From Pseudolactococcus reticulitermitis (GTDB lineage: Bacteria > Bacillota > Bacilli > Lactobacillales > Streptococcaceae): a stretch of 64,000 nucleotides of DNA. The notes beneath the pieces are model-generated. The model was not told the DNA's origin and made no database searches. It saw only the letters and a list, made by a program, of their open reading frames with translations. Numbering within the stretch: position 1 is the stretch's first letter; each line of letters begins with the position of its first letter. The stretch spans positions 496,001 through 560,000 of the forward strand of contig NZ_BEDT01000001.1 in the NCBI RefSeq assembly GCF_002260845.1, written 5' to 3'. Both the position numbers and the translations under genes were made by a program. Of this stretch, positions 1 through 64,000 are shown in pieces.

Positions 1-1
1 C

Positions 2-421
2 ATTGACCTCGGTAAATCAAGCATTGTCTTAACTATCGTTGCAGGTATCTTCTACTTCGGTCAAAGTTACATCTCAACGATTGGCATTGATGAAGAACAG
101 AAGAAACAAATGAAAACGATGATGTTCATGAGTCCTTTGATGATTGTCTTCTTCTCATTCAGCTCCCCTGCCGGTGTGACCCTTTACTGGGTTATCGGTG
201 GTATCTTCGGTATCATCCAGCAAGTGATTGTGACCTTTATCATCAAACCTCACTTACGTGAGAAAATTGACAAAGAATTTGAAGCCAACCCACCTATTGT
301 CAAAACGGCTGGCTTGAAAGATGTGACACCTCAAAATGTTGCCAAAGCCAAACAAGACTTTAACAGCGCCATTTCAAGTGGTCATAAGAAAAATCGGAAT
401 GCTGGTAAGCAACGCAAATAA
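2..421 (+). CDS. yidC: YidC/Oxa1-family membrane protein insertase, C-terminal part (5' truncated by window edge)
   Basis: The open frame runs in from the window edge (first complete codon at base 2) to a TAA at 419-421. The visible part has a hydrophobic segment, the sequence MKTMMFMSPLMIVFFSFSSP, and a second hydrophobic stretch containing GVTLYWVIGGIFGIIQQ. This is the typical last pair of membrane helices of YidC/OxaA insertases, followed by a lysine-rich cytoplasmic tail. The family inserts and folds membrane proteins together with or beside SecYEG. The start and signal peptide lie outside the window, so whether this is the YidC1 or YidC2 paralogue is not determined. Confidence 0.9.
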   Translation: MDLGKSSIVLTIVAGIFYFGQSYISTIGIDEEQKKQMKTMMFMSPLMIVFFSFSSPAGVTLYWVIGGIFGIIQQVIVTFIIKPHLREKIDKEFEANPPIVKTAGLKDVTPQNVAKAKQDFNSAISSGHKKNRNAGKQRK

Positions 422-428
422 GCGCTGA

Positions 429-487
429 CTAACACTAAAAAGCGATGTCGTCTGAATAAATCAGATGACATCGCTTTTTAGTGTTAG
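429..487. terminator. Bidirectional rho-independent terminator between yidC and the convergent GNAT gene
   Basis: A long inverted repeat has arms CTAACACTAAAAAGCGATGT and its complement around a short AATAAA-type loop. A-rich and T-rich sides flank it. It begins 8 bases after the yidC stop and ends 12 bases before the convergent gene's stop, so it can serve both. Confidence 0.85.
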
Positions 488-498
488 AAAAAAATCTA

Positions 499-912
499 TC
501 AAAGTCGTTTCACTAAATAATATCTCGACGTCCCCACATAAGGCACGTCTTTTAATTCGCCAAAGACTGTAAAGCCAAGTTTTTCATAAAATCCCCGTGC
601 TTGGAAATCTTGCGTGTTGAGCGTTATAGTCGTCACATCTTGTTCAATCGCTTTCTCTTGTGCAACCATCATCAATTTTGTCGCTAACTTTTGATGACGA
701 TAGCCTTTTTCAATCGCTAATAGACTGATATGCATGACATCATGCCAAATGGTGCAAGTCAAACCACCCGCAAACTGTTCTTGGACATTGATGCTCCAAG
801 CATATTTTTCAGTAACACTTGGCTCATGCCCTGTTTGTTCAACTTCATAAGCTTCAAGTATTTGCATTAAGACACTTTCTGTTTGTTCAAAATCTTGCTC
901 ATGTATCAGCAT
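499..912 (-). CDS. GNAT-family N-acetyltransferase
   Basis: A small acetyltransferase of about 137 residues. It shows the GNAT core: a beta strand HISLLAIEKGYRHQKLATKL carrying the acetyl-CoA loop (Q/RxxGxG-like, here degenerate as YRHQKLA), then the C-terminal motif ARGFYEKLGFTVFGE. I place the start at 912 because GAGGGAGGG lies directly upstream. The longer frame to 960 would overlap tsaD by 17 bases and has no better site. The substrate is unknown. It follows tsaD on the same strand and may be the last gene of the tsaB-rimI-tsaD group. Confidence 0.75.
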   Translation of the reverse strand: MLIHEQDFEQTESVLMQILEAYEVEQTGHEPSVTEKYAWSINVQEQFAGGLTCTIWHDVMHISLLAIEKGYRHQKLATKLMMVAQEKAIEQDVTTITLNTQDFQARGFYEKLGFTVFGELKDVPYVGTSRYYLVKRL

Positions 913-943
913 TTGCCCTCCCTCATCAAGCCAACTTATCCAA

Positions 944-1960
944 TCAGTCCAATGTCTCAAAACTCAAACTAGGTCGTGCATTTAAGTCTAGTCCTGCTAG
1001 ATGGCCTTGGTTGTACTCGCAGACACTGGCATAGGCTATCATGCCCGCATTATCGCCACACAGTCTAAGCGGTGGAATGACCACATCAATGTCTGTGATT
1101 TCAGCGGCTAAACGTTCACGTAAGCCATGATTTGCTGCGACGCCACCTGCGACCACTAGCATTTTCACTGGAAATTGCTGTAAGGCTGTTTTCGTTTTAG
1201 CCATTAAAACGTCCATGACCGCTGCTTGAAAACTTGCGGAGAGGTCTTTTTTATCAAGGGTCTGACCCTTTTGCTCCGCATTGTGGACGGTGTTAATAAA
1301 GGCAGATTTGAGACCTGAAAAGCTAAACTCAAGGGCGGGATCGTCGTGTTTCATCATGGCACGCGGAAAATTAAAGACATCTTGACCTTGATGCGCCAAG
1401 GCATCAATTTCTTTCCCTGCAGGATAAGTCAAGTTCATCACCCGACCAACCTTATCATAGGCTTCGCCAACGGCATCATCACGCGTTTCGCCAATAATTT
1501 TATAATCACCGGGTGCTGCCACATAGACAAGCTCGGTATGACCGCCACTGACAAGCAAAGCCATGAGCGGAAAGTCAAGCGGTTTAACCTGACGCGCCGC
1601 CCATAAATGTCCCGCCATGTGATTGACTGGGACAAGGGGCAAGTGATTGGCCCAAGCAAAAGCCTTGGCTGCAGCAACACCCACTAAGAGCGCGCCAACA
1701 AGACCTGGCCCTTCAGTAACGGCAACCGCTGTCAAGTCAGATGGTGTGATCTCAGCTTCTGCCAAGGCTTCATTGATACAGGCTGTGATGACTTCGACAT
1801 GATGACGGCTGGCCACTTCTGGCACGACACCGCCAAAACGTTTGTGACTTTCGATTTGACTCGCAATCACGTTGCTTAACAGCTCTTGACCATTTTTCAA
1901 GACCGCAACACTGGTCTCATCACAGGAAGTCTCAAAAGCTAATATATACTGTTCTGTCAT
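944..1960 (-). CDS. tsaD: tRNA N6-threonylcarbamoyladenosine biosynthesis protein TsaD (Kae1/Gcp)
   Basis: A 338-residue protein of normal family length. It transfers the threonylcarbamoyl group from TC-AMP to A37 of ANN-decoding tRNAs, with TsaB and TsaE. The ASKHA fold signatures are visible: N-terminal [11 protein letters not shown], the metal-binding HMAGH at residues 114-118, [11 protein letters not shown] near 137 and [10 protein letters not shown] near 218. Its ATG overlaps the stop of the rimI-like gene upstream by 4 bases, and tsaB is two genes further up, so the t6A genes look co-transcribed. A GAGAG-type ribosome site precedes the start. Confidence 0.97.
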
Positions 1961-2403
1961 TTTTCTCTCTTCATTAAAATCGCATCTTCTTGCGGATTTT
2001 GATAGTAATCCTTTCGCTGATAATAGGCTTCAAACTCAAATTTTTCATATAACTTGCGGGCTTTTTCATTTGAGGCACGAACTTCTAGGAAAACTTTGCC
2101 GTCAAGTTCTGCCAGTTGTTCAAGTAATAAACTGGCAATCCCTTGCGACTGATAGGCTTTAGCAACAGCGATATTGGTAATTTCAATCTCATCCATGACG
2201 ACTGACAGCGCTAGAAAACCGAGGACTTTCTGATCTTCTGAAAAAGCCAGATAATAGACCGTCTCTTCACGTAAAAGATCCACAAAAGTCTGCTCAAATG
2301 TCCAAGGAGAAACGTCGTATAACTCATCTAAAATTGCCTGAATCTCTACCGCAAAATCGCGATAACAGTCTGTCAAAAAATTAAGTTGTCTAATGCTAAT
2401 CAT
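1957..2403 (-). CDS. rimI: Ribosomal-protein-alanine-type N-acetyltransferase (RimI-like)
   Basis: A 148-residue GNAT protein. It carries [20 protein letters not shown], then [20 protein letters not shown] (acetyl-CoA loop QSQGIA), [20 protein letters not shown], and a tail ending in [10 protein letters not shown]. This is the RimI pattern. RimI acetylates the N-terminus of ribosomal protein S18 in the classical case; in Firmicutes the target is less certain. It overlaps genes on both sides by 4 bases (ATGA), which points to translational coupling in the tsaB-tsaD operon. Of the two adjacent RimI-like genes this one is the closer match in length. Confidence 0.85.
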
Positions 2404-2984
2404 ACAGCTCGTTTATCACTTGTCGGCGCTAATGCCTTAACCATCCACAGTCCGTCTAGTTGATTGTCATAGTAGCCGGGTAAGATTTCTTTTGTCTCAA
2501 AGCCTAACTTCCGATACATGGCTTGGGCGGGTAGATTATCTCTTTTCACTTCTAACGTCAGTGAGTCAACGCCCAGTTGTCGCATCAATTCTGCCAGTCT
2601 TTTGACAAGATTTGACCCGATCCCTTGACGTTGGTAGGCGCTATACACGCCTAGATTTGACAAGTGAACCGAATTTTTCTCAGGCACGACACGCGCCCCG
2701 ATAAAGCCAACGATTTTACCGTCAGCTTCAGCTGTGAGAAAAATCGCCAGATCATTGGTCATAATCTCATGCTCAAAATGCGAAAACGTCCACGGTGTGT
2801 CACCCGCATAGACATCGCGCTCAATCGCCAGAAAACTCACGATATCCTCACGCTCAGCAATCCGATAGCGCGCTTGCCCCATCACCACATCCAAATCAAC
2901 ATCATCAAAAGCGCGATACTGCCGAAAATCCTGACCTTCAAATTTTTTGGATATAGTGTGTATCATTGCCTTGATTTTCTGCAT
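2400..2984 (-). CDS. Second RimI-like GNAT N-acetyltransferase
   Basis: A 194-residue GNAT protein with the RimI-style core: FLAIERDVYAGDTPWTFSHF, HLSNLGVYSAYQRQGIGSNL (acetyl-CoA loop QRQGIG) and PAQAMYRKLGFETKEILPGY. The roughly 35-residue N-terminal extension relative to the neighbour is basic and has no recognised domain. The start at 2984 has GGAG four bases upstream and overlaps the end of tsaB by 47 bases. A later ATG at 2882 would remove the extension but has a poor ribosome site. Two rimI-like genes between tsaB and tsaD suggest duplication followed by divergence. The substrate is unknown. Confidence 0.8.
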   Translation of the reverse strand: MQKIKAMIHTISKKFEGQDFRQYRAFDDVDLDVVMGQARYRIAEREDIVSFLAIERDVYAGDTPWTFSHFEHEIMTNDLAIFLTAEADGKIVGFIGARVVPEKNSVHLSNLGVYSAYQRQGIGSNLVKRLAELMRQLGVDSLTLEVKRDNLPAQAMYRKLGFETKEILPGYYDNQLDGLWMVKALAPTSDKRAV

Positions 2985-3645
2985 GTGTCTCCAACCATTT
3001 TTCTTCTGCTTCTACTTTTTTCAAATATTCTGGGACAAATGCGTCCACATTGACTGGCTCATAACCTGCGCCCAAGCGCGCGATTTGATAGGCGTTAGGC
3101 AACCTGCGCTCAGCATTTTCCACAAACTTGGCTTGCGGTAAGATCTGTGCAATCAGCTCCCGAAAGTTTGCCAGCTCACCTGTAAAGTACAGGTCTTGCT
3201 CGTTTTTCAGTGTCTCCAACAACTGTTCTAATGCCATATGCTGCTCTTGACTGACGCTTGTCCCATTTTCATAAATGCCAGCATAGACATTCTGCCGTCT
3301 GGCGTCAATCAGGGGAACAACTTTGCCTGTGACAGTAACATTTGCCGCAATCGCAGCTAGGCTTGACACGCCAACAAGGTCGATGCCAAGGGTGCTAGCC
3401 AAGGTTTTAGCCGTCGTGACGGCAATCCGGAGTCCTGTATAGCTGCCGGGGCCTTGTGCCACAGCGATTCTGTCCAGTTCTTCGGGCCGAATCGCAGCGT
3501 TTGTCATCAGAAAGTCAATCGCTGGCATCAGCGTTATACTGTGATTTTTCTTGATGTTTAAATCAATCTTCCCAAGCAGGTGCTCGTCTTCTGTCAATGC
3601 GACAGACAACGCCTGACTTGAGGTGTCAAAAGCTAATAGTTTCAT
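2938..3645 (-). CDS. tsaB: tRNA threonylcarbamoyladenosine biosynthesis protein TsaB
   Basis: A 235-residue ASKHA-fold protein that partners TsaD and TsaE in t6A synthesis. It shows the N-terminal LLAFDTSSQALSVAL, then KKNHSITLMPAIDFLM, and the family hallmark AVAQGPGSYTGLRIAVTTAK at residues 61-80. The C-terminal half is short and variable, as usual for TsaB. It is first in a - strand cluster that reads tsaB, GNAT, rimI, tsaD, GNAT. It lies back to back with rpoY, with about 170 bases between the two starts. The ribosome site is weak (AAGAA next to the ATG). Confidence 0.95.
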   Translation of the reverse strand: MKLLAFDTSSQALSVALTEDEHLLGKIDLNIKKNHSITLMPAIDFLMTNAAIRPEELDRIAVAQGPGSYTGLRIAVTTAKTLASTLGIDLVGVSSLAAIAANVTVTGKVVPLIDARRQNVYAGIYENGTSVSQEQHMALEQLLETLKNEQDLYFTGELANFRELIAQILPQAKFVENAERRLPNAYQIARLGAGYEPVNVDAFVPEYLKKVEAEEKWLETHAENQGNDTHYIQKI

Positions 3646-3713
3646 TTCTTGCGGTGTCTTCCTAAGGTTTACAGCCTGACTTATCGTGTTAATCTGGTTG
3701 AGATGTGTGCAGG

Positions 3714-3742
3714 TTGAATATATTACTATTTTATGCTAAAAT
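3714..3742 (+). promoter_or_regulatory. Promoter of rpoY-rnjA
   Basis: TTGAAT at 3714-3719, a 17-base spacer, and TAAAAT at 3737-3742 preceded by TGC (extended -10). The predicted start of transcription is near 3749, giving a leader of about 68 bases before rpoY. Confidence 0.75.
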
Positions 3743-3816
3743 TTAAGTAATTGCAATAATGCGACCTGTATTAAAGGTGCACCTGTAAAAATATACAATT
3801 ATACTGGAGAAAAAAC

Positions 3817-4047
3817 ATGCTTTTCAAAGTCTTTTATCAAGAAACTAAAAAACGTAGCCCTAAACGCGAAACAACACACTCACTCTACTTAGAGCTTGAT
3901 ACAACTGACGTGCGTCAAGGTGTCATTCAAGCCCGCGAAATTATGCGTGACAATACCGATTGCCATGTTGAATTTATCGACGCCATCAGCGATGCACAAG
4001 CCGCATACGAGAAAGAATCTGCAGGCTTTAACATCACAACCTTTTAA
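3817..4047 (+). CDS. rpoY: DNA-directed RNA polymerase epsilon subunit RpoY
   Basis: A 76-residue acidic/basic protein starting MLFKVFYQETKKRSPKRETT, with LYLELDTTDVRQGVIQARE and CHVEFIDAISDAQAAYEKES in the middle. This is the conserved pattern of the small Firmicutes RNA polymerase subunit epsilon (older names YkzG, DUF1447). It binds core RNA polymerase near the secondary channel and resembles phage Gp2 in fold. TGGAG lies 8 bases before the ATG. It sits directly before rnjA, the conserved arrangement in Firmicutes, with a short terminator-like hairpin in between. Confidence 0.93.
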   Translation: MLFKVFYQETKKRSPKRETTHSLYLELDTTDVRQGVIQAREIMRDNTDCHVEFIDAISDAQAAYEKESAGFNITTF

Positions 4048-4057
4048 GCAACCTTAC

Positions 4058-4086
4058 AACTTGTGAGATTCGTCACAAGTTTTTTC
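4058..4086 (+). terminator. Short terminator/attenuator hairpin between rpoY and rnjA
   Basis: ACTTGTGA (4059-4066), a GATTCG loop and TCACAAGT (4073-4080), followed directly by TTTTTT. Because rnjA begins 50 bases downstream with no obvious promoter of its own, it probably terminates only part of the transcripts and sets the rpoY to rnjA ratio. Confidence 0.7.
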
Positions 4087-4135
4087 ATAAACCCAAAAAT
4101 ATATCATACAAAATAAAAAATTAGAAAAGAGAAAG

Positions 4136-5833
4136 ATGACTACTAACAGCTACACCACTCTAAACATCAAACCCGATGAAGTCGCGGTTTTCGCCATTGG
4201 CGGACTCGGCGAAATCGGTAAAAACACTTACGGTGTCGAATACCAAGATGAGATTATCATCGTTGATGCCGGCATCAAATTCCCAGAAGACGATTTGCTC
4301 GGGGTTGACTATGTCATTCCTGATTACAGCTATATCGTTGAAAATCAAGACCGTATCAAGGGTGTTTTTATCACCCATGGTCACGAAGACCATATCGGTG
4401 GCATTCCTTTTCTGCTTAAACAAGCCAATGTGCCGATTTATGCTGGCCCCTTATCCCTTGCCTTAATCCGCGGTAAACTTGAAGAACACGGTCTCTTGCG
4501 TGATGCCAAACTCTTTGAAATTCACCCTGATGATACGATTGCTTTCAAACATTTAAAACTGTCATTCTTCCGCACCACTCACTCAATTCCTGAGCCTATC
4601 GCCATGGTCATTGATACACCGCAGGGTAAAATCGTTGCCACGGGTGACTTTAAGTTTGACTTTACACCCGTTGGCGAACCTGCTGACTTGCACCGTATGG
4701 CTGCGCTTGGCGAGGAAGGCGTGCTCCTGCTCCTTTCTGACTCGACAAATGCTGAGATTCCAACTTTCTCACATTCTGAAAAAGTGGTCGGCGCGTCTAT
4801 TCAAAAAATCTTTGAGCGCATCGAAGGTCGGATTATCTTCGCCTCATTTGCCTCAAATATCTTCCGTTTACAACAAGCCGTTGAGGGTGCCGTTAAGACT
4901 GGTCGTAAAATCGTTGTCTTTGGTCGTTCAATGGAGAAAGCCATTGTCAATGGGATTGAACTTGGTTATATCAAAGCACCAAAAGATACCTTTATCGAAC
5001 CTGGCGAGGTCAATCAATACCAACCCCATGAATTACTAATCATGTGTACTGGCTCACAGGGTGAACCAATGGCTGCGCTCAGTCGTATCGCCAATGGCAT
5101 GCACCGTTTTGTGACCTTGCAAATGGGCGACACCGTTGTCTTCTCGTCTAATGCCATTCCCGGCAATACCCATGGCGTTAATCAGCTGATTAACCGTATC
5201 GCTGAGGCGGGTGCTAAGGTCATCTATGGTAAGATGAACAATATTCACACGTCCGGTCATGGTGGTCAGCAAGAGCAGAAACTCATGCTCCGCTTGATTA
5301 AGCCGAAATATTTCATGCCCGTCCATGGCGAATATCGGATGCTGAAAATCCATGCTGGGCTTGCCCAAGATACGGGTGTGCCGAAAGACAACTGTTTCAT
5401 TTTTGAAAATGGTGATGTTCTGGCACTGACCGCTGATTCTGCACGTCCTGCAGGTCACTTCAATGCCCAAGATACCTACGTCGATGGCAATGGGATCGGC
5501 GATATCGGCAATGCTGTCCTTCGCGATCGTCATGAATTGTCAGAAGATGGTGTCGTCCTTGCCGTTGCGACGGTTGACTTCAAGAGCAAGATGATTTTAG
5601 CGGGGCCTGATATGCTCAGCCGTGGCTTCATCTATATGCGTGAGTCTGGCGATTTGATTCGCTCAGGCCAACGTGTCTTGTTCAATGCCATTCGTAAAGC
5701 CATGACTGATGAAAATGCCAATGAGGCTAGTGTGGCACGCGCGATGACTGAAGCGATTAAGCCTTTCTTCTATCGTGAGTTAGAACGTGAACCGATTATT
5801 ATTCCGATGGTCTTGACACCTGATAAGAAATAA
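4136..5833 (+). CDS. rnjA: Ribonuclease J1
   Basis: A 565-residue metallo-beta-lactamase/beta-CASP ribonuclease with 5' exonuclease and endonuclease activity, central to mRNA decay and rRNA maturation in Firmicutes. It carries the zinc motif HGHEDHIGG at residues 81-89, RTTHSIPE near 148, [10 protein letters not shown] near 168, the beta-CASP block ([32 protein letters not shown] near 375, MPVHGE near 393) and a C-terminal domain. The length is typical of RNase J1. The ribosome site (GAAAAGAGAAAG) is purine-rich but weak. It is followed by a strong terminator. Confidence 0.97.
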
Positions 5834-5841
5834 GTGATAAC

Positions 5842-5881
5842 AAAAGCCCTACAAACGTCTGATAGGTTTGTAGGGCTTTTT
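5842..5881 (+). terminator. Rho-independent terminator of rnjA (probably bidirectional)
   Basis: AAAAGCCCTACAAAC, a 9-base loop, GTTTGTAGGGCTTTT and then more T. No separate terminator is evident after the convergent ROK kinase gene, so this hairpin may serve both directions. Confidence 0.85.
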
Positions 5882-6010
5882 ATTGGCTTTTGTTGACCTT
5901 GGCAATCCTAACTCATCAAGCCTTTCAGAGCCATCAACTACGATTGGTTTCTCTTACAGAGATTCAATTTTTCACAAGACCAGTTTTATAACTAGCTTTA
6001 CTCAGTGGCT

Positions 6011-6877
6011 TTAAGTTTTATGTCTCAATTCCTTTAATGCCAAAGCAAAATTACCTAACGTTGCAGCACCATTATTGGCAATTGATGTGACTTGTAAATA
6101 GTCTTCCAGTGGTGGCGTCATAACATAACCATTTAATAAGGCTTTGAAGTGCGTTCTGACACGTGTCATCATATGCTCTTGTGCCATCACACCGCCACCA
6201 AAAATAAGCTTGCTTGGTGCTAAAGTTAAAGTTGCTGATATAGCTGCTTGGGCAATATAATAAGCTTGAATGTCCCAAACTTCTGAATCCAGTGCAATAT
6301 CTTCGCCAGAAATACCCGTACGTGCTTTAAGACTGGGGCCTGAGGCGACACCTTCTAAACAATCTCCATGAAAGGGGCAAATTCCTTTAAATGCCAAATC
6401 TTTTGGGTGGCGTTTAACAAATTGATGCCCCATTTCTGCATGGGAGATGCCACCAATGAATTGACCTTGCTGAATCGCCGCCGCACCGATGCCAGTTCCA
6501 ATAGTAAAATAGACCAAATTTTGGATTCCTTGTGCAATCAGCTCGCCATAAGCAGAGGCATTAACGTCTGTTGTAAAGTACATTGGCACAGCCAATTGAG
6601 ATTTCAAAAAGCCCATAACATCCGTATTAGACCAATGAGGTTTAGGGGTTGTCGTCATATAGCCGTAAGTTTTTGACTCACGAATCATATCAATTGGACC
6701 GAATGAGCCAACCCCAATCGCGGCAACGTCATATTGTTTAAAATAATCAATGGCTTGCTGTAAAGTCTCCCCCGGCGTAGTTGTTGGAAAGTTAATTGAG
6801 TTTTGCACTTCAAATTTTTCATCGCCTACCGAGCAGACGAATTTTGTACCACCCGCTTCAATACTACCTAGTAACAT
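6011..6877 (-). CDS. ROK-family sugar kinase (fructokinase type)
   Basis: A 288-residue sugar kinase. It has the N-terminal phosphate loop LLGSIEAGGTKFVCSVGDE, an IGVGSFGPIDM segment, the ATP-binding NLVYFTIGTGIGAAAIQQG, and the ROK zinc site HQFVKRHPKDLAFKGICPFH followed by GDCLEG. This zinc-site form is typical of ScrK/GmuE-type fructokinases, which phosphorylate fructose and sometimes mannose. It is the last gene of the PTS operon, after the GH1 gene. Its likely role is to phosphorylate the free hexose released from an imported disaccharide phosphate; that is inference from context. AGGAGG lies upstream of the ATG. Confidence 0.85.
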   Translation of the reverse strand: MLLGSIEAGGTKFVCSVGDEKFEVQNSINFPTTTPGETLQQAIDYFKQYDVAAIGVGSFGPIDMIRESKTYGYMTTTPKPHWSNTDVMGFLKSQLAVPMYFTTDVNASAYGELIAQGIQNLVYFTIGTGIGAAAIQQGQFIGGISHAEMGHQFVKRHPKDLAFKGICPFHGDCLEGVASGPSLKARTGISGEDIALDSEVWDIQAYYIAQAAISATLTLAPSKLIFGGGVMAQEHMMTRVRTHFKALLNGYVMTPPLEDYLQVTSIANNGAATLGNFALALKELRHKT

Positions 6878-6931
6878 TTTTCACTTTTCCTCCTAGTTAT
6901 CACAGCCTATTACTTAAAAATGATCAATACG

Positions 6932-8353
6932 CTACTTCTCCATCTCAGAATCTGAAATCTCAAGACTTGATGTCTTCGAAAGTTCTCTAAAAAAATAGGC
7001 TGACTTTTTCAAAGCCTTTTCTTGCGTATGGTAATTAACAGAAATTAAACCATAACGATTTCGATAGGAATTACGCCAGCTAAAGCAATCAATAGGGGCC
7101 CAAAGGTGGTAGCCAAAACAATTTGCGCCTGTTTCTATCGCCTGATACAGATAGTAAAGATGTTCTTTAATAAAGGTTATCCGATAGGCATCGTGAATCA
7201 TCCCATCCTCAGCTAAATAGCGTTCTTCTTGACTGACCCCCATGCCATTTTCTGACACAAACCAGGCGATATTACCATAATTTTCTTGAATATTTTGAGC
7301 AATATCGAAAAGTGCTTTAGGATATATTTCCCAACCTTTATCAACGTTCATTCGAACACCACGTTTGTCATAGGCTTCAAAATATTTATTGGGTAACCAA
7401 TCAACAGCAAGCGAATCTGATGAATATCTGGGTGCCTGCGCCCTATTGGGATGATAAAAATTGATGCCTAAATAGTCCACTGTGTTTTGCCGAATGATTT
7501 CTAGTTCCTCTTTCGAACTGGTCCAGATAACCTCATCCCTTGTTAAAATATCGACTAGCTCTCTTGGAAATTCGCCATTGACCGAAGCATCCATAAATAA
7601 CCGATTTTGCCATAAATCTGCAAAATGGGCTGCAGCTTGGTCACTTTCAGAAGTCGTCGCAGGATAGTTAGGGGTGAGATTAAGGACAATACCGATTTTC
7701 CCGTCAGGATGCTGATTAACCTGACGAAATGCTGCAATAGCTTTTGAAGAGGCAAGCTGCAAATTATAGGCAACTTGTACAGCTTTTCGGCCATCGACAA
7801 TATCTGGATAATGAAATTGATAGAGGTAACCACCTTCAACCACCACCATCGGTTCATTATGTGTCACCCAATCCGATACCCGATCAGAAAACAGGTCAAA
7901 ACATTTTTCTGCAAATGCCACATATAGCTCAACAACCTGTTTAGACTCCCAACCTCCATAACGATGCAGAAGTGCGACTGGTAAATCAAAGTGGTGCAAA
8001 TTAATAACAGGTCTAATCCCATTTTTGATAAATTCATCAATGACGGCATTATAAAAACTGACCGCTTCTGAATTGACCGTCCCTGTTTCTAAATCATCAA
8101 TGAGTCGTGTCCATTGGATTGATGTTCTGACGGAATTTAAGCCTGCTGCTTTCATCAGGGCAATATCTTGTTTGAAATCATGATAGAAATTTGATGCTGT
8201 ATCTGGACCAATACCGTGCCAAAAATGCTCTGGAAATTTCTCAAAATCATAATCAAAGATATTGGCATGTGACTTCTGAAATCGACCTTCTGTTTGTGGG
8301 CCAGATGTCGCAGCACCCCACCAAAAGTTTTTTGGAAATTCAAGTCTTGTCAT
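6932..8353 (-). CDS. 6-phospho-beta-glucosidase, glycoside hydrolase family 1
   Basis: A 473-residue GH1 enzyme. It has the N-terminal signature FPKNFWWGAATSGPQTEG, the acid/base Glu167 in THNEP and the nucleophile Glu368 in SENGMG. Near the C-terminus ALKKSAYFFREL matches the phosphate-binding loop seen in 6-phospho enzymes. It hydrolyses PTS-imported 6-phospho-beta-glucosides in the cytoplasm. It lies between the EIIC and ROK kinase genes on the same strand, with about 43 and 54 bases between them, so the three form one catabolic operon. Cellobiose or an aryl-glucoside is the likely substrate class; which one cannot be read from the sequence. Confidence 0.93.
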   Translation of the reverse strand: MTRLEFPKNFWWGAATSGPQTEGRFQKSHANIFDYDFEKFPEHFWHGIGPDTASNFYHDFKQDIALMKAAGLNSVRTSIQWTRLIDDLETGTVNSEAVSFYNAVIDEFIKNGIRPVINLHHFDLPVALLHRYGGWESKQVVELYVAFAEKCFDLFSDRVSDWVTHNEPMVVVEGGYLYQFHYPDIVDGRKAVQVAYNLQLASSKAIAAFRQVNQHPDGKIGIVLNLTPNYPATTSESDQAAAHFADLWQNRLFMDASVNGEFPRELVDILTRDEVIWTSSKEELEIIRQNTVDYLGINFYHPNRAQAPRYSSDSLAVDWLPNKYFEAYDKRGVRMNVDKGWEIYPKALFDIAQNIQENYGNIAWFVSENGMGVSQEERYLAEDGMIHDAYRITFIKEHLYYLYQAIETGANCFGYHLWAPIDCFSWRNSYRNRYGLISVNYHTQEKALKKSAYFFRELSKTSSLEISDSEMEK

Positions 8354-8396
8354 ACATCTTCTTTCTATTTTGTTTGATATGAGGCGATTGATAACG

Positions 8397-9680
8397 TTAG
8401 TCTTCCTTTATTTTATCTACCATCATCAAGAACGGTAGATAGATTAAACCAACGACAATCATCTGCACAATTTGAAGTAGACTTCCCATGATTGAATTGG
8501 TCGCAAGAAATCCTGAAATAACTGCTGGCATTGTCCAAGGGACTTGTGCCCCAGTTGTCAGTGGGACAATACCTGAGGCAAAGCCGGCATAAGCAATGAT
8601 GACTGATACAATCGGCGCAAGCAACCATGGAATGAATAGTGAGGCATTCATAACCATTGGTAGCCCGAAAATAACTGGCTCATTGACATTAAATATTCCT
8701 GGTGCAATGGCTAAGCGTGCCACTTCTTTATACTGTTTCTTGGTCATAATGATCATAATCAAAATCAAGACAATCAAGGTTGAGCCTGAACCGCCTAATG
8801 ATACTGTGAAAGTATCCATAAATGATTTTGTGACAATGTGACCGTGTTCTTGAAGGGTCGCATTTCCTTTTTTAAGTAATTCAGCATTATCAAGACCATT
8901 TGTTTGCCAAAATGGCTCAAAAACAGAGTTGACAATAACCTGACCATGGAGACCAAAAAACCAAAGAAATTGAACAAAGAAGATGGCAATAACTGTCCCG
9001 ACTAATGATGTCCCAAGACCTGTCAGTGGTTTTTGGATGATATTGTAAATCACATCATGCAAATTTGTATCAAAAACACCAATCATCACGGCATTCCCAA
9101 TTAAAAATGGTAAAAGTGTTCCCAAAACTGGAATCAGGGCTGAAAAAGATTTAGCAACGGCAGGCGGTACACCATCAGGCATGGTAATCACAAGACCTTT
9201 TTGGGTCAAGTAAACATAAACTTTTGCCGCTAAAAAGGCTGCAATCATACCCAGAAACATCCCTTTAGCGCCAAGTCTATCTAGTGATAATAAACCAGTC
9301 GCTTGAATTTCTTTTTTCCCATCCATAACCGTCATGAAAAAGGGTGTTAAAATCAGAAATGATGCGAGTGAAACGACTGCGCCAAAAATGGCTTCAACTT
9401 CTTTAGCTTTTGAAAAATAATAGCCTATCCCTAATGTGACAAATACGGTCATAATTGACATCGTCGCATTTTGACCATTACCAAACAAATTTGAAAACTG
9501 TGTTTTAACTGAATCCGACCAAAATGGTAAATTGTTAAAGACGACGATAAAGGAGCCAAACATTGTGAGTGGAAAACTGAGCATAAAAGCATCTCGGAGT
9601 ACCGTCAAATACAGGTTAGCACCGATTTTTTGAGCAATTGGTGCTATTTTGGCACCGAGTGCATCCATAAAGTGATTCAT
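8397..9680 (-). CDS. PTS sugar transporter EIIC, lactose/cellobiose family
   Basis: A 427-residue membrane permease with about ten hydrophobic segments. Family marks are the N-terminal amphipathic MDALGAKIAPIAQKIGANLY, VLRDAFMLSFPLTMFGSFIV, the cytoplasmic-loop motif IFNVNEPVIFGLPMVMNASL near residue 330, and the final VDKIKED. It imports and phosphorylates beta-glucosides with EIIA and EIIB subunits that are not in this window, so these must come from elsewhere in the genome. GGAGG lies 6 bases before the ATG. It is the first gene of the operon, behind a promoter overlapped by a cre site. Confidence 0.92.
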   Translation of the reverse strand: MNHFMDALGAKIAPIAQKIGANLYLTVLRDAFMLSFPLTMFGSFIVVFNNLPFWSDSVKTQFSNLFGNGQNATMSIMTVFVTLGIGYYFSKAKEVEAIFGAVVSLASFLILTPFFMTVMDGKKEIQATGLLSLDRLGAKGMFLGMIAAFLAAKVYVYLTQKGLVITMPDGVPPAVAKSFSALIPVLGTLLPFLIGNAVMIGVFDTNLHDVIYNIIQKPLTGLGTSLVGTVIAIFFVQFLWFFGLHGQVIVNSVFEPFWQTNGLDNAELLKKGNATLQEHGHIVTKSFMDTFTVSLGGSGSTLIVLILIMIIMTKKQYKEVARLAIAPGIFNVNEPVIFGLPMVMNASLFIPWLLAPIVSVIIAYAGFASGIVPLTTGAQVPWTMPAVISGFLATNSIMGSLLQIVQMIVVGLIYLPFLMMVDKIKED

Positions 9681-9697
9681 AAGAAACCTCCAACATT

Positions 9698-9726
9698 ATT
9701 TTATGTCCTCATGATAACGCTTTCAA
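9698..9726 (-). promoter_or_regulatory. Promoter of the beta-glucoside PTS operon with overlapping cre site
   Basis: Reading the - strand: TTGAAA (9721-9726), a 17-base spacer and TAAAAT (9698-9703). A catabolite-responsive element TGAAAGCGTTATCA at 9712-9725 fits the consensus TGWNANCGNTNWCA at every position and covers the -35 box. CcpA binding there should block transcription when preferred sugars are present. Two copies of AATGTATAG (9753-9761 and 9807-9815) further upstream could be contacts for the neighbouring GntR regulator; this last point is a guess. Confidence 0.8.
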
Positions 9727-9816
9727 ACTCGGATTGCAATAGCATTTTTTATAATGTATAGCTCTTATGGCAGTATTTTACTGTTAAAGATAGGTTTTCC
9801 TACTCCAATGTATAGA

Positions 9817-10542
9817 TTAAATTTTGCGTGTCAAGATAACTTCTAGACTAAATTCTTCACCTATATGTGTGACCCTTGAATATTCAAATATTTGTCCTGT
9901 TAAAAATCGTGCGGTCTGTGTTGTTAAAACAACGGGTTTGCCAATCTCCATTTTCAGCAACTCCGACTCTTGTTCATCCGCTACATGAACCGCAATTCTT
10001 CTATGAGACTCTTCAATAATATAACCTAACTGTTGTTCAATATACTCATAAATGGAATTTTCCACATGCTCTAATTTCAAATTTAGAATCAGATTGACTG
10101 GCATCCACATTTCTTCAAGAACAAAGGGCTTATCATCCTTGCTCCTCACGCGTTTGATATGGTAAACTGGCTCATCTGCTGTCTTAAAATTTAGCTTTTG
10201 CCGAACCAGCTCATCCGCAGAAACAATTTCAAAAACCAACACATTAGAGATGACCTTTTTATCTGCAAACAAAGCTGTTGAGCCTCTAAAATAATTAATT
10301 TCCCGTCTTCTATCTAGCGATGCTTTCGTAAAATCATTGACAAACGCACCTTTTGCCTTGACTTTTGTAATCAGTCCCTCATCCATTAATAAATCTGTCG
10401 CCTTTTTTACCGTCATTTTAGACGCCTGAAAAGTTTCAATCAGTTCCCGTTCATAGGGTAATTTACTTTTAACTGGGAATTCCCCCGACAGTATTTTATT
10501 TCTGAGAATGTTTGCAATCGTCAAGTATTTTTGTATTTTCAT
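9817..10542 (-). CDS. GntR/HutC-family transcriptional regulator (UTRA domain)
   Basis: A 241-residue regulator. The N-terminal winged helix covers residues 1-70 (ILRNKILSGEFPVKSKLPYE, then ELIETFQASKMTVKKATDLL). The C-terminal UTRA ligand domain includes VYHIKRVRSKDDKPFVLEEM and NSIYEYIEQQLGYIIEESHR. It lies directly upstream of the PTS operon on the same strand. It most likely senses a phosphorylated sugar and controls that operon. No Shine-Dalgarno sequence is visible, and a TGCTAAAAT extended -10 box ends 6 bases before the ATG, so the message may be leaderless. Confidence 0.9.
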   Translation of the reverse strand: MKIQKYLTIANILRNKILSGEFPVKSKLPYERELIETFQASKMTVKKATDLLMDEGLITKVKAKGAFVNDFTKASLDRRREINYFRGSTALFADKKVISNVLVFEIVSADELVRQKLNFKTADEPVYHIKRVRSKDDKPFVLEEMWMPVNLILNLKLEHVENSIYEYIEQQLGYIIEESHRRIAVHVADEQESELLKMEIGKPVVLTTQTARFLTGQIFEYSRVTHIGEEFSLEVILTRKI

Positions 10543-10548
10543 GCTTTA

Positions 10549-10557
10549 ATTTTAGCA
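10549..10557 (-). promoter_or_regulatory. Extended -10 box immediately upstream of the GntR gene
   Basis: TGCTAAAAT on the - strand, with TAAAAT at 10549-10554. Only six bases (10543-10548) separate it from the ATG, so transcription would start at or next to the start codon. The -35 region is poor. Confidence 0.45.
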
Positions 10558-10600
10558 TAAATTTCAAATATTTTTTACATACATCTGCCTATAAACTCAA

Positions 10601-11602
10601 TTAAAATTCTTTCGCCAATAGCTCACGCTGCTCCTGCGACATGAAACTTGCCTCAAAGGCATAACGCGTAATCTGGCGAAAGTCTGTTTCACTCAAGTCA
10701 TACCAGTCTGCAATTTTTTCATATTCATCATTCAAAGTTGTATCTGAAACCGTCCGGTTATCGGTGTTAATCGTTACCCTGACACCCGCATCAAACAGTT
10801 TTTTGAAGGGATAGTTGGCCAAGGTATCCACCGCCTTGGTCTGAAAATTAGAGGTTGGTGCCATTTCAATGGTAATCTTGTTTGCAGCCAAATCTGGCCA
10901 GCTTTCAGGGATGTCTTTTAAGGCCACACCATGACCGATTCGACTGGCACCCGCCTTAATAGCCCCTAAAACATTTTGGGCACAGCCACATTCGCCAGCG
11001 TGCAAGGTCAACGGAATCTGTTCAGACCTGACCTTTTCTAAGACTGGGGCGAAATGCTCTGGAAAGCCATCTACCTCTACTCCCGCTAAATCAAAGCCCG
11101 CCAGATGCGTCAAGCCACCGTCTGCAAATAACTCGACGACCGTCAGAATACTGTCGACAGATTCGTGACGCATGCCGCAAAGCAAGGCATTCGCTTTAAC
11201 CTGAAAATCGCGTTCGCCTGCGACTAAGCCACGTGTGACTGCCGCAACGATTTGGGGTAGCGTCAAGCCACCTGCCGTGTGCAAAGTTGGGGCAAAGCGG
11301 ATTTCCATGTAGCGGATATTGTCTTTTTGCGCTTGCTCGAGAATATCATAGGCCGCCAGTTCAAGCGCTGCTTCAGTTTGCAACATGGGCAAGACGAAGT
11401 CAAAGGGCGCTAGATAGGCCAGCAAATTGTCAGCATCTTGAGGGGCTGTGATTTTTTGGCGCAAATCATCATCTGAAACAGGCAACTCAATCCCTGCCTG
11501 TTGCGCTAAACGCCGAATCGTTGGCATGGCAATCGACCCGTCCAGATGACAGTGCAACTCCACTTTAGGCAACTGCTCAATTTCTAATCGTGTTATCCGC
11601 AT
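10601..11602 (-). CDS. add: Adenosine deaminase
   Basis: A 333-residue purine salvage enzyme that deaminates adenosine and deoxyadenosine to inosine and deoxyinosine. The zinc and catalytic motifs are HCHLDGS at residues 17-23, TLHAGECG near 200 (His and the catalytic Glu side), IGHG near 222 and INTDNR near 280 (the metal-binding Asp). I chose the ATG at 11602, preceded by GAGAGGAGT, rather than a GTG at 11626 that lacks a ribosome site and overlaps the upstream gene. It follows the nuclease gene with about a 20-base gap, so DNA-derived nucleosides could feed this enzyme; that link is inference. Confidence 0.93.
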   Translation of the reverse strand: MRITRLEIEQLPKVELHCHLDGSIAMPTIRRLAQQAGIELPVSDDDLRQKITAPQDADNLLAYLAPFDFVLPMLQTEAALELAAYDILEQAQKDNIRYMEIRFAPTLHTAGGLTLPQIVAAVTRGLVAGERDFQVKANALLCGMRHESVDSILTVVELFADGGLTHLAGFDLAGVEVDGFPEHFAPVLEKVRSEQIPLTLHAGECGCAQNVLGAIKAGASRIGHGVALKDIPESWPDLAANKITIEMAPTSNFQTKAVDTLANYPFKKLFDAGVRVTINTDNRTVSDTTLNDEYEKIADWYDLSETDFRQITRYAFEASFMSQEQRELLAKEF

Positions 11603-11622
11603 GCTCGCAGCACTCCTCTCAT

Positions 11623-12441
11623 TCACTTCATTTTTTGACCAACACCTGTCAGATAATCAATCTGATAGCCGGGCTGAACGTTGAAAATATAGACATTGAT
11701 ATCACAGGCTTTGCCATCATCTTCGATTGATTTCGCCATCAGCTGCACGCCACGCGGCAGCAACTCCTTGCCCTGATAAACCGGCGTCACCTGATAGCGC
11801 ACGTGTAATTTCTTATAGTACAAGACATCCGAAATCTGCGTCTCGAAGTCCTGCATGCCTGGCGAATTCATCGCCCGCGTGCCCGTCACCAGATTTTCCT
11901 TGCTCCCCGCATCGCCCGAAAACATCCACGCCACCAAATGACTGCGATTATAAAGCGTGACCTTGCCACCATTAAAATCAATCTGCTGATTATTTGATCG
12001 ACCATTGTAGGCCCAACCCGCAGGATTATTGGGAATTCTCGGTCGAACCATGGTTTTGACTTGCATATAGCGATCATAACTCAGGCGTGCATTGGCTTGA
12101 TTGGCTCTGCCTAGGCTATCAAGGGGCGAAAACTTCAGCCAGTCATCCTGATTGGAATCCTGTGATAATGCCGCAGCTGAAAAGGTTGATTTACCACCAT
12201 TTATCTTGACAAAATAACGATCAGAACCATCCCATTTGAGTTTGAGCAACTCCCCAGCATTGGTCGCCTTAATGATCTTTTCTTGTGAAGATAGGTTATG
12301 ACCACCTGACTGTGCGAAGATAAAGTAGCCTGCAACACCAATGACTAGCACAACTAAAACGATCAGTTGCTGCGTTTTTGTCAGACGATTGAACACTTTC
12401 TCGCCTGATTTGATTAATTTTTTCTGATCAGATTTTTTCAA
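11623..12441 (-). CDS. Membrane-anchored DNA/RNA non-specific endonuclease (EndA-type)
   Basis: A 272-residue protein with a basic start, a single transmembrane segment at about residues 28-44 (LIVLVVLVIGVAGYFIFA), and an outward-facing nuclease domain. The domain carries GGKVTLYNRSHLVAWMF with the catalytic His in a DRGH-like NRSH motif, and ENLVTGTRAMNSPGMQDFET with the Asn that holds the metal. This is the beta-beta-alpha metal finger family of the pneumococcal EndA nuclease, which processes DNA during uptake or degrades extracellular DNA. Which role applies here is unknown. Its start overlaps the SprT-like gene by 4 bases. Confidence 0.88.
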   Translation of the reverse strand: MKKSDQKKLIKSGEKVFNRLTKTQQLIVLVVLVIGVAGYFIFAQSGGHNLSSQEKIIKATNAGELLKLKWDGSDRYFVKINGGKSTFSAAALSQDSNQDDWLKFSPLDSLGRANQANARLSYDRYMQVKTMVRPRIPNNPAGWAYNGRSNNQQIDFNGGKVTLYNRSHLVAWMFSGDAGSKENLVTGTRAMNSPGMQDFETQISDVLYYKKLHVRYQVTPVYQGKELLPRGVQLMAKSIEDDGKACDINVYIFNVQPGYQIDYLTGVGQKMK

Positions 12442-12908
12442 TGCTGACTTCCTTTTCTATCTCGCGTTAAGTCTAATTGTAATTTGCCACGACATTTGCC
12501 ACAGCGATATTTTTTCAGATTAATCCGCCGCCGTCTGAGGTAGCTCTGACCACATCTTACACAGTGATAGCTTAAGCTTTGAACATCTGGCAAGGGTGGC
12601 GCAAAGCGTAAGCCCCCTACTTGTGCGAGCAAGTTTTTAAAATCTTGATTGCCATGTTTATAGCCCCGTCCCTCACGATAAAGATGGTAATGAACCAGTT
12701 CATGCTGGACGATTTGCCGAAAAATATCCTCTGAAAAAGCATCATACATCTTTTCATTGAAGTCCAGATGTAAATCTTTTGGAAAAAATCGGCCACCTGT
12801 TGATTTCAGTCGACCATTAAACTTCACGTCATGCTCAAAAGGTTTGCCAAAATCTGTTAGCGAGACCCATTTCACAAAGGCCAGTAGTTCATCATTTTTG
12901 TTTGTCAT
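12438..12908 (-). CDS. SprT-like zinc metalloprotease-fold protein
   Basis: A 156-residue protein with the SprT domain. It has FGKPFEHDVKFNGRLKSTGG, then the zinc motif HELVH at residues 69-73 with a further His two positions on, and a C-terminal zinc ribbon made of CVRCG and CGKC pairs. The family is related to the SPRTN/Wss1 proteases; the function in Firmicutes is not established. I start it at 12908 because the sequence from MTNKNDELLA matches the usual family N-terminus. The frame is open to 12962 inside tex. The start overlaps the tex stop by 17 bases with no clear ribosome site, which suggests coupled translation. Confidence 0.85.
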   Translation of the reverse strand: MTNKNDELLAFVKWVSLTDFGKPFEHDVKFNGRLKSTGGRFFPKDLHLDFNEKMYDAFSEDIFRQIVQHELVHYHLYREGRGYKHGNQDFKNLLAQVGGLRFAPPLPDVQSLSYHCVRCGQSYLRRRRINLKKYRCGKCRGKLQLDLTRDRKGSQH

Positions 12909-15054
12909 TTGTTTCAGGTAAGTCTTTTGGTTCAACCATTGACAAGCCAACTTTGCTGCCACGGCTTTGGTCGATTTGGTAGACCCAAACGGTTACGATT
13001 TGCCCAACAGCGACGACACTTGACGGATCTTTGACGAATTTTTTAGCCATGCGAGAGACATGGACCAAGCCGTCTTCTTTAATGCCAATGTCAACAAAGG
13101 CACCAAAATCAACGACATTACGGACAACACCCTCTAGTTTTTGGCCGACACGCAAATCTTTGACAGATAAAACATCCGAGCGCAAGATTGGGGCATCAAA
13201 ATCATCCCGCAAATCACGACCGGGTTTCAGCAGGTCTGAAATGATGTCTTTCAGTGTGGCTTTACCAACTGCCAGTTTATCCGCGAGTTGATTCAGGTTT
13301 GCTTTTTCCAGTTTGGCACGCGCTGCATCGTCCAACTCCTGAATGCCAAATTCTGCGAATAATTGGTCAACAACCTTGTAAGACTCTGGGTGAACGCCTG
13401 TGTTGTCAAGGATATTAGCACTGTTTGGAATCCGCAAGAAACCAGCAGCCTGTTCGAAAGCCTTAGCCCCCAAACGTGGCACTTTATTGATTTCCTTGCG
13501 TGACTTGATGACGCCATTTTCTTCTCGGTAGGCCACGATATTTTTGGCAATGGTGGCATTCAAACCTGCAACGTGTGACAGCAAGCTAGCGCTTGCCGTA
13601 TTGACATTGACACCGACTTGGTTGACCACTGTCTCAACGACGAAATCTAGATTTTCTGTCAATTTTTTCTCAGACACATCGTGTTGATATTGTCCGACAC
13701 CGATCGCTTTTGGCTCGATTTTCACTAATTCAGCTAGTGGATCTTGCAGACGACGGGCAATAGAAATGGCTGAACGTTTTTCGACGGTCAAATCAGGAAA
13801 TTCTTCTCGCGCCAAGGGACTGGCTGAATAGACAGACGCCCCACTTTCCGACACGATGACGTATTTGGCAGATAAGTGATTGTCTTTGATAACGTCTGCG
13901 ACAAACTGCTCACTTTCTCGCGATGCTGTCCCATTGCCAATGGCAATCATTTCCACTTCGTAATCTGTAATCAGCTTCGTCAGCTCCACTTTTGCCAGCT
14001 CAATCTGCTTAGCAGAGGCTGGTTTGACAGGATAAATCACCGTCGTCATCAGCATTTTACCAGTTTTATCGACGATGGCGATTTTAGCGCCCGTTCTAAA
14101 GGCAGGGTCAAACCCAAGGACAACCTTGCCTTTCAAGGGTGCGACAAGCAAGAGATTACGCAGATTTTTACCGAAAGTTTCAATCGCGCCGTCTTCCGCA
14201 CGCTCTTTCAGCTCAGCCCGAACATTGCGCTCCATGGCAGGAATAATCTTCGATTTAAGCGCCTCATTAATAGCCGTTTTCAGGTAAGCGTTGGTCTTAG
14301 CATTGTAGCGACTCTCAAACATGAGCGTCATCTTGTCGACATTATGCTCAAACTTGACCGTCAAAATGCCGAGTTTTTCGCCCCGATTAACCGCCAAAAC
14401 CCGATAATTCGGAATTTCAGACACTTTATCCGAAAAATCATAGTAAATCTGAAAGACATTCTTCTCATCCAGACTGCTATCTTTTTCAGACGTCGTCAGG
14501 CGTGAGTTTTGCTTGATTTCATTGAGCACCCAAGCCCGCATCTTCACATCTTCAGAAATGGCCTCAGATAAGATATCAAGCGCACCTGAAATCGCATCGT
14601 CAGTTGATAGCACCTCCTCGTTTAGATAGCCCTCAGCACTCCTTGCAACATCACCATTTTGCATGATGACCTTGGCCAAGCCAAACAAGCCACGCTCCTT
14701 AGCAATCATCGCTTTGGTTCGGCGTTTGGTTTTGTAAGGCAGGTAAAATTCTTCAACTTCTGACAGTTTTTCAGCCGCTAGGATATTTTTCTTGAGATCA
14801 TCTGACAGCTTGCCCAGTTCTTCAATTTTCGTAAGAACTGCTGTTTTACGCTCATCTAGTTTGATAGCACGGTCATTTTCGTCCACAATCGCCTTGATTT
14901 GAACCTCATCCAAATCCCCCGTTGCTTCTTTCCGGTAACGTGCGATAAAGGGAATCGTATTGCCCTCACTCGTCAGGTCTAGAACTTGCTGGATTTGCTT
15001 AGGTGAAATTGATAGTAAAGCTGAGATTTTCTCGATTTGTTCATTAGTTTTCAT
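12892..15054 (-). CDS. tex: RNA-binding transcriptional accessory protein Tex
   Basis: A 720-residue Tex protein. It has the N-terminal helical region with NTIPFIARYRKEATGDLDEV at residues 33-52, a YqgF-type RNase H-like domain (VVLGFDPAFRTGAKIAIVD near 310), a helix-hairpin-helix segment (VNVNTASASLLSHVAGLN near 480) and a C-terminal S1 domain (LRVGQKLEGVVRNVVDFGAF near 630). Tex binds nucleic acid and influences transcription; Pseudomonas and pneumococcal homologues are known. A TGGTATAAT extended -10 box ends only 6 bases before the ATG and there is no Shine-Dalgarno sequence, so this may be a leaderless message. Confidence 0.95.
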   Translation of the reverse strand: MKTNEQIEKISALLSISPKQIQQVLDLTSEGNTIPFIARYRKEATGDLDEVQIKAIVDENDRAIKLDERKTAVLTKIEELGKLSDDLKKNILAAEKLSEVEEFYLPYKTKRRTKAMIAKERGLFGLAKVIMQNGDVARSAEGYLNEEVLSTDDAISGALDILSEAISEDVKMRAWVLNEIKQNSRLTTSEKDSSLDEKNVFQIYYDFSDKVSEIPNYRVLAVNRGEKLGILTVKFEHNVDKMTLMFESRYNAKTNAYLKTAINEALKSKIIPAMERNVRAELKERAEDGAIETFGKNLRNLLLVAPLKGKVVLGFDPAFRTGAKIAIVDKTGKMLMTTVIYPVKPASAKQIELAKVELTKLITDYEVEMIAIGNGTASRESEQFVADVIKDNHLSAKYVIVSESGASVYSASPLAREEFPDLTVEKRSAISIARRLQDPLAELVKIEPKAIGVGQYQHDVSEKKLTENLDFVVETVVNQVGVNVNTASASLLSHVAGLNATIAKNIVAYREENGVIKSRKEINKVPRLGAKAFEQAAGFLRIPNSANILDNTGVHPESYKVVDQLFAEFGIQELDDAARAKLEKANLNQLADKLAVGKATLKDIISDLLKPGRDLRDDFDAPILRSDVLSVKDLRVGQKLEGVVRNVVDFGAFVDIGIKEDGLVHVSRMAKKFVKDPSSVVAVGQIVTVWVYQIDQSRGSKVGLSMVEPKDLPETNDKQK

Positions 15055-15060
15055 TGGTTT

Positions 15061-15069
15061 ATTATACCA
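15061..15069 (-). promoter_or_regulatory. Extended -10 box immediately upstream of tex
   Basis: TGGTATAAT on the - strand, with TATAAT at 15061-15066. Six bases (AAACCA) separate it from the tex ATG, which places the expected transcription start at the A of ATG. Confidence 0.55.
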
Positions 15070-15326
15070 AAAAAAGACGTTTTTTGCCTTTTATCTGCTG
15101 CTATAAGTGTCAATGAATTATGATATGATTCTATATCAAGCTTAAAATATATTAACACATCAATAATTTATTGATTATAATACTTCTCTCCTCAGCACCT
15201 ACAAAAGGGTATTTTTTATGCACTGATTTTTTCAATAACTTTAGCATCCTAACATCATTTTATGTAAAATGCTGATTTTGAAAAGCAATTAAGATGAATT
15301 AACTATCATAGTATACACCAAATGTT
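15070..15326. other. AT-rich non-coding stretch between tex and the trlF ATPase gene
   Basis: No gene is supported here. Two short inverted repeats are visible, ATCAATAATTTATTGAT near 15161 and CATTTTATGTAAAATG near 15254. Neither has a convincing T-run, so I do not call a terminator for the ATPase gene. Base composition is already the low-GC type of the island that follows. Confidence 0.6.
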
Positions 15327-17306
15327 TTAATATATATGGTATTTACTATCTCTTATTCTAAATGCAGAAGGTGTTCCCTCTAAAATATCCTGAATTTTTT
15401 TGTTAATTTCTTTACTCTCAATCCCTCCTGAAATATAGCTGAATCTATTTTTATTTTCTTTATCTATACTAACGTTTATTACCAACTCTGCATCAGAAAC
15501 TACTGCTAAATTTGGATTATGTGTTACCATAATTATCTGTCTTCTTTTCTTAGCCCTTTTGATATATGGTACAAGAATATTAGCAACACTTTGATTATCT
15601 AAATTATCTTCTGGCTGGTCTATTAGCAATGGAGAAATATCCTTATCTAATAGTAAATAGAATATTAGCAACACTGCTCCCCTTTCTCCAGGAGATAGCT
15701 GTTCTAATTTCTTTTCCCCCAATCTTAAATCAAACTCGTTGTTCACGTATTCTAGACCAAATATATAATCATAGAGTACTTGCCTATCATTGACAAGTGT
15801 CGACAAATCTGTTTTTTGTTTCCCTTTTCCTTTATCTACAAATTTCAAACTCTCAACTAATTTATCTAGTAAAACATCTATCTGTGAAAAATTTGAATCT
15901 TCGCTCAAATAGTTATCAATTAATTGTTTAAGATATTCTTGTCCATCAACTGCACCTTTGTAACAACTTACTACTCTTTGATTAATTTCAAATAAAAATT
16001 TTTTCGAAAAATCTAAATTAAAAAAGAAATCATTTATTACCTTTATGCTATTTTCCCTATTTTCATTCAAAGTATCTTGCAGTGAATTTGTAGTTACCTT
16101 AATTTTATTTAAAATCGTCAACTTTTCACTCATTATTTTTATAGAAAGGGTTTTACGTTTATTTTCTAAAACAGCTAAATCACGATCCAATTCTTTTTCT
16201 ATATAATCAATTTCTCTAGTCAAATAATTTATAGTATCTTCATTTGGCTCTTCAACTGTTCCAGTTAACTGTTCTTTCTTAAGTTCCCACTTATTATATT
16301 CATTTTCTAATCTTTTGGACTCTCTGACAGCTTTACTTTCTTTAGATAGAATCTTAGAAATTTTTTCCTGACAATATGAAATTTTTCCTTTAAGAGAATT
16401 CCCTCTATATTCTGTTCCTTGAGATTCTTTATCTAGATACTGATTATATCTATTAATTTTTATTTCAAACCCCTTCTCTTTGTCAATTAACATATTTTCA
16501 TTGAAATTATACAAAAACAATTTTTGAGGGTTGATATCAACATCTTCAAGAAAGTCCATATTTAAAGAAATATATTTTTTTAGTTCGTTAATTTTTTCTG
16601 TAAGTTCAAAATTAAATTCATTAATTTTCTGTCTTTTTATTGCAATCTTTGTTAATTCCTCTAAAATGTCTTTTTTAAAATCCTCTAAACGTTTCAATCT
16701 ATATTCAAATTTTTCTAACTCTGATTCAACAACTTGACTATCTTTTTGAACCTCTGCTTTTATAGGTTTCTTCTTTAAATGCTCTTGTAAGCTTTTCTTC
16801 TTCTCTTCTAAATCTGCTTTTAACTTGTCAACCCTCCTACTATCCGAACGGTTTTCAAGACTAATTATTTTTGAATTTAAAATAGATATTTCCTTTTGTA
16901 TTCCTTCAATCTTACTTTTTTCAATAACACTTAATGATTTTCTATACTCTTTAAATGATTTATGCCCCATTTTTTCAACATCTGACAGATATTGAAATAT
17001 TACATTTTCTATCTCTAATCGAAATTTTTCTACTTTTTCAACTTCATTTGTTATATTTTCAAAGTATGACTGTGGTAAATATTTAACTGATTCCGTTTTT
17101 TCTTGTACAGAATCCGCCAAACTTTTTTGGGAAGTTTCAACATTGTCTCTATAAATCAATTTAGCAAATGTTTTCCTAGCAAAAGAGGTATTCTTAAATT
17201 TATTCAAAAACACAAAATCACTAGTTTTATCTGAATTACCACACAAACCAATTATATCAGCTAAAGCCGTTTTCCCTGCTCCTTTATTACCAATAATGAC
17301 ATTCAA
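15327..17306 (-). CDS. TrlF-type ABC/SMC-like ATPase portion (C-terminal part of a split gene)
   Basis: A 659-residue ATPase domain opened at a TTG. Walker A is GNKGAGKTA at residues 6-14. Long charged coiled-coil stretches run from about 90 to 500. LSPGERGAVLLIFYLLLDKD resembles the ABC signature, LLIDQPEDNLDN is Walker B, and MVTHNPNLAVVSDAEL is the H-loop. The same reading frame stays open upstream through IIKNIELFKLKNSSDNEWFS and DEIIELNPQ, joining the end of the PHP gene. The TTG is therefore probably not a true start. This is the ATPase half of a TrlF-like protein (PHP plus AAA) of about 998 residues. Function is unproven; defence is a reasonable guess. Confidence 0.75.
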   Translation of the reverse strand: MNVIIGNKGAGKTALADIIGLCGNSDKTSDFVFLNKFKNTSFARKTFAKLIYRDNVETSQKSLADSVQEKTESVKYLPQSYFENITNEVEKVEKFRLEIENVIFQYLSDVEKMGHKSFKEYRKSLSVIEKSKIEGIQKEISILNSKIISLENRSDSRRVDKLKADLEEKKKSLQEHLKKKPIKAEVQKDSQVVESELEKFEYRLKRLEDFKKDILEELTKIAIKRQKINEFNFELTEKINELKKYISLNMDFLEDVDINPQKLFLYNFNENMLIDKEKGFEIKINRYNQYLDKESQGTEYRGNSLKGKISYCQEKISKILSKESKAVRESKRLENEYNKWELKKEQLTGTVEEPNEDTINYLTREIDYIEKELDRDLAVLENKRKTLSIKIMSEKLTILNKIKVTTNSLQDTLNENRENSIKVINDFFFNLDFSKKFLFEINQRVVSCYKGAVDGQEYLKQLIDNYLSEDSNFSQIDVLLDKLVESLKFVDKGKGKQKTDLSTLVNDRQVLYDYIFGLEYVNNEFDLRLGEKKLEQLSPGERGAVLLIFYLLLDKDISPLLIDQPEDNLDNQSVANILVPYIKRAKKRRQIIMVTHNPNLAVVSDAELVINVSIDKENKNRFSYISGGIESKEINKKIQDILEGTPSAFRIRDSKYHIY

Positions 17307-17383
17307 CTGGGGATTTAATTCTATTATCTCATCACTAAACCACTCATTATCACTACTATTCTTTAGTTTGAATAGCTCAATAT

Positions 17384-17400
17384 TTTTTATAATTTTTCTG
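17384..17400 (-). other. Frameshift junction joining the PHP and ATPase halves
   Basis: On the - strand the PHP frame ends AAT CCA GAA AAA TTA TAA. If the run of five A (17393-17397 as T on +) had six, it would read NPEK and continue as IIKNIELFKLKNSS into the Walker A frame without a stop. A -1 slip at AAA gives the same protein. The run is not a standard slippery heptamer. Confidence 0.75.
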
Positions 17401-18322
17401 GATTTTCTATTATTCTATTTAATACAGATGGTCTCTCTCCGATAAAAACTCTATCTTCTGGATCTGTCAAAGTTTGTTTTAATCCATCAAATGTAATTTC
17501 TGATTTGATATAACAATATCTTTTAAGGTCAGGTTCAAATACTTTTTCAAGACAGTGGGCATCAGAACCATGAAAACAAGGCATTACTCCCCCATACTTA
17601 CTTCTCATTTCTTCTGTTGTATCCGCTTTCTTTCCTAAAAAGTAATCAACATCGTTTGGATTTCCAGAAAAAATAGCATCTGCAATTGTATAAATTGCTT
17701 TTCTTGTTCCTTCAAATTGACTATTTTTTAGCCCCGATACACCATCAGTTTCATTATTTGCTACAACCCAAATAGTATTTTGCCGTAAATCATCATCTTT
17801 TAACATATCTTGCAAACAAGATAACTCAATTACAAAATTTTCTACACCTTTTTCTAAAGCTTTATTATCATCTTTTATTTTAGAGTCAATACTTTTTCCA
17901 AGAGCAATTAGCTCTTTTCGTGTAGCAGAGTAGTCTCTTCGTCCATCATTAAATTTAAGTCGCGAAAAAAATCTATCCTCTAATTCATCTACAATATCAG
18001 GATTAAATATACAATGAATATTTATAGGTGTTTTTCCACCTTTTAAATTTAGACGCATTTCAACATTAGGTAAAATCAATTCTATTGACTCAGGAAGTTG
18101 CTTATCCTCTCTAACTTTAATATAATTATCAATTGAAAGATAGTCTGTCACACCAATTGCTTTTATATTTTTCTCGGGAATATTAGTATCTATATATTCA
18201 TTTATACGTTTGTAATACTTATTCCACTGCTCATCACAATTCTTTCCTTCAAACTGAGAATTTTTCTTAGTTTGAGGAGTATGTATATGTAATTCCCATC
18301 TATACCATTCTGAACCGGCCAC
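17387..18322 (-). CDS. PHP-domain phosphoesterase-like portion of a TrlF-type protein (N-terminal part of a split gene)
   Basis: A 311-residue protein. It opens AGSEWYRWELHIHTPQTKKN with the PHP metal motif HIH at residues 12-14, followed by KAIGVTDYLSIDNY, and near the end HGSDAHCLEKVF, another PHP metal-ligand block. It stops right after NPEKL. The start is GTG at 18322 with a perfect AAGGAGG 7 bases upstream. Homologues known as TrlF-family ATPases carry this PHP module fused to the ATPase encoded just downstream. Here one base change separates them. The gene is much more AT-rich than its neighbours outside the island. Confidence 0.75.
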   Translation of the reverse strand: MAGSEWYRWELHIHTPQTKKNSQFEGKNCDEQWNKYYKRINEYIDTNIPEKNIKAIGVTDYLSIDNYIKVREDKQLPESIELILPNVEMRLNLKGGKTPINIHCIFNPDIVDELEDRFFSRLKFNDGRRDYSATRKELIALGKSIDSKIKDDNKALEKGVENFVIELSCLQDMLKDDDLRQNTIWVVANNETDGVSGLKNSQFEGTRKAIYTIADAIFSGNPNDVDYFLGKKADTTEEMRSKYGGVMPCFHGSDAHCLEKVFEPDLKRYCYIKSEITFDGLKQTLTDPEDRVFIGERPSVLNRIIENPEKL

Positions 18323-18550
18323 TTTAAAACCTCCTTGATGAAATCAAAATTTATTTAATTATGTTCTTTGACATATATCTAGTATCTTCAGATTGTTTAA
18401 ATATTGACTATTCAACTACTTTTATAAAAATAGCCTTCAATAATAAAAATCTCATGTTTACTAGTGTATCAACATTTAAACTCATACTCACTGTATTAAA
18501 ATCTCACATATTGTATTATATTTTTTAAGTTTAGTAAAGTTATTGAGATG
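18323..18550. other. AT-rich non-coding stretch upstream of the PHP gene
   Basis: This holds the strong ribosome site of the PHP gene and little else that I can support. It probably contains that gene's promoter and the 3' end of the upstream transcript. No clean -35/-10 pair or terminator stood out. Confidence 0.5.
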
Positions 18551-19234
18551 TTATATAAAAAATTTTGCTATATTAGTTATAATAGAAACAACATTGCTCG
18601 CAACACCAGTGTATTTAGACAATGTTTCAATTATTTTATTTTTATCCTTCTCTGTAGTTTTTCCTTGCGAAAGTTTGTAAATAAAGCTCTCTACATATAT
18701 TTTATCGTTACTTTCAATATTAATATCATTTAAAAAATTTTTTAGTTGGTTTATAACTACTTCTGTATTGTTATCATTTTGATATACATTATTATTTTGA
18801 TTCCCCACCCCATTATGAGTGAAATTATTTATAACTGATTTTCTTATTTCAGCAACTTTGTAATATACTCTAAATTCCATTTTATAAAAAGCTTCTCTTT
18901 CTCCGCTACTAAAAATTTTATTTGTCACAATACTATATGTTGCTGTATCAGTTACAACTAATTTATCATTAATATTTCCTCCCACAGGGAACATTTGGTA
19001 CAGAACATTCAACTTGTTCTTTTGCCAATAATAATAATTTATTCCATAATAAAATTTCCCATAATCGTCTGCTCTTTTCTTCAACTTTTTATATAATTTT
19101 TCTTTGGAATATGTTTTTTTAAAGTCTCTTTTTTCTAACATTTTTTCTATCTTTAGTATAACCAAAATACTCACAACTCCAAATACAATAATTCCCACAA
19201 TAATATACCAATAATACTTCTGAAATTTTTCCAT
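18551..19234 (-). CDS. Unknown membrane-anchored protein of the AT-rich island
   Basis: A 227-residue protein I do not recognise. Residues 7-29 (YYWYIIVGIIVFGVVSILVI) are one transmembrane helix, followed by a very basic stretch (KKTYSKEKLYKKLKKRADDY). The middle carries an Asn/Gln-rich spacer, NNFTHNGVGNQNNNVYQNDN, a kind of linker common in membrane-linked or effector proteins of accessory islands. The C-terminus is helical and ends in a hydrophobic segment (VASNVVSIITNIAKFFI). AAAGGAGAG precedes the ATG, and a TGATATAAT box lies at 19256-19264. It sits upstream of the split trlF gene on the same strand and could be its partner; this is inference only. Confidence 0.7.
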   Translation of the reverse strand: MEKFQKYYWYIIVGIIVFGVVSILVILKIEKMLEKRDFKKTYSKEKLYKKLKKRADDYGKFYYGINYYYWQKNKLNVLYQMFPVGGNINDKLVVTDTATYSIVTNKIFSSGEREAFYKMEFRVYYKVAEIRKSVINNFTHNGVGNQNNNVYQNDNNTEVVINQLKNFLNDINIESNDKIYVESFIYKLSQGKTTEKDKNKIIETLSKYTGVASNVVSIITNIAKFFI

Positions 19235-19255
19235 AAATCACTCTCCTTTTTAATT

Positions 19256-19264
19256 ATTATATCA
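19256..19264 (-). promoter_or_regulatory. Extended -10 promoter of the unknown membrane protein gene
   Basis: TGATATAAT on the - strand, with TATAAT at 19256-19261, about 22 bases before the ATG and just ahead of AAAAAGGAGAG. The -35 region is weak. Confidence 0.5.
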
Positions 19265-19540
19265 AAAAGATACATCTTTATGTGTTATTTACCAGTTTCT
19301 GTTGTCAATACAATATATACAAAATTATTTTCATCATATTTCAAATTCTTGAACAATGGTACTTCTTAAGTACTCCACTACTTCCTATAATAAATCAATT
19401 TATCAGATCAATTTTCCACTTTATATTCAATTTATGAAGACAAATGTAATTTTCATAATCACCAATTTCATTCTTCATTTTCATTTTTTTATTCTTCTTT
19501 CCATCTTAGTGTCAATTTGATTAGTTTTATATTTTAAAAA
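19265..19540. other. AT-rich non-coding stretch between the island and the SUF operon
   Basis: No gene is supported in roughly 275 bases of very low GC. It ends at the sufB terminator. There is no att-like direct repeat or integrase remnant that I can identify. Confidence 0.5.
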
Positions 19541-19567
19541 TAAAAAAAACGCTGTTATACCAACGTT
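19541..19567 (-). terminator. Terminator of the SUF operon
   Basis: On the - strand AACGTTG, a short loop and CAGCGTT (one G-U pair), followed by eight T. It lies about 20 bases after the sufB stop codon. Confidence 0.65.
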
Positions 19568-19585
19568 CTTTACCACATTTGTATT

Positions 19586-21004
19586 CTACCCCACAGACCC
19601 TTCCATTTCATAACTAATCAAACGGTTCAACTCAACCGCATATTCCATCGGGAGTTCTTTTGTAAAGGGTTCAACGAATCCCATGACGATCATTTCTGTC
19701 GCCTCAGATTCTGTCAAGCCACGACTCATGAGGTAGTAGAGCTGTTCTTCAGAAATTTTAGAGACTTTTGCTTCGTGCTCAAGCGCGACTTGCGAATTGT
19801 GAATCTCATTAAACGGAATCGTGTCAGATTTCGAGATATCATCCATGATAATCGTATCACATTCAATATGGCTGACAGATTTCTTGCTGGCTGGATTGAA
19901 GGTCACCTGACCACGGTAGTTGACCTCGCCACCACCTTTGGCAATGGACTTAGACACAATCGAGCTGGATGTATTTGGGGCATTGTGGATCATTTTAGCC
20001 CCAGTATCTTGGATTTGTGACCGATTGGCAAAGGCGATAGATAACATGGTACCGCGTGCGCCAGGGCCATCCAAATAAACGGCTGGATATTTCATGGTAA
20101 TCGCAGCACCTAAGTTACCGTCAATCCATTCAACAGTCGCATTGCTCAAAGCACGCGCGCGTTTGGTTACCAAGTTATAGACATTATCCGACCAGTTTTG
20201 GATCGTTGAGTAACGCACGTAGGCACCGTCAAGGGCAAAAATTTCAACGACTGCCGCGTGAAGCGAGTTACTGTTATAAGTCGGTGCGGTACAACCTTCG
20301 ACATAATGCACACTGGCACCTTCGTCAACGACAATCAACGTCCGCTCAAACTGACCTGTATTTTCGTTGTTAATCCGGAAATACGTCTGCAACGGAATAT
20401 CAACTTTAACGCCTTTTGGTACATAGATGAAAGTCCCACCTGACCAAACCGCTGAGTTAAGGGCTGCCAATTTATTATCGGTTGGTGGTACCAATTTTGC
20501 GAAATATTTCTTGAAAATTTCAGGATATTCTTTCAAGGCTGAGTCCGTATCGGTAAAGACGATACCGAGTTTGGTGAACTCATCTTTCATGTTATGGTAG
20601 ACCACTTCTGACTCATACTGAGCAGAAGCCCCTGCCAAATAAGCACGTTCTGCCTCTGGAATCCCAATCCGTTCAAAGGTTTCTTTGATTTTCTCAGGGA
20701 CATCATCCCATGAGCGAGCTGGTTTATCAGATGCTTTTTGATAATAAATAATATCATCAAAATTGACACCTGATAAATCTGGTCCCCATTTAGGAAGGGG
20801 TAATTTATGATAAGCGTCTAAAGCTTTCAAACGGAAATCAAGCATCCATTGTGGTTCTTCTTTTTCAGCTGAGATTTCACGAACGACTGCTTCAGTCAAG
20901 CCTCGACCTGTCGAATAAATCGGTGTCACGTCATCGTGAAAACCAAATTGATAGTCACCTAAGTCGACTTCTTCAATGTTGGGTTTGATAATATCTTCTG
21001 CCAT
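19586..21004 (-). CDS. sufB: Fe-S cluster assembly scaffold SufB
   Basis: A 472-residue SufB of standard length. It forms the SufBCD scaffold on which iron-sulfur clusters are built. It shows [19 protein letters not shown]-type family blocks, the cysteine-containing [20 protein letters not shown] near residue 240, [20 protein letters not shown], and the C-terminal [20 protein letters not shown] shared with SufD. It is the last gene of a suf cluster in the order C-D-S-U-tgt-B. A normal Firmicutes operon has sufB directly after sufU, so the insertion of tgt is unusual. Confidence 0.96.
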
Positions 21005-21039
21005 ATTTTTTGGTGCCTTTCATTTTTTAATTTAGTGGT

Positions 21040-22338
<1,299 letters not shown>

Positions 22339-22812
22339 TTAAATTTCACAGTGTCCTGATAAATTGGCAACTTCAGAGCTGCCGTTCGTATTTTCTAAGG
22401 CTTTTTTCAAAGCGTTCCATGCTAGCGTTGCGCATTTGATGCGTTGGGGGAATTTGGCAACGCCAGATAATAAAGCACCGTCGCCCAATCTTTCCTGACG
22501 GTCATCGGTTTTGCCTTGCACCATTTCTGAAAAAATATCAGCCAGTTCAAAGGCTTCTCCTGCTGTTTTACCAATCACAGCATCGGTCATCATCGACGCT
22601 GAGGCTGTTGAAATGCTACAACCTGAACCATCAAAGGCGATGTCTGTAATCGTATTCCCGTCCAATTTCAACGAGAGTCTCATCACGTCGCCACAGGTTG
22701 GGTTATTCAAATCTACCGTTTCACCGTCCTGTAATTGGCCGTGGTGATGCGGGTGACTTGAATGATCAAGAATCACCTGACGATAGAGGTTATCTAATTT
22801 AGAAAGCGCCAT
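22339..22812 (-). CDS. sufU: SufU, zinc-dependent sulfurtransferase of Fe-S assembly
   Basis: A 157-residue SufU. It accepts sulfur from SufS through a zinc-bound Cys exchange. It has YRQVILDHSSHPHHHGQL at residues 10-27, then the zinc-ligand blocks NNPTCGDVM near 37, FDGSGCSISTASASMMTDA near 60, and RIKCATLAWNALKKAL near 124. AAAGGAG lies upstream of the ATG. Located between sufS and tgt in the suf operon. The length and the 18-20-residue insertion before the last Cys fit SufU rather than IscU. Confidence 0.95.
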   Translation of the reverse strand: MALSKLDNLYRQVILDHSSHPHHHGQLQDGETVDLNNPTCGDVMRLSLKLDGNTITDIAFDGSGCSISTASASMMTDAVIGKTAGEAFELADIFSEMVQGKTDDRQERLGDGALLSGVAKFPQRIKCATLAWNALKKALENTNGSSEVANLSGHCEI

Positions 22813-22875
22813 GGTTACTCCTTTGGTAATAGGCTAGCATTGTCGTTTGGTAGAATCTGTTTAAGTATTGCACCC

Positions 22876-24105
<1,230 letters not shown>

Positions 24106-24125
24106 TCACTTCTACATTGAACAAC

Positions 24126-25388
24126 TTAACGTTTATCTAGCTTACTTTCAATCACATCAATCATTTCTTGACGCACAGCCTGAACCGGAATTTCACCGAT
24201 AACCGCGCCCAAGAACCCACGAACGACCAAACGCTCAGCCGTATCTTGATCCAGCCCACGGCTCATGAGGTAGTACATATCTTCTGGGTCAACTTGACCG
24301 ATCGACGCCGCATGACCTGCCGTCACATCATTTTCATCAATCAAAAGAATGGGGTTAGCATCTGAACGTGCCTTATCTGACAACATCAAAACGCGTGATT
24401 CTTGTTGCGCATCCGCACCTTTGGCACCGCGGATGATGTGGCCAATGCCGTTAAAGGTCAAGGTACCGGCTTCTAAAATCACACCATGTTGTAAAATATG
24501 CCCAATCGAATGTGGCGCATAGTTGGTCACACGCGTATCAATCCCTTGAATTTGTTTGCCTGAAGAAATCGCCACAGCTTTGAGTTCTGCGTGACTACCT
24601 TCACCGACCAAGTCACTGTCAAAATCAGCAACGACATTGCCCTCGTTCATGACGCCAAGGTTCCAGTCGATTTGTGCATTCTTATCTAAACGCCCACGAC
24701 GACTGATGAAAGTTGTCAAATTGCTACCTAAGCGGTCAATGGCTGAAAACTTCACTTGAGCACCCTCAAGCGCCACAACTTCAACTGCAATATTAGCGGT
24801 GTTTTTAACGCTATCTTGGCCAAGGCTTTCAAAACGTTCTAAGTAAGACAATTTTGAATGTTTCCCAGCGATAATCAAGACGTGCTTGTTAAAAGGTACC
24901 GCTTCATCAGAATTTTGATAGAAAAGCCCTTCGATTGGTACATTGACTTCAACATTATCTGGGACATATAAAACGGCCGCAGAGTTAAAGTAAGCGGTAT
25001 GGTAAGCTGTTAATTTGTCTTCGTCAAAAGGCAAGGCTGTCCCAAAATACTGCTCGACGATTTCTGGTATTTCTTCTAGGGCTGAATAAAAGTCTGTGAA
25101 AATCACACCTTGATTCGCCAAATCTGGTGATAGTTGTTCAAAAACAGTGGTCGTGCCGACTTGAATTAACTTGGGATTTTTTCCCAAGTTTGTAAAATCT
25201 GGCACATTTGAACTGTCAAGAGATTCAGTGATGTCGTTATTACCAAAGTGCCAACGGTCAAGCTTGACCCGCTGAATCACTGGGAGTTTTAAATCACTGA
25301 TTTTATCAAATGCCGTTTGACGGCGCACTTGCAACCATTCTGGCTCCGCATGTGCCTGTGAAAAAGCAATAATATTTTCTTTCGCCAT
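24126..25388 (-). CDS. sufD: Fe-S cluster assembly protein SufD
   Basis: A 420-residue partner of SufB and SufC in the SufBCD complex. It has LPVIQRVKLDRWHFGNNDI, DKLTAYHTAYFNSAAVLYVP, and the SufB/D-shared C-terminal beta-helix end HAASIGQVDPEDMYYLMSRG. I start it at MAKENIIAFSQ (25388), which is preceded by GAGGGAG at good spacing. The open frame continues up to 25448 inside sufC but that part is not family-like. It follows sufC closely. Confidence 0.94.
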   Translation of the reverse strand: MAKENIIAFSQAHAEPEWLQVRRQTAFDKISDLKLPVIQRVKLDRWHFGNNDITESLDSSNVPDFTNLGKNPKLIQVGTTTVFEQLSPDLANQGVIFTDFYSALEEIPEIVEQYFGTALPFDEDKLTAYHTAYFNSAAVLYVPDNVEVNVPIEGLFYQNSDEAVPFNKHVLIIAGKHSKLSYLERFESLGQDSVKNTANIAVEVVALEGAQVKFSAIDRLGSNLTTFISRRGRLDKNAQIDWNLGVMNEGNVVADFDSDLVGEGSHAELKAVAISSGKQIQGIDTRVTNYAPHSIGHILQHGVILEAGTLTFNGIGHIIRGAKGADAQQESRVLMLSDKARSDANPILLIDENDVTAGHAASIGQVDPEDMYYLMSRGLDQDTAERLVVRGFLGAVIGEIPVQAVRQEMIDVIESKLDKR

Positions 25389-25401
25389 ATTATGCTCCCT
25401 C

Positions 25402-26172
25402 TTAGACTTCTTCTTTGTACTCGATACCAAGGTCTTTCGCGATGCCATGGTAACCTTCAGTTTCCAAGCGTGCTGCTAATTCAGGGCCACCTGTCATCAC
25501 GACGCGACCTTCCATCATCACGTGGACAACATCTGGTGTGATGTAGTTCAAGAGGCGTTGGTAGTGGGTGATAATCAAGGCACCGAAGTTTTCACCACGG
25601 ATGGCATTGACACCTTTAGACACGACTTTCAAGGCATCAATATCGAGACCTGAGTCGATTTCATCTAGAATCGCAAATTTGGGTTCCAGCATGAGTAATT
25701 GGAGAATTTCATTGCGTTTTTTCTCACCACCTGAAAAACCTTCGTTGAGATAGCGTTCAGCCATGGCTTCATCCATATTGAGCAGTGCCATTTTGCTGTC
25801 CAATTTTTTCAAGAAGTCCATGACCCCAATTTTGTCATCTTCTTCACGGCCAGCATTCATGGCAGCACGCATAAATTCAGCGTTGGTAATCCCAGCAATT
25901 TCACTTGGATATTGCATGGCCAAGAAAAGACCTAAACGCGCGCGTTCGTCTACTTCAAGCTCTAAGACATTGATACCGTCCAGCAAAATTTCGCCTTGTG
26001 TCACTTCAAAATTAGGGTTACCCATAATGGCAGCAGAAAGGGTTGACTTCCCGGTACCATTTGGCCCCATGATGGCATGAATCTCGTTAGTATTGATTGT
26101 CAGGTTCACACCTTTAAGGATTTCTTTTTCCTCAACACGGACGTATAAATCTTTAATTTCTAATGTAGACAT
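25402..26172 (-). CDS. sufC: Fe-S cluster assembly ATPase SufC
   Basis: A 256-residue ABC ATPase that drives the SufBCD scaffold. Walker A is GPNGTGKSTL near residue 36, the SufC-type signature is NEGFSGGEKKRNEILQLLML near 144, and Walker B is KFAILDEIDSGLDIDAL near 165. The H-loop is IITHYQRLL. The start at 26172 has GGAGG five bases upstream; an in-frame TTG at 26184 lies in that ribosome site. First gene of the suf operon. Confidence 0.96.
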   Translation of the reverse strand: MSTLEIKDLYVRVEEKEILKGVNLTINTNEIHAIMGPNGTGKSTLSAAIMGNPNFEVTQGEILLDGINVLELEVDERARLGLFLAMQYPSEIAGITNAEFMRAAMNAGREEDDKIGVMDFLKKLDSKMALLNMDEAMAERYLNEGFSGGEKKRNEILQLLMLEPKFAILDEIDSGLDIDALKVVSKGVNAIRGENFGALIITHYQRLLNYITPDVVHVMMEGRVVMTGGPELAARLETEGYHGIAKDLGIEYKEEV

Positions 26173-26210
26173 AGCTTCCTCCAAAATAATCTTCTTCTCA
26201 CTATTCTAAC

Positions 26211-26246
26211 AAAAAAACAGACAAAAAAACATGATTTTGTCTGTAA
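26211..26246 (-). terminator. Terminator between the TagO-like gene and the SUF operon
   Basis: On the - strand ACAGACAAAA and TTTTGTCTGT form the stem, followed by seven T. It starts only a few bases after the stop of the transferase gene. Confidence 0.85.
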
Positions 26247-26250
26247 ACTT

Positions 26251-27423
26251 TTACATTTTTCGGCGTTTTTTGACTTCTTGACGATAGTCACTATTGCCGA
26301 TAAATTTAACGATGTTTAATAATGGTGTTCGATTTTCGCCTAGCACGCCAATTAACTCAATCAACACCTCTAACCCAATCAGACTAAAAATCAGCAAGAA
26401 AGTGCCACCCCAGCGCGACGAAACGTTGAGAATTAAAGCGATAAAGGAGAAAATACCTGCAATCCCATAAATCACTAAAACCGCCGCGTGCTGCGTCAAT
26501 CCTAAGCTCAACAGTCGATGATGCAAGTGCATCCGATCCGCCTCGACCATACTGCCGCCATTAAGCTTGCGGCGAATCATCGCCACGACCGTATCGGTCA
26601 ATGGCACACCTAAAATCAGCATCGGTGTGACGACAGCCACAGCTGTCGCATTTTTCAAGCCTTGTAAAGATAAGACAGAAATCATGAAACCTAGGAATAA
26701 AGCACCCGTATCCCCCAGATAAATAATGGCAGGTGGAAAATTATAAGGGAAAAAGCCCGCAATAGCAAAGACCAGCACAAAAATGGTAATTGGCAGATAA
26801 ACGTTAGTCGTACCCAAGAAGAAATAGGCGACTAATCCCATGGTTGTCAGACTAATAATCGACACACCACTCGCTAAACCATCCAGTCCATCAATCAGAT
26901 TGACCGCATTGGTAATCGCTAGAATCCAGAAAATCGTAGCTATAAAAGACAGCCAATCTGGAAAGACCAAAAGTGGCCCACCAAAAGGGATTTTGAAATT
27001 ATCAAAATGACTGGTCGTGAGAAACCAGATCACACAAGCACCCGCGATTTGTCCTGCTAATTTACTTTTTGCCCCAAGCTCCATGATGTCATCAATTAAG
27101 CCTGTCACAGCCACGATACCGCCGCCTAGAACGAAAGGCCAGACATAGTCAAAATACGTCTCATTAATACCTTTATAATTTGGTAAACCGACAAATCGTG
27201 GTAAGACGAGTAAAGTAATCGCTGAAAACGCCACAAAAATCGCAACGCCACCAGCTGATGGCATCGGTTTGACATTAATGCGGCGCGCATTTGGATTATC
27301 GACTGCCCCGATTTTTCGAGACACCACGACCATAATCGGCGTCAAAATCAAGGCAATGATTGCCGTTACTAATAAAATAATAATATATTTGACCGTAAAT
27401 GGAAATTCAGATAAGTTATGCAT
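26251..27423 (-). CDS. Undecaprenyl-phosphate sugar-1-phosphate transferase (TagO/WecA/MraY family)
   Basis: A 390-residue multi-span membrane protein. It has the MraY/WecA motifs VDNPNARRINVKPMPSAGGV near residue 36, VTGLIDDIMELGAK near 110 (metal-binding Asp pair), AVNLIDGLDGLASGV near 172, and EADRMHLHHRLLSLGLTQH near 290, the HxHH-type loop of the TagO/WecA branch. It transfers a GlcNAc-1-phosphate-type group to undecaprenyl phosphate to start wall teichoic acid or rhamnose polysaccharide synthesis. A TGATATAAT box lies 9 bases before the ATG with no Shine-Dalgarno, so the message may be almost leaderless. Confidence 0.9.
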   Translation of the reverse strand: MHNLSEFPFTVKYIIILLVTAIIALILTPIMVVVSRKIGAVDNPNARRINVKPMPSAGGVAIFVAFSAITLLVLPRFVGLPNYKGINETYFDYVWPFVLGGGIVAVTGLIDDIMELGAKSKLAGQIAGACVIWFLTTSHFDNFKIPFGGPLLVFPDWLSFIATIFWILAITNAVNLIDGLDGLASGVSIISLTTMGLVAYFFLGTTNVYLPITIFVLVFAIAGFFPYNFPPAIIYLGDTGALFLGFMISVLSLQGLKNATAVAVVTPMLILGVPLTDTVVAMIRRKLNGGSMVEADRMHLHHRLLSLGLTQHAAVLVIYGIAGIFSFIALILNVSSRWGGTFLLIFSLIGLEVLIELIGVLGENRTPLLNIVKFIGNSDYRQEVKKRRKM

Positions 27424-27432
27424 ATTAGTATT

Positions 27433-27441
27433 ATTATATCA
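27433..27441 (-). promoter_or_regulatory. Extended -10 box just upstream of the TagO-like gene
   Basis: TGATATAAT on the - strand, with TATAAT at 27433-27438. Nine bases separate it from the ATG, leaving a leader of about 0-3 bases. Confidence 0.5.
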
Positions 27442-27532
27442 TATTCTTTAATTTTTATAGGGGTCAATTTATTTTCAGAAACCCTATTTTAATAACAGAC
27501 AAGGCTTAGCTTTCCCAGCCATATGAGGACAC

Positions 27533-27557
27533 AAAAAATAGCGATAACTCGCTATTT
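27533..27557 (-). terminator. Terminator of mecA
   Basis: AAATAGCGA, TAAC loop, TCGCTATTT. On the - strand it is followed by a short T-run (TTT after the stem). It lies about 20 bases after the mecA stop. Confidence 0.75.
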
Positions 27558-27578
27558 AACTGATAATACGTCATCAAT

Positions 27579-28244
27579 TTAGACCTGTTGCAAATTCTCA
27601 AGCGCTTCTTCTCGGAAAATCGTCTGCGCATGTTCCAACAAAGCTTCCCGTGAAAAATCAGATGGCTCACCGTATTCTAACATTCTGGCACGTAACAGGC
27701 TCACTTCTTTAAAGCCTTTACGTTTTTGATTATCAAGAATCGTCAGGTAAAAATGGTCTTGGAATTGAAAGAGTTCTGATTCTTCCACATCGTCAATCAC
27801 CGCCTGACTCAGCTTGACGGCATCCGATATTTTGTTGAATTTGAGGATAAAATAGACAAAGTCTGCATGGTCATCCATGACATCAAAGTTCGGTTTACTT
27901 GCCAGATTATCCATCAGACTTGCCATATCGCCCATCTGCTCCATGGCTTCATCCATCATTTCCTGGAGACCTTCTGACCCTTCAGGAAACTGCATGTTAT
28001 CCATGTTTAACTCCTCAGTCACGAGCAAATCCACACCTTTCGGATGCGGGCGCACTTGGAAAGTCATCATGCCTGTATTGGCAAATTTATCTTCAATTTC
28101 TAGCTCACTGACCAATTCATAAAATAACTTTTCAACCATGCCTTGATTGACCAGAAAGTCACTCATTTTAATATCATGCGCCTTCAAATCTTCAAATGTC
28201 AGGGAAATTTTTATCGTTTTATCATTAATTTGTTTATATTCCAT
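27579..28244 (-). CDS. mecA: Adaptor protein MecA
   Basis: A 221-residue adaptor that brings substrates to the ClpC protease. It has the N-terminal substrate domain MEYKQINDKTIKISLTFEDL and the C-terminal ClpC-binding domain with YFILKFNKISDAVKLSQAVI and LLRARMLEYGEPSDFSREAL. In streptococci and lactococci MecA controls ComX and stress responses. I start it at 28244, where GAGAGG lies 8 bases upstream; the longer frame begins at a TTG. Single-gene unit between two terminators. Confidence 0.93.
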   Translation of the reverse strand: MEYKQINDKTIKISLTFEDLKAHDIKMSDFLVNQGMVEKLFYELVSELEIEDKFANTGMMTFQVRPHPKGVDLLVTEELNMDNMQFPEGSEGLQEMMDEAMEQMGDMASLMDNLASKPNFDVMDDHADFVYFILKFNKISDAVKLSQAVIDDVEESELFQFQDHFYLTILDNQKRKGFKEVSLLRARMLEYGEPSDFSREALLEHAQTIFREEALENLQQV

Positions 28245-28299
28245 CGGACTAACCTCTCGTTTCGTTTCAGAGCAAGTCAAACTATCCCCTGAACTTCTA

Positions 28300-28308
28300 T
28301 TATACCAT
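28300..28308 (-). promoter_or_regulatory. Extended -10 promoter of mecA
   Basis: TGGTATAAT on the - strand, with TATAAT at 28300-28305, about 55 bases before the mecA ATG and right after the upstream terminator hairpin. The -35 region overlaps the hairpin and is poor. Confidence 0.5.
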
Positions 28309-28334
28309 AAAAGCGCTAAAATTAGCGCTTTTAT
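28308..28334 (-). terminator. Terminator of the glnP-glnQ type operon
   Basis: ATAAAAGCGCTAA, a two-base loop, TTAGCGCTTTTAT. It lies about 25 bases after the stop of the ABC ATPase gene. Confidence 0.8.
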
Positions 28335-28358
28335 GTGATTGCGATACTCATTTGGTTC

Positions 28359-29096
28359 TTATAAAACTTGAGCCAGAAAATCCTGTGTCCGCTGTTCTTT
28401 AGGATGTTCAAACAGCTCAGTTGGCGTGCCACTCTCGACGATTTTACCGTCTGCCATAAAGATCACGCGATCTGCTACTTCCTTGGCGAAGCCCATTTCA
28501 TGCGTCACGATGACCATGGTCATCCCATCTTTTGCCAAATCTTGCATGACATTTAAAACGTCCCCGACCATTTCAGGATCGAGTGCGGATGTCGGCTCAT
28601 CAAACAGCATGACGTCAGGGTTCATCGCAAGCGCTCTGGCAATGGCGACCCGTTGTTGCTGACCGCCTGACAAACTTTGAGGATAGGCCTCAGCTTTTTC
28701 AGACAGACCAACTTTAGCTAGTAACTCAATCGCAACTTCAACCGCTTCTTCTTTAGATAATTTGCCAGTCGTAACTGGTGCTAAAATCAGGTTATCAAGG
28801 ACTGTCATGTTTGGAAAAAGATTAAACTGTTGGAAAACCATGCCCATTTTTTCGCGGTGTTTAAAAACGTCAACTGACTTATCCGCAATATTTGTACCCT
28901 CAAAATAAACCTCGCCTTTGGTCGGCGTCTCTAATAAATTCATCGTCCGAAGAAAAGTCGATTTACCTGATCCAGATGGGCCAATCATGACAACCACTTC
29001 GCCGCGTTTAATCTGGATATCTAAGCCTTTCAACACTTCATTTTTACCGAAATATTTATGTAGGTCTTTAATTTCAATCAAATTATGTGTGGTCAT
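28359..29096 (-). CDS. Polar amino-acid ABC transporter, ATP-binding protein (GlnQ type)
   Basis: A 245-residue ABC ATPase. Walker A is [15 protein letters not shown] near residue 38, the signature is [20 protein letters not shown] near 141, Walker B is [16 protein letters not shown], and the H-loop is IVTHEMGFA. The GxSGSGKST plus MNxLExPTxG context is typical of polar amino acid importers. It overlaps the permease gene by 4 bases. No binding-protein gene lies in this operon, so the solute receptor must be encoded elsewhere or be shared. Confidence 0.93.
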
Positions 29097-29779
29097 TTTG
29101 CATAGCCTTTCCCTAGTTTTTTCTCAAGGAGATTGATCAGACGACTGGTGATAAAGGTTACCACGAAGTAATAAACAGCGACCAGTAACCAAGGTGACAG
29201 ACTTTGATAAGTCGTTGAGCTGGTCGTTTGGGCGCCATTATAAAGTTCCATGACCCCAATCGTTGCCAGAAGCGAACTATCCTTGATGATGGTCACAAAT
29301 TCATTCCCCAAAGCAGGTAAGATATTGCGGATGGCTTGTGGTAGAATCACTTTCAGCATCGTTTGATGTGGGCGAATCCCGAGTGAAAAAGCTGCCTCTG
29401 TCTGTCCTTTCGGGACAGCGTTAATCCCACCACGGACGATTTCAGCGACATAAGCGCCTGAGTTCATTGACAATACGATAATTCCTGGCACTAGGCGTGA
29501 CAAGTCCTCTGTCAAAATTCCTAACTGAAATTCTGGTAATGGCATTTTGCCTAGGATTTGGAAACCAATCATGATTTGCACCAACATCGGTGTCCCACGA
29601 AAAACTTCAACGTAGATATTCGCCAGCCAACGTAAAAATCTGACCTTCGATAATTTAGCTAAAGCAATCAAAGTCCCTAGCACAGTCCCAATCAGGACGA
29701 CAAAAGCTGAAATCATCAAGGTCACAAGCAGACCGTCATTAAAATAAGGCAGGAATTTATTAATAAAATTAAAACTCAT
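29093..29779 (-). CDS. Polar amino-acid ABC transporter, permease (HisMQ/GlnP type)
   Basis: A 228-residue permease with about five membrane segments. The family motifs are [17 protein letters not shown] near residue 58, [20 protein letters not shown] near 108 (the EAA loop starts here) and [20 protein letters not shown]. It pairs with the ATPase gene downstream through a 4-base overlap. A TGATATAAT promoter box and a CodY-like box lie upstream, which would tie it to amino-acid supply. Confidence 0.92.
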
Positions 29780-29786
29780 AAGATTC

Positions 29787-29801
29787 TACTTTCTGAAAAT
29801 A
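29787..29801 (-). promoter_or_regulatory. CodY-like box upstream of the amino-acid permease
   Basis: TATTTTCAGAAAGTA on the - strand matches 12 of 15 positions of AATTTTCWGAAAATT. It lies in the leader, between a TGATATAAT box (29814-29822) and the start codon, where CodY binding would act as a block. Confidence 0.5.
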
Positions 29802-29813
29802 GTGATATTTCCT

Positions 29814-29822
29814 ATTATATCA
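29814..29822 (-). promoter_or_regulatory. Extended -10 promoter of the amino-acid permease operon
   Basis: TGATATAAT on the - strand, with TATAAT at 29814-29819, 34 bases before the ATG. The -35 region is not convincing. Confidence 0.55.
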
Positions 29823-29837
29823 CAATATGCCAATCCT

Positions 29838-30206
29838 TTATTTAAATTCTCCGAGATAAAATTCAATTTGACTGCCAGCCTTGACTATCGTTTCTGTCAC
29901 ACCTTTGTCCGCGAGCTTACCATTGACCTTAAAGAGCCAGTAGCGATTAGCTGACTCGATTTGGGAAACGTTGTCGATTTCCGTGATAATGCCTGATTTT
30001 AGAGTTACTCTCGCTTTTGATTCTAAGAAGTCCAATACCGTTTCGTCGGTTTTGATTGGCACATTTTCATAAGTTTTAACTGTTGCCTTATCAAATTTGA
30101 CGATTAAAGTCGCTGTGCCATGCTGTTCAGATTTAACAGCCTTGTGGCAAGATGCTAGAACGACAAGTGATAGAAGCAAAAATAAACTGACTAAAAATTT
30201 TTTCAT
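29838..30206 (-). CDS. DUF4430-type small lipoprotein
   Basis: A 122-residue lipoprotein. A signal peptide with a lipobox (VVLASC, Cys19) is followed by a single compact domain: ATLIVKFDKATVKTYENVPI, then VLDFLESKARVTLKSG, SANRYWLFKVNGKLADKGVT and EFYLGEFK. This is the DUF4430 pattern, which resembles the transcobalamin C-terminal ubiquitin-like fold found in some cobalamin-binding surface proteins. Ligand and role are unknown. It is monocistronic or co-transcribed with the permease downstream. The ribosome site is weak (TAGG). Confidence 0.75.
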   Translation of the reverse strand: MKKFLVSLFLLLSLVVLASCHKAVKSEQHGTATLIVKFDKATVKTYENVPIKTDETVLDFLESKARVTLKSGIITEIDNVSQIESANRYWLFKVNGKLADKGVTETIVKAGSQIEFYLGEFK

Positions 30207-30260
30207 AAGCCTATTTTATCAAAAAATGGAGTTGACTACTAACGATAGAAACCATCATCT

Positions 30261-30284
30261 AAAAAAAACGCCATTGGCGTTTTT
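30261..30284 (-). terminator. Terminator of the sugar ABC ATPase gene
   Basis: AAAAACGCC, ATT loop, GGCGTTTTT, with more A on the + side giving a T-run on the - strand. It lies 14 bases after the stop codon of the ATPase gene. Confidence 0.85.
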
Positions 30285-30298
30285 CAGGAAGATTCAAT

Positions 30299-31429
30299 TT
30301 AACCGATAATGCGTTGTTCAGTCTCGAAATCAAAGAAATGGCCTTTATTGACTTTGAAAGTCAAGTCAACTTCATCACCCGGTTGACGGAAGTCACGGGC
30401 ATCGACTTTCGAAACAAACTCAGTATCACCAATCTTAGAATAGAGCATCGTTTCAGCACCCAGCAATTCAGAAACGACAACTTCCGCTTTCACATTTTGA
30501 TTCGGGAAGACTTCTTGGACGATGCCATCAGCTGAAATATCTTCCGGACGGATACCAAACCAAACTTTTTTCTTATCGTATCCAGCATTTTTAAGGACTT
30601 TTTGTTGGCCTTCTGGAATGGCAATATCAAGACCAGCACCATTTGTCATGCAAGCCCCATCAACTGTGACTTCAAAAAAGTTCATGGCAGGACTACCGAT
30701 AAAACCAGCGACGAATTTGTTAGCAGGTTCGTTATAGAGTTCTTTCGGCGCACCGATTTGTTCAATACGACCAGTTGTGCCGTCAGGGCTCTTAGACGCA
30801 CTCATGATAACAATCCGATCCGCAAGGGTCATCGCTTCTGTTTGGTCATGGGTAACATAAATGGTTGTTGCCCCAATCCGACGGTGAATTTTCGCAATTT
30901 CTGCACGCATGGAAACCCTAAGTTTAGCATCCAAGTTGGACAAAGGTTCGTCCATAAGGAAGACTTTGGCATCACGGACAATGGCACGTCCCATGGCCAC
31001 ACGTTGGCGTTGACCGCCGGACATATCAGCTGGTTTACGGTCTAGAAGCTCAGTCAAACCAAGGATCGCTGCCGCTTCTTCGACACGTTTTTTGATTTCA
31101 TCTTTTTTGTATTTGCGCAATTTCAGACCAAAAGCCATGTTGTCGAAGACAGTCATGTGCGGATAAAGGGCGTAGTTTTGGAAAACCATGGCGATGTCAC
31201 GGTCTTTAGGTGCTACGTCATTCATCCGCACACCGTCAATCGTGAATTCACCACTTGTGATGTCTTCAAGACCTGCAATCATCCGAAGGGTTGTTGATTT
31301 ACCACAACCTGAAGGTCCGACGAAAACGATAAATTCTTTATCTTTCACATCCAAATTGAAATCTTCTACGGATTTGATTTTGGCGTTGGGATATACTTTG
31401 TCTACATGTTCTAATTTAAGGGTTGTCAT
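30299..31429 (-). CDS. msmK: Sugar ABC transporter ATP-binding protein (MsmK/UgpC/MalK type)
   Basis: A 376-residue ATPase of the carbohydrate-importer class. Walker A is [20 protein letters not shown] near residue 38, the signature is [20 protein letters not shown] near 134, Walker B is [16 protein letters not shown], then [16 protein letters not shown], and a C-terminal TOBE regulatory domain (FGIRPEDI, then QRIIG). In streptococci a single MsmK serves several sugar importers, and this gene also stands alone without permeases. A cre-like site precedes it. Confidence 0.92.
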
Positions 31430-31467
31430 TGTGTCTACCTCTTTTTTATTTGATAGGTTTATTTTAA

Positions 31468-31481
31468 CGCAAACGCTTTCA
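31468..31481 (-). promoter_or_regulatory. Likely cre site upstream of msmK
   Basis: CGCAAACGCTTTCA on the + strand matches 12 of 14 positions of TGWNANCGNTNWCA. It lies next to a TATAAT (- strand, near 31481-31487), about 40 bases before the ATG. Confidence 0.6.
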
Positions 31482-31544
31482 TTATATGATAGACAAACTG
31501 CACACTATTTATATACAGATTGAACATCAAAATTTTTATCTAAC

Positions 31545-31580
31545 AAAAAACGATCTAATCTGCAACGACTAGATCGTTTT
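31545..31580 (-). terminator. Terminator of the pilus operon
   Basis: AAAACGATCTA on both arms in inverted orientation around a 12-base loop, followed on the - strand by TTTTTTG. It lies just after the sortase stop codon. Confidence 0.85.
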
Positions 31581-31586
31581 AAATGT

Positions 31587-32471
31587 TCAAACTTCAACCG
31601 AAGTCTCACCCTTTCTTCGTCTCCTTAGCTTTCTCATTGCCAATAGCAAATATATAAGGAGCAAAATCACGAGTAGACTGAGACCAAACCATAACCAGAG
31701 ATGATTGGTTTTCTTGCTTGCTTGCATCGCTTTGACTGCTTTTAACATGCTCGGCGTGAAAGGGACACGTTCTCCCGTTACCAACAAGCGATGGCTATTG
31801 ATTCCGATTGGGACGCAAGTGACCAAGGTCGTTTGATCTTTGTCTGCCTCATGGCGAATGGCTGTGGCATTATCTGCCGTAACTTTGCTGATTTTAGAGA
31901 CCTTATAGGCTAAGTAGTTGCCTGCAACCTTGTAAATGATGAGTTCTCCTTTTTTGAGTTTCGGTACCTCATTAAACAAGGTTGCACTGGGAATACCGGA
32001 GTGACCTGCGACAACGGAATGATTGCCCGTCCCTCCAGAAATCGGACTGCTTGTCGCAAGCCAAGTCGCCCCAACTTGTAGAAACTGCTCACTGCTATTA
32101 TCGAAAATCGGCAGATATTGCTGGATTGTTGGCAGATAAATCTCACCAATCATGTGCTTGACATAAATCGGTAGGGTAATCGGATCATAGGTCAGTTCAT
32201 TCAGACTTTCTTGCGAATAGGGATCTTCTAGCGAATTTTGGCGTGCCACTTCTTGACGTTTAGCCATCTGATCACTAATTTCTCGCGCACTTTTTTGTTG
32301 CCTTTCCTGAACTGACATCATCCGTTCAACCAGCACATCATTAAGGCTATTGCGCACCATAGGATAGACGAGGGAACCGACACCAACTAAGACACAGATG
32401 ACAATCCCAAGCGTCAGCAAGAAATCCTGAAACCTTTTTTTAGATTGTGTTTTTGGCGTCTTTTGGGTCAT
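31587..32471 (-). CDS. srtC: Class C (pilus-assembly) sortase
   Basis: A 294-residue sortase with an N-terminal membrane helix (FLLTLGIVICVLVGVGSLVY) and a second one near the C-terminus (LWLWFGLSLLVILLLIYLLL), the class C layout. The lid motif is LEDPYSQES near residue 80, the catalytic His is in VVAGHSGIP, the catalytic Cys is in TLVTCVPIGINSHRLLVTGE, and the Arg is in HRLLVTG. It polymerises the pilins encoded upstream. The start at 32471 has GGAGG nine bases ahead; an in-frame TTG three codons up is within that site. Last gene of the pilus operon. Confidence 0.93.
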   Translation of the reverse strand: MTQKTPKTQSKKRFQDFLLTLGIVICVLVGVGSLVYPMVRNSLNDVLVERMMSVQERQQKSAREISDQMAKRQEVARQNSLEDPYSQESLNELTYDPITLPIYVKHMIGEIYLPTIQQYLPIFDNSSEQFLQVGATWLATSSPISGGTGNHSVVAGHSGIPSATLFNEVPKLKKGELIIYKVAGNYLAYKVSKISKVTADNATAIRHEADKDQTTLVTCVPIGINSHRLLVTGERVPFTPSMLKAVKAMQASKKTNHLWLWFGLSLLVILLLIYLLLAMRKLRRRRKGETSVEV

Positions 32472-32497
32472 CCTCCCCAACCTCCTATTCCTTTAAG

Positions 32498-34186
32498 TTA
32501 AGCTGCTTCCTGCGCGTTTTTACGTTTCAAGTAGTAGAGCACACCGGCACCGCCCAAACCAGCGACAGCAACAAGACCAAAGATGGCAAAGCCACGACCA
32601 CCGGTTGATGGCAAGAAGTTGTTAGGTGTGTTATAAATGTTGTGGTTAGCATCTGTTTTATTGCCATTCACAGCTAAGTCAGTGCCAGAATCATAAATAT
32701 CTGACTGATTCGGTTGGAAAGCGATAGATGGTTCTAAGAGACGATAACCAGCTGGCGCAGTCACTTCTGTTAATCCATAGACCAAGTCTGGGTCAAGACC
32801 TAGCAAGGTCAAGGTCCCATCAGAACCGACTGATAATATATCAACACCAGTTGCACTCGCTGTTACCATATAAACCCCGCTACCTGAAGTCCCAATTTCT
32901 TTGAACCTCAGATTACCTGTCACACCATCACCAACTGAGAAAGTTGCCCCAGTCAATGGATAACCTGTGTTGGCATCATTTTTTTGGAATTTATATTTGG
33001 CAGTGATACTCTTGACCTCCCCTTCATCAGGGACGACTTCAAAGCCATTATCTTCTGTCACTTTATAGTTGGCTTTGTTTTTGATGTCCATCAAGATATT
33101 TTCTGGATGGGCTTCAAAGTAAGCTTCATCCAACCAACATGCTACTGTAAAGGTCAAGGTTTTGCTCGCAAGTTCAGCCCATTTTGTCGTATCACCACTT
33201 GGTGTCATTGGAGAAATCGTCAAACTAGCTTTTGACCCCCCATCTCCTACAAGGCTTGTTGTCGGATTAGCGACTGCTGTCAAGTCATATTGTGACAAGA
33301 AATCGTTCAATGATTGTGTCTTAGTCCCATCATTGACCAGCGTTGTCGGCTCATCGTAGCCACCGAAAATCAAGCCTAAACCTGGCATTTCATTGACCGT
33401 GAATGATTTGTACTTGAGATTTCCTGTCGCAGCAATTCTTTCACCCAAATCGCGTGGTAATTTAAGGGAAATGTCATAAGAGATGTGTTGTGCCAGAGAA
33501 ACATGCGCGTCATTTGAATTGGTAAAATCTTTGGTTAATTGTCCGACTTCATTTTTAGGATAGATGTTAATTATCGGCTCAGTCCCATTCAAGGGCATAG
33601 CAACCAATGTTGGAATGGTACCGATAACATTTGACCCGACTTCTCCAGCACCGATAGTGGTCACAGTATTTTTAGGTCGTGTCGTTTCGACTACGGCATA
33701 GATGGCATCCTTACCACTACTTGTTTTGGTTGGCAGGTCTGCAAAGGTCACTTGACCATCTGCAATCCCATCAGCGTTTTTACCTGTCGCTGCATCGACT
33801 TTTTCAGTCCCGACAATTGTACCACGTGCCTTAATTTCAGCATTACTTTCATGTTTAATCAGATTAAAGTAATCACTGTAAATTTGAGCTGGTGTCTTGC
33901 CAATCCCAGCTGGCGAAATAGCATAAGTATAGTATTTTTCCGATACATCAACAATTGTAAACCCTGCACCTGGCAGATAATCACCGATTAAACTGCTGGG
34001 TCTCGTATTCCCATTATTTTCATGAATGGTGTCGTCCCCATTCTCAATCTTGTGAATGACCAAATCTTTGGTCGTCGTCCCATTTCCTGCCGCCTGTACG
34101 ACATGTGGTAGGACAGCTAAACTCCCTAGGGTTACTAGCGACAGCGCTGTCAAGATGACCGCTTTTTTTCTTACTCTCGTTTCCAT
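32498..34186 (-). CDS. Major (backbone) pilin with LPSTG anchor
   Basis: A 562-residue secreted pilin. It has a signal peptide (KKAVILTALSLVTLGSLAVL), the pilin motif NIYPKN near residue 215 whose Lys is the usual polymerisation site, Cna-B/SpaA-type isopeptide domains with the E-box LVYGLTEVTAPAGYRLL near 470, and the anchor LPSTGG at about 525 followed by a hydrophobic tail and KRKNAQEAA. One Cys sits at VACWLDEAYF. The start at 34186 is preceded by AAAGGAGAAGG. It directly precedes srtC, and a large intergenic hairpin separates it from the adhesin gene. Confidence 0.92.
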   Translation of the reverse strand: METRVRKKAVILTALSLVTLGSLAVLPHVVQAAGNGTTTKDLVIHKIENGDDTIHENNGNTRPSSLIGDYLPGAGFTIVDVSEKYYTYAISPAGIGKTPAQIYSDYFNLIKHESNAEIKARGTIVGTEKVDAATGKNADGIADGQVTFADLPTKTSSGKDAIYAVVETTRPKNTVTTIGAGEVGSNVIGTIPTLVAMPLNGTEPIINIYPKNEVGQLTKDFTNSNDAHVSLAQHISYDISLKLPRDLGERIAATGNLKYKSFTVNEMPGLGLIFGGYDEPTTLVNDGTKTQSLNDFLSQYDLTAVANPTTSLVGDGGSKASLTISPMTPSGDTTKWAELASKTLTFTVACWLDEAYFEAHPENILMDIKNKANYKVTEDNGFEVVPDEGEVKSITAKYKFQKNDANTGYPLTGATFSVGDGVTGNLRFKEIGTSGSGVYMVTASATGVDILSVGSDGTLTLLGLDPDLVYGLTEVTAPAGYRLLEPSIAFQPNQSDIYDSGTDLAVNGNKTDANHNIYNTPNNFLPSTGGRGFAIFGLVAVAGLGGAGVLYYLKRKNAQEAA

Positions 34187-34212
34187 CGTACCTTCTCCTT
34201 TTAAGATGCTGG

Positions 34213-34248
34213 GATGTTGCATCAAGGGCTTAAACCCGGCGCAACATC
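34213..34248 (-). promoter_or_regulatory. Intergenic stem-loop between the adhesin and backbone pilin genes
   Basis: Outer arms GATGTTGC (34213-34220) and GCAACATC (34241-34248) enclose an inner inverted repeat GGGCTTAAACCC (34226-34237). There is no T-run, so it is not an obvious terminator. It may be an RNA processing or stability element that keeps the pilin message abundant. Confidence 0.5.
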
Positions 34249-34335
34249 ACTTCTTGTCGACCCATAACGGGATCTCTGCCTATTTTTTTCAAGATCTAGT
34301 TAAAAGCTTAACGTTTTTTCCCTCCTCTTATCTCA

Positions 34336-37300
34336 TTAAATTTCGTGTTTATAGGTGCGACTCTTTTGTTTAAAGTGATACAAGAACACCGCACCTGCTA
34401 CAGCTAAGGTCATGATAAGCAGGGATAGCTTGAAGCCAGGCCCACCTGTGACAGGTAATTTAGCACCTGTGCTTTGGTTAATAATCGTAGTAAAGGCAGC
34501 TGTCAAATCACTGTTAGAGGCTGTAGATGGCACTGCAGTGAGCGCGGTATAGTCTGCTGCATTACTGTCAAATTCTGCTAGGAGATTGTCGCCTGCTAAT
34601 GTGTAAGCACCCGTTTCCTTGACGTAGTAAGTATAGGTATCTCCACCACTCGTTGCCTTGTCAAGCAGCGCACTTGACCACTGCCAAGTATTGCTGGCGT
34701 TCAGTGTAACGGTCATCAGGTACTGATAATCGCCAGTTGCTGTCTTCCGATAGAGCTCAACCTCGACATGATCAATGCTACTGATTAAGCTGGCATCCCC
34801 ACGAAACTCCTTCTTAAAGCCAACCTTGACAAAATCGCCAAGTTCGCGTTCTTCAACGGTATTTTTCAGGATAATGTAGTAGTTCCCATTGCTATCGTTG
34901 ACAATTCGGTTGGCACTGTCGTAGGTGTCAGAACCGATGGTTAAGCTACCGATTGCCTGATCATCGCCACCACTTGTTTCAAAGTTTGGCAAGATAGACT
35001 GACCTGTGCGTGAGTCGACAATGTCCACTTCACGCACATAATAATGATAAGTTGCCGTACCCGTCATATCCGTCATCGGCAAGTCAGTAACCGTCGCCTT
35101 AAAGTCATTAGCCTGTGTCAACTCAAGACTTGCGATTTTCGTTGGCAAGGTATCGCCGATTTGTCCTGTCCCATCGCGATAGACATCGACTTTGACGACA
35201 TAGTAAGGGAGATCTTCCGAGATAACGAAAACATTACTAGCTGAGAAGTCCCATTGTTTTTCAACGGTTAGATTACGTTTGAGTTTTTCATTATTCAAAA
35301 TCAGTTGTTTTGAAGCATCAAAGGTGAAGTTCGGATTGTCAATGACTTGACCGTTGACAGCCACTTCCTGCCAAACGGCTTGTCCGCTAGGAGCGGTAAG
35401 TCTGAAGTAGACGGGCTCACTTAAAAGTTGATACCCGTCTGGCGCTTGTAGCTCAGTCAAACGGTAGTAACCTTGGGTCAAGCCCTCACGGGTAATCTGA
35501 CCACCTGTGATGTCAAACTCACCGAGAGCGTTAGCTCCCTCTGGATAGATGGCTTGATAATCGCCACCCATTTTCTTTTCAAGTCGGACACGCGCGCCGC
35601 TCAATGGATTGACACCTTCAAGGTCACCATCGTCTTTGACAAGGGTCAGATTAAAATTGACACCTTGCGCACCACCGCCAGCGCTTGAGTAGACATGCTC
35701 AACTTCTTCACCTTGACGAATCGTGATTTGATCCCACATGGCAACTGTTGCTTCATTTTGAAGCTTAGAAGGGGTTGCTCCTGCTTTGACTTGTGTCACA
35801 TACTCGACGATAAAGGTCCGATTATCACGCGCTTCATCATCGCCGTAGACACGGTTCTCCCCAAAGGTGAGTTGGAAGTATTCATCTGGTGTATTTTTAA
35901 TACGGGCTTCTGTGAAGTCATTGCCATAATTAGCTTCATAGCCTGTTTGACCGCCAGTTCCTGTAAAGAAGCGATAACCTAGCTCGGCTATCCTCTGAAG
36001 ATGACCGCCATAGCTTGCTTCTGCAACACCTGAGCTAACCGCACCAGCGCCCCATATAAAGCGGTTTGATTGCGGTTGAGGGGTATAAGAACGATATTGC
36101 GTCGTCCCATTGACCCCATCAACTGGCATTGGTGCCCAACCGTCCTCCCCTGGATCCTGAAGGTCACGATTCCAGTACTGGAAGATTTTACCATCTGCTG
36201 GATTTTGAGGTGTTATATTAGGATAAGCTGGCAGACTACCTTTCTTAGCTGCCATATTGGCCATCGCATTTTCATCAAAGTGTTTACTGCCCATGCTGAC
36301 CGCGATATTTTTCGGCATGAGTTGATAGTCTGTTCCCGCTGTTAAGAGCTGACCTTTAGTCAGGTTACCTGTGCCATCCTTAACGGCCTCATAAACATTG
36401 ATAAGCGGTAGACCGCTAGCATCTTTGAGATAGGTTTGCGCAGCATCTATTTCATCTGTGAAGAGGAGTTGTTGGAAAGCATAGCCACTTGGATTGACCT
36501 GAACTTGCCAAGTCGCCAGATCTTTTTCGCCTTCTTCAGTGCCTAGGGTACCGATTTTATTGACCAAATTTGTTTCAAAGTCCCAAGCCCCCTCGGTACT
36601 GGTTTCCATATCGTTCCCGAGACCCGGCACGGCCAACTTGGCGATATTTTTATAGTTTTGATTCGTCAGTGGATCTTGACCCAGAGGATTATCATGGGTC
36701 ATGGTCATGAGGAAGATGACATTAAAGGTCTTGTTAGTTGCTTTGAGAAAGACTACCTTGAGCACCTTAGTCTGCTCATCATACTGGACTTCGTAGTCAA
36801 CGCCCTCTATGAAGTCATAGCTTGGTCTATTTTCAGCACCATTGGCTATCGCCTCTGGTGTCACACGACCGATTGCTGCGTAGAGTGGGTTATGTCCCCA
36901 ACCATAAATACCAAAAACGCCAACAGATTCTACGACCCGAACAGATCCAGGCACATAGTGGTAACTCGTTTCATTTTGTCCTAGATCAGCAGTTTCCAGA
37001 TGAGACAAATCATCACTAAAGACTGTGCCAGCAGGTAGAGGGGCTTGGCCAGTATTAAAGGTCGTCGTAAATCCGACCATTTCCTCGCTAGCAGTCCCTT
37101 GATAAAGCGGTGGTTCTTGTGAGCCGTCAGCACTATTATCAGCAATCAATCCATCCCAATTCCAAGAAAGCGCCATTTTCCTCACGCGACCAAACAAGTA
37201 AGCGGCCTCATTGACATCTAACCCGCCAATAGCCTGATCTGGTCTGCCTTCAAAGTCATACCCCTCAGGGACACGAAAGGCTACTTTTTTCCCGTTCAAA

Positions 37301-39561
37301 TCATTATAGATTTCAAGCCAGCCAGTACCAACGTCATCCCCATCTTTTTTAGAATTTTCTTGGTTTTCACCCCAGTAACCTATTACTTTGTTAAAGAAAC
37401 GTAGATCCGGATTGATGTCCCAATTCCAAGGGTCATTTGGCATCCACCCTCTGTCTTTATGGCTCCAATAATCATGGTAAGTCTCTAGTCCTGGCCAATC
37501 ATAGTTAGCATTAGCGTTGGGTTGTGTATCCCAGGAGTTGAGATAGCCTTTGTAGGCGCTAACGCTTTCATGGGCATCAAAGGTGATGAGCAAATCTTCA
37601 CTCAGGAGTGTCTTATAAGCCCCTAAGAGTTGAATTTCAAAGCCACTTTCATAGCCTAATCCAGCGTATAGCTTGGTGCCATCAGGTAGCAATAAATTTT
37701 CATCATCTAGGTTTCTCATTTTCAAGGTATAATCAACATCTTTAACTAAGAGATGATCTGCTGTGCCATCCGACTTAGTCGTTGAAACTTTTAATGTTTC
37801 AGGCAAGAGTTCCCGTTTGTAATAAACCCATTTATATTTACTATAATTATATTCGATAATCGTCCCTGGTTCATATTTTTCCCACTCGTTTCGATAGAGG
37901 ATATAAGAATCAACAATTTTACCATTAACAATGGCTTGGTCGGTTGTATTATACCTAATCCGCCAGCTGCTGGTCATATGGTTGGCTGGTGATGGATTCT
38001 TGGTAAATTCCTTTTGGATGCCAAACTCACCCTCATCTCCGGGCACAATATAGCCACCATCACCTGATTCCCCGATTCCCGTGATCTTGGCGTGGTTGCC
38101 CAGAGCAATCGTTTGGTCTGGATGATCAGTCATGTAACCTGCATCTTTCGTGAACCGTGTCGTATAAGTCACTTGATAGTTGCGTTTGGCAAAGAAAGGC
38201 GCTTGTGGTGGCGTGATGGTCATCGTAGACTGACCACTACTATTCGTCCCAAATGACTTGGTGAAGCTCAAGGCATCTGCTTGACCGTTTAGTGGTGTGA
38301 TGATGACACTTCCTTGTTCATAGGTATGTGTCCCTGCTCCTGCCGGTGTGACTGACAAGTCATCTTCTATGGGGTTATTAAGACTACCATCTATCGGATA
38401 ATAAGCTTTAATCGTCCAGTAGAGGAGGGCGTAGGCATAATCTGTCTTGGTGCCTGGACTGTTATCCGCTTTGAAGTACTTGATTTTATCCTGACCATTT
38501 TCTTCGTCAAGTCTTTTGGAGATAACACCTGTCCCTTGGGCAACGTCGAATTCGCCAGAATTAACCTCTTCCCAAGCATCGTTGCCAGATTTGAAGCTGG
38601 CTTTATTGGTAAATTTAGTCGCAGCAGGATTGGTGATATGCGTCTTAACTACCACTTTATAGCTGGCACGGCTCTGACTGCCATCTTGCGGTTGAATCGT
38701 CCAAGTCACCTCATGATTGGTGGTGTTATTCATCTCCGTATAACCACTCGGTTTTAAGAGTGCCTCCCAGTCACTCGCACCTTTTTCTTTTTTAGAAAGT
38801 GCTGCTGAGACAAATTCTTGGTCAGTCCCATAGTCATCTTTGATAATCAGATTAGATAAGGATTGATTTTGACCCGTTCCTTCATTCACAAGGACTTCCC
38901 AAGTGATGATACCTGTGTCTTTATCATAGGCCGTCTGTGTCTTGGTGATTTCAGCGTCACCATCCGGCTGTGGATTAATCGTCACGGTGTTGCCACCGAC
39001 ATGCCCCAAATCAATCGTTTCATTGGTATCTGTCTGACTAAACTCGAACCAAGTATTAATAGCGAGATGACCTGAGACATTATCGAGACTGAGCACGATT
39101 GGCATCCAAGTCAGGGTAATTTTGCGATCCGACGTGATGGTATAGGTCGCAAAAGGTGTATTGCTAAAAGCGCCCTGCCCATAGATTGTCCCAGACATCC
39201 CCCCACTTGGCATGTGGAAGTAGCTCGGTAAATTCTCGAAAACAGTTGGTGTGCTAAGGATGCTTGCTGTTTTCAAGTCATTGTCTAGCGACCAGTTGAT
39301 AATCATCCTGACATTGGTTTTGTCCGCCACGGTGGCACCATTGCCAAGCGTCAGATAAGTGCCGTCTCCTTCAGGGTCGATTTGTAACGTGGTCGAGTCG
39401 GTTCTAAAAGCCCCACCACTATTTTGCGTGACTTGGAAGTCACCTGCATCTGCCAACACCTTGGTCGGTAGATAGCTAAGATTGAAAAATTGAGGCACCA
39501 AAACGCTCAATAACATCAGAAGATGAACGATTTTGGTCTTAATTTTAACTATTTTTTTCAT
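34336..39561 (-). CDS. Giant LPXTG-anchored adhesin, probable pilus tip protein
   Basis: A 1741-residue secreted protein, by far the largest in the window. A signal peptide occupies about residues 1-38. Several beta-rich adhesin repeats follow, such as ITKTQTAYDKDTGIITWEVL near 205, of the collagen-binding Cna-B/DUF11-like kind. Near 1385 there is a SpaA/Cna-B domain with YYRLTELQAPDGYQLL, and further Cna-B modules (YYVKETGAYTLAG) follow. The anchor is LPVTGG at 1702-1707 plus a hydrophobic tail and RTYKHEI. It lacks a YPKN pilin motif, which fits a tip adhesin. The receptor is unknown. Its ATG overlaps the basal pilin stop by 4 bases. Confidence 0.88.
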   Translation of the reverse strand: MKKIVKIKTKIVHLLMLLSVLVPQFFNLSYLPTKVLADAGDFQVTQNSGGAFRTDSTTLQIDPEGDGTYLTLGNGATVADKTNVRMIINWSLDNDLKTASILSTPTVFENLPSYFHMPSGGMSGTIYGQGAFSNTPFATYTITSDRKITLTWMPIVLSLDNVSGHLAINTWFEFSQTDTNETIDLGHVGGNTVTINPQPDGDAEITKTQTAYDKDTGIITWEVLVNEGTGQNQSLSNLIIKDDYGTDQEFVSAALSKKEKGASDWEALLKPSGYTEMNNTTNHEVTWTIQPQDGSQSRASYKVVVKTHITNPAATKFTNKASFKSGNDAWEEVNSGEFDVAQGTGVISKRLDEENGQDKIKYFKADNSPGTKTDYAYALLYWTIKAYYPIDGSLNNPIEDDLSVTPAGAGTHTYEQGSVIITPLNGQADALSFTKSFGTNSSGQSTMTITPPQAPFFAKRNYQVTYTTRFTKDAGYMTDHPDQTIALGNHAKITGIGESGDGGYIVPGDEGEFGIQKEFTKNPSPANHMTSSWRIRYNTTDQAIVNGKIVDSYILYRNEWEKYEPGTIIEYNYSKYKWVYYKRELLPETLKVSTTKSDGTADHLLVKDVDYTLKMRNLDDENLLLPDGTKLYAGLGYESGFEIQLLGAYKTLLSEDLLITFDAHESVSAYKGYLNSWDTQPNANANYDWPGLETYHDYWSHKDRGWMPNDPWNWDINPDLRFFNKVIGYWGENQENSKKDGDDVGTGWLEIYNDLNGKKVAFRVPEGYDFEGRPDQAIGGLDVNEAAYLFGRVRKMALSWNWDGLIADNSADGSQEPPLYQGTASEEMVGFTTTFNTGQAPLPAGTVFSDDLSHLETADLGQNETSYHYVPGSVRVVESVGVFGIYGWGHNPLYAAIGRVTPEAIANGAENRPSYDFIEGVDYEVQYDEQTKVLKVVFLKATNKTFNVIFLMTMTHDNPLGQDPLTNQNYKNIAKLAVPGLGNDMETSTEGAWDFETNLVNKIGTLGTEEGEKDLATWQVQVNPSGYAFQQLLFTDEIDAAQTYLKDASGLPLINVYEAVKDGTGNLTKGQLLTAGTDYQLMPKNIAVSMGSKHFDENAMANMAAKKGSLPAYPNITPQNPADGKIFQYWNRDLQDPGEDGWAPMPVDGVNGTTQYRSYTPQPQSNRFIWGAGAVSSGVAEASYGGHLQRIAELGYRFFTGTGGQTGYEANYGNDFTEARIKNTPDEYFQLTFGENRVYGDDEARDNRTFIVEYVTQVKAGATPSKLQNEATVAMWDQITIRQGEEVEHVYSSAGGGAQGVNFNLTLVKDDGDLEGVNPLSGARVRLEKKMGGDYQAIYPEGANALGEFDITGGQITREGLTQGYYRLTELQAPDGYQLLSEPVYFRLTAPSGQAVWQEVAVNGQVIDNPNFTFDASKQLILNNEKLKRNLTVEKQWDFSASNVFVISEDLPYYVVKVDVYRDGTGQIGDTLPTKIASLELTQANDFKATVTDLPMTDMTGTATYHYYVREVDIVDSRTGQSILPNFETSGGDDQAIGSLTIGSDTYDSANRIVNDSNGNYYIILKNTVEERELGDFVKVGFKKEFRGDASLISSIDHVEVELYRKTATGDYQYLMTVTLNASNTWQWSSALLDKATSGGDTYTYYVKETGAYTLAGDNLLAEFDSNAADYTALTAVPSTASNSDLTAAFTTIINQSTGAKLPVTGGPGFKLSLLIMTLAVAGAVFLYHFKQKSRTYKHEI

Positions 39562-40709
39562 CGTGTGTCACCTCCAATCTCTTTTGGATTGGTTTCGAGA
39601 TGTTGTTTGCGCTTACAAATCAACAAAATGATGAGCAAAAGTAAGCCACCACCCAGCGCTGTGTAGCCGAGCAATTGTTCCCCAGTTATGGGCAACGTGC
39701 CTGCTGGTGTTTGGGGTGGTTGACCAGGTGTCTGTGGTAATTCGCCTCGGAGATTGTCAACCACGGCATCGGGCATGGTGGTCGTTTTACCGTCAACGGT
39801 AATCGTTACCGGTTGCGTTGAATCTGCGGGTACTGTGACTTTGACTTTAAGTGCCGCATCGGTAATCTGATAACCATTAGGTGCTGTGACTTCCTCAAAG
39901 AAATACTCCCCAATCGGCAACCAGTGATTACCAGTTGTCACTAGACCCTTGTTATCAGATGTCATGATGGTCACCTTGGGATTCGTCACATCCACCCATT
40001 GATTGTCATTGTCTAGCCTATCTTCATGAAGATAGAGTTTTTGACCAGTTGCATCGACCTTATAAAGTCTAAAGCTTGCACCTGCTAAAACACCTAAGTC
40101 ATTGCCTTGACTATCCTTACCATGTTTGTAAAAATAGGGATCCCTCACATACTGATAGTTTTTCGGATAGAGATGGATCGGATTCGCAACATCTGAACTA
40201 AACGGTAGCGTTAAGAAAATCGGTTGAGAAATCTCTAACTTGGCAATCGCGGGATGCGTCGTTTCAATAATCAAATACTTAGCATATTGCCCATTTGACT
40301 GTTCCGGTAACTGGAAAGTCGCCAATCCCTTGGTGCCAGTCGTCCCTGTGATTTCAGTGGCAACTTTTAAGCCTTTGTCGTCAAAGTAGGATGCCCCATA
40401 GGTGTCATTGAGTTGATAAAGGTCACTTTCTGTCGCGCCACTGTCGACTAATGTCGTGACATCGTAAACTGTAAAACCCGCACCATTCAACAAAAAATTA
40501 TCATCAATAGGCAGTTCTGTACCTTGATTGTCATACTTCGTCGTCGTGTCATTTTCGTCCAACAACACCTTATGTAGCCTGACAGTCACGGTCGTATCAG
40601 CGTCTGCCTGTACCGCCTTTACGCCCGTTACTAGAAACAAGATTGCAACAACGAGCCCTACCATATCCAGTAAGCGTCGCCGGCACCTTGTCATCCTTAT
40701 TTTTTTCAT
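39558..40709 (-). CDS. Basal/minor pilin with LPITG anchor
   Basis: A 383-residue secreted pilin. It has a signal peptide (LLDMVGLVVAILFLVTGVKA), the motif PIHLYPKN near residue 185, one SpaA/Cna-B domain with an E-box-like EYFFEEVTAPNGYQITDAAL near 270, a proline-rich stretch GELPQTPGQPPQTPAG just before the anchor, LPITG at 339-343, then the hydrophobic tail and basic end. Proline-rich tails next to the anchor are typical of basal pilins that join the shaft to the wall. First gene of the operon; AAGGAGG precedes the ATG. Confidence 0.88.
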   Translation of the reverse strand: MKKIRMTRCRRRLLDMVGLVVAILFLVTGVKAVQADADTTVTVRLHKVLLDENDTTTKYDNQGTELPIDDNFLLNGAGFTVYDVTTLVDSGATESDLYQLNDTYGASYFDDKGLKVATEITGTTGTKGLATFQLPEQSNGQYAKYLIIETTHPAIAKLEISQPIFLTLPFSSDVANPIHLYPKNYQYVRDPYFYKHGKDSQGNDLGVLAGASFRLYKVDATGQKLYLHEDRLDNDNQWVDVTNPKVTIMTSDNKGLVTTGNHWLPIGEYFFEEVTAPNGYQITDAALKVKVTVPADSTQPVTITVDGKTTTMPDAVVDNLRGELPQTPGQPPQTPAGTLPITGEQLLGYTALGGGLLLLIILLICKRKQHLETNPKEIGGDTR

Positions 40710-40802
40710 CGCCCCACCCTCCTTAATTTCTCACAATTTCATCTGATTTAATCTATTGCCTCACTTTTCTTCCTATAAAAATGTTTATCTTATCACATCT
40801 AT

Positions 40803-40831
40803 ATTATACTCTTTTTATTATTTTTTTACAA
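40803..40831 (-). promoter_or_regulatory. Promoter of the pilus operon
   Basis: On the - strand TTGTAA (40826-40831), a 17-base spacer and a perfect TATAAT (40803-40808). It gives a leader of about 85 bases before the basal pilin gene. No regulator gene lies nearby. Confidence 0.7.
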
Positions 40832-41218
40832 ATAATCTTTCTATTCAAACTATTTCATTTTAATTCTAAATATCTATAATATAAAAACGTTTTATGTCTA
40901 AAAATATCGAAAATATGAGGTGACTATTGGTAAATTAGCCAGATTGCTTCCTTTTAGAACGACTATATCACTATTGTTATCAATCCTATTTAACATAAAA
41001 AGATTAGCTAAACGCTATAAAATAAAGCTATATCATCGATAAATAACAAAAATATAACACTTTTCTAATAAAATCGTTTTTTTATTTTTAAAATTTCACT
41101 GACAAAACATCACCTCTTTTCTTACTTTGAAATAAACCTCGTGTTATTTTAAAAAATTTTAATGCCCTTTTCAGCCAACAGGTTGCAGCGCGTTATCCTG
41201 ACCTCAATGTGAGGACTC
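40832..41218. other. AT-rich non-coding stretch upstream of the pilus operon
   Basis: About 390 bases of low GC with no gene I can support. A GTG-started frame of 40 codons at 40920-41042 (TIGKLARLLPFRTTISLLLS...) has a cationic amphipathic look but no proper ribosome site, so I leave it uncalled. The stretch may hold upstream control sites for the pilus promoter. Confidence 0.5.
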
Positions 41219-41256
41219 AAAAAACGTCTAACCTTTAATCGGTCAGACGTTTTTAG
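41219..41256 (-). terminator. Terminator of the DEAD-box helicase gene
   Basis: AAAAACGTCTGACC and GGTTAGACGTTTTTT on the - strand, with one mismatch, around a six-base loop. Starts about 8 bases after the helicase stop. Confidence 0.85.
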
Positions 41257-41263
41257 TGTTTAC

Positions 41264-42604
41264 TTAAAAAGATTGTCGCTTGGCTTTCCGTTCGGCACGA
41301 CCTTGTGCACGACCTGCAATCCGTTTCTTAGCTTTCTTCTGTTTATCAATTTCCCAGCCGATTTTTTTCTTGTAGGCGGGTTTAATTTTTTTCTTTTTCT
41401 TCTTCACCAGCCCAATCATCGTAATATCAAGGGCTTCTTTAGATTTCTCACGTTTGTCACGACGGTCGCGATCGTAAGAATCTGTGATTTCACCATTTTT
41501 GATAACTTTTGGTGTGAATTTAATGCCTGTTTTTTCCAGTTCCTGAATCGCAGCATCATCAGACGGTTGATAAAGCGTAATCGCTGTTCCCGTCATCCCG
41601 TTTCGACCCGTCCGACCGACACGATGGACGAAGAATTCCAAATCGCGGGGGATACCGTCATTGAGAATATGACTGACACCCTCGATGTCAATCCCACGCG
41701 CCGCCAAATCAGTTGCGACCACGTATTGGTAGTCGAGGTTTTGCACCGCCTTCATAATCCGTTTACGCTCACGCGGTGGCACCCCTCCATGAATCTTCGC
41801 GACTTTAAAACCATTATTGGCCAAAAAGCTGTGAATCTCATCGGCTCGGTCTTTCGTATTGGCAAAAATCATCGCCAAATAAGGATTAAGCGTCTGCAGG
41901 ACTTCGAGAATGGCGCTGTTATTGCCGCGCCCCTTGGTCGAAATCAACCAGTTGTCAATCGTATCGCTAATGACGGTTTTGGTCGCGATTTTTTCCATAA
42001 CGGGGTTATTGAGATATTTCTTGAGGAAAGGCTGGAGTTTTTGCGGAATGGTGGCTGAGAATACCAGCATCTGCACCTTTTTGTCAAAGGTCCCTGCGAT
42101 TTGGTCCACTTCATTTAAGAAGCCCATGTCCAGCGTCATATCCGCTTCATCAATCACGAAAAGATTCGCCGTATAAGTTTTCAAGGCTTGGGCATTGATC
42201 AAGTCTAAAATCCGACCGGGTGTGCCAATCACGATATGGGGCTGATTGCCAGCTAATTTTTCAATCTGACGTTTTTTATCCGTGCCACCGACAAAGTTTG
42301 AGATGCGGATGCTTCCGTCAAACTTGGTAAATGCTTGCGCCGCATTGTAAATCTGCGTCGCCAGTTCGCGTGACGGTGCAGTAATCACAGCCTGAACGCC
42401 ATCAAGCGCTGTGTCTAGTTTTTGAAAAATCGGGAGTAAAAAAGTATGGGTTTTACCAGAACCTGTTTTAGATTCGCCAACAATATCACGCCCGTCAAGC
42501 GCAATCGGTATCAGCTTTTCTTGAACGGGCGTCGGCGTTTTAAAATGGATGCTTTCTAAAGTCTCATTAATAAAGGGTTTAAAATTAAAATCTGTGAATT
42601 GCAT
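41264..42604 (-). CDS. DEAD-box RNA helicase (CshB-like)
   Basis: A 446-residue ATP-dependent RNA helicase. The motifs are in order: Q-motif FKPFINETLESIHFKTPTPV, I (ESKTGSGKTH), Ia (APSREL), II as DEAD in FVIDEADMTL near residue 150, III (SATIP), IV-VI ending HRVGRTGRNG near 330. A very basic C-terminal tail (KKKKKIKPAYKKKIGWEIDK...) is typical of the cold-shock and ribosome-assembly group. I start at MQFTDFNFKPF (42604); the longer frame is not family-like. A TGGTATAAT box lies at 42638-42646. Single-gene unit. Confidence 0.93.
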   Translation of the reverse strand: MQFTDFNFKPFINETLESIHFKTPTPVQEKLIPIALDGRDIVGESKTGSGKTHTFLLPIFQKLDTALDGVQAVITAPSRELATQIYNAAQAFTKFDGSIRISNFVGGTDKKRQIEKLAGNQPHIVIGTPGRILDLINAQALKTYTANLFVIDEADMTLDMGFLNEVDQIAGTFDKKVQMLVFSATIPQKLQPFLKKYLNNPVMEKIATKTVISDTIDNWLISTKGRGNNSAILEVLQTLNPYLAMIFANTKDRADEIHSFLANNGFKVAKIHGGVPPRERKRIMKAVQNLDYQYVVATDLAARGIDIEGVSHILNDGIPRDLEFFVHRVGRTGRNGMTGTAITLYQPSDDAAIQELEKTGIKFTPKVIKNGEITDSYDRDRRDKREKSKEALDITMIGLVKKKKKKIKPAYKKKIGWEIDKQKKAKKRIAGRAQGRAERKAKRQSF

Positions 42605-42637
42605 AGTTTTTCTCGTTTTTCTAGTAGTCGTGCTTTT

Positions 42638-42646
42638 ATTATACCA
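42638..42646 (-). promoter_or_regulatory. Extended -10 promoter of the DEAD-box helicase gene
   Basis: TGGTATAAT on the - strand, with TATAAT at 42638-42643, 33 bases before the start. Confidence 0.55.
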
Positions 42647-42647
42647 C

Positions 42648-42675
42648 AAAAAAATCGCCAAATTCGGCGATTTTT
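42648..42675 (-). terminator. Terminator of the hydrogenase/PFOR operon
   Basis: AAAAATCGCC, AAATT loop region, GGCGATTTTT. On the - strand the stem is followed by T (TTTTTTTGTGG). It lies about 30 bases after the nifJ stop. Confidence 0.85.
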
Positions 42676-42705
42676 CATTATCGGTAACCCAGACGATTAC
42701 GAGCT

Positions 42706-45700
42706 TTAAACTTTATTTTTTTTATAAGCCGCTAGGCGATTATAATTTTCACTACGTTCTGTCATGACATCGACTGTGTGCCGCAACATATCTTGCACTT
42801 CTTGCTCGTCTTTCTTCACGCTACGTAGGGCAGAGAAACGGGTTTGTTTTTCAAGGAAATCTGACATTTTACTGAAGTCAGATTTTTTGTAATCAATCCG
42901 CATCGGATCCTTGCCTTTAGCAGCAAGGCGTGGATCATAACGGTAGAGTTGCCAGTAGCCAGACTCAACCGCTTCTTTTGATTCCTGAATGGTTTGGCTC
43001 ATCCCACCACGCAGCCCATGATTGATACAAGGTGTGTAGCCAATAATCAGAGATGGTCCAGGATAGCTTTCCGCTTCCTGAATGGCTTTGATGGCTTGCA
43101 TCGGATTGGCTTCAATGGCAATCTGCGCCACATAGACATCATGGTAAGAAATCGCCATCATACCCAAATCTTTTTTCTTGGTCTTCTTACCACCCGCCGC
43201 AAACTTAGCAATCGCTGACGTCGGTGTGGCTTTAGACATTTGCCCACCGGTATTGGCATAAACTTCATTATCCATGACAAAGATATTGACATCTTCGTCA
43301 GTCGCTAAGAGATGGTCAATCCCTGCAAAACCAATGTCATAAGCCCAACCATCACCACCGATGATCCATTGACTTGGTTTCACCAGCATATCTTCATCAG
43401 CAAGAATCGCTTGCAAGTCTGCATTCGTTTCCGTTTGCAAGGCTGCCGCAAGTTTGGTCGCCCTTTGTCGACTACCTTCACCCTCGTCTTTGTTCGTCAA
43501 CCAATCTGCTAACAAGGCTTGGGTGTCAGCAGTTCCCACCTCAGCCGCAAGCGCTGCACTCACTTTAGTCGCCAAGCGATCCCGCTTCATTTGATTGGCG
43601 ATGTGCATGCCTAAACCGTACTCCGCATTATCCTCAAAGAGTGAGTTACTCCATGCTGGTCCTTGACCCGCCGCATTTGTCGTATAAGGCGTCGCCGGCG
43701 AAGACGCACCCCAAATAGACGAGCAACCTGTGGTGTTGGCAATCATCATCCGATCCCCATAAAGTTGCGTCAAAAGTTTGACATAAGGCGTTTCACCACA
43801 GCCGCTACAAGCCCCTGAGAACTCGAGCAAGGGTTTTTCAAACTGAGAACCCTTAACAGAGAATTTCTTGACAGGGTTGATTTTTTGGCGCAAGGTCATG
43901 GCGAATGCCCAGTTAATAGCTTGTTCCTTTTGGGCATCGTAAGGCTTCAAGGCCAAGGCTTTTTCTTTGGCAGGACACACTTCGACACAGAGCCCACAAC
44001 CTGTACAGTCTTCAAGTGAGACCTGAATGCGATATTGCAAGCCATCTGCGCCACGCATTTCACGTGTGATAAAGCCTTCCGGTGCGTCTTTCAATTCTTC
44101 GTCATCAGCTAGGAATGGCCGAATTGCAGCATGTGGACAGATAAAGGCACACTCGTTACACATGGTACATTTATCGACTGACCACTCCGGCACTTCTAAG
44201 GCAACGCCACGTTTTTCGTAGGCTGCTGTGCCCATGGGCATAAAGCCGCCCAACATGCCGTTGTCAATCAAATCGCCAACTGATAAATCATTGCCTTCTT
44301 GCCGGTTGATGGGTTCCAAGATATTGGTGACATAGCTTGGTTTGCCAGTCATGTCGCCTTTTTCTTCTGGCACTTCAAGCGTCGCCCATTCAGCGGGGAC
44401 TTGAACTTGTGTCAAGGCATCAAAGGTTGCGTCAATGGCTTGCCAGTTAATCTCAACGATTTTCATCGATTTCTTGCCGTAAGCCGCCTTGATTTCATCT
44501 CGCATTAAGGGTAAGAAAGTCTCTCTATCCATGATGGTCGACAGTTCAAAGAAGGCTGCTGACATGACGGTATTAATTCGACCCTGCAAGCCCAAACGTT
44601 GCGCAATTCCTGCGGCATTAATCGTGTAGAACTTGATATTGTGTTCTGCCAAATAACGTTTGAGGCGTTTTGGCAAATGTTGTTTGACCTTTTCCTCGTC
44701 CCAAACGGTATTGAGCAAGAAAGTCCCGCCATCTTTGAGCCCTTTAATCAAATCATACTTATGGAGATAAGCACTGTTATGGCAACCGATAAAGTCGCTT
44801 CGGTCGACATTATAAGTCGATAAAATCGGCTCCTGACCAAAACGAATATGAGAAATCGTCAAGCCACCTGATTTTTTAGAATCATAGGCAAAGTAAGCCT
44901 GTGCATAGTAATCCGTGTGGTTTCCGATGATTTTAATGGCTTGCTTATTGGCACCGACGGTACCGTCTGAACCCAATCCCCAGAATTTGGCTTGGAAAGT
45001 GCTGTCTGGTGTCAAGTCGAGGACTTCTCCCATTGGCAAGGACAGATTTGTCACATCATCCACGATACCAACCGTGAAACGCAATTTCAACTGGTCAGCC
45101 GGCAGCAACATATGGTCATAGACCGCCACAATCTGATCTGGTGTGATTTCTTTTGAGGCGATACCATAACGCCCACCGATGACAATCGGACGGTTTTCGT
45201 GACGGTAGAGCACACTTTGCACATCTAGTAAGAGTGGCTCGCCATCTGAACCAGGTTCTTTTGTCCGGTCTAAAACAGCAACGGTTTTCACTGTTTTCGG
45301 TAATTTGGCCAGCAAGTTTTCAGCAGGGAATGGGCGATACAAATGAATGTTGATATGCCCAACCTTGCGACCTTGCTTATTCAAATAATCAACCGTTTGT
45401 TGAATTGTCGGCGACACTGATCCCATCGAAATGATGACTTCTGTCGCTTCTGGATCACCATAATAATCCGTTAAATCGTAAGACGTACCACGCAAGTTGT
45501 TGATTTCTTGCATGTATTTTTGAACAATGGCAGGCATGCGGTCATAAAATTGATTGACCGTTTCACGTTGTTGGAAATAGATGTCTGGATTTTGCGCTGT
45601 TCCTGAAACCGTTGGATGATTGGGATTCATCCCTTGGGCACGAAATTCTGCTAGAGCCTCCCAATCAACCATAGCTTTCAAATCGTCGTAGTCTAAAACT

Positions 45701-46248
45701 TCTATTTTTTGCAACTCATGACTGGTTCTAAAGCCATCAAAGAAATTCATGAAAGGCAATTTGCCTTCGATACTCGCCAGATGCGCCACAGCTGATAAAT
45801 CCATGACTTCCTGCACACTGGCTTCTGCCAACATACAAAAGCCAGTCTGACGCGCCGCCATGACATCACTGTGGTCTCCGAAAATACTGAGGGCATTTGT
45901 CGTCACAGCACGCGCCGCCACATGAAAGACGCTCGGCAAGAGCTCACCAGCAATTTTAAACATATTAGGAATCATCAAAAGCAGCCCTTGACTCGCCGTA
46001 TAAGTCGACGTCAAAGCCCCTGTTTTCAGCGACCCATGAACTGTCCCAGCTGCACCGCCCTCGCTTTGCATCTCAACGACACGAACGGTTTCGCCAAAGA
46101 TATTTTTTTGCCCTTGTTCAGCCCATTCATCTACATATTCTGCCATTGTCGAGCTAGGCGTAATGGGGTAAATCGCCGCAACTTCTGTAAACGCATAAGA
46201 AATATAGGCCGCCGCCGCATTCCCATCCATTGTTTTGGTTTTCTTCAT
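42706..46248 (-). CDS. nifJ: Pyruvate:ferredoxin (flavodoxin) oxidoreductase
   Basis: A 1180-residue single-chain PFOR. It oxidises pyruvate and CoA to acetyl-CoA and CO2 and reduces ferredoxin or flavodoxin. The domains in order: pyruvate-binding YAFTEVAAIYPITPSSTMAE, the CoA-binding and gamma parts, a two-cluster ferredoxin domain with CTMCNECAFICPHAAI (near 690) and CTGCGLCVEVCPAKE (near 745), and the thiamine-diphosphate domain with FSGACSGCGETPYVKLLTQL near 820, TTGCSSIWGASSP and GDGWAYDIGF. AGAGGTGA precedes the ATG. Last gene after flavodoxin, its likely acceptor. Unusual for the family, which normally relies on pyruvate formate-lyase and pyruvate dehydrogenase. Confidence 0.96.
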   Translation of the reverse strand: MKKTKTMDGNAAAAYISYAFTEVAAIYPITPSSTMAEYVDEWAEQGQKNIFGETVRVVEMQSEGGAAGTVHGSLKTGALTSTYTASQGLLLMIPNMFKIAGELLPSVFHVAARAVTTNALSIFGDHSDVMAARQTGFCMLAEASVQEVMDLSAVAHLASIEGKLPFMNFFDGFRTSHELQKIEVLDYDDLKAMVDWEALAEFRAQGMNPNHPTVSGTAQNPDIYFQQRETVNQFYDRMPAIVQKYMQEINNLRGTSYDLTDYYGDPEATEVIISMGSVSPTIQQTVDYLNKQGRKVGHINIHLYRPFPAENLLAKLPKTVKTVAVLDRTKEPGSDGEPLLLDVQSVLYRHENRPIVIGGRYGIASKEITPDQIVAVYDHMLLPADQLKLRFTVGIVDDVTNLSLPMGEVLDLTPDSTFQAKFWGLGSDGTVGANKQAIKIIGNHTDYYAQAYFAYDSKKSGGLTISHIRFGQEPILSTYNVDRSDFIGCHNSAYLHKYDLIKGLKDGGTFLLNTVWDEEKVKQHLPKRLKRYLAEHNIKFYTINAAGIAQRLGLQGRINTVMSAAFFELSTIMDRETFLPLMRDEIKAAYGKKSMKIVEINWQAIDATFDALTQVQVPAEWATLEVPEEKGDMTGKPSYVTNILEPINRQEGNDLSVGDLIDNGMLGGFMPMGTAAYEKRGVALEVPEWSVDKCTMCNECAFICPHAAIRPFLADDEELKDAPEGFITREMRGADGLQYRIQVSLEDCTGCGLCVEVCPAKEKALALKPYDAQKEQAINWAFAMTLRQKINPVKKFSVKGSQFEKPLLEFSGACSGCGETPYVKLLTQLYGDRMMIANTTGCSSIWGASSPATPYTTNAAGQGPAWSNSLFEDNAEYGLGMHIANQMKRDRLATKVSAALAAEVGTADTQALLADWLTNKDEGEGSRQRATKLAAALQTETNADLQAILADEDMLVKPSQWIIGGDGWAYDIGFAGIDHLLATDEDVNIFVMDNEVYANTGGQMSKATPTSAIAKFAAGGKKTKKKDLGMMAISYHDVYVAQIAIEANPMQAIKAIQEAESYPGPSLIIGYTPCINHGLRGGMSQTIQESKEAVESGYWQLYRYDPRLAAKGKDPMRIDYKKSDFSKMSDFLEKQTRFSALRSVKKDEQEVQDMLRHTVDVMTERSENYNRLAAYKKNKV

Positions 46249-46330
46249 TTATTTTCACCTCTTTTGAGCGCTTAGTAGTATTTTAAAATATTACTTCAAA
46301 ACTGATGCGCGCAACATCTCAATTCATCGG

Positions 46331-46771
46331 TCACAGCAAAGCCGCGACAAAAGCTTTTAAAGTGTCAATATCGTCATCCTCAGCGGCATTTTCGATTTTT
46401 ACCGTGTCTGCGCCTTTAGTTGCCCCTGTTGCTTCAAAAGCTTTCTCAAAATCAATGGCTGCTTGACAGAAAGCATCTGGATAAAGTTCGCTATCGCCAC
46501 TACCGACAACGCCAAACACTTTACCGTCTAAGTCAATATCAGGCAATTCTTCATAAAATTCTTGCAGGTTGAACGGAATTTCGCCATCCCCATCTGTGTA
46601 AGTTGCGACGACGCAAACATCCGCGTCTTCAAAGACATCCTCGTCGACATCATCATCCGCATCAATGACTTCAACGTCAGCGTCTAAGGCTTGGAACTCT
46701 TCTTCTAAAATTTCGGCAATGCCTTCAGTGTTGCCTGTTGTGCTTGAAAATACGATTTTTACTGCTGTCAT
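46331..46771 (-). CDS. Flavodoxin
   Basis: A 146-residue FMN protein. The phosphate loop is FSSTTGNTEGIAE at residues 8-20. The flavin-stacking loops are VVATYTDGDGEIPFNL near 54 and VVGSGDSELYPDAFCQA near 88. It is very acidic (EVIDADDDVDEDVFEDADV). It carries single electrons at low potential, here most likely from PFOR to the hydrogenase or other acceptors. It lies between the S component and nifJ with gaps of about 62 and 82 bases. The ribosome site is AAAGG at long spacing. Confidence 0.92.
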   Translation of the reverse strand: MTAVKIVFSSTTGNTEGIAEILEEEFQALDADVEVIDADDDVDEDVFEDADVCVVATYTDGDGEIPFNLQEFYEELPDIDLDGKVFGVVGSGDSELYPDAFCQAAIDFEKAFEATGATKGADTVKIENAAEDDDIDTLKAFVAALL

Positions 46772-46833
46772 GTGTTTTACGACCTTTCTGATTTTTCCAA
46801 TATAATCTAAAATATGTTTTGACGTTTTTAAAC

Positions 46834-47391
46834 TTAATTTTTCTCTATTGATTGGATTGCTTTAGCCAAACGTGGCAAGATAAGCATGGCAATCACACCA
46901 CCAATCACAGCTGTGATTAATTGAGGCATGCCAAATTGTGCCAGTAAAGCTACTTTGACTTGTGGTTTTTTAGCGACAATCCCTTTTAGCATGACCGGCA
47001 AGATATACCAAGCCACTGCCAAATAGAGAAAGGCAAATTTCGTAAGCGATGACACAATCGTTGCCATCACATAGCTAATCAGGGATTGTATCTCCTTAAC
47101 ATGGCGCACAATCAGCCACCACAAAAGGACAAAAACGAGATTGCCAAGTGCTACAACAGGCGCTAGGACTGGCATCGCCAAATGCCCTGTCACGACCGCT
47201 AAGACTGGGGTGAAAATACTAATTAGGACCCCTGCGGGTAAGCCAACCAAAAGGGTTGCCACGACTAAAATTAAGTTGACAATGGACCCTTTGATTAAGA
47301 TATACTGGGGACCGACCATTAAATACTCGATCACGACAATCAGAGCTAATAAAACGGCTGTTTGGGTAAGTGATAAGGCTTTTTTGCTCAT
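46834..47391 (-). CDS. ECF transporter substrate-binding (S) component
   Basis: A 185-residue integral membrane protein with about six helices. It begins MSKKALSLTQTAVLLALIVV, then GPQYILIKGSIVNLILVVAT, GLPAGVLISIFTPVLAVVTG and VLAPVVALGNLVFVLLWWLI. This is the pattern of energy-coupling-factor S components for vitamins or cofactors. The substrate cannot be read. Its place between hydrogenase and flavodoxin suggests a cofactor of this pathway (for example thiamine or flavin), which is inference. No EcfA or EcfT gene is in the window. The ribosome site is poor: an in-frame GTG at 47409 is an alternative, and AGAGG lies near 47430. Confidence 0.8.
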   Translation of the reverse strand: MSKKALSLTQTAVLLALIVVIEYLMVGPQYILIKGSIVNLILVVATLLVGLPAGVLISIFTPVLAVVTGHLAMPVLAPVVALGNLVFVLLWWLIVRHVKEIQSLISYVMATIVSSLTKFAFLYLAVAWYILPVMLKGIVAKKPQVKVALLAQFGMPQLITAVIGGVIAMLILPRLAKAIQSIEKN

Positions 47392-47451
47392 AAATATTTG
47401 ATAGCTCACATGTCTCAGAAACTACCATTTACCTCTTTCTATTTAGGATAC

Positions 47452-47586
47452 TTAGACACTAATATCTGCTTGCACAGACGGTTTGCTTAAAATTCTCGAC
47501 TGGATAGCGGTGCTTAATGCTTGCAATTCTGCTTTTGTCAGCTCTCCGCTTTTGATTAAGGCTAATGTTTTTTCAAAATCCGACAT
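47452..47586 (-). CDS. Unknown 44-residue protein in the hydrogenase operon
   Basis: A short frame with a strong ribosome site: GGAGG six bases before the ATG at 47586, ending in TAA at 47452. The product begins MSDFEKTLALIKSGELTKAE and continues LQALSTAIQSRILSKPSV before ending QADISV. It looks like two short amphipathic helices with the leucine spacing of SHOCT-like modules (FxKTLxLIKxGELTKAELQ). I know no named family for it. It lies 54 bases after hydA and before the S component in the same direction, so it is likely co-expressed. It may be a small subunit or assembly helper, but no evidence beyond position supports this. Confidence 0.65.
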   Translation of the reverse strand: MSDFEKTLALIKSGELTKAELQALSTAIQSRILSKPSVQADISV

Positions 47587-47640
47587 GTTTTTCCTCCATT
47601 TTATTCAATCATCATGACTTGACGCGCTTACTTTATCCGT

Positions 47641-49383
47641 CTATTCCTCTATTGGACTCCGAAAGCTCGTATGCAAGATGTGGTGTGCTTGATGACTACC
47701 TGGTGCTTCAAGAAACTCTTGATAAATTCGTTGCAGGACTGGGTTTTCATGCGACCGCCGCAAACCTTTGCCACGATCCTCAGCATAAAGTGCTTGCGCC
47801 CGCTTAGACCGCAAATCGACGAAGTTCCGAATAGAACCGGGCTGTACCGGTTGCCCACCACCATTGACACAGCCACCCGGGCAAGCCATGATTTCAACAA
47901 AGTGATAGAAGGCTTCGCCCTTTTCAATTTGTTCAATCAAACGTTTGGCGTTATTGATGCCCGATGCAACGGCGACTTTGACGGTTTGTCCGCTCATCTC
48001 ATAAGTGGCTTCTTTGATGCCTTGTGTACCACGGACTTCGACAAAATCAACGGCTTCAAGTGCATGCCCTGCTAGGGTTTCACTCGCTGTCCGTAAGGCT
48101 GCCTCCATCACGCCACCTGTGGCGCCAAAGATATAGCCTGCACCTGTCGCATCACCTAGTGGCTGATCAAAGGTTTCGTCTGGCAGGTCGTTAAAGCGAA
48201 TCCCGACTTTATCAATCATCCGCGCCAATTCACGGGTTGTCAGGGCAATATCGACATCCGTGAAACCTGCTGCTGCTTGGTTTTCCCGTGTGACTTCAAA
48301 TTTTTTCGCGGTGCAGGGCATGATGCCGACGACGAAAATATCTTTGGGGTCGATATTGTTTTTCTGAGCATACCAGGTTTTGATGAGCGCGCCGAACATT
48401 TGTTGAGGTGATTTACAACTTGATAGGTTAGGAATGAGCTCTGGATGATAGGCTTCACAGTATTTGACCCAGCCCGGTGAGCAGGATGTGAACATTGGAA
48501 ACGGGCCGTTGTTTTCGACGCGTTGCAAGAATTCTGTTGCTTCTTCCATGATGGTAAAGTCTGCCGCCACGTTAGTATCGAAAACACGGTCAAAACCAAT
48601 CCGGCGCAAGGCTGCGACCATTTTGCCTTCAACATTTGTGCCAACAGGCAACTCGAAAGCTTCACCTAGAGTCACGCGCACACTCGGTGCGGTTTGAACG
48701 ACGACATGCTTAGTCGGGTCTTGCAGCGCTGCCCAGACTTCTTGTGTCTGGTCTTTCTCAGCGATCGCACCGGTCGGACAGACCACGATACATTGCCCAC
48801 AAGAGATACAGTCGACATCGCCTAGATTTTGCTCATAGGCACTACCGATGTGGGTGTTGAAGCCGCGATCATTGGCACCGATGACGCCAACTGCCTGTAC
48901 TTTTTTACAAACAGAGACGCAGCGGCGACACAAAATACATTTATTATTGTTGCGGTACATATGAACGGAGCTATCATCAAACTCATATTCACAGTTTTCG
49001 CCATTGTAAAAGTCTTCGTCGTCAACGTTGAACTCTTTACAGAGCTTTTGAAGTTCGCAGTTCCCATTGCGGATACAGGACAAACACTTCCGCTCATGCG
49101 TCGATAAGATGAGCTCCAGATTTGTTTTTCTTGATTTGAAAACACGATCAGAGTTGGTCTTAATCGACATGCCCTCAGTAATCGGGTAGACACAGGAAGT
49201 CACGAGGTTATTGACCCCCTCAACTTCTGTCAGACAAATCCGGCAGGCTCCAATTTCATTGATTTCCTTCAAAAAACAAAGCGTCGGAATATCAATGTTA
49301 TTCAAGCGCGCAGCCTCAAAAATGGTTGAGCCTTCTGGCGCCGTGTAAGCGCTGCCATTGATTTTAATTGTTACTTCTTTCAC
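47641..49383 (-). CDS. hydA: NADH-dependent [FeFe]-hydrogenase catalytic subunit (HydA/HndD type)
   Basis: A 580-residue hydrogenase. The N-terminus has a 2Fe-2S domain (TLCFLKEINEIGACRICLTE), a His-ligated cluster block (HERKCLSCIRNGNCELQKLC) and two 4Fe-4S sites (CILCRRCVSVC, CISCGQCIVVCPTGAI). The H-cluster domain has all three signatures: TSCSPGW near residue 301, MPCTAKKFE near 357, and EIMACPGGCVNGGGQP near 495. The second Cys of TSCCP is Ser here, as in many electron-bifurcating enzymes. With HydB and HydC it would make H2 from NADH and reduced ferredoxin. The GTG at 49383, with GGAGG seven bases ahead, is the better of two GTG starts. Confidence 0.95.
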   Translation of the reverse strand: MKEVTIKINGSAYTAPEGSTIFEAARLNNIDIPTLCFLKEINEIGACRICLTEVEGVNNLVTSCVYPITEGMSIKTNSDRVFKSRKTNLELILSTHERKCLSCIRNGNCELQKLCKEFNVDDEDFYNGENCEYEFDDSSVHMYRNNNKCILCRRCVSVCKKVQAVGVIGANDRGFNTHIGSAYEQNLGDVDCISCGQCIVVCPTGAIAEKDQTQEVWAALQDPTKHVVVQTAPSVRVTLGEAFELPVGTNVEGKMVAALRRIGFDRVFDTNVAADFTIMEEATEFLQRVENNGPFPMFTSCSPGWVKYCEAYHPELIPNLSSCKSPQQMFGALIKTWYAQKNNIDPKDIFVVGIMPCTAKKFEVTRENQAAAGFTDVDIALTTRELARMIDKVGIRFNDLPDETFDQPLGDATGAGYIFGATGGVMEAALRTASETLAGHALEAVDFVEVRGTQGIKEATYEMSGQTVKVAVASGINNAKRLIEQIEKGEAFYHFVEIMACPGGCVNGGGQPVQPGSIRNFVDLRSKRAQALYAEDRGKGLRRSHENPVLQRIYQEFLEAPGSHQAHHILHTSFRSPIEE

Positions 49384-49397
49384 TGACACACCTCCTT

Positions 49398-51272
49398 TTA
49401 GACAATATTAATGGCATCAAAGCGACACGTGTCATAACAAACGCCACATTTAATACAGATTTCTTGGTCAATCTCATGTACTTTTTTGACTTCGCCATTA
49501 ATCGCCGCAACGGGACAATTTCTAGCACAAGCCGTACAGCCGGTACATTTATCTGGCTGAATTTCATAGCGAATGAGATTTTTACAGACACCCGCTGGAC
49601 AGCGTTTGTCCACAACGTGTGCCACATACTCATCTCGGAAATAGCGGAGAGTTGACAGGACTGGATTGGGTGCGGTTTGTCCTAAACCACATAGGGAATT
49701 CCCCTTGATATGGTCGCACAATTCTTCCATTTTATCCAAATCTTCTAGCGTTGCTTTCCCCATGGTAATCTTGTCAAGGATTTCGAGTAAACGCTTGGTT
49801 CCAATCCGACAAGGGACACATTTGCCACAACTCTCCTCAACCGTAAACTCAAGGAAGAACTTGGCGATATCAACCATACAGTTGCCTTCATCCATGACAA
49901 TCAATCCACCAGAGCCCATCATCGAGCCGATTTCAATCAGATTATCATAGTCAATTGGAATATCGTAATGTTGCACCGGAATACAACCACCAGACGGGCC
50001 ACCAGTTTGGGCAGCCTTAAATTGTTTCCCATCTGGAATCCCGCCGCCAATATCTTCAACGATTTCTCTCAGAGTTGTACCTAAAGGAATTTCAACCAAG
50101 CCTGTATTTTCAATCTTGCCACCAAGGGCAAAGACCTTGGTCCCTTTTGATTTTTCCGTGCCCATACTGGCAAACCATTCCGGACCCTCCAAAATAATTT
50201 TCGGAATATTAGCATAGGTTTCGACATTATTGACAATCGTCGGCTGACCAAACAAGCCTTTTACCGCTGGAAACGGCGGCTTCGGTCTAGGCTCGCCACG
50301 GCGCCCCTCAATACTTTCAAGGAGCGCTGTTTCTTCGCCACAGACAAAGGCACCTGCGCCTAAACGCAAATCAATGTCAAAATCAAAGCCTGTGCCAAAA
50401 ATATTTTGCCCCAGTAGCCCCAAAGCCCGAGCTTGCTCAATGGCAATCTCTAACCGTTCAACAGCCGTTGGGTATTCGGCACGGACATAGATATAGCCTT
50501 GATTGGCACCGATTGTAAAGCCTGCAATCGCCATGGCTTCAAGAACGGCGTGTGGATTACCTTCTAGGACAGAGCGATCCATAAAGGCGCCCGGATCGCC
50601 CTCATCGGCATTACAAATGACATATTTCTGATCTGAAACACTCGCCCTGGCAAATGCCCATTTGCGGAAAGTCGGAAAACCACCGCCGCCACGGCCACGT
50701 AGGCCCGAAGTCTCTAATATATCGATAATATCATCTGCCGAATACTCATTGACAACTTTAGCCAAGGCTTGGTAGCCGTCAAAAGCGATATAGTCCGAAA
50801 TTTTTTCTGGATCGATGCGCCCACAATTATCAAGCGCTACCCGCTTTTGTTTGTGGTAAAACGGTGTATCCATCAGCTTATTCACAACCTCTTTTGTTTT
50901 GTGGTCATGATACAAGAGTTTTTCAACATACTCGCCTTTTATCAAATGCTGACTAACAATTTTCTTGGCATCTTTTGGCTTGACTTGATGGTAGAAAACC
51001 CCATCTGGGTAGACAATAACAATCGGCCCTTGCGCACAAAGGCCGAAACAGCCCGTCCGAACGACATTAACCTTGTCTGTCATATCATTTTTAGCTAATT
51101 CTTCTTTGACTGCTGTGACAAAATCATCACTTTTTGAAGAAAGGCAACCTGTCCCTGCACAGACCATAATTTCAAAATCAAAGGGGTGCTCACCCGTTTC
51201 TTCCATCCGCATGGCAACGGATTGCCGATTGACATTTCGCAAGTCAGATAATTGCTTCCAATTTTTGATCAA
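49398..51272 (-). CDS. hydB: Hydrogenase NADH/FMN subunit HydB (NuoF-like)
   Basis: A 624-residue flavoprotein. The N-terminal thioredoxin-like 2Fe-2S domain has VCAGTGCLSSKS and VVRTGCFGLCAQGP. The NuoF core has GRGGGGFPTFRKWAFARASV (NADH loop), CNADEGDPGAFMDRSVLEG (FMN) and YIYVRAEYPTAVERLEIA, with the N3 cluster in ESCGKCVPCRIGTKRLLEIL. The C-terminus adds two 4Fe-4S sites (CTGCTACARNCPVAAI and CIKCGVCYDTC). This architecture is HydB of trimeric bifurcating hydrogenases rather than complex I. The start is a TTG at 51272 with AAAGGAG upstream; that site overlaps the first tandem repeat copy. Confidence 0.95.
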   Translation of the reverse strand: MIKNWKQLSDLRNVNRQSVAMRMEETGEHPFDFEIMVCAGTGCLSSKSDDFVTAVKEELAKNDMTDKVNVVRTGCFGLCAQGPIVIVYPDGVFYHQVKPKDAKKIVSQHLIKGEYVEKLLYHDHKTKEVVNKLMDTPFYHKQKRVALDNCGRIDPEKISDYIAFDGYQALAKVVNEYSADDIIDILETSGLRGRGGGGFPTFRKWAFARASVSDQKYVICNADEGDPGAFMDRSVLEGNPHAVLEAMAIAGFTIGANQGYIYVRAEYPTAVERLEIAIEQARALGLLGQNIFGTGFDFDIDLRLGAGAFVCGEETALLESIEGRRGEPRPKPPFPAVKGLFGQPTIVNNVETYANIPKIILEGPEWFASMGTEKSKGTKVFALGGKIENTGLVEIPLGTTLREIVEDIGGGIPDGKQFKAAQTGGPSGGCIPVQHYDIPIDYDNLIEIGSMMGSGGLIVMDEGNCMVDIAKFFLEFTVEESCGKCVPCRIGTKRLLEILDKITMGKATLEDLDKMEELCDHIKGNSLCGLGQTAPNPVLSTLRYFRDEYVAHVVDKRCPAGVCKNLIRYEIQPDKCTGCTACARNCPVAAINGEVKKVHEIDQEICIKCGVCYDTCRFDAINIV

Positions 51273-51284
51273 CTTTACTTACTC

Positions 51285-51523
51285 CTTTCTGCGATTTCAC
51301 TTTGTGAAATCTTGAAACTTGACCTACGCTGACGCTCCGCTCAAGCTGGGTCATTCGCGAACTATACCGGCCGCTCAAAGGCTTTCTGCGATTTCACTCT
51401 GTGAAATCTTGAGACTTGACCTAGGCTGACGCTCCGCCCAAGCTGGGTCATTCGCGAACTATACCGGCCGCTCAAAGGCTTTCTGCGATTTTACTTTGTG
51501 AAATCTTGAGACTTGACCTAGGC
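51285..51523. repeat. Tandem 97-bp repeat between hydB and hydC
   Basis: Two full copies (51285-51381 and 51382-51478) differ at about four positions, and a third partial copy (51479-51523) runs into the last codons and stop of hydC. Each copy contains a perfect hairpin GATTTCAC-TTT-GTGAAATC (C for the middle T in copy 2), an imperfect GACC...GGTC stem and CGCGAACTATACCGGCCGC. Ninety-seven is not a multiple of three, so the repeat is not coding. No matching copy was seen elsewhere in the window. It fills most of the hydC-hydB gap, so the message would carry two or three hairpins. Confidence 0.9.
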
Positions 51524-52024
51524 TTCTTTTTGATAGGTCGCAAGGACTTTTTCGCTTTTCTTCTTGTTCAATCGGCCATAGACTTCTTCGTTGACCTTTA
51601 ATACAGGTGCCAAACCACAAGCGCCGATACACCGACAAGATTCCAAAGTAAATTTCTTATCCTCTGTTGTTTCGCCAGATTTGATTTTTAAGATATCGGA
51701 TAGATCATCTAAAATATCGCCAGCACCTTTAACATAGCAAGCCGTTCCCATACAAATACTAATCGTATAGTCGCCTTTAGGGACAAAAGAGAATTGGGAA
51801 TAAAATGTTGCTGTGCTGTAGAGTTCTTCTAAAGGAACGTCTAATGCCCTCGCAATTCGTTCTAACAATTCTTGTGGTAGATAGCCATAAATACGTTGCG
51901 TTTCCTGCAATAAAGGCATCTGTGCCCCTCGTTGACTTCTTAATCGTGAGAGTGCCTTTTCAAATTCTTCTTTTTGACTTTCTGTTTCGACAAAATCAGC
52001 CTGAACAACCTTTTTTTCAATCAC
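51518..52024 (-). CDS. hydC: Hydrogenase subunit HydC (NuoE-like, 2Fe-2S)
   Basis: A 168-residue thioredoxin-fold iron-sulfur protein. It has GAQMPLLQETQRIYGYLPQE, LEELYSTATFYSQFSFVPKG and the cluster ligands CMGTACYVKGAGDIL near residue 92 and ESCRCIGACGLAPVLKVN near 130. It completes the HydABC complex. The start is GTG at 52024, with GAGAGGAG seven bases ahead; the frame up to 52060 would begin at another GTG without a site. First gene of the operon, directly behind the promoter and cre-like site. Its stop lies inside the third repeat copy. Confidence 0.93.
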   Translation of the reverse strand: MIEKKVVQADFVETESQKEEFEKALSRLRSQRGAQMPLLQETQRIYGYLPQELLERIARALDVPLEELYSTATFYSQFSFVPKGDYTISICMGTACYVKGAGDILDDLSDILKIKSGETTEDKKFTLESCRCIGACGLAPVLKVNEEVYGRLNKKKSEKVLATYQKEA

Positions 52025-52085
52025 AATTTTACTCCTCTCAAATTTGTTATTTATAAACACCGCATTTTAACATTTAAAACCAAAA

Positions 52086-52099
52086 GGTAAGCGTTTACA
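52086..52099 (-). promoter_or_regulatory. cre-like site of the hydrogenase operon
   Basis: TGTAAACGCTTACC on the - strand fits TGWNANCGNTNWCA at 13 of 14 positions. It lies 15-28 bases downstream of the -10 box, a position where CcpA usually blocks transcription. Confidence 0.7.
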
Positions 52100-52113
52100 A
52101 TTCTTATAGTTTT

Positions 52114-52122
52114 ATTATATCA
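52114..52122 (-). promoter_or_regulatory. Extended -10 promoter of the hydrogenase/PFOR operon
   Basis: TGATATAAT on the - strand, with TATAAT at 52114-52119. No good -35 box is visible at the proper distance. The leader would be about 80 bases. Confidence 0.65.
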
Positions 52123-52176
52123 TGTTTTCAACTACAAAAAAACGAATAACTGTGTTCTAATCCGATAAAATAAGGG

Positions 52177-52230
52177 TTTTGTCTAATATATTTTACATTT
52201 TATGATTTTTTTAGGTAAAATTAGACAAAA
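52177..52230. repeat. Imperfect inverted repeat upstream of hydC
   Basis: Left arm TTTTGTCTAATATATTTTAC (52177-52196) and right arm GTAAAATTAGACAAAA (52215-52230) match except for a four-base insertion. It lies 55-110 bases upstream of the -10 box and could bind a regulator. It does not match a Rex or Fnr consensus by eye. Confidence 0.55.
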
Positions 52231-52283
52231 ATATTTCGCCTTTTTATTTTAATTTGTTAGATAAATGTCATTTACAAACCTTA

Positions 52284-52316
52284 TAAAAAAATCACTGAAA
52301 TATGATCAGTGATTTT
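52284..52316 (-). terminator. Terminator of the glycosyltransferase/GH18 operon
   Basis: AAAATCACTGA, seven-base loop, TCAGTGATTTT, followed on the - strand by seven T. It lies about 45 bases after the GH18 stop. Confidence 0.85.
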
Positions 52317-52361
52317 CATCATGATTAAAAGATAGCTTAATCTACTAAAAATAGTTTTACT

Positions 52362-53894
52362 TTATGGCGCTTCCTTTAGAACTTCTTTAATTTCACTTTC
52401 AGTCAGTTGTCGCCAAGGAGAATCACTGGGTTTAATGATAGCCTTTTCTGGTGTTTCATTCTGATTCCACCATTTGGCAATATAGCCATTACCACCTAAC
52501 ATCACACGGTCTCCAGCCTGATAGGCCTTTTCATTTCCCCACGCTTCATAAGTGCCCTCTTTGAGGATAGGTATGCTAACCGGCGTTTCACCTTTTAACA
52601 CGGGACCTAGTAATTCCCAAGGATTGGCATCAGCATTTGTCAACGGAACGTTAGGTTCATCTCCTGTTGTCCACCACTTTGCCTGATAAACGTTATGCTG
52701 CCAAACTACTTTTGTCTCGGATAGATAAGTCTTATCTTTTGACCAAATCTGGTAAGGTGATGTTTCAGGATGATCCATTAAATCTTCTTCTGTTAAGTCT
52801 GATACCGTTTCTTTCGTCGTGTTTGCTAACAGACTACCATCAAAGCCAGCCCTTAATATCTTGGAAAATGCTTGATCCTCTTGCTCAACGCCACTATAAA
52901 AATTGGACACGACATTCGTATGCACACTACTTTTAGTCGAGGCTCTATCCCGATTAGCCGACCATATTGACAAACGCCCCATACCATTTTTCTGTGCGAA
53001 CTGATTTAATTCATTCGCATCATCCAATGTAAAAACTTCAGTTAATATATCATTTTGACCAATCATTGGTGTTGCGCCAATTTTTGCCCAGACAGCGCTA
53101 TCGCTCAGTAATATCTTTTTTTGTTGATAAATATTTTTGAGTTGTGCATGCAATGCTTGCAACGCATGAATAGCATTTTTACCCATCGAGAGATTAGACT
53201 TACGTGTCTCCCCAAAATTCATGGTCATCCCATTGACACCAGCTAGTTCGACATCTTCATCTAATAATATTTTGACAGCATTTACCCCATCAGATGTTAA
53301 CCCATCTGTACTGACTGGCAATGTTACCCAGACTGATAATGGCTTTGATTCTTTTTTCCTTTTTTTCTGTAACTCTGCAATTGCTTTTGCACGAATCTTA
53401 CCTGCGGTGGCATCAGTCAAACCTTCATTCTCTAAATCCAGATCAATGGCATTAACCGAATACCGCGCAACTACTGATTCATAGGCAGACATCAATGCTT
53501 TAGAATCCGTATAATTTTGGGCTAATTCATGATTAACGAGACCACCAAAGGAAATCATCACATCCCTATTGTTTTGACGAACTCTTGCAATACGACGCTT
53601 TAAGTCGAGTGACGTTTCAGCTTCATTTAATGAATAGGCGTTCCCCCAACTCGGAGCATTATCTTTATCTGATGCGACAACAAAAGACAAAACAAGATTG
53701 CCCTCGACTTGTTCAAAATCAAACTGTGGCATAAGCGTGACATCAACATAAGATGCAAACCATGGCTTTTCTTTTATCTTTACTTTGCTAATAGTTCTGG
53801 GTACCAGCTGATCAATATTTAAATAGAGTAAACCTCCTGCAATTATTAGCCCTAACAAAATGACTAATCGCAAAAATGATAGTTTCTTTTTCAT
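52362..53894 (-). CDS. Membrane-anchored GH18-type glycosidase with two chitin-binding-like modules
   Basis: A 510-residue protein with an N-terminal membrane anchor or signal (LVILLGLIIAGGLLYL). Its catalytic barrel has FASYVDVTLMPQFDF, VMISFGGLVN near 112, and the GH18 active-site strand NAIDLDLENEG: Asp151, Asp153 and the acid Glu155 of DxxDxDxE are kept, while the first Asp is Asn148. Two CBM5/12-type modules follow, about residues 405-455 and 460-505, each with an AKWW aromatic strip (YQAKWWTTGDEP, YIAKWWNQNETP). It probably cleaves a GlcNAc-containing polymer at the cell surface. It lies 13 bases after the glycosyltransferase gene, so it is its partner. Confidence 0.88.
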   Translation of the reverse strand: MKKKLSFLRLVILLGLIIAGGLLYLNIDQLVPRTISKVKIKEKPWFASYVDVTLMPQFDFEQVEGNLVLSFVVASDKDNAPSWGNAYSLNEAETSLDLKRRIARVRQNNRDVMISFGGLVNHELAQNYTDSKALMSAYESVVARYSVNAIDLDLENEGLTDATAGKIRAKAIAELQKKRKKESKPLSVWVTLPVSTDGLTSDGVNAVKILLDEDVELAGVNGMTMNFGETRKSNLSMGKNAIHALQALHAQLKNIYQQKKILLSDSAVWAKIGATPMIGQNDILTEVFTLDDANELNQFAQKNGMGRLSIWSANRDRASTKSSVHTNVVSNFYSGVEQEDQAFSKILRAGFDGSLLANTTKETVSDLTEEDLMDHPETSPYQIWSKDKTYLSETKVVWQHNVYQAKWWTTGDEPNVPLTNADANPWELLGPVLKGETPVSIPILKEGTYEAWGNEKAYQAGDRVMLGGNGYIAKWWNQNETPEKAIIKPSDSPWRQLTESEIKEVLKEAP

Positions 53895-53907
53895 ACTGTC
53901 CTTTCAA

Positions 53908-56178
53908 TCAATCATGTGCCTTATGATGCTCGATTGCTACACGAAGTGACAACTTCTCTTCTTTTTCACCATAATATAGGATTGAACGCCAATCAATTTC
54001 TTCACTTTGTTCTGTTGCATTTTCTATCTTTTCACTTTTTTCTTCAACCAAAAGCCAATTCAAGAAATTATTTAAAATATCTTTGACCATATTCATCAGT
54101 CCGATATAAGATATCGTTGCCCACAAAGCGGCAACCGTATTAAATCCTGCAAAGAGTGCATTCGGCCAATTGCCATCCTGATAAGATGTCAAACAGGTCA
54201 ACACTGAATAAACAATAATCGCAATTGGCGCAAAAACATACCAACCATGTACAGAGGTTCTATTATCAACTTTTGGTGTTCTAGCAAAGGGAATTTTTTT
54301 ATTCGTCAAACCTTGCTGGATTGATTTAAAGACGCCTGCCAAGTTAACGGGTAATAAGAGTAAATTAAAGCCATAGATACCGAAAACATCTAACCGCTTA
54401 TAGCGCAAATACTTCAAATCACTCGCCATTGCCATAAAATAAGGAATCGCAGAAAGGAGAATAAAGAGACTCAGTAATTTTGAGTCAAAGGGATAAATTA
54501 ATAGAAAGAGTAGGCCAAAACTTGCCCAGGCCACGGAACACATATAGTTCACTCGGATCAAAAATTCCAAGCGTCTCATCGGCTTACCTTCTCGTTTCAG
54601 TTGTTTTCTAGCGGATAGTAATTTAGGTAAAATCAGCAAGCCACCATTGGCCCAACGCCCCCTTTGAATCACTAAAGACCCAAAATCTGGTGGTGTTGCG
54701 CTATAACTTAGTCTTTCCGGATAATTATATAAACGCCACCCTTTTCGACGCAAGTCAATACTTGACTCCGTATCCTCAATAACTGTTCTATCTTGGATAA
54801 AGCGTTGGAAAACAAAGCCATGAATGTCATCGACTTCAGCAATTTCTTCTAATGCTTTCTTGCGAATCACAGCATTAGCACCTACCCAAAAAGTGGCTTC
54901 AAAATGTGTGCTACCTTGATGCAGTAAATGTTGGATATCTGTCGTTGAACCGGTAATTCTTTCGATTCGCGTTGGCGAACCACGGAAAGAAGAATAAGGT
55001 GTTTGTGTCACCGCTATTTGCTCATTTTGCTTTTGATCCATTAAATAGACCAACCGCAAACAATACTCCATCAATAAAATCGAATCCGCATCAAGCGTTA
55101 AAATATACTCACTATCTGGTACTTCTAAACCAAAAGATTCATTTTCTTGAACAGGTAATAAAACTTTATTATTTGCTATTTTTTCAACCTTATATTTCCC
55201 ACCCATTAAATTGATGTAGGAATTGAGATTCATCGCCTTATTGGCTTCATGAGAAAGCGACAGATAGTCTTTTCTTTGAAAAAAACTGATGTTAAACGTA
55301 AAAATCCAAATTAAACGGCAATGCAATTGATGAATCCGTTCATAGCTCATTGCAGCTTCTTCTGAAATCGCCTTATTAATGGCACTTGACGTCAAATACA
55401 AATTATCTGCTAAAGCTTTTATCACTTTATCAACAAAAAAATGATCGACATGATCAGCTGCCTTTTCAGAATTTGCAAGCGCCATTAACCAGTCAGCAGC
55501 CCACTCATATTCCTGCACTAATTTTTGAGTCGCTTCAAAGCCATGGTCAACTTGAGACTTCTTTTTGCTCTTTTTCTTATTTTCAAACGACCGCAATGAC
55601 TGCTTAAACCGTTGACTTGGTCCTTCAAAACGTTTGCTAATATCTAAGACAGCCGCTTTCGTGCTTTCTAACTTGTCTATCGCTTCTTGATGACCAGATT
55701 TTGGTTTATCATCAAGTAAAAGCACAATATGAATATCTGGATATTCTTGAAGCACAGCCGATAATAAGGTTTGACGAATGACTTTAATCTCTTCATCATA
55801 AGAAGGCACTAGCACCATCATTTTAGGTTGTCTTTTTGAAAAATGAGCTTCCATATTTTGACGTGGCACTCTCGTATGCTGCTCAAACCTTTTCAAAGCC
55901 CCTTCTCTTTCAATTAAATACATCAAGGCAGAAAAATCAAGGAGGGTAACGATTACAATATAGAGAATCGTTTCAACAGCAGATCTGAAATTTGGCGTCA
56001 CTTCAATCATCTGTTTATAGACTGTTGAGGAAACATAACATACCCAAAAAAGCAGCGTAACCACGATAAAAATACGATTGATACTCAATTTTCGATTGTT
56101 TTCTTTCATGTGTCTAACGGGCAGAGCAAATAAATCTTTTTCTGTCCCAAATTGTCTTTTTCTAACTGTCACTTGCAT
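53908..56178 (-). CDS. Membrane glycosyltransferase, family 2, processive synthase-like
   Basis: A 756-residue protein. Two membrane helices lie near residues 34-90 and several more after 520. The GT2 core has MMVLVPSYDEE (120), DDK at 156-158, the DxD-type DADS at 363-366, ED at 468-469, and QRGRW at 505-509, the QxxRW of processive polysaccharide synthases. About 150 residues are inserted between DDK and DAD (roughly 160-310), with a very basic KKKSKKKSQVDHGFEA stretch; this is unusual. The product is unknown; a beta-linked cell-surface polymer is likely by class. GGGAGT precedes the ATG. It shares an operon with the GH18 protein. Confidence 0.88.
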   Translation of the reverse strand: MQVTVRKRQFGTEKDLFALPVRHMKENNRKLSINRIFIVVTLLFWVCYVSSTVYKQMIEVTPNFRSAVETILYIVIVTLLDFSALMYLIEREGALKRFEQHTRVPRQNMEAHFSKRQPKMMVLVPSYDEEIKVIRQTLLSAVLQEYPDIHIVLLLDDKPKSGHQEAIDKLESTKAAVLDISKRFEGPSQRFKQSLRSFENKKKSKKKSQVDHGFEATQKLVQEYEWAADWLMALANSEKAADHVDHFFVDKVIKALADNLYLTSSAINKAISEEAAMSYERIHQLHCRLIWIFTFNISFFQRKDYLSLSHEANKAMNLNSYINLMGGKYKVEKIANNKVLLPVQENESFGLEVPDSEYILTLDADSILLMEYCLRLVYLMDQKQNEQIAVTQTPYSSFRGSPTRIERITGSTTDIQHLLHQGSTHFEATFWVGANAVIRKKALEEIAEVDDIHGFVFQRFIQDRTVIEDTESSIDLRRKGWRLYNYPERLSYSATPPDFGSLVIQRGRWANGGLLILPKLLSARKQLKREGKPMRRLEFLIRVNYMCSVAWASFGLLFLLIYPFDSKLLSLFILLSAIPYFMAMASDLKYLRYKRLDVFGIYGFNLLLLPVNLAGVFKSIQQGLTNKKIPFARTPKVDNRTSVHGWYVFAPIAIIVYSVLTCLTSYQDGNWPNALFAGFNTVAALWATISYIGLMNMVKDILNNFLNWLLVEEKSEKIENATEQSEEIDWRSILYYGEKEEKLSLRVAIEHHKAHD

Positions 56179-56344
56179 TACTCCCTATAAAAAATTCAAT
56201 TATTCAATCGAATATGACAACATTCTTTAACTAATACCAACTACTCAGTTAGTATTTTCAAATCGCTAACACGACCTATCGTGAATTTCATAAAGCTAAA
56301 AACAACACATTTATTCCAAAAAATCCCCCTCCTTTTTAACGACA
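56179..56344. other. Leader of the glycosyltransferase operon
   Basis: About 165 bases from the palindrome to the ATG. A clear AAAGGAGGGGG lies near 56324-56335 but no matching frame longer than a few codons follows it, so it may be a short leader peptide site or have no function. Confidence 0.4.
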
Positions 56345-56382
56345 GTTTTTAAACAACTTGTACGTACAAGTTGTTTAAAAAC
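56345..56382. promoter_or_regulatory. Perfect 38-bp palindrome, candidate operator
   Basis: GTTTTTAAACAACTTGTAC is followed directly by its exact reverse complement. The centre ACTTGTACGTACAAGT looks like an operator of a TetR-family repressor. It begins right after a TACACT -10-like box on the - strand (TTGTTT, 17 bases, TACACT), so it would sit at the transcription start of the glycosyltransferase operon. A cruciform or a terminator is less likely because there is no loop and no T-run bias. Confidence 0.75.
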
Positions 56383-56470
56383 AAGTGTATCACAAATGTG
56401 TCAATAAAACAAACATTTTTTTCATTTTATTAAAAGTATTGTGGTTTCTATGTCAAAAATAAAAGTATCA

Positions 56471-56500
56471 AACCCGTAAAAATCATGATTTTTACGGGTT
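56471..56500 (+). terminator. Hairpin with T-run oriented to the + strand
   Basis: AACCCGTAAAAATC and GATTTTTACGGGTT, no more than two loop bases, followed on + by TTTT. No + strand gene lies upstream, so its use is unclear. It may simply insulate the leu operon from the next promoter. Confidence 0.5.
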
Positions 56501-56507
56501 TTTTCTT

Positions 56508-56551
56508 ACAAAAAAAGCGCTTCTAACTACTTCCTGTAGTCAAAAGAGCTT
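56508..56551 (-). terminator. Terminator of the leu operon
   Basis: On the - strand AAGCTCTTTTGACTAC, AGGAA loop, GTAGTTAGAAGCGCTT (four mismatches), followed by seven T. It lies just after leuD. Confidence 0.7.
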
Positions 56552-56558
56552 ATTTTAT

Positions 56559-57149
56559 TTATTGCCAATATCTTGGTCGTTGTTTTTCATAAGCTGTAAT
56601 CAATTCCTCATACTGCAAAGTAATCCCGATATCATCAAGTCCATTAACAAGCTTGCGTTTCCATTCTGCATCAATCTCAAACATAAACTCACCTTTTGAG
56701 GTTTTGATGACTTGATTGGGTAAATCAATTTCAATCATTTCATCCGGCGATAAACCTGCTAGAATTTCACGAGTCTCTAAAGGCTGCACAATCGGTAAAA
56801 TCCCGTTTTTCAGCTCATTATTATAGTGAATATCTGAAAATGAGCCTGCAATAACAGCACGAAAACCATAATCTTTAATCGCCCAAGCTGCGTGTTCACG
56901 AGATGATCCAGAGCCAAAATTATCCCCTGAAATCAAAATCGTTGCCTGTCGATATTCTGGATGATTGAGGACAAAGTCAGGATTTTCAGCCTCTCCATCA
57001 CTCAGATAACGCCATTCAAAAAACATATTTTTGCCAAAGCCTGTTTTATCCGTTGCCTTCAAAAACTGTTTGGGGATGATTTGATCCGTATCGATATTAT
57101 CATTCATCAAGGGCACGGTGGTGCCTGTATAAACAGTAAATTTTTCCAT
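56559..57149 (-). CDS. leuD: 3-isopropylmalate dehydratase small subunit
   Basis: A 196-residue swivel-domain subunit. It has [20 protein letters not shown] at residues 9-28, [20 protein letters not shown] near 75, and the C-terminal [17 protein letters not shown]. Together with LeuC it converts 2-isopropylmalate to 3-isopropylmalate in leucine synthesis. Its ATG shares a base with the leuC stop (TAATG), so translation is coupled. Standard length. Last gene of the operon. Confidence 0.96.
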
Positions 57150-58522
57150 TAAGCCAGCACCTCCCGTGCATCTACAAATTTGCCATTGATGGCCGCCAAT
57201 GCCGCCATGGCTGGACTACAAAGGTGTGTCCTTGCACCATAGCCTTGACGCCCCTCAAAATTACGATTTGACGTTGAGGCACAGTGAACCCCCTCAGGTA
57301 CATGGTCAGGATTCATGCCCAAACACATAGAACAACCTGGCTCGCGCCATTCAAATCCTGCATCGGTGAAAATTTTATCCAAACCAAGCGTTTCGGCTGC
57401 TTTTTTAACAGGACGACTGCCCGGCACGACAATCGCCGTCAGTTTGTCAGAAATTTTATGCCCCTTGACAATCTCAGCCGCCAGCTGTAAATCGCTGAGA
57501 CGGGCATTGGTACAAGACCCGATAAAAACATATCCTAAATCAATATCACTTGGCTTGCCACCTGGTGTTAATGCCATGTATTGATAGGCACGTTCATCAT
57601 TGAAATCTTTGATTTCTGGGAAAGTTTCTGTAAATTCAATCCCCATTTCTGGGTTAGTCCCCCAAGTGACCATCGGTGCAAGTTTTGAGACATCAATCGT
57701 GATGATTTTATCATAAACTGCGTTCTCATCAGACGGTAAAGTCTGCCAGTCTGCAATCGCTGCTGCCATGTCTTTCGGTGCAAATTCACGACCAGTCACA
57801 TAATCATAAGTTTTTTGGTCAGGATTCATCAGCCCCATTTTCGAGCCAAATTCAATGGCCATGTTACAAATCGTCATGCGTTCTTCCATCTCAAGCGCCG
57901 CAATCGCTTCCCCTGTAAATTCGACGGCATAGCCCACCCCTGCATCAACACCATATTTGGCAATCAGCGCTAAAATAAAGTCTTTCGAGTAAACACCGTT
58001 GGCAGGTTTACCAACAAACTCGACCTTCATTTGCTTGGGTTTGACTTGCCATAAAGTCTGTGTCGCAAAAACATGCTCAACTTCACTCGTCCCAATCCCG
58101 AAAGCAATCGCACCGAATGCGCCGTTGGTTGCCGTATGTGAATCCCCACAAACGATGACCTTACCAGGCTGCGCATTGCCTGTCTCAGGCCCCACCATAT
58201 GCACAATCCCTTGACGGTCTGAGCCATGTGTCGCGGCATCAATGCCAAATTCTTGAACATTGCGCGCCAGCGTATCAATCTGATTTTTAGAAATCAAATC
58301 TGAGATATTGAAAATGTCAACCGTTGGCACATTATGATCAGTTGTGCCAAACGTTAAATCTGGCCGACGTACCTTGCGCCCAGCTTCGCGTAACCCTTGA
58401 AAGGCTTGCGGGCTGGTCACCTCATGAATCATATGAAAATCTACATAAAGGAGCTGTGGTTCACCCACTTCGCCCGTAATCACATGGCGCTCCCAAAGCT
58501 TATCAAATATTGTTTGTCCCAT
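57149..58522 (-). CDS. leuC: 3-isopropylmalate dehydratase large subunit
   Basis: A 457-residue aconitase-type enzyme. It has [20 protein letters not shown] near residue 24, [19 protein letters not shown] near 125, and the 4Fe-4S ligands in [13 protein letters not shown] near 336 and [11 protein letters not shown] near 397, the latter providing the CxxC pair. Normal family length. AAGGAG lies upstream of the ATG. It needs an iron-sulfur cluster, which the suf operon in this same window could supply. Confidence 0.97.
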
Positions 58523-58547
58523 ATCTACTCCTTATCCTAACGCAATA

Positions 58548-58820
58548 TCATTTGTTTTTTAATCTAAATATGATAACCAGAACATCCACTATAAGGCCCA
58601 GCCACCAAACGATTTGAAAATACCATTTCCTTGTTTTATGGTGGCAAATATGTGCTGAAACAATCGCACCAATCCCGCCAAAACAAAACGCCAAAAGCAA
58701 TAAAGTCTTTTCACTAATCCGCCAGAGCCCACGCTGGGCACGACGTTTGTCTTCGGCATAGAGACCGAAAACCACTAAATTCCAGAGGATCAATGATCCA
58801 AGTAAGATTTTTGTCATCAT
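58548..58820 (-). CDS. DUF1294 small membrane protein in the leu operon
   Basis: A 90-residue protein with three hydrophobic segments: ILLGSLILWNLVVFGLYAED, TLLLLAFCFGGIGAIVSAHI and FQIVWWLGLIVDVLVIIFRL. The DUF1294 signature appears as EDKRRAQRGLWRISEKTLLL and HKTRKWYFQ. The role is unknown. It overlaps the leuB stop by 4 bases and lies 25 bases before leuC, so it is translated as part of the leu operon. I recall the same arrangement in streptococci, so it is not a chance insertion here. Confidence 0.85.
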   Translation of the reverse strand: MMTKILLGSLILWNLVVFGLYAEDKRRAQRGLWRISEKTLLLLAFCFGGIGAIVSAHICHHKTRKWYFQIVWWLGLIVDVLVIIFRLKNK

Positions 58821-59854
58821 AAATTAGCAATAATCGCTGCTGTCATCTCTGACAAACTCGCTGTCCCTCCCAAATCTTTGGTCAACACACCCTCTAACAG
58901 AGTTTTATTGACCGCATTTTCAATGTACTGAGCCCCTGCTGTTTCGTTAAAGCTTTCCCGCAACATCATGGCAACGGACAAAATCATCGAGATGGGGTTG
59001 GCAATGCCTAACCCTGCAATGTCAGGCGCTGAGCCGTGGATTGGTTCATAAAGGCTAGGACCATTGTCCGAATGAGAGGCAGATGGCATCACACCTAAAG
59101 TTCCCGGCAGCACACTGGATTCATCCGACAGAATGTCGCCAAAGAGATTTTCGGTGACGATGACGTCAAAGTCACTCGGATTGGTAATCATCTTCATGGC
59201 GAGACTATCGACGAGGGCATGCTCCAAAATAACATCTGGGTAACTTTTTGCGACATCATCAGCGACGATACGCCAGAGTTTAGAGGTCGCAAGCACGTTT
59301 TGCTTATCGACCGAGGTCACTTTCTTACCGCGACCACGCGCCATCTCAAAAGCGATTTTGATAATCCGCTCAATTTCTTCATAGCTATAGTCATTGACAT
59401 CACGCGCACTGCGTTCTTTCAAGGTATGCTCACCAAAGTAGATCCCGCCCGTCAATTCACGGACGACGACAAAGTCGACACCCTCAATAATTTCAGGTTT
59501 CAAGGGCGATAGATGTTTAAGCGCCTCAAAAATTTGCACCGGTCGGATATTGGCAAACAGCCCCAGTTCTTGACGCAAGGCGAGCAAGCCCTGCTCTGGT
59601 CGAATAGCCGCATCGTTGTACTGCGGACCGCCAATGGCTGCGAGAAGTATGGCATCTGCTGCTTTTGCTGCGGTCAAAGTTTTTTCTGGTAGCGGATGAC
59701 CCGCAGCATCAATGGCTGCACCACCAAAATGCTTGGCTTCGACTGTATAGTCAAACTTAATTTTAGGTGCAACAGCTGCTAAAACCTCAAGACCCGCTGC
59801 CATGATTTCTGGCCCAATCCCATCACCTGCTAAGGTTACAATTTTCTTTGTCAT
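58817..59854 (-). CDS. leuB: 3-isopropylmalate dehydrogenase
   Basis: A 345-residue NAD-dependent enzyme that makes 2-oxoisocaproate. It has TLAGDGIGPEIMAAGLEVL at residues 7-25, the substrate Arg block VRELTGGIYFGEHTLKER near 128, SVDKQNVLATSKLWR near 186, and the metal-binding TENLFGDILSDESSVLPGTL near 235, then HGSAPDIAGLGIANPISMIL with the NAD loop. Standard length. AGAAAGAA precedes the ATG. Between leuA and the DUF1294 gene. Confidence 0.97.
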   Translation of the reverse strand: MTKKIVTLAGDGIGPEIMAAGLEVLAAVAPKIKFDYTVEAKHFGGAAIDAAGHPLPEKTLTAAKAADAILLAAIGGPQYNDAAIRPEQGLLALRQELGLFANIRPVQIFEALKHLSPLKPEIIEGVDFVVVRELTGGIYFGEHTLKERSARDVNDYSYEEIERIIKIAFEMARGRGKKVTSVDKQNVLATSKLWRIVADDVAKSYPDVILEHALVDSLAMKMITNPSDFDVIVTENLFGDILSDESSVLPGTLGVMPSASHSDNGPSLYEPIHGSAPDIAGLGIANPISMILSVAMMLRESFNETAGAQYIENAVNKTLLEGVLTKDLGGTASLSEMTAAIIANL

Positions 59855-59885
59855 TTTTTCATTCTTTCTATTCCTGGCAATCTAC

Positions 59886-61460
59886 TTAATCCTCTGGATC
59901 CTCTGGATTAGCCTTTTCAGAAATTTTCTTGGTAATAATGCCCGCATTTTCACGTTGCACCAAAGTATTAGCATTGGCATAAGCAATCGCACTGGCACGT
60001 AAAACGTCAAAATCAAGACCACTGGCATTGAAGATTGTGCCGGTGTCATTATTTTCAACGGTCACATGGACTTCTGCCTGCGCATCAATCCCTTCCGTCA
60101 CGGCAATAATGTTGTAACTGTCTAGTTTCACAGATTGATTGAAGAATTGGTCAATGGCGTTAAAAATTGCTTCTACCGATCCACTACCATTGGCAGTCGT
60201 TTCGATGATTTCTTGACCTTCATTTCTCAAGCTGATGGTCACCGTCTGTGTACCATCGTCATTAGATCTAATCGCAAGGTTATCAAACTGAAAGCCTTCT
60301 GGATTTTCAACCGTTGTCCCAGCGACTAAGGCGCGAATATCTGCATCTGTAATCTCGTTTTTCTTATCAGCCAGCACCTTGAATTTAGAGAAGAGTTCCT
60401 TCATCTCAGCATCTGTTACCTCATCAAAGCCAAGTTCTTGGAGTTTCGTAATAAAAGCATGACGACCTGAAAGTTTACCGAGCGGTAGTGAATTTTTCTT
60501 AACGCCGACTAGTTCAGGTGTGATAATTTCATAGGTTTCAGGATTTTTAAGGACGCCATCTTGATGAATGCCGGATTCATGAGCAAAGGCGTTGCCACCA
60601 ATAACTGCCTTATTTTTAGGGACTGGAATGCCTGAGAAACGTGAGACAAGCTCAGATGTTGCAAAGGTTTCATTGAGGACAATATCTGATGTCGCTTGGT
60701 AATAAATCTCACGAATTTTAAGCGCAACCGCGACTTCTTCAAGTGCCACATTGCCCGCCCGTTCGCCGATACCATTGACCGTCCCTTCGACACGTCCCGC
60801 ACCAGCTTTAATCGCCGCTAACGTATTGGCTGTCGCCATCCCAAGGTCATCATGGCAATGGGGACTGAAGACGATGTCACGGTCAGATGTCACATTATCA
60901 ATCAAAAATTTGAAAGTCTCATAGTATTCAGTCGGTGTGGTGTAGCCGACTGTATCTGGGATATTGATGTAGGTTGCGCCCGCGTCCACCGCTGTTTGAA
61001 CCGCTTTGAGCAGGAAGTCTTTTTCTGTCCGCGTCGCATCTTCTGGTGAAAATTCAACAATCTCAACCAGACTTCTAGCATAGGTGACATGTTCCGTAAT
61101 TGAAGCAATGACTTCATCTGGTGTTTTTTTTAGCTTGTACTGCATATGCACAGGACTGGTTGCAATAAAGACGTGGATTTGTGGATATTTGGCATTTTTC
61201 AAGGCGTCAAAAGCTGCATCAATATCTGATTTGACAGCACGCGCCAGTCCAGTGACTGCCGTTTTGGTCAAGGTATTCGCGATCTCTTTAACCGCTTCAA
61301 ATGAATCAGGGCTAGCAGCTGGAAACCCTGCTTCAATCGCTGAGATGCCCCATTTTTCTAATTGTTTAGCAATCGCCACTTTTTCTTTGATCGAAAAATT
61401 AACGCCGGGTGTTTGTTCACCATCACGAAGACTGGTGTCTAGAAATTCAATTTTACGCAT
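59886..61460 (-). CDS. leuA: 2-isopropylmalate synthase
   Basis: A 524-residue enzyme that condenses acetyl-CoA and 2-oxoisovalerate, the first step of leucine synthesis. It has [20 protein letters not shown] at residues 5-24, the metal-binding [20 protein letters not shown] near 200, [14 protein letters not shown] near 289, and a C-terminal LeuA regulatory domain ([20 protein letters not shown]) that binds leucine. The start at 61460 has GGAG six bases upstream. Controlled by the attenuator ahead of it. Confidence 0.97.
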
Positions 61461-61487
61461 AGTATTCTCCAATTTTGATATTTTTTA

Positions 61488-61523
61488 TAAAAGAAAAGCG
61501 TCTCACTTATTAAGCAAGACGCT
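61488..61523 (-). terminator. Attenuator hairpin of the leu operon
   Basis: On the - strand AGCGTCT (61517-61523), a 13-base loop, AGACGCT (61497-61503), followed by TTTTCTTTT. It lies between the leader peptide and leuA, so it should end transcription when leucine is plentiful. Confidence 0.75.
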
Positions 61524-61526
61524 GAA

Positions 61527-61584
61527 CCTGTCCCACTTGATGAATGAACGCCAAACAGGACACAACAATAAGAGAAACCTCTTA
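61527..61584 (-). promoter_or_regulatory. Alternative hairpins of the leu leader
   Basis: Two further stems lie upstream of the attenuator: TAAGAG-AAAC-CTCTTA (61569-61584), which covers the leader peptide stop, and CCTGTCC (61527-61533) against ACAGGAC (near 61555-61562). These could compete for pairing, as in a classical attenuation switch. Confidence 0.5.
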
Positions 61585-61632
61585 GCGTGTGCCCTTCACC
61601 AACAATCGCAAGTTTGTGTTTGTCGTTTTCAT
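61582..61632 (-). CDS. Leucine-rich leader peptide of the leu operon
   Basis: A 16-codon frame, MKTTNTNLRLLVKGTR, with three Leu codons (all TTG) and a Val in a cluster, ending in TAA inside a hairpin. Its place between the promoter and the attenuator fits a ribosome stall sensor for leucyl-tRNA. Lactococcus lactis is known to use a leucine leader in its leu operon. The ribosome site is weak: AAAGGG lies about 15 bases away, and an overlapping frame from a TTG at 61636 cannot be excluded. Confidence 0.55.
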   Translation of the reverse strand: MKTTNTNLRLLVKGTR

Positions 61633-61666
61633 TCAATCAACCGTAGACCCTTTCTTATTTTATTCT

Positions 61667-61695
61667 AGTTTACCGTTTCATGTTGACTTTGTCAA
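61667..61695 (-). promoter_or_regulatory. Promoter of the leu operon
   Basis: On the - strand a perfect TTGACA (61690-61695), a 17-base spacer and TAAACT (61667-61672). The predicted start is near 61660, giving a leader of about 200 bases with the leader peptide and attenuator. Confidence 0.85.
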
Positions 61696-61761
61696 GAAAA
61701 AAGCGGAAAAATTTCGAATTGTTAGACAATTTATATATCATTTCGTGAAAATAATAGTAAT

Positions 61762-61800
61762 AAAAAGAACTTCTATTTAGACATAAAATAGAAGTTCTTT
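61762..61800 (-). terminator. Terminator of the second amino-acid ABC operon
   Basis: AAAGAACTTCTATTT and AAATAGAAGTTCTTT around a seven-base loop, followed on the - strand by TTTT. It lies 13 bases after the binding-protein stop. Confidence 0.9.
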
Positions 61801-61813
61801 GTGTCAAACATTT

Positions 61814-62632
61814 TTATTTCCCTGGGTAAACATCTTCAGAGAACCATTTTTCAGAGATTTTTTGGAATTCTCCGTCTGCATGGAGTGCTTTAAAAGCTTT
61901 GTTGATGTTGTCAACCAATTTTTTATCTGATTTGCGGGCACCAACTGCAAAATTTTCTGAGCTATAACCCGTTTTGAGAATATTGTAATCCTTAATCTCA
62001 CCATTTTTAGTCAGATAATAATCAGCATAAACATTGTCAATCAGCAAACCATCAATGCGATCAGCTTTCAAATCAAGTAGCGCTGAGTCGAAATCATCAT
62101 ATAAAGTCGCATCATTGTCTTTGACAATATCCATGAGAATTTTAGGCTGTTTGGTAAAGGCGTCATAGCCAGAAGAACCCGTTTGAGCCCCCAAGGCTTT
62201 ATTTTTCATCTCCGCAACCTTATCAATTTTACTTGATTTTTTAGTCACGAGCACTTGCTCATTTTTCATGTAAGGATTGGTAAACAGCACCTTTTTCTCA
62301 CGTTCTGTCGTCACCGAATAACCATTCCAAATCAGATCAATCGACCCGTTTTCTAATTCAGTTTCTTTCATGTCCCAATCAATCGGTTGCATTGTCACTT
62401 TAACCCCGTACTTTTTGAAAACAGCGTCAGCGAGGTCAATATCAAAGCCGACATTTTTGCCTTCTTTATCCTTGAAGCCCATGGGTACAAAGGTGTTGTC
62501 AAAGCCGATAACGACTTCTTTTTTATCTTTAATCTCAGCCCAACTATCCTTAGCTTCTTTTTTACCACAGGCTGCCAATGTCACAAAGGTTGTTAAAACA
62601 GCTACTATTCCTAAAAACTTTTTCAGTTGCAT
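61814..62632 (-). CDS. Amino-acid ABC transporter substrate-binding lipoprotein
   Basis: A 272-residue lipoprotein. The signal peptide has a lipobox (TLAAC, Cys22). The type II binding fold has VVIGFDNTFVPMGFKDKEGK, VGFDIDLADAVFKKYG, SIDLIWNGYSVTTEREKKVL and ALGAQTGSSGYDAF. The family binds polar amino acids such as cystine, glutamine or arginine; the exact ligand is not clear. It is the last gene of an operon that reads permease, ATPase, binding protein. A ribosome site GGAG precedes the ATG. Confidence 0.93.
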   Translation of the reverse strand: MQLKKFLGIVAVLTTFVTLAACGKKEAKDSWAEIKDKKEVVIGFDNTFVPMGFKDKEGKNVGFDIDLADAVFKKYGVKVTMQPIDWDMKETELENGSIDLIWNGYSVTTEREKKVLFTNPYMKNEQVLVTKKSSKIDKVAEMKNKALGAQTGSSGYDAFTKQPKILMDIVKDNDATLYDDFDSALLDLKADRIDGLLIDNVYADYYLTKNGEIKDYNILKTGYSSENFAVGARKSDKKLVDNINKAFKALHADGEFQKISEKWFSEDVYPGK

Positions 62633-62670
62633 TTGTATTTCTCCTATTTGTTTGTTTAGCTCAACACCTA

Positions 62671-63306
62671 TCAGTCTACTTTAGCATTGACCTTGATAAT
62701 GGTATCAGCGATTTTTTCAGCAAAATCCATATCGTGGGTGACAACGATTTGTGTCATCCCCAATTTTTTATTTTCCAAAATGAGATTAGCCACTTGATCA
62801 CGCAAGGCTGGATCAAGGGCTGAGGTCGGCTCATCATAGCCAATGATTTTAGGGTCAATCATCATGGCGCGCGCCAAGGCAACCCGCTGTTTTTGCCCAC
62901 CTGATAAACTAAAAGGATAGGCATTTTTTTGCTCGATGACTGCCAAATTGGTCAACAATTCTTCAGCTTTGGCAATCGCAACCTCTCTGGAGATTGACAT
63001 CGTTTTCATGGGTGAAAGCACCAGATTTTCAAGCACCGTCATATGAGGAAAAAGCTGGAAATCTTGGAAGACAAAGCCCAGTAGATTACGTGTAATCAAA
63101 GCATCTAATGCGACAGTTTCACCATCAAAAATGACTTGCCCCGCATCAATCGTTTCTAACCCTGCCAGCATTCTGAGTAGCGTTGTCTTGCCACCACCTG
63201 AGGGACCCGCAATCGCAACCACTTCGCCACTCGTGATGGTCAAATCAAAGCCATCAAAAATCACTTTGTCGCCAAATTTTTTGGTAATATTTTTTAATTC
63301 TAGCAT
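62671..63306 (-). CDS. Amino-acid ABC transporter ATP-binding protein
   Basis: A 211-residue ABC ATPase. Walker A is GPSGGGKTTLLRMLAGLETI near residue 34, the Q-loop is VFQDFQLFPHMTVLENL, the signature is LSGGQKQRVALARAMMIDPK near 133, Walker B is [15 protein letters not shown] and the H-loop is VVTHDMDFA. It is somewhat short for the polar amino acid group, losing the C-terminal helices. AGGAG lies before the ATG. It pairs with the permease and binding protein around it. Confidence 0.93.
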   Translation of the reverse strand: MLELKNITKKFGDKVIFDGFDLTITSGEVVAIAGPSGGGKTTLLRMLAGLETIDAGQVIFDGETVALDALITRNLLGFVFQDFQLFPHMTVLENLVLSPMKTMSISREVAIAKAEELLTNLAVIEQKNAYPFSLSGGQKQRVALARAMMIDPKIIGYDEPTSALDPALRDQVANLILENKKLGMTQIVVTHDMDFAEKIADTIIKVNAKVD

Positions 63307-63314
63307 CTGATCTC

Positions 63315-63950
63315 CTATTTATAGTAATCAAAACCTTGTTCAATTTTCTTCGATAGAATGGTCAAGATACCAATGAAAATCAAATAAATCAAAGCAGCCA
63401 TCATGATTGGCACTAATGAGACATCACGGCTCATGGCAATTTTGCCTGCCCGCAATAAGTCGCCCAGTCCAACCACATAAATCAAGGAAGAATCTTTAAC
63501 AAGCGTGATGATTTCATTAAAGACTGACGGCAAAACAATTTTCATCACTTGTGGCATTTGAATATAACGAATCGTCTGCCACTTGCTGAGTTTTAACACC
63601 TTTGCTGCTTCCAATTGACCATTGGGCACGGCCTTAATCCCGCCTCGGAAGATTTCGGCAAAATAAGCCGCATAATTCAATGTGAAAGCCAGCAAGGCTG
63701 CTGGAAAGCGTGGCAAGGTTGGGCCAACCATGGGGAGGGCATAAAAAATGATAATCAGCTGTACCAAGAGTGGCGTGCCGCGCATGATCCAAACATAGAG
63801 GTTGACGAACCATTTGACAACCGGAATCCGTAGCAAGAACGCCATAACCATGCCGAGGGGAATGGCTAAAATGAGCGTTAAAATAAAGACGAGGACTGTC
63901 AATTTCAGACCATCTAATAATTGGGGTAAAATTTCTATAACGTAAGACAT
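63315..63950 (-). CDS. Amino-acid ABC transporter permease
   Basis: A 211-residue permease of the HisMQ type. It has LLDGLKLTVLVFILTLILAI, YVWIMRGTPLLVQLIIIFYA, YFAEIFRGGIKAVPNGQLEA (the EAA loop) and KIVLPSVFNEIITLVKDSSL. About five membrane segments. I start it at 63950, where GGAGAG is upstream; the longer frame to 63977 runs back through this site. First gene of the operon, with a TGCTATAAT promoter and a CodY-like box. Confidence 0.92.
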   Translation of the reverse strand: MSYVIEILPQLLDGLKLTVLVFILTLILAIPLGMVMAFLLRIPVVKWFVNLYVWIMRGTPLLVQLIIIFYALPMVGPTLPRFPAALLAFTLNYAAYFAEIFRGGIKAVPNGQLEAAKVLKLSKWQTIRYIQMPQVMKIVLPSVFNEIITLVKDSSLIYVVGLGDLLRAGKIAMSRDVSLVPIMMAALIYLIFIGILTILSKKIEQGFDYYK

Positions 63951-63976
63951 ATTCTCTCCATTGTGTAATATATTCA

Positions 63977-63985
63977 ATTATAGCA
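63977..63985 (-). promoter_or_regulatory. Extended -10 promoter of the second amino-acid ABC operon
   Basis: TGCTATAAT on the - strand, with TATAAT at 63977-63982, 26 bases before the permease start at 63950. The -35 box lies at or beyond the window edge. Confidence 0.6.
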
Positions 63986-64000
63986 TGATTTCTGAAAATT
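63986..64000 (-). promoter_or_regulatory. CodY-like box at the window edge
   Basis: AATTTTCAGAAATCA on the - strand matches 12 of 15 positions of AATTTTCWGAAAATT, directly upstream of the -10 box. CodY binding there would repress the transporter in rich medium. Confidence 0.5.

What the first reader, a model, noticed from the sequence alone, without database searches (positions are those of the whole stretch)
15327..18322. TrlF-type PHP plus ATPase gene split by one base in an A-run
The PHP gene ends NPEKL-stop, and the next frame reads on as IIKNIELFKLKNSS into a Walker A site, with no stop between. Adding one A to the run at 17393-17397, or a -1 slip there, restores a single protein of about 998 residues. 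All metal and ATP motifs in both halves look intact. So either this is a recent mutation, a sequencing error in a homopolymer, or a natural two-protein or frameshifted design. TrlF-like proteins occur in accessory islands and may serve in phage defence.
Basis: partly seen in the sequence, partly recalled or inferred. Interest (0 to 1): 0.66.

Follow-up and report, generated by a model that had tools for sequence, protein, structure and literature searches.

The report
A recently broken TrlF defence-type gene
A bacterial gene of the known TrlF family, which joins a metal-dependent nuclease-like part to an ATP-driven part and probably helps against phages, has lost one base and is now split into two frames, most likely by an ordinary recent mutation.

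Summary
On the minus strand a PHP-domain ORF (17387-18322) stops at TAA; the frame of an SMC/Rad50-like ATPase (open 15330-17414) is one base off. Both halves match one NCBIfam model, TrlF_fam_ATP (positions 2-285 and 311-944 of 944). The closest relative found (L033, 60% and 52% identity) is a single 998-codon ORF that reads straight through the break; 998 is also the read-through length here. Catalytic motifs are intact in both halves and I found no other lesion.

Best explanation: a recent natural one-base deletion disabled TrlF cargo of a low-GC, probably horizontally acquired island between tex and sufB. Sequencing error is disfavoured (no clear frameshift in about 188 kb of conserved coding sequence) but not excluded. 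Programmed frameshifting is unlikely: unconserved site, no stimulator, A-runs too short. A two-protein design is unlikely: 36 of 43 complete TrlF genes sampled are single ORFs, and no start with a ribosome-binding site precedes the ATPase.

One oddity remains: five of six independent lesions in that sample fall within about 80 codons around the PHP/ATPase junction, but they differ in kind and some separate Walker A from the rest. Interest is low.

The parts
17387..18322 (-). PHP-domain half of TrlF, 311 aa, GTG start preceded by AAGGAGG, ends NPEKL-TAA at the break
   Evidence: NCBIfam NF045780 positions 2-285, E 2.4e-63; HxH, E88, D254 and H256 conserved; predicted PHP fold, pLDDT 85.9, best PDB matches PHP phosphoesterases, RNase AM and Pol III alpha PHP
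15327..17306 (-). SMC/Rad50-like ATPase half of TrlF, 659 aa from the first canonical start (TTG, no ribosome-binding site); the frame is open upstream to 17414
   Evidence: NF045780 positions 311-944, 354 bits against a cut-off of 350; 52% identity to L033 over 660 columns, Walker A, LSPGE signature, Walker B IDQPEDNLDN and THNPN present
17387..17397 (-). break point: AAAAATTATAA, the A5 run (17393-17397) followed by TTA and the TAA stop of the PHP frame
   Evidence: the homologue L033 has GAAAAAATAATAAAG in one frame at this place
15093..19536 (.). low-GC (about 23-32%) accessory island between tex and sufB (flanks about 41-52% GC), probably horizontally acquired
   Evidence: composition; alignment with sister genomes ends at 15092 and resumes at 19537 in G010; no strong DNA match to the island in four sister genomes
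18551..19234 (-). 227-aa ORF with a predicted N-terminal hydrophobic stretch, upstream of TrlF in the same island; unknown family, rare
   Evidence: no significant family match; one other genome of 328 in the family has a relative at 37%, and that genome has no listed TrlF

Best explanation
This is a member of the TrlF family, one polypeptide with an N-terminal PHP metal-dependent phosphoesterase (nuclease-like) domain and a C-terminal SMC/Rad50-like ABC ATPase. It was acquired on a small low-GC island between tex and sufB and recently disabled by a natural one-base deletion in a short A-run at the PHP/ATPase linker. In its intact form it most likely works as an ATP-gated nuclease switch: the coiled-coil ATPase senses a nucleic-acid or phage signal and licenses the PHP domain (inferred from the fold and relatives, not shown). 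In this strain translation should give mainly a 311-aa PHP-only product, with little or no ATPase, so the system is probably inactive. Shown: family identity, single-gene ancestry, frame break, intact motifs, island composition. Inferred: that the deletion is real, is recent, and inactivates.
For: Both halves hit consecutive parts of one model. L033, the closest homologue found, is a single 998-aa ORF through the break. 36 of 43 complete TrlF genes sampled in own family, order, class and phylum are single ORFs. There is no other lesion in 998 codons. No clear frameshift was found in about 184 conserved genes (188 kb, 1205 homopolymer runs of 5 or more) of the same assembly. Independent breaks of TrlF exist in relatives, including a one-base deletion in G181 against near-identical intact G168, so natural inactivation recurs. 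The island has 23-32% GC against 41-52% in the flanks.
Against: No reads are available, so a local assembly error cannot be ruled out; the error-rate estimate allows up to about 0.11 (0.17 if the one doubtful case is counted) artefacts in a gene with this many runs. No second strain of the species was available to date the mutation. The product or phenotype of the broken gene is unknown.
Confidence: 0.75

Rival explanations
1. The missing base is a sequencing or assembly error and the gene is intact in the organism.
For: The break lies at a homopolymer, the assembly is a draft of 20 contigs, there is only one lesion, and all motifs are conserved.
Against: The run is only five A. About 188 kb of conserved coding sequence in the same assembly holds 1205 runs of 5 or more and shows no clear frameshift and one doubtful N-terminal case, so 0.04 artefacts are expected in this gene and at most about 0.11-0.17.
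Confidence: 0.15
2. The gene is recoded: ribosomal -1 frameshifting at A_AAA or transcriptional slippage makes some full-length TrlF.
For: A -1 shift at GAA AAA | TTA restores the frame exactly, and A_AAA is a Z_ZZN tetramer. Transcriptional slippage at longer A-runs can rescue interrupted genes in general (PMC4256274, abstract and search listing only).
Against: Z_ZZN tetramers need a strong stimulator in E. coli (PMC4066793). No SD-like sequence lies in the 30 nt upstream, and the downstream structure is weak (z -1.56). In many bacterial genomes selection against slippage-prone runs becomes evident at nine A or T (PMC1088944); here the runs are 5 and 6. The site is not conserved in relatives.
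Confidence: 0.05
3. A natural two-protein version: PHP and ATPase are made separately and work together.
For: Breaks near the same junction recur (G181, G761, and nearby in G105, G1146, L164). PHP-less ATPases related to this half exist (L085, L089, many viral contigs).
Against: The first ATPase start is a TTG 81 nt past the PHP stop without a ribosome-binding site and inside the first ATPase strand. The other breaks are different lesions; in G105 and G1146 they leave Walker A on the PHP fragment, so they cannot be working splits. The PHP-less ATPases inspected sit without a PHP gene, some in another gene cassette.
Confidence: 0.05

Closest known systems
TrlF family AAA-like ATPase (NCBIfam NF045780); named after trlF of the Photorhabdus temperature restriction locus (PMC7554251)
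   Same: Same PHP plus ATPase architecture and order, full profile coverage across the two halves, conserved metal and ATP motifs
   Different: Frame broken by one base at the linker; no trlR/trlG-like neighbours recognised in the island
Ppl anti-phage protein (NF042955; PADLOC Ppl)
   Same: PHP domain followed by an SMC-like ATPase; C-terminal ATPase block and part of PHP align weakly. Ppl presence correlates with phage resistance in S. epidermidis (PMC13152194)
   Different: Scores 83.6 and 35.1 bits against a cut-off of 1000; a different family
SMC/Rad50 and AriA (PARIS) ATPases
   Same: ABC-type ATPase head with long coiled coil; best sequence matches in the PDB
   Different: These do not carry a PHP domain in the same chain; similarity is confined to the ATPase
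PHP nucleases and phosphoesterases (RNase AM, Pol III alpha PHP, 3e0f)
   Same: Predicted fold of the 311-aa half matches these and HxH, E and DxH residues are conserved
   Different: TM-scores are modest (about 0.3-0.5) because of TrlF-specific insertions; activity untested

Membership tests
TrlF (NF045780) | Covers the family profile above the curated cut-off | tested here: met
   ATPase half alone 354 bits against 350, positions 311-944; PHP half positions 2-285, 215 bits
TrlF (NF045780) | One continuous polypeptide | tested here: not met
   TAA and a one-base frame change at 17387-17397; intact in L033 and 35 other sampled genes
TrlF (NF045780) | PHP metal ligands and ABC ATPase motifs | tested here: met
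   H12, H14, E88, D254, H256 invariant; Walker A, signature, Walker B, THNPN
TrlF (NF045780) | Nuclease or anti-phage activity | not testable with these tools
   needs biochemistry or plaque assays
Ppl anti-phage protein (NF042955) | Score above the curated cut-off of 1000 bits | tested here: not met
   83.6 and 35.1 bits
Programmed -1 frameshift gene | Conserved frameshift site in homologues | tested here: not met
   most homologues are in one frame; breaks elsewhere are different lesions
Programmed -1 frameshift gene | Slippery motif with upstream SD or downstream structure | tested here: not met
   A_AAA tetramer only; no SD-like sequence in 30 nt upstream; structure z -1.56
Phase-variable contingency gene | Long hypermutable repeat at the switch point | tested here: not met
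   A5 only
Photorhabdus trlRFG locus | Neighbouring trlG and trlR | tested here: inconclusive
   The island holds only TrlF and one unrecognised 227-aa ORF; no TrlG or TrlR profile was run

The most novel reading that the evidence does not exclude
TrlF genes are broken preferentially around the PHP/ATPase junction because uncoupling the two halves is selected or tolerated, for example to silence a costly ATPase-gated nuclease while keeping PHP, or because a split form still works.
Probability: 0.06. Interest if true: 0.5.

Novelty: new member of a known kind. Interest (0 to 1): 0.2.

Why it matters
It shows that a TrlF gene carried on a probably acquired island has been lost by point deletion, and that broken copies are common: 7 of 43 complete genes in the sample. 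If the excess of breaks near the junction held up in a larger survey, it would point to a fitness cost of the coupled enzyme. As it stands it is an ordinary decayed accessory gene in a family whose function is still poorly known.

Tried and rejected
A search of genome contigs with the ATPase half alone found nothing. Plasmid searches found only distant relatives, and the PHP half had one phage match at 30%. A malformed region request failed. No attachment-site repeat was found around the window island. Literature searches found no paper on TrlF function beyond the Photorhabdus locus. The idea that breaks cluster because of a shared programmed site was rejected, because each lesion inspected is different in sequence.

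Full report
Observation. The PHP ORF starts with GTG after a good ribosome-binding site (AAGGAGG) and ends at TAA 17389-17387. The ATPase frame is open from 17414 to 15330, overlapping the end of the PHP ORF, so one base separates them from a single 998-codon frame.

Identity. Both halves match the NCBIfam model TrlF_fam_ATP at consecutive positions, 2-285 and 311-944 of 944. The related Ppl anti-phage model matches only weakly, far below its cut-off. The closest homologue found, in another family of the same order (L033), is one ORF of 998 aa with 60% identity to the PHP half and 52% to the ATPase half, and it reads NPEKIIKKIKI through the break.

Anatomy. The PHP half keeps the invariant H12, H14, E88, D254 and H256. 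Its predicted structure (pLDDT 85.9) is closest to PHP phosphoesterases, RNase AM and the PHP domain of Pol III alpha, with modest TM-scores. The ATPase half keeps GNKGAGKT, LSPGE, IDQPEDNLDN and THNPN. Its profile matches SMC, Rad50 and AriA in the PDB.

How common are breaks. In searches of own genus, family, order, class and phylum, I counted 43 complete TrlF genes that are not cut by a contig end. 36 are single ORFs and 7 are broken by 6 independent lesions: window, G181, G105, G761, G1146, and one shared by G392 and G602. The count was made by hand from the tables and leaves out Spaf_1101-type relatives and PHP-less ATPases. Five of the six lesions lie within profile positions 261-338 of 889; six uniform lesions do this in 0.14% of simulations, and adding five lesions from a second, score-ranked sample gives 0.8%. 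These are post hoc figures. The lesions differ: a one-base deletion in G181, a short deletion after Walker A in G105, a frame change at a C-run just before Walker A in G761, and one about 40 codons after it in G1146. In G105 and G1146 Walker A stays with the PHP fragment, so these cannot be functional two-protein forms.

Sequencing error. I compared ORFs of relatives, mainly G006, with 400 kb of this genome plus the window. In about 184 conserved places (188 kb) there was one doubtful frameshift at an N-terminus, which on inspection looks like an intact gene with a shorter start. Those genes contain 1205 homopolymer runs of 5 or more, and the TrlF gene contains 44. One error would predict 0.04 artefacts here; the upper bound is about 0.11 for none observed, 0.17 for one. 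An artefact is disfavoured but not excluded.

Recoding. A -1 shift at A_AAA would restore the frame. Such tetramers need a strong stimulator in E. coli (PMC4066793), and none is present. Slippage-prone runs are usually about nine A or T (PMC1088944); these are five and six. Classification schemes for frame transitions ask for a conserved site in at least five genes for a programmed shift (PMC3711429), which is not met.

Context. The gene lies in a 4.4-kb segment of 23-32% GC between tex and sufB with one other ORF of 227 aa, unknown and rare. In sister genome G010 the same interval holds a phage-satellite-like element with an integrase (gene roles read from ORF sequences by eye), and a 19-bp direct repeat of the sufB 3' end marks its ends. 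In G005 tex and sufB are on one contig with other genes between them, and in G001 they are far apart. The window island has no such repeat, so its mode of entry is open.

Mechanism. By fold and by analogy to Ppl and to nuclease-linked SMC-like ATPases, intact TrlF is probably a nuclease switch gated by its ATPase. This is inference. In this strain the expected product is the PHP domain alone, and the system is probably off.

Noticed in passing
L192, L216, L219 (viral contigs); L085, L089: PHP-less relatives of the TrlF ATPase (about 630-650 aa, GGFLDG motif); in the three viral contigs inspected they are followed by a ~370-aa ORF that looks HEAT-like and a response-regulator-like ORF, a possible three-gene cassette (judged by eye)
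   Followed up: partly
L265 (G010), 2204-17221: Phage-satellite-like element between tex and sufB with a 19-bp direct repeat (CCCACAGACCCTTCCATTT) of the sufB 3' end, suggesting an attachment site
   Followed up: partly
L038 and L039 (G392, G602): Two TrlF genes of one genus share a frame break at a run of eight A in the PHP domain; transcriptional slippage there is possible
   Followed up: no
L164 (Desulfosporosinus sp. I2): TrlF frame break at a run of seven A about 45 codons after Walker A
   Followed up: no
window 18551-19234 (-): 227-aa ORF with a hydrophobic N-terminus upstream of TrlF, no family match, one relative at 37% in 328 genomes of the family (L375)
   Followed up: partly
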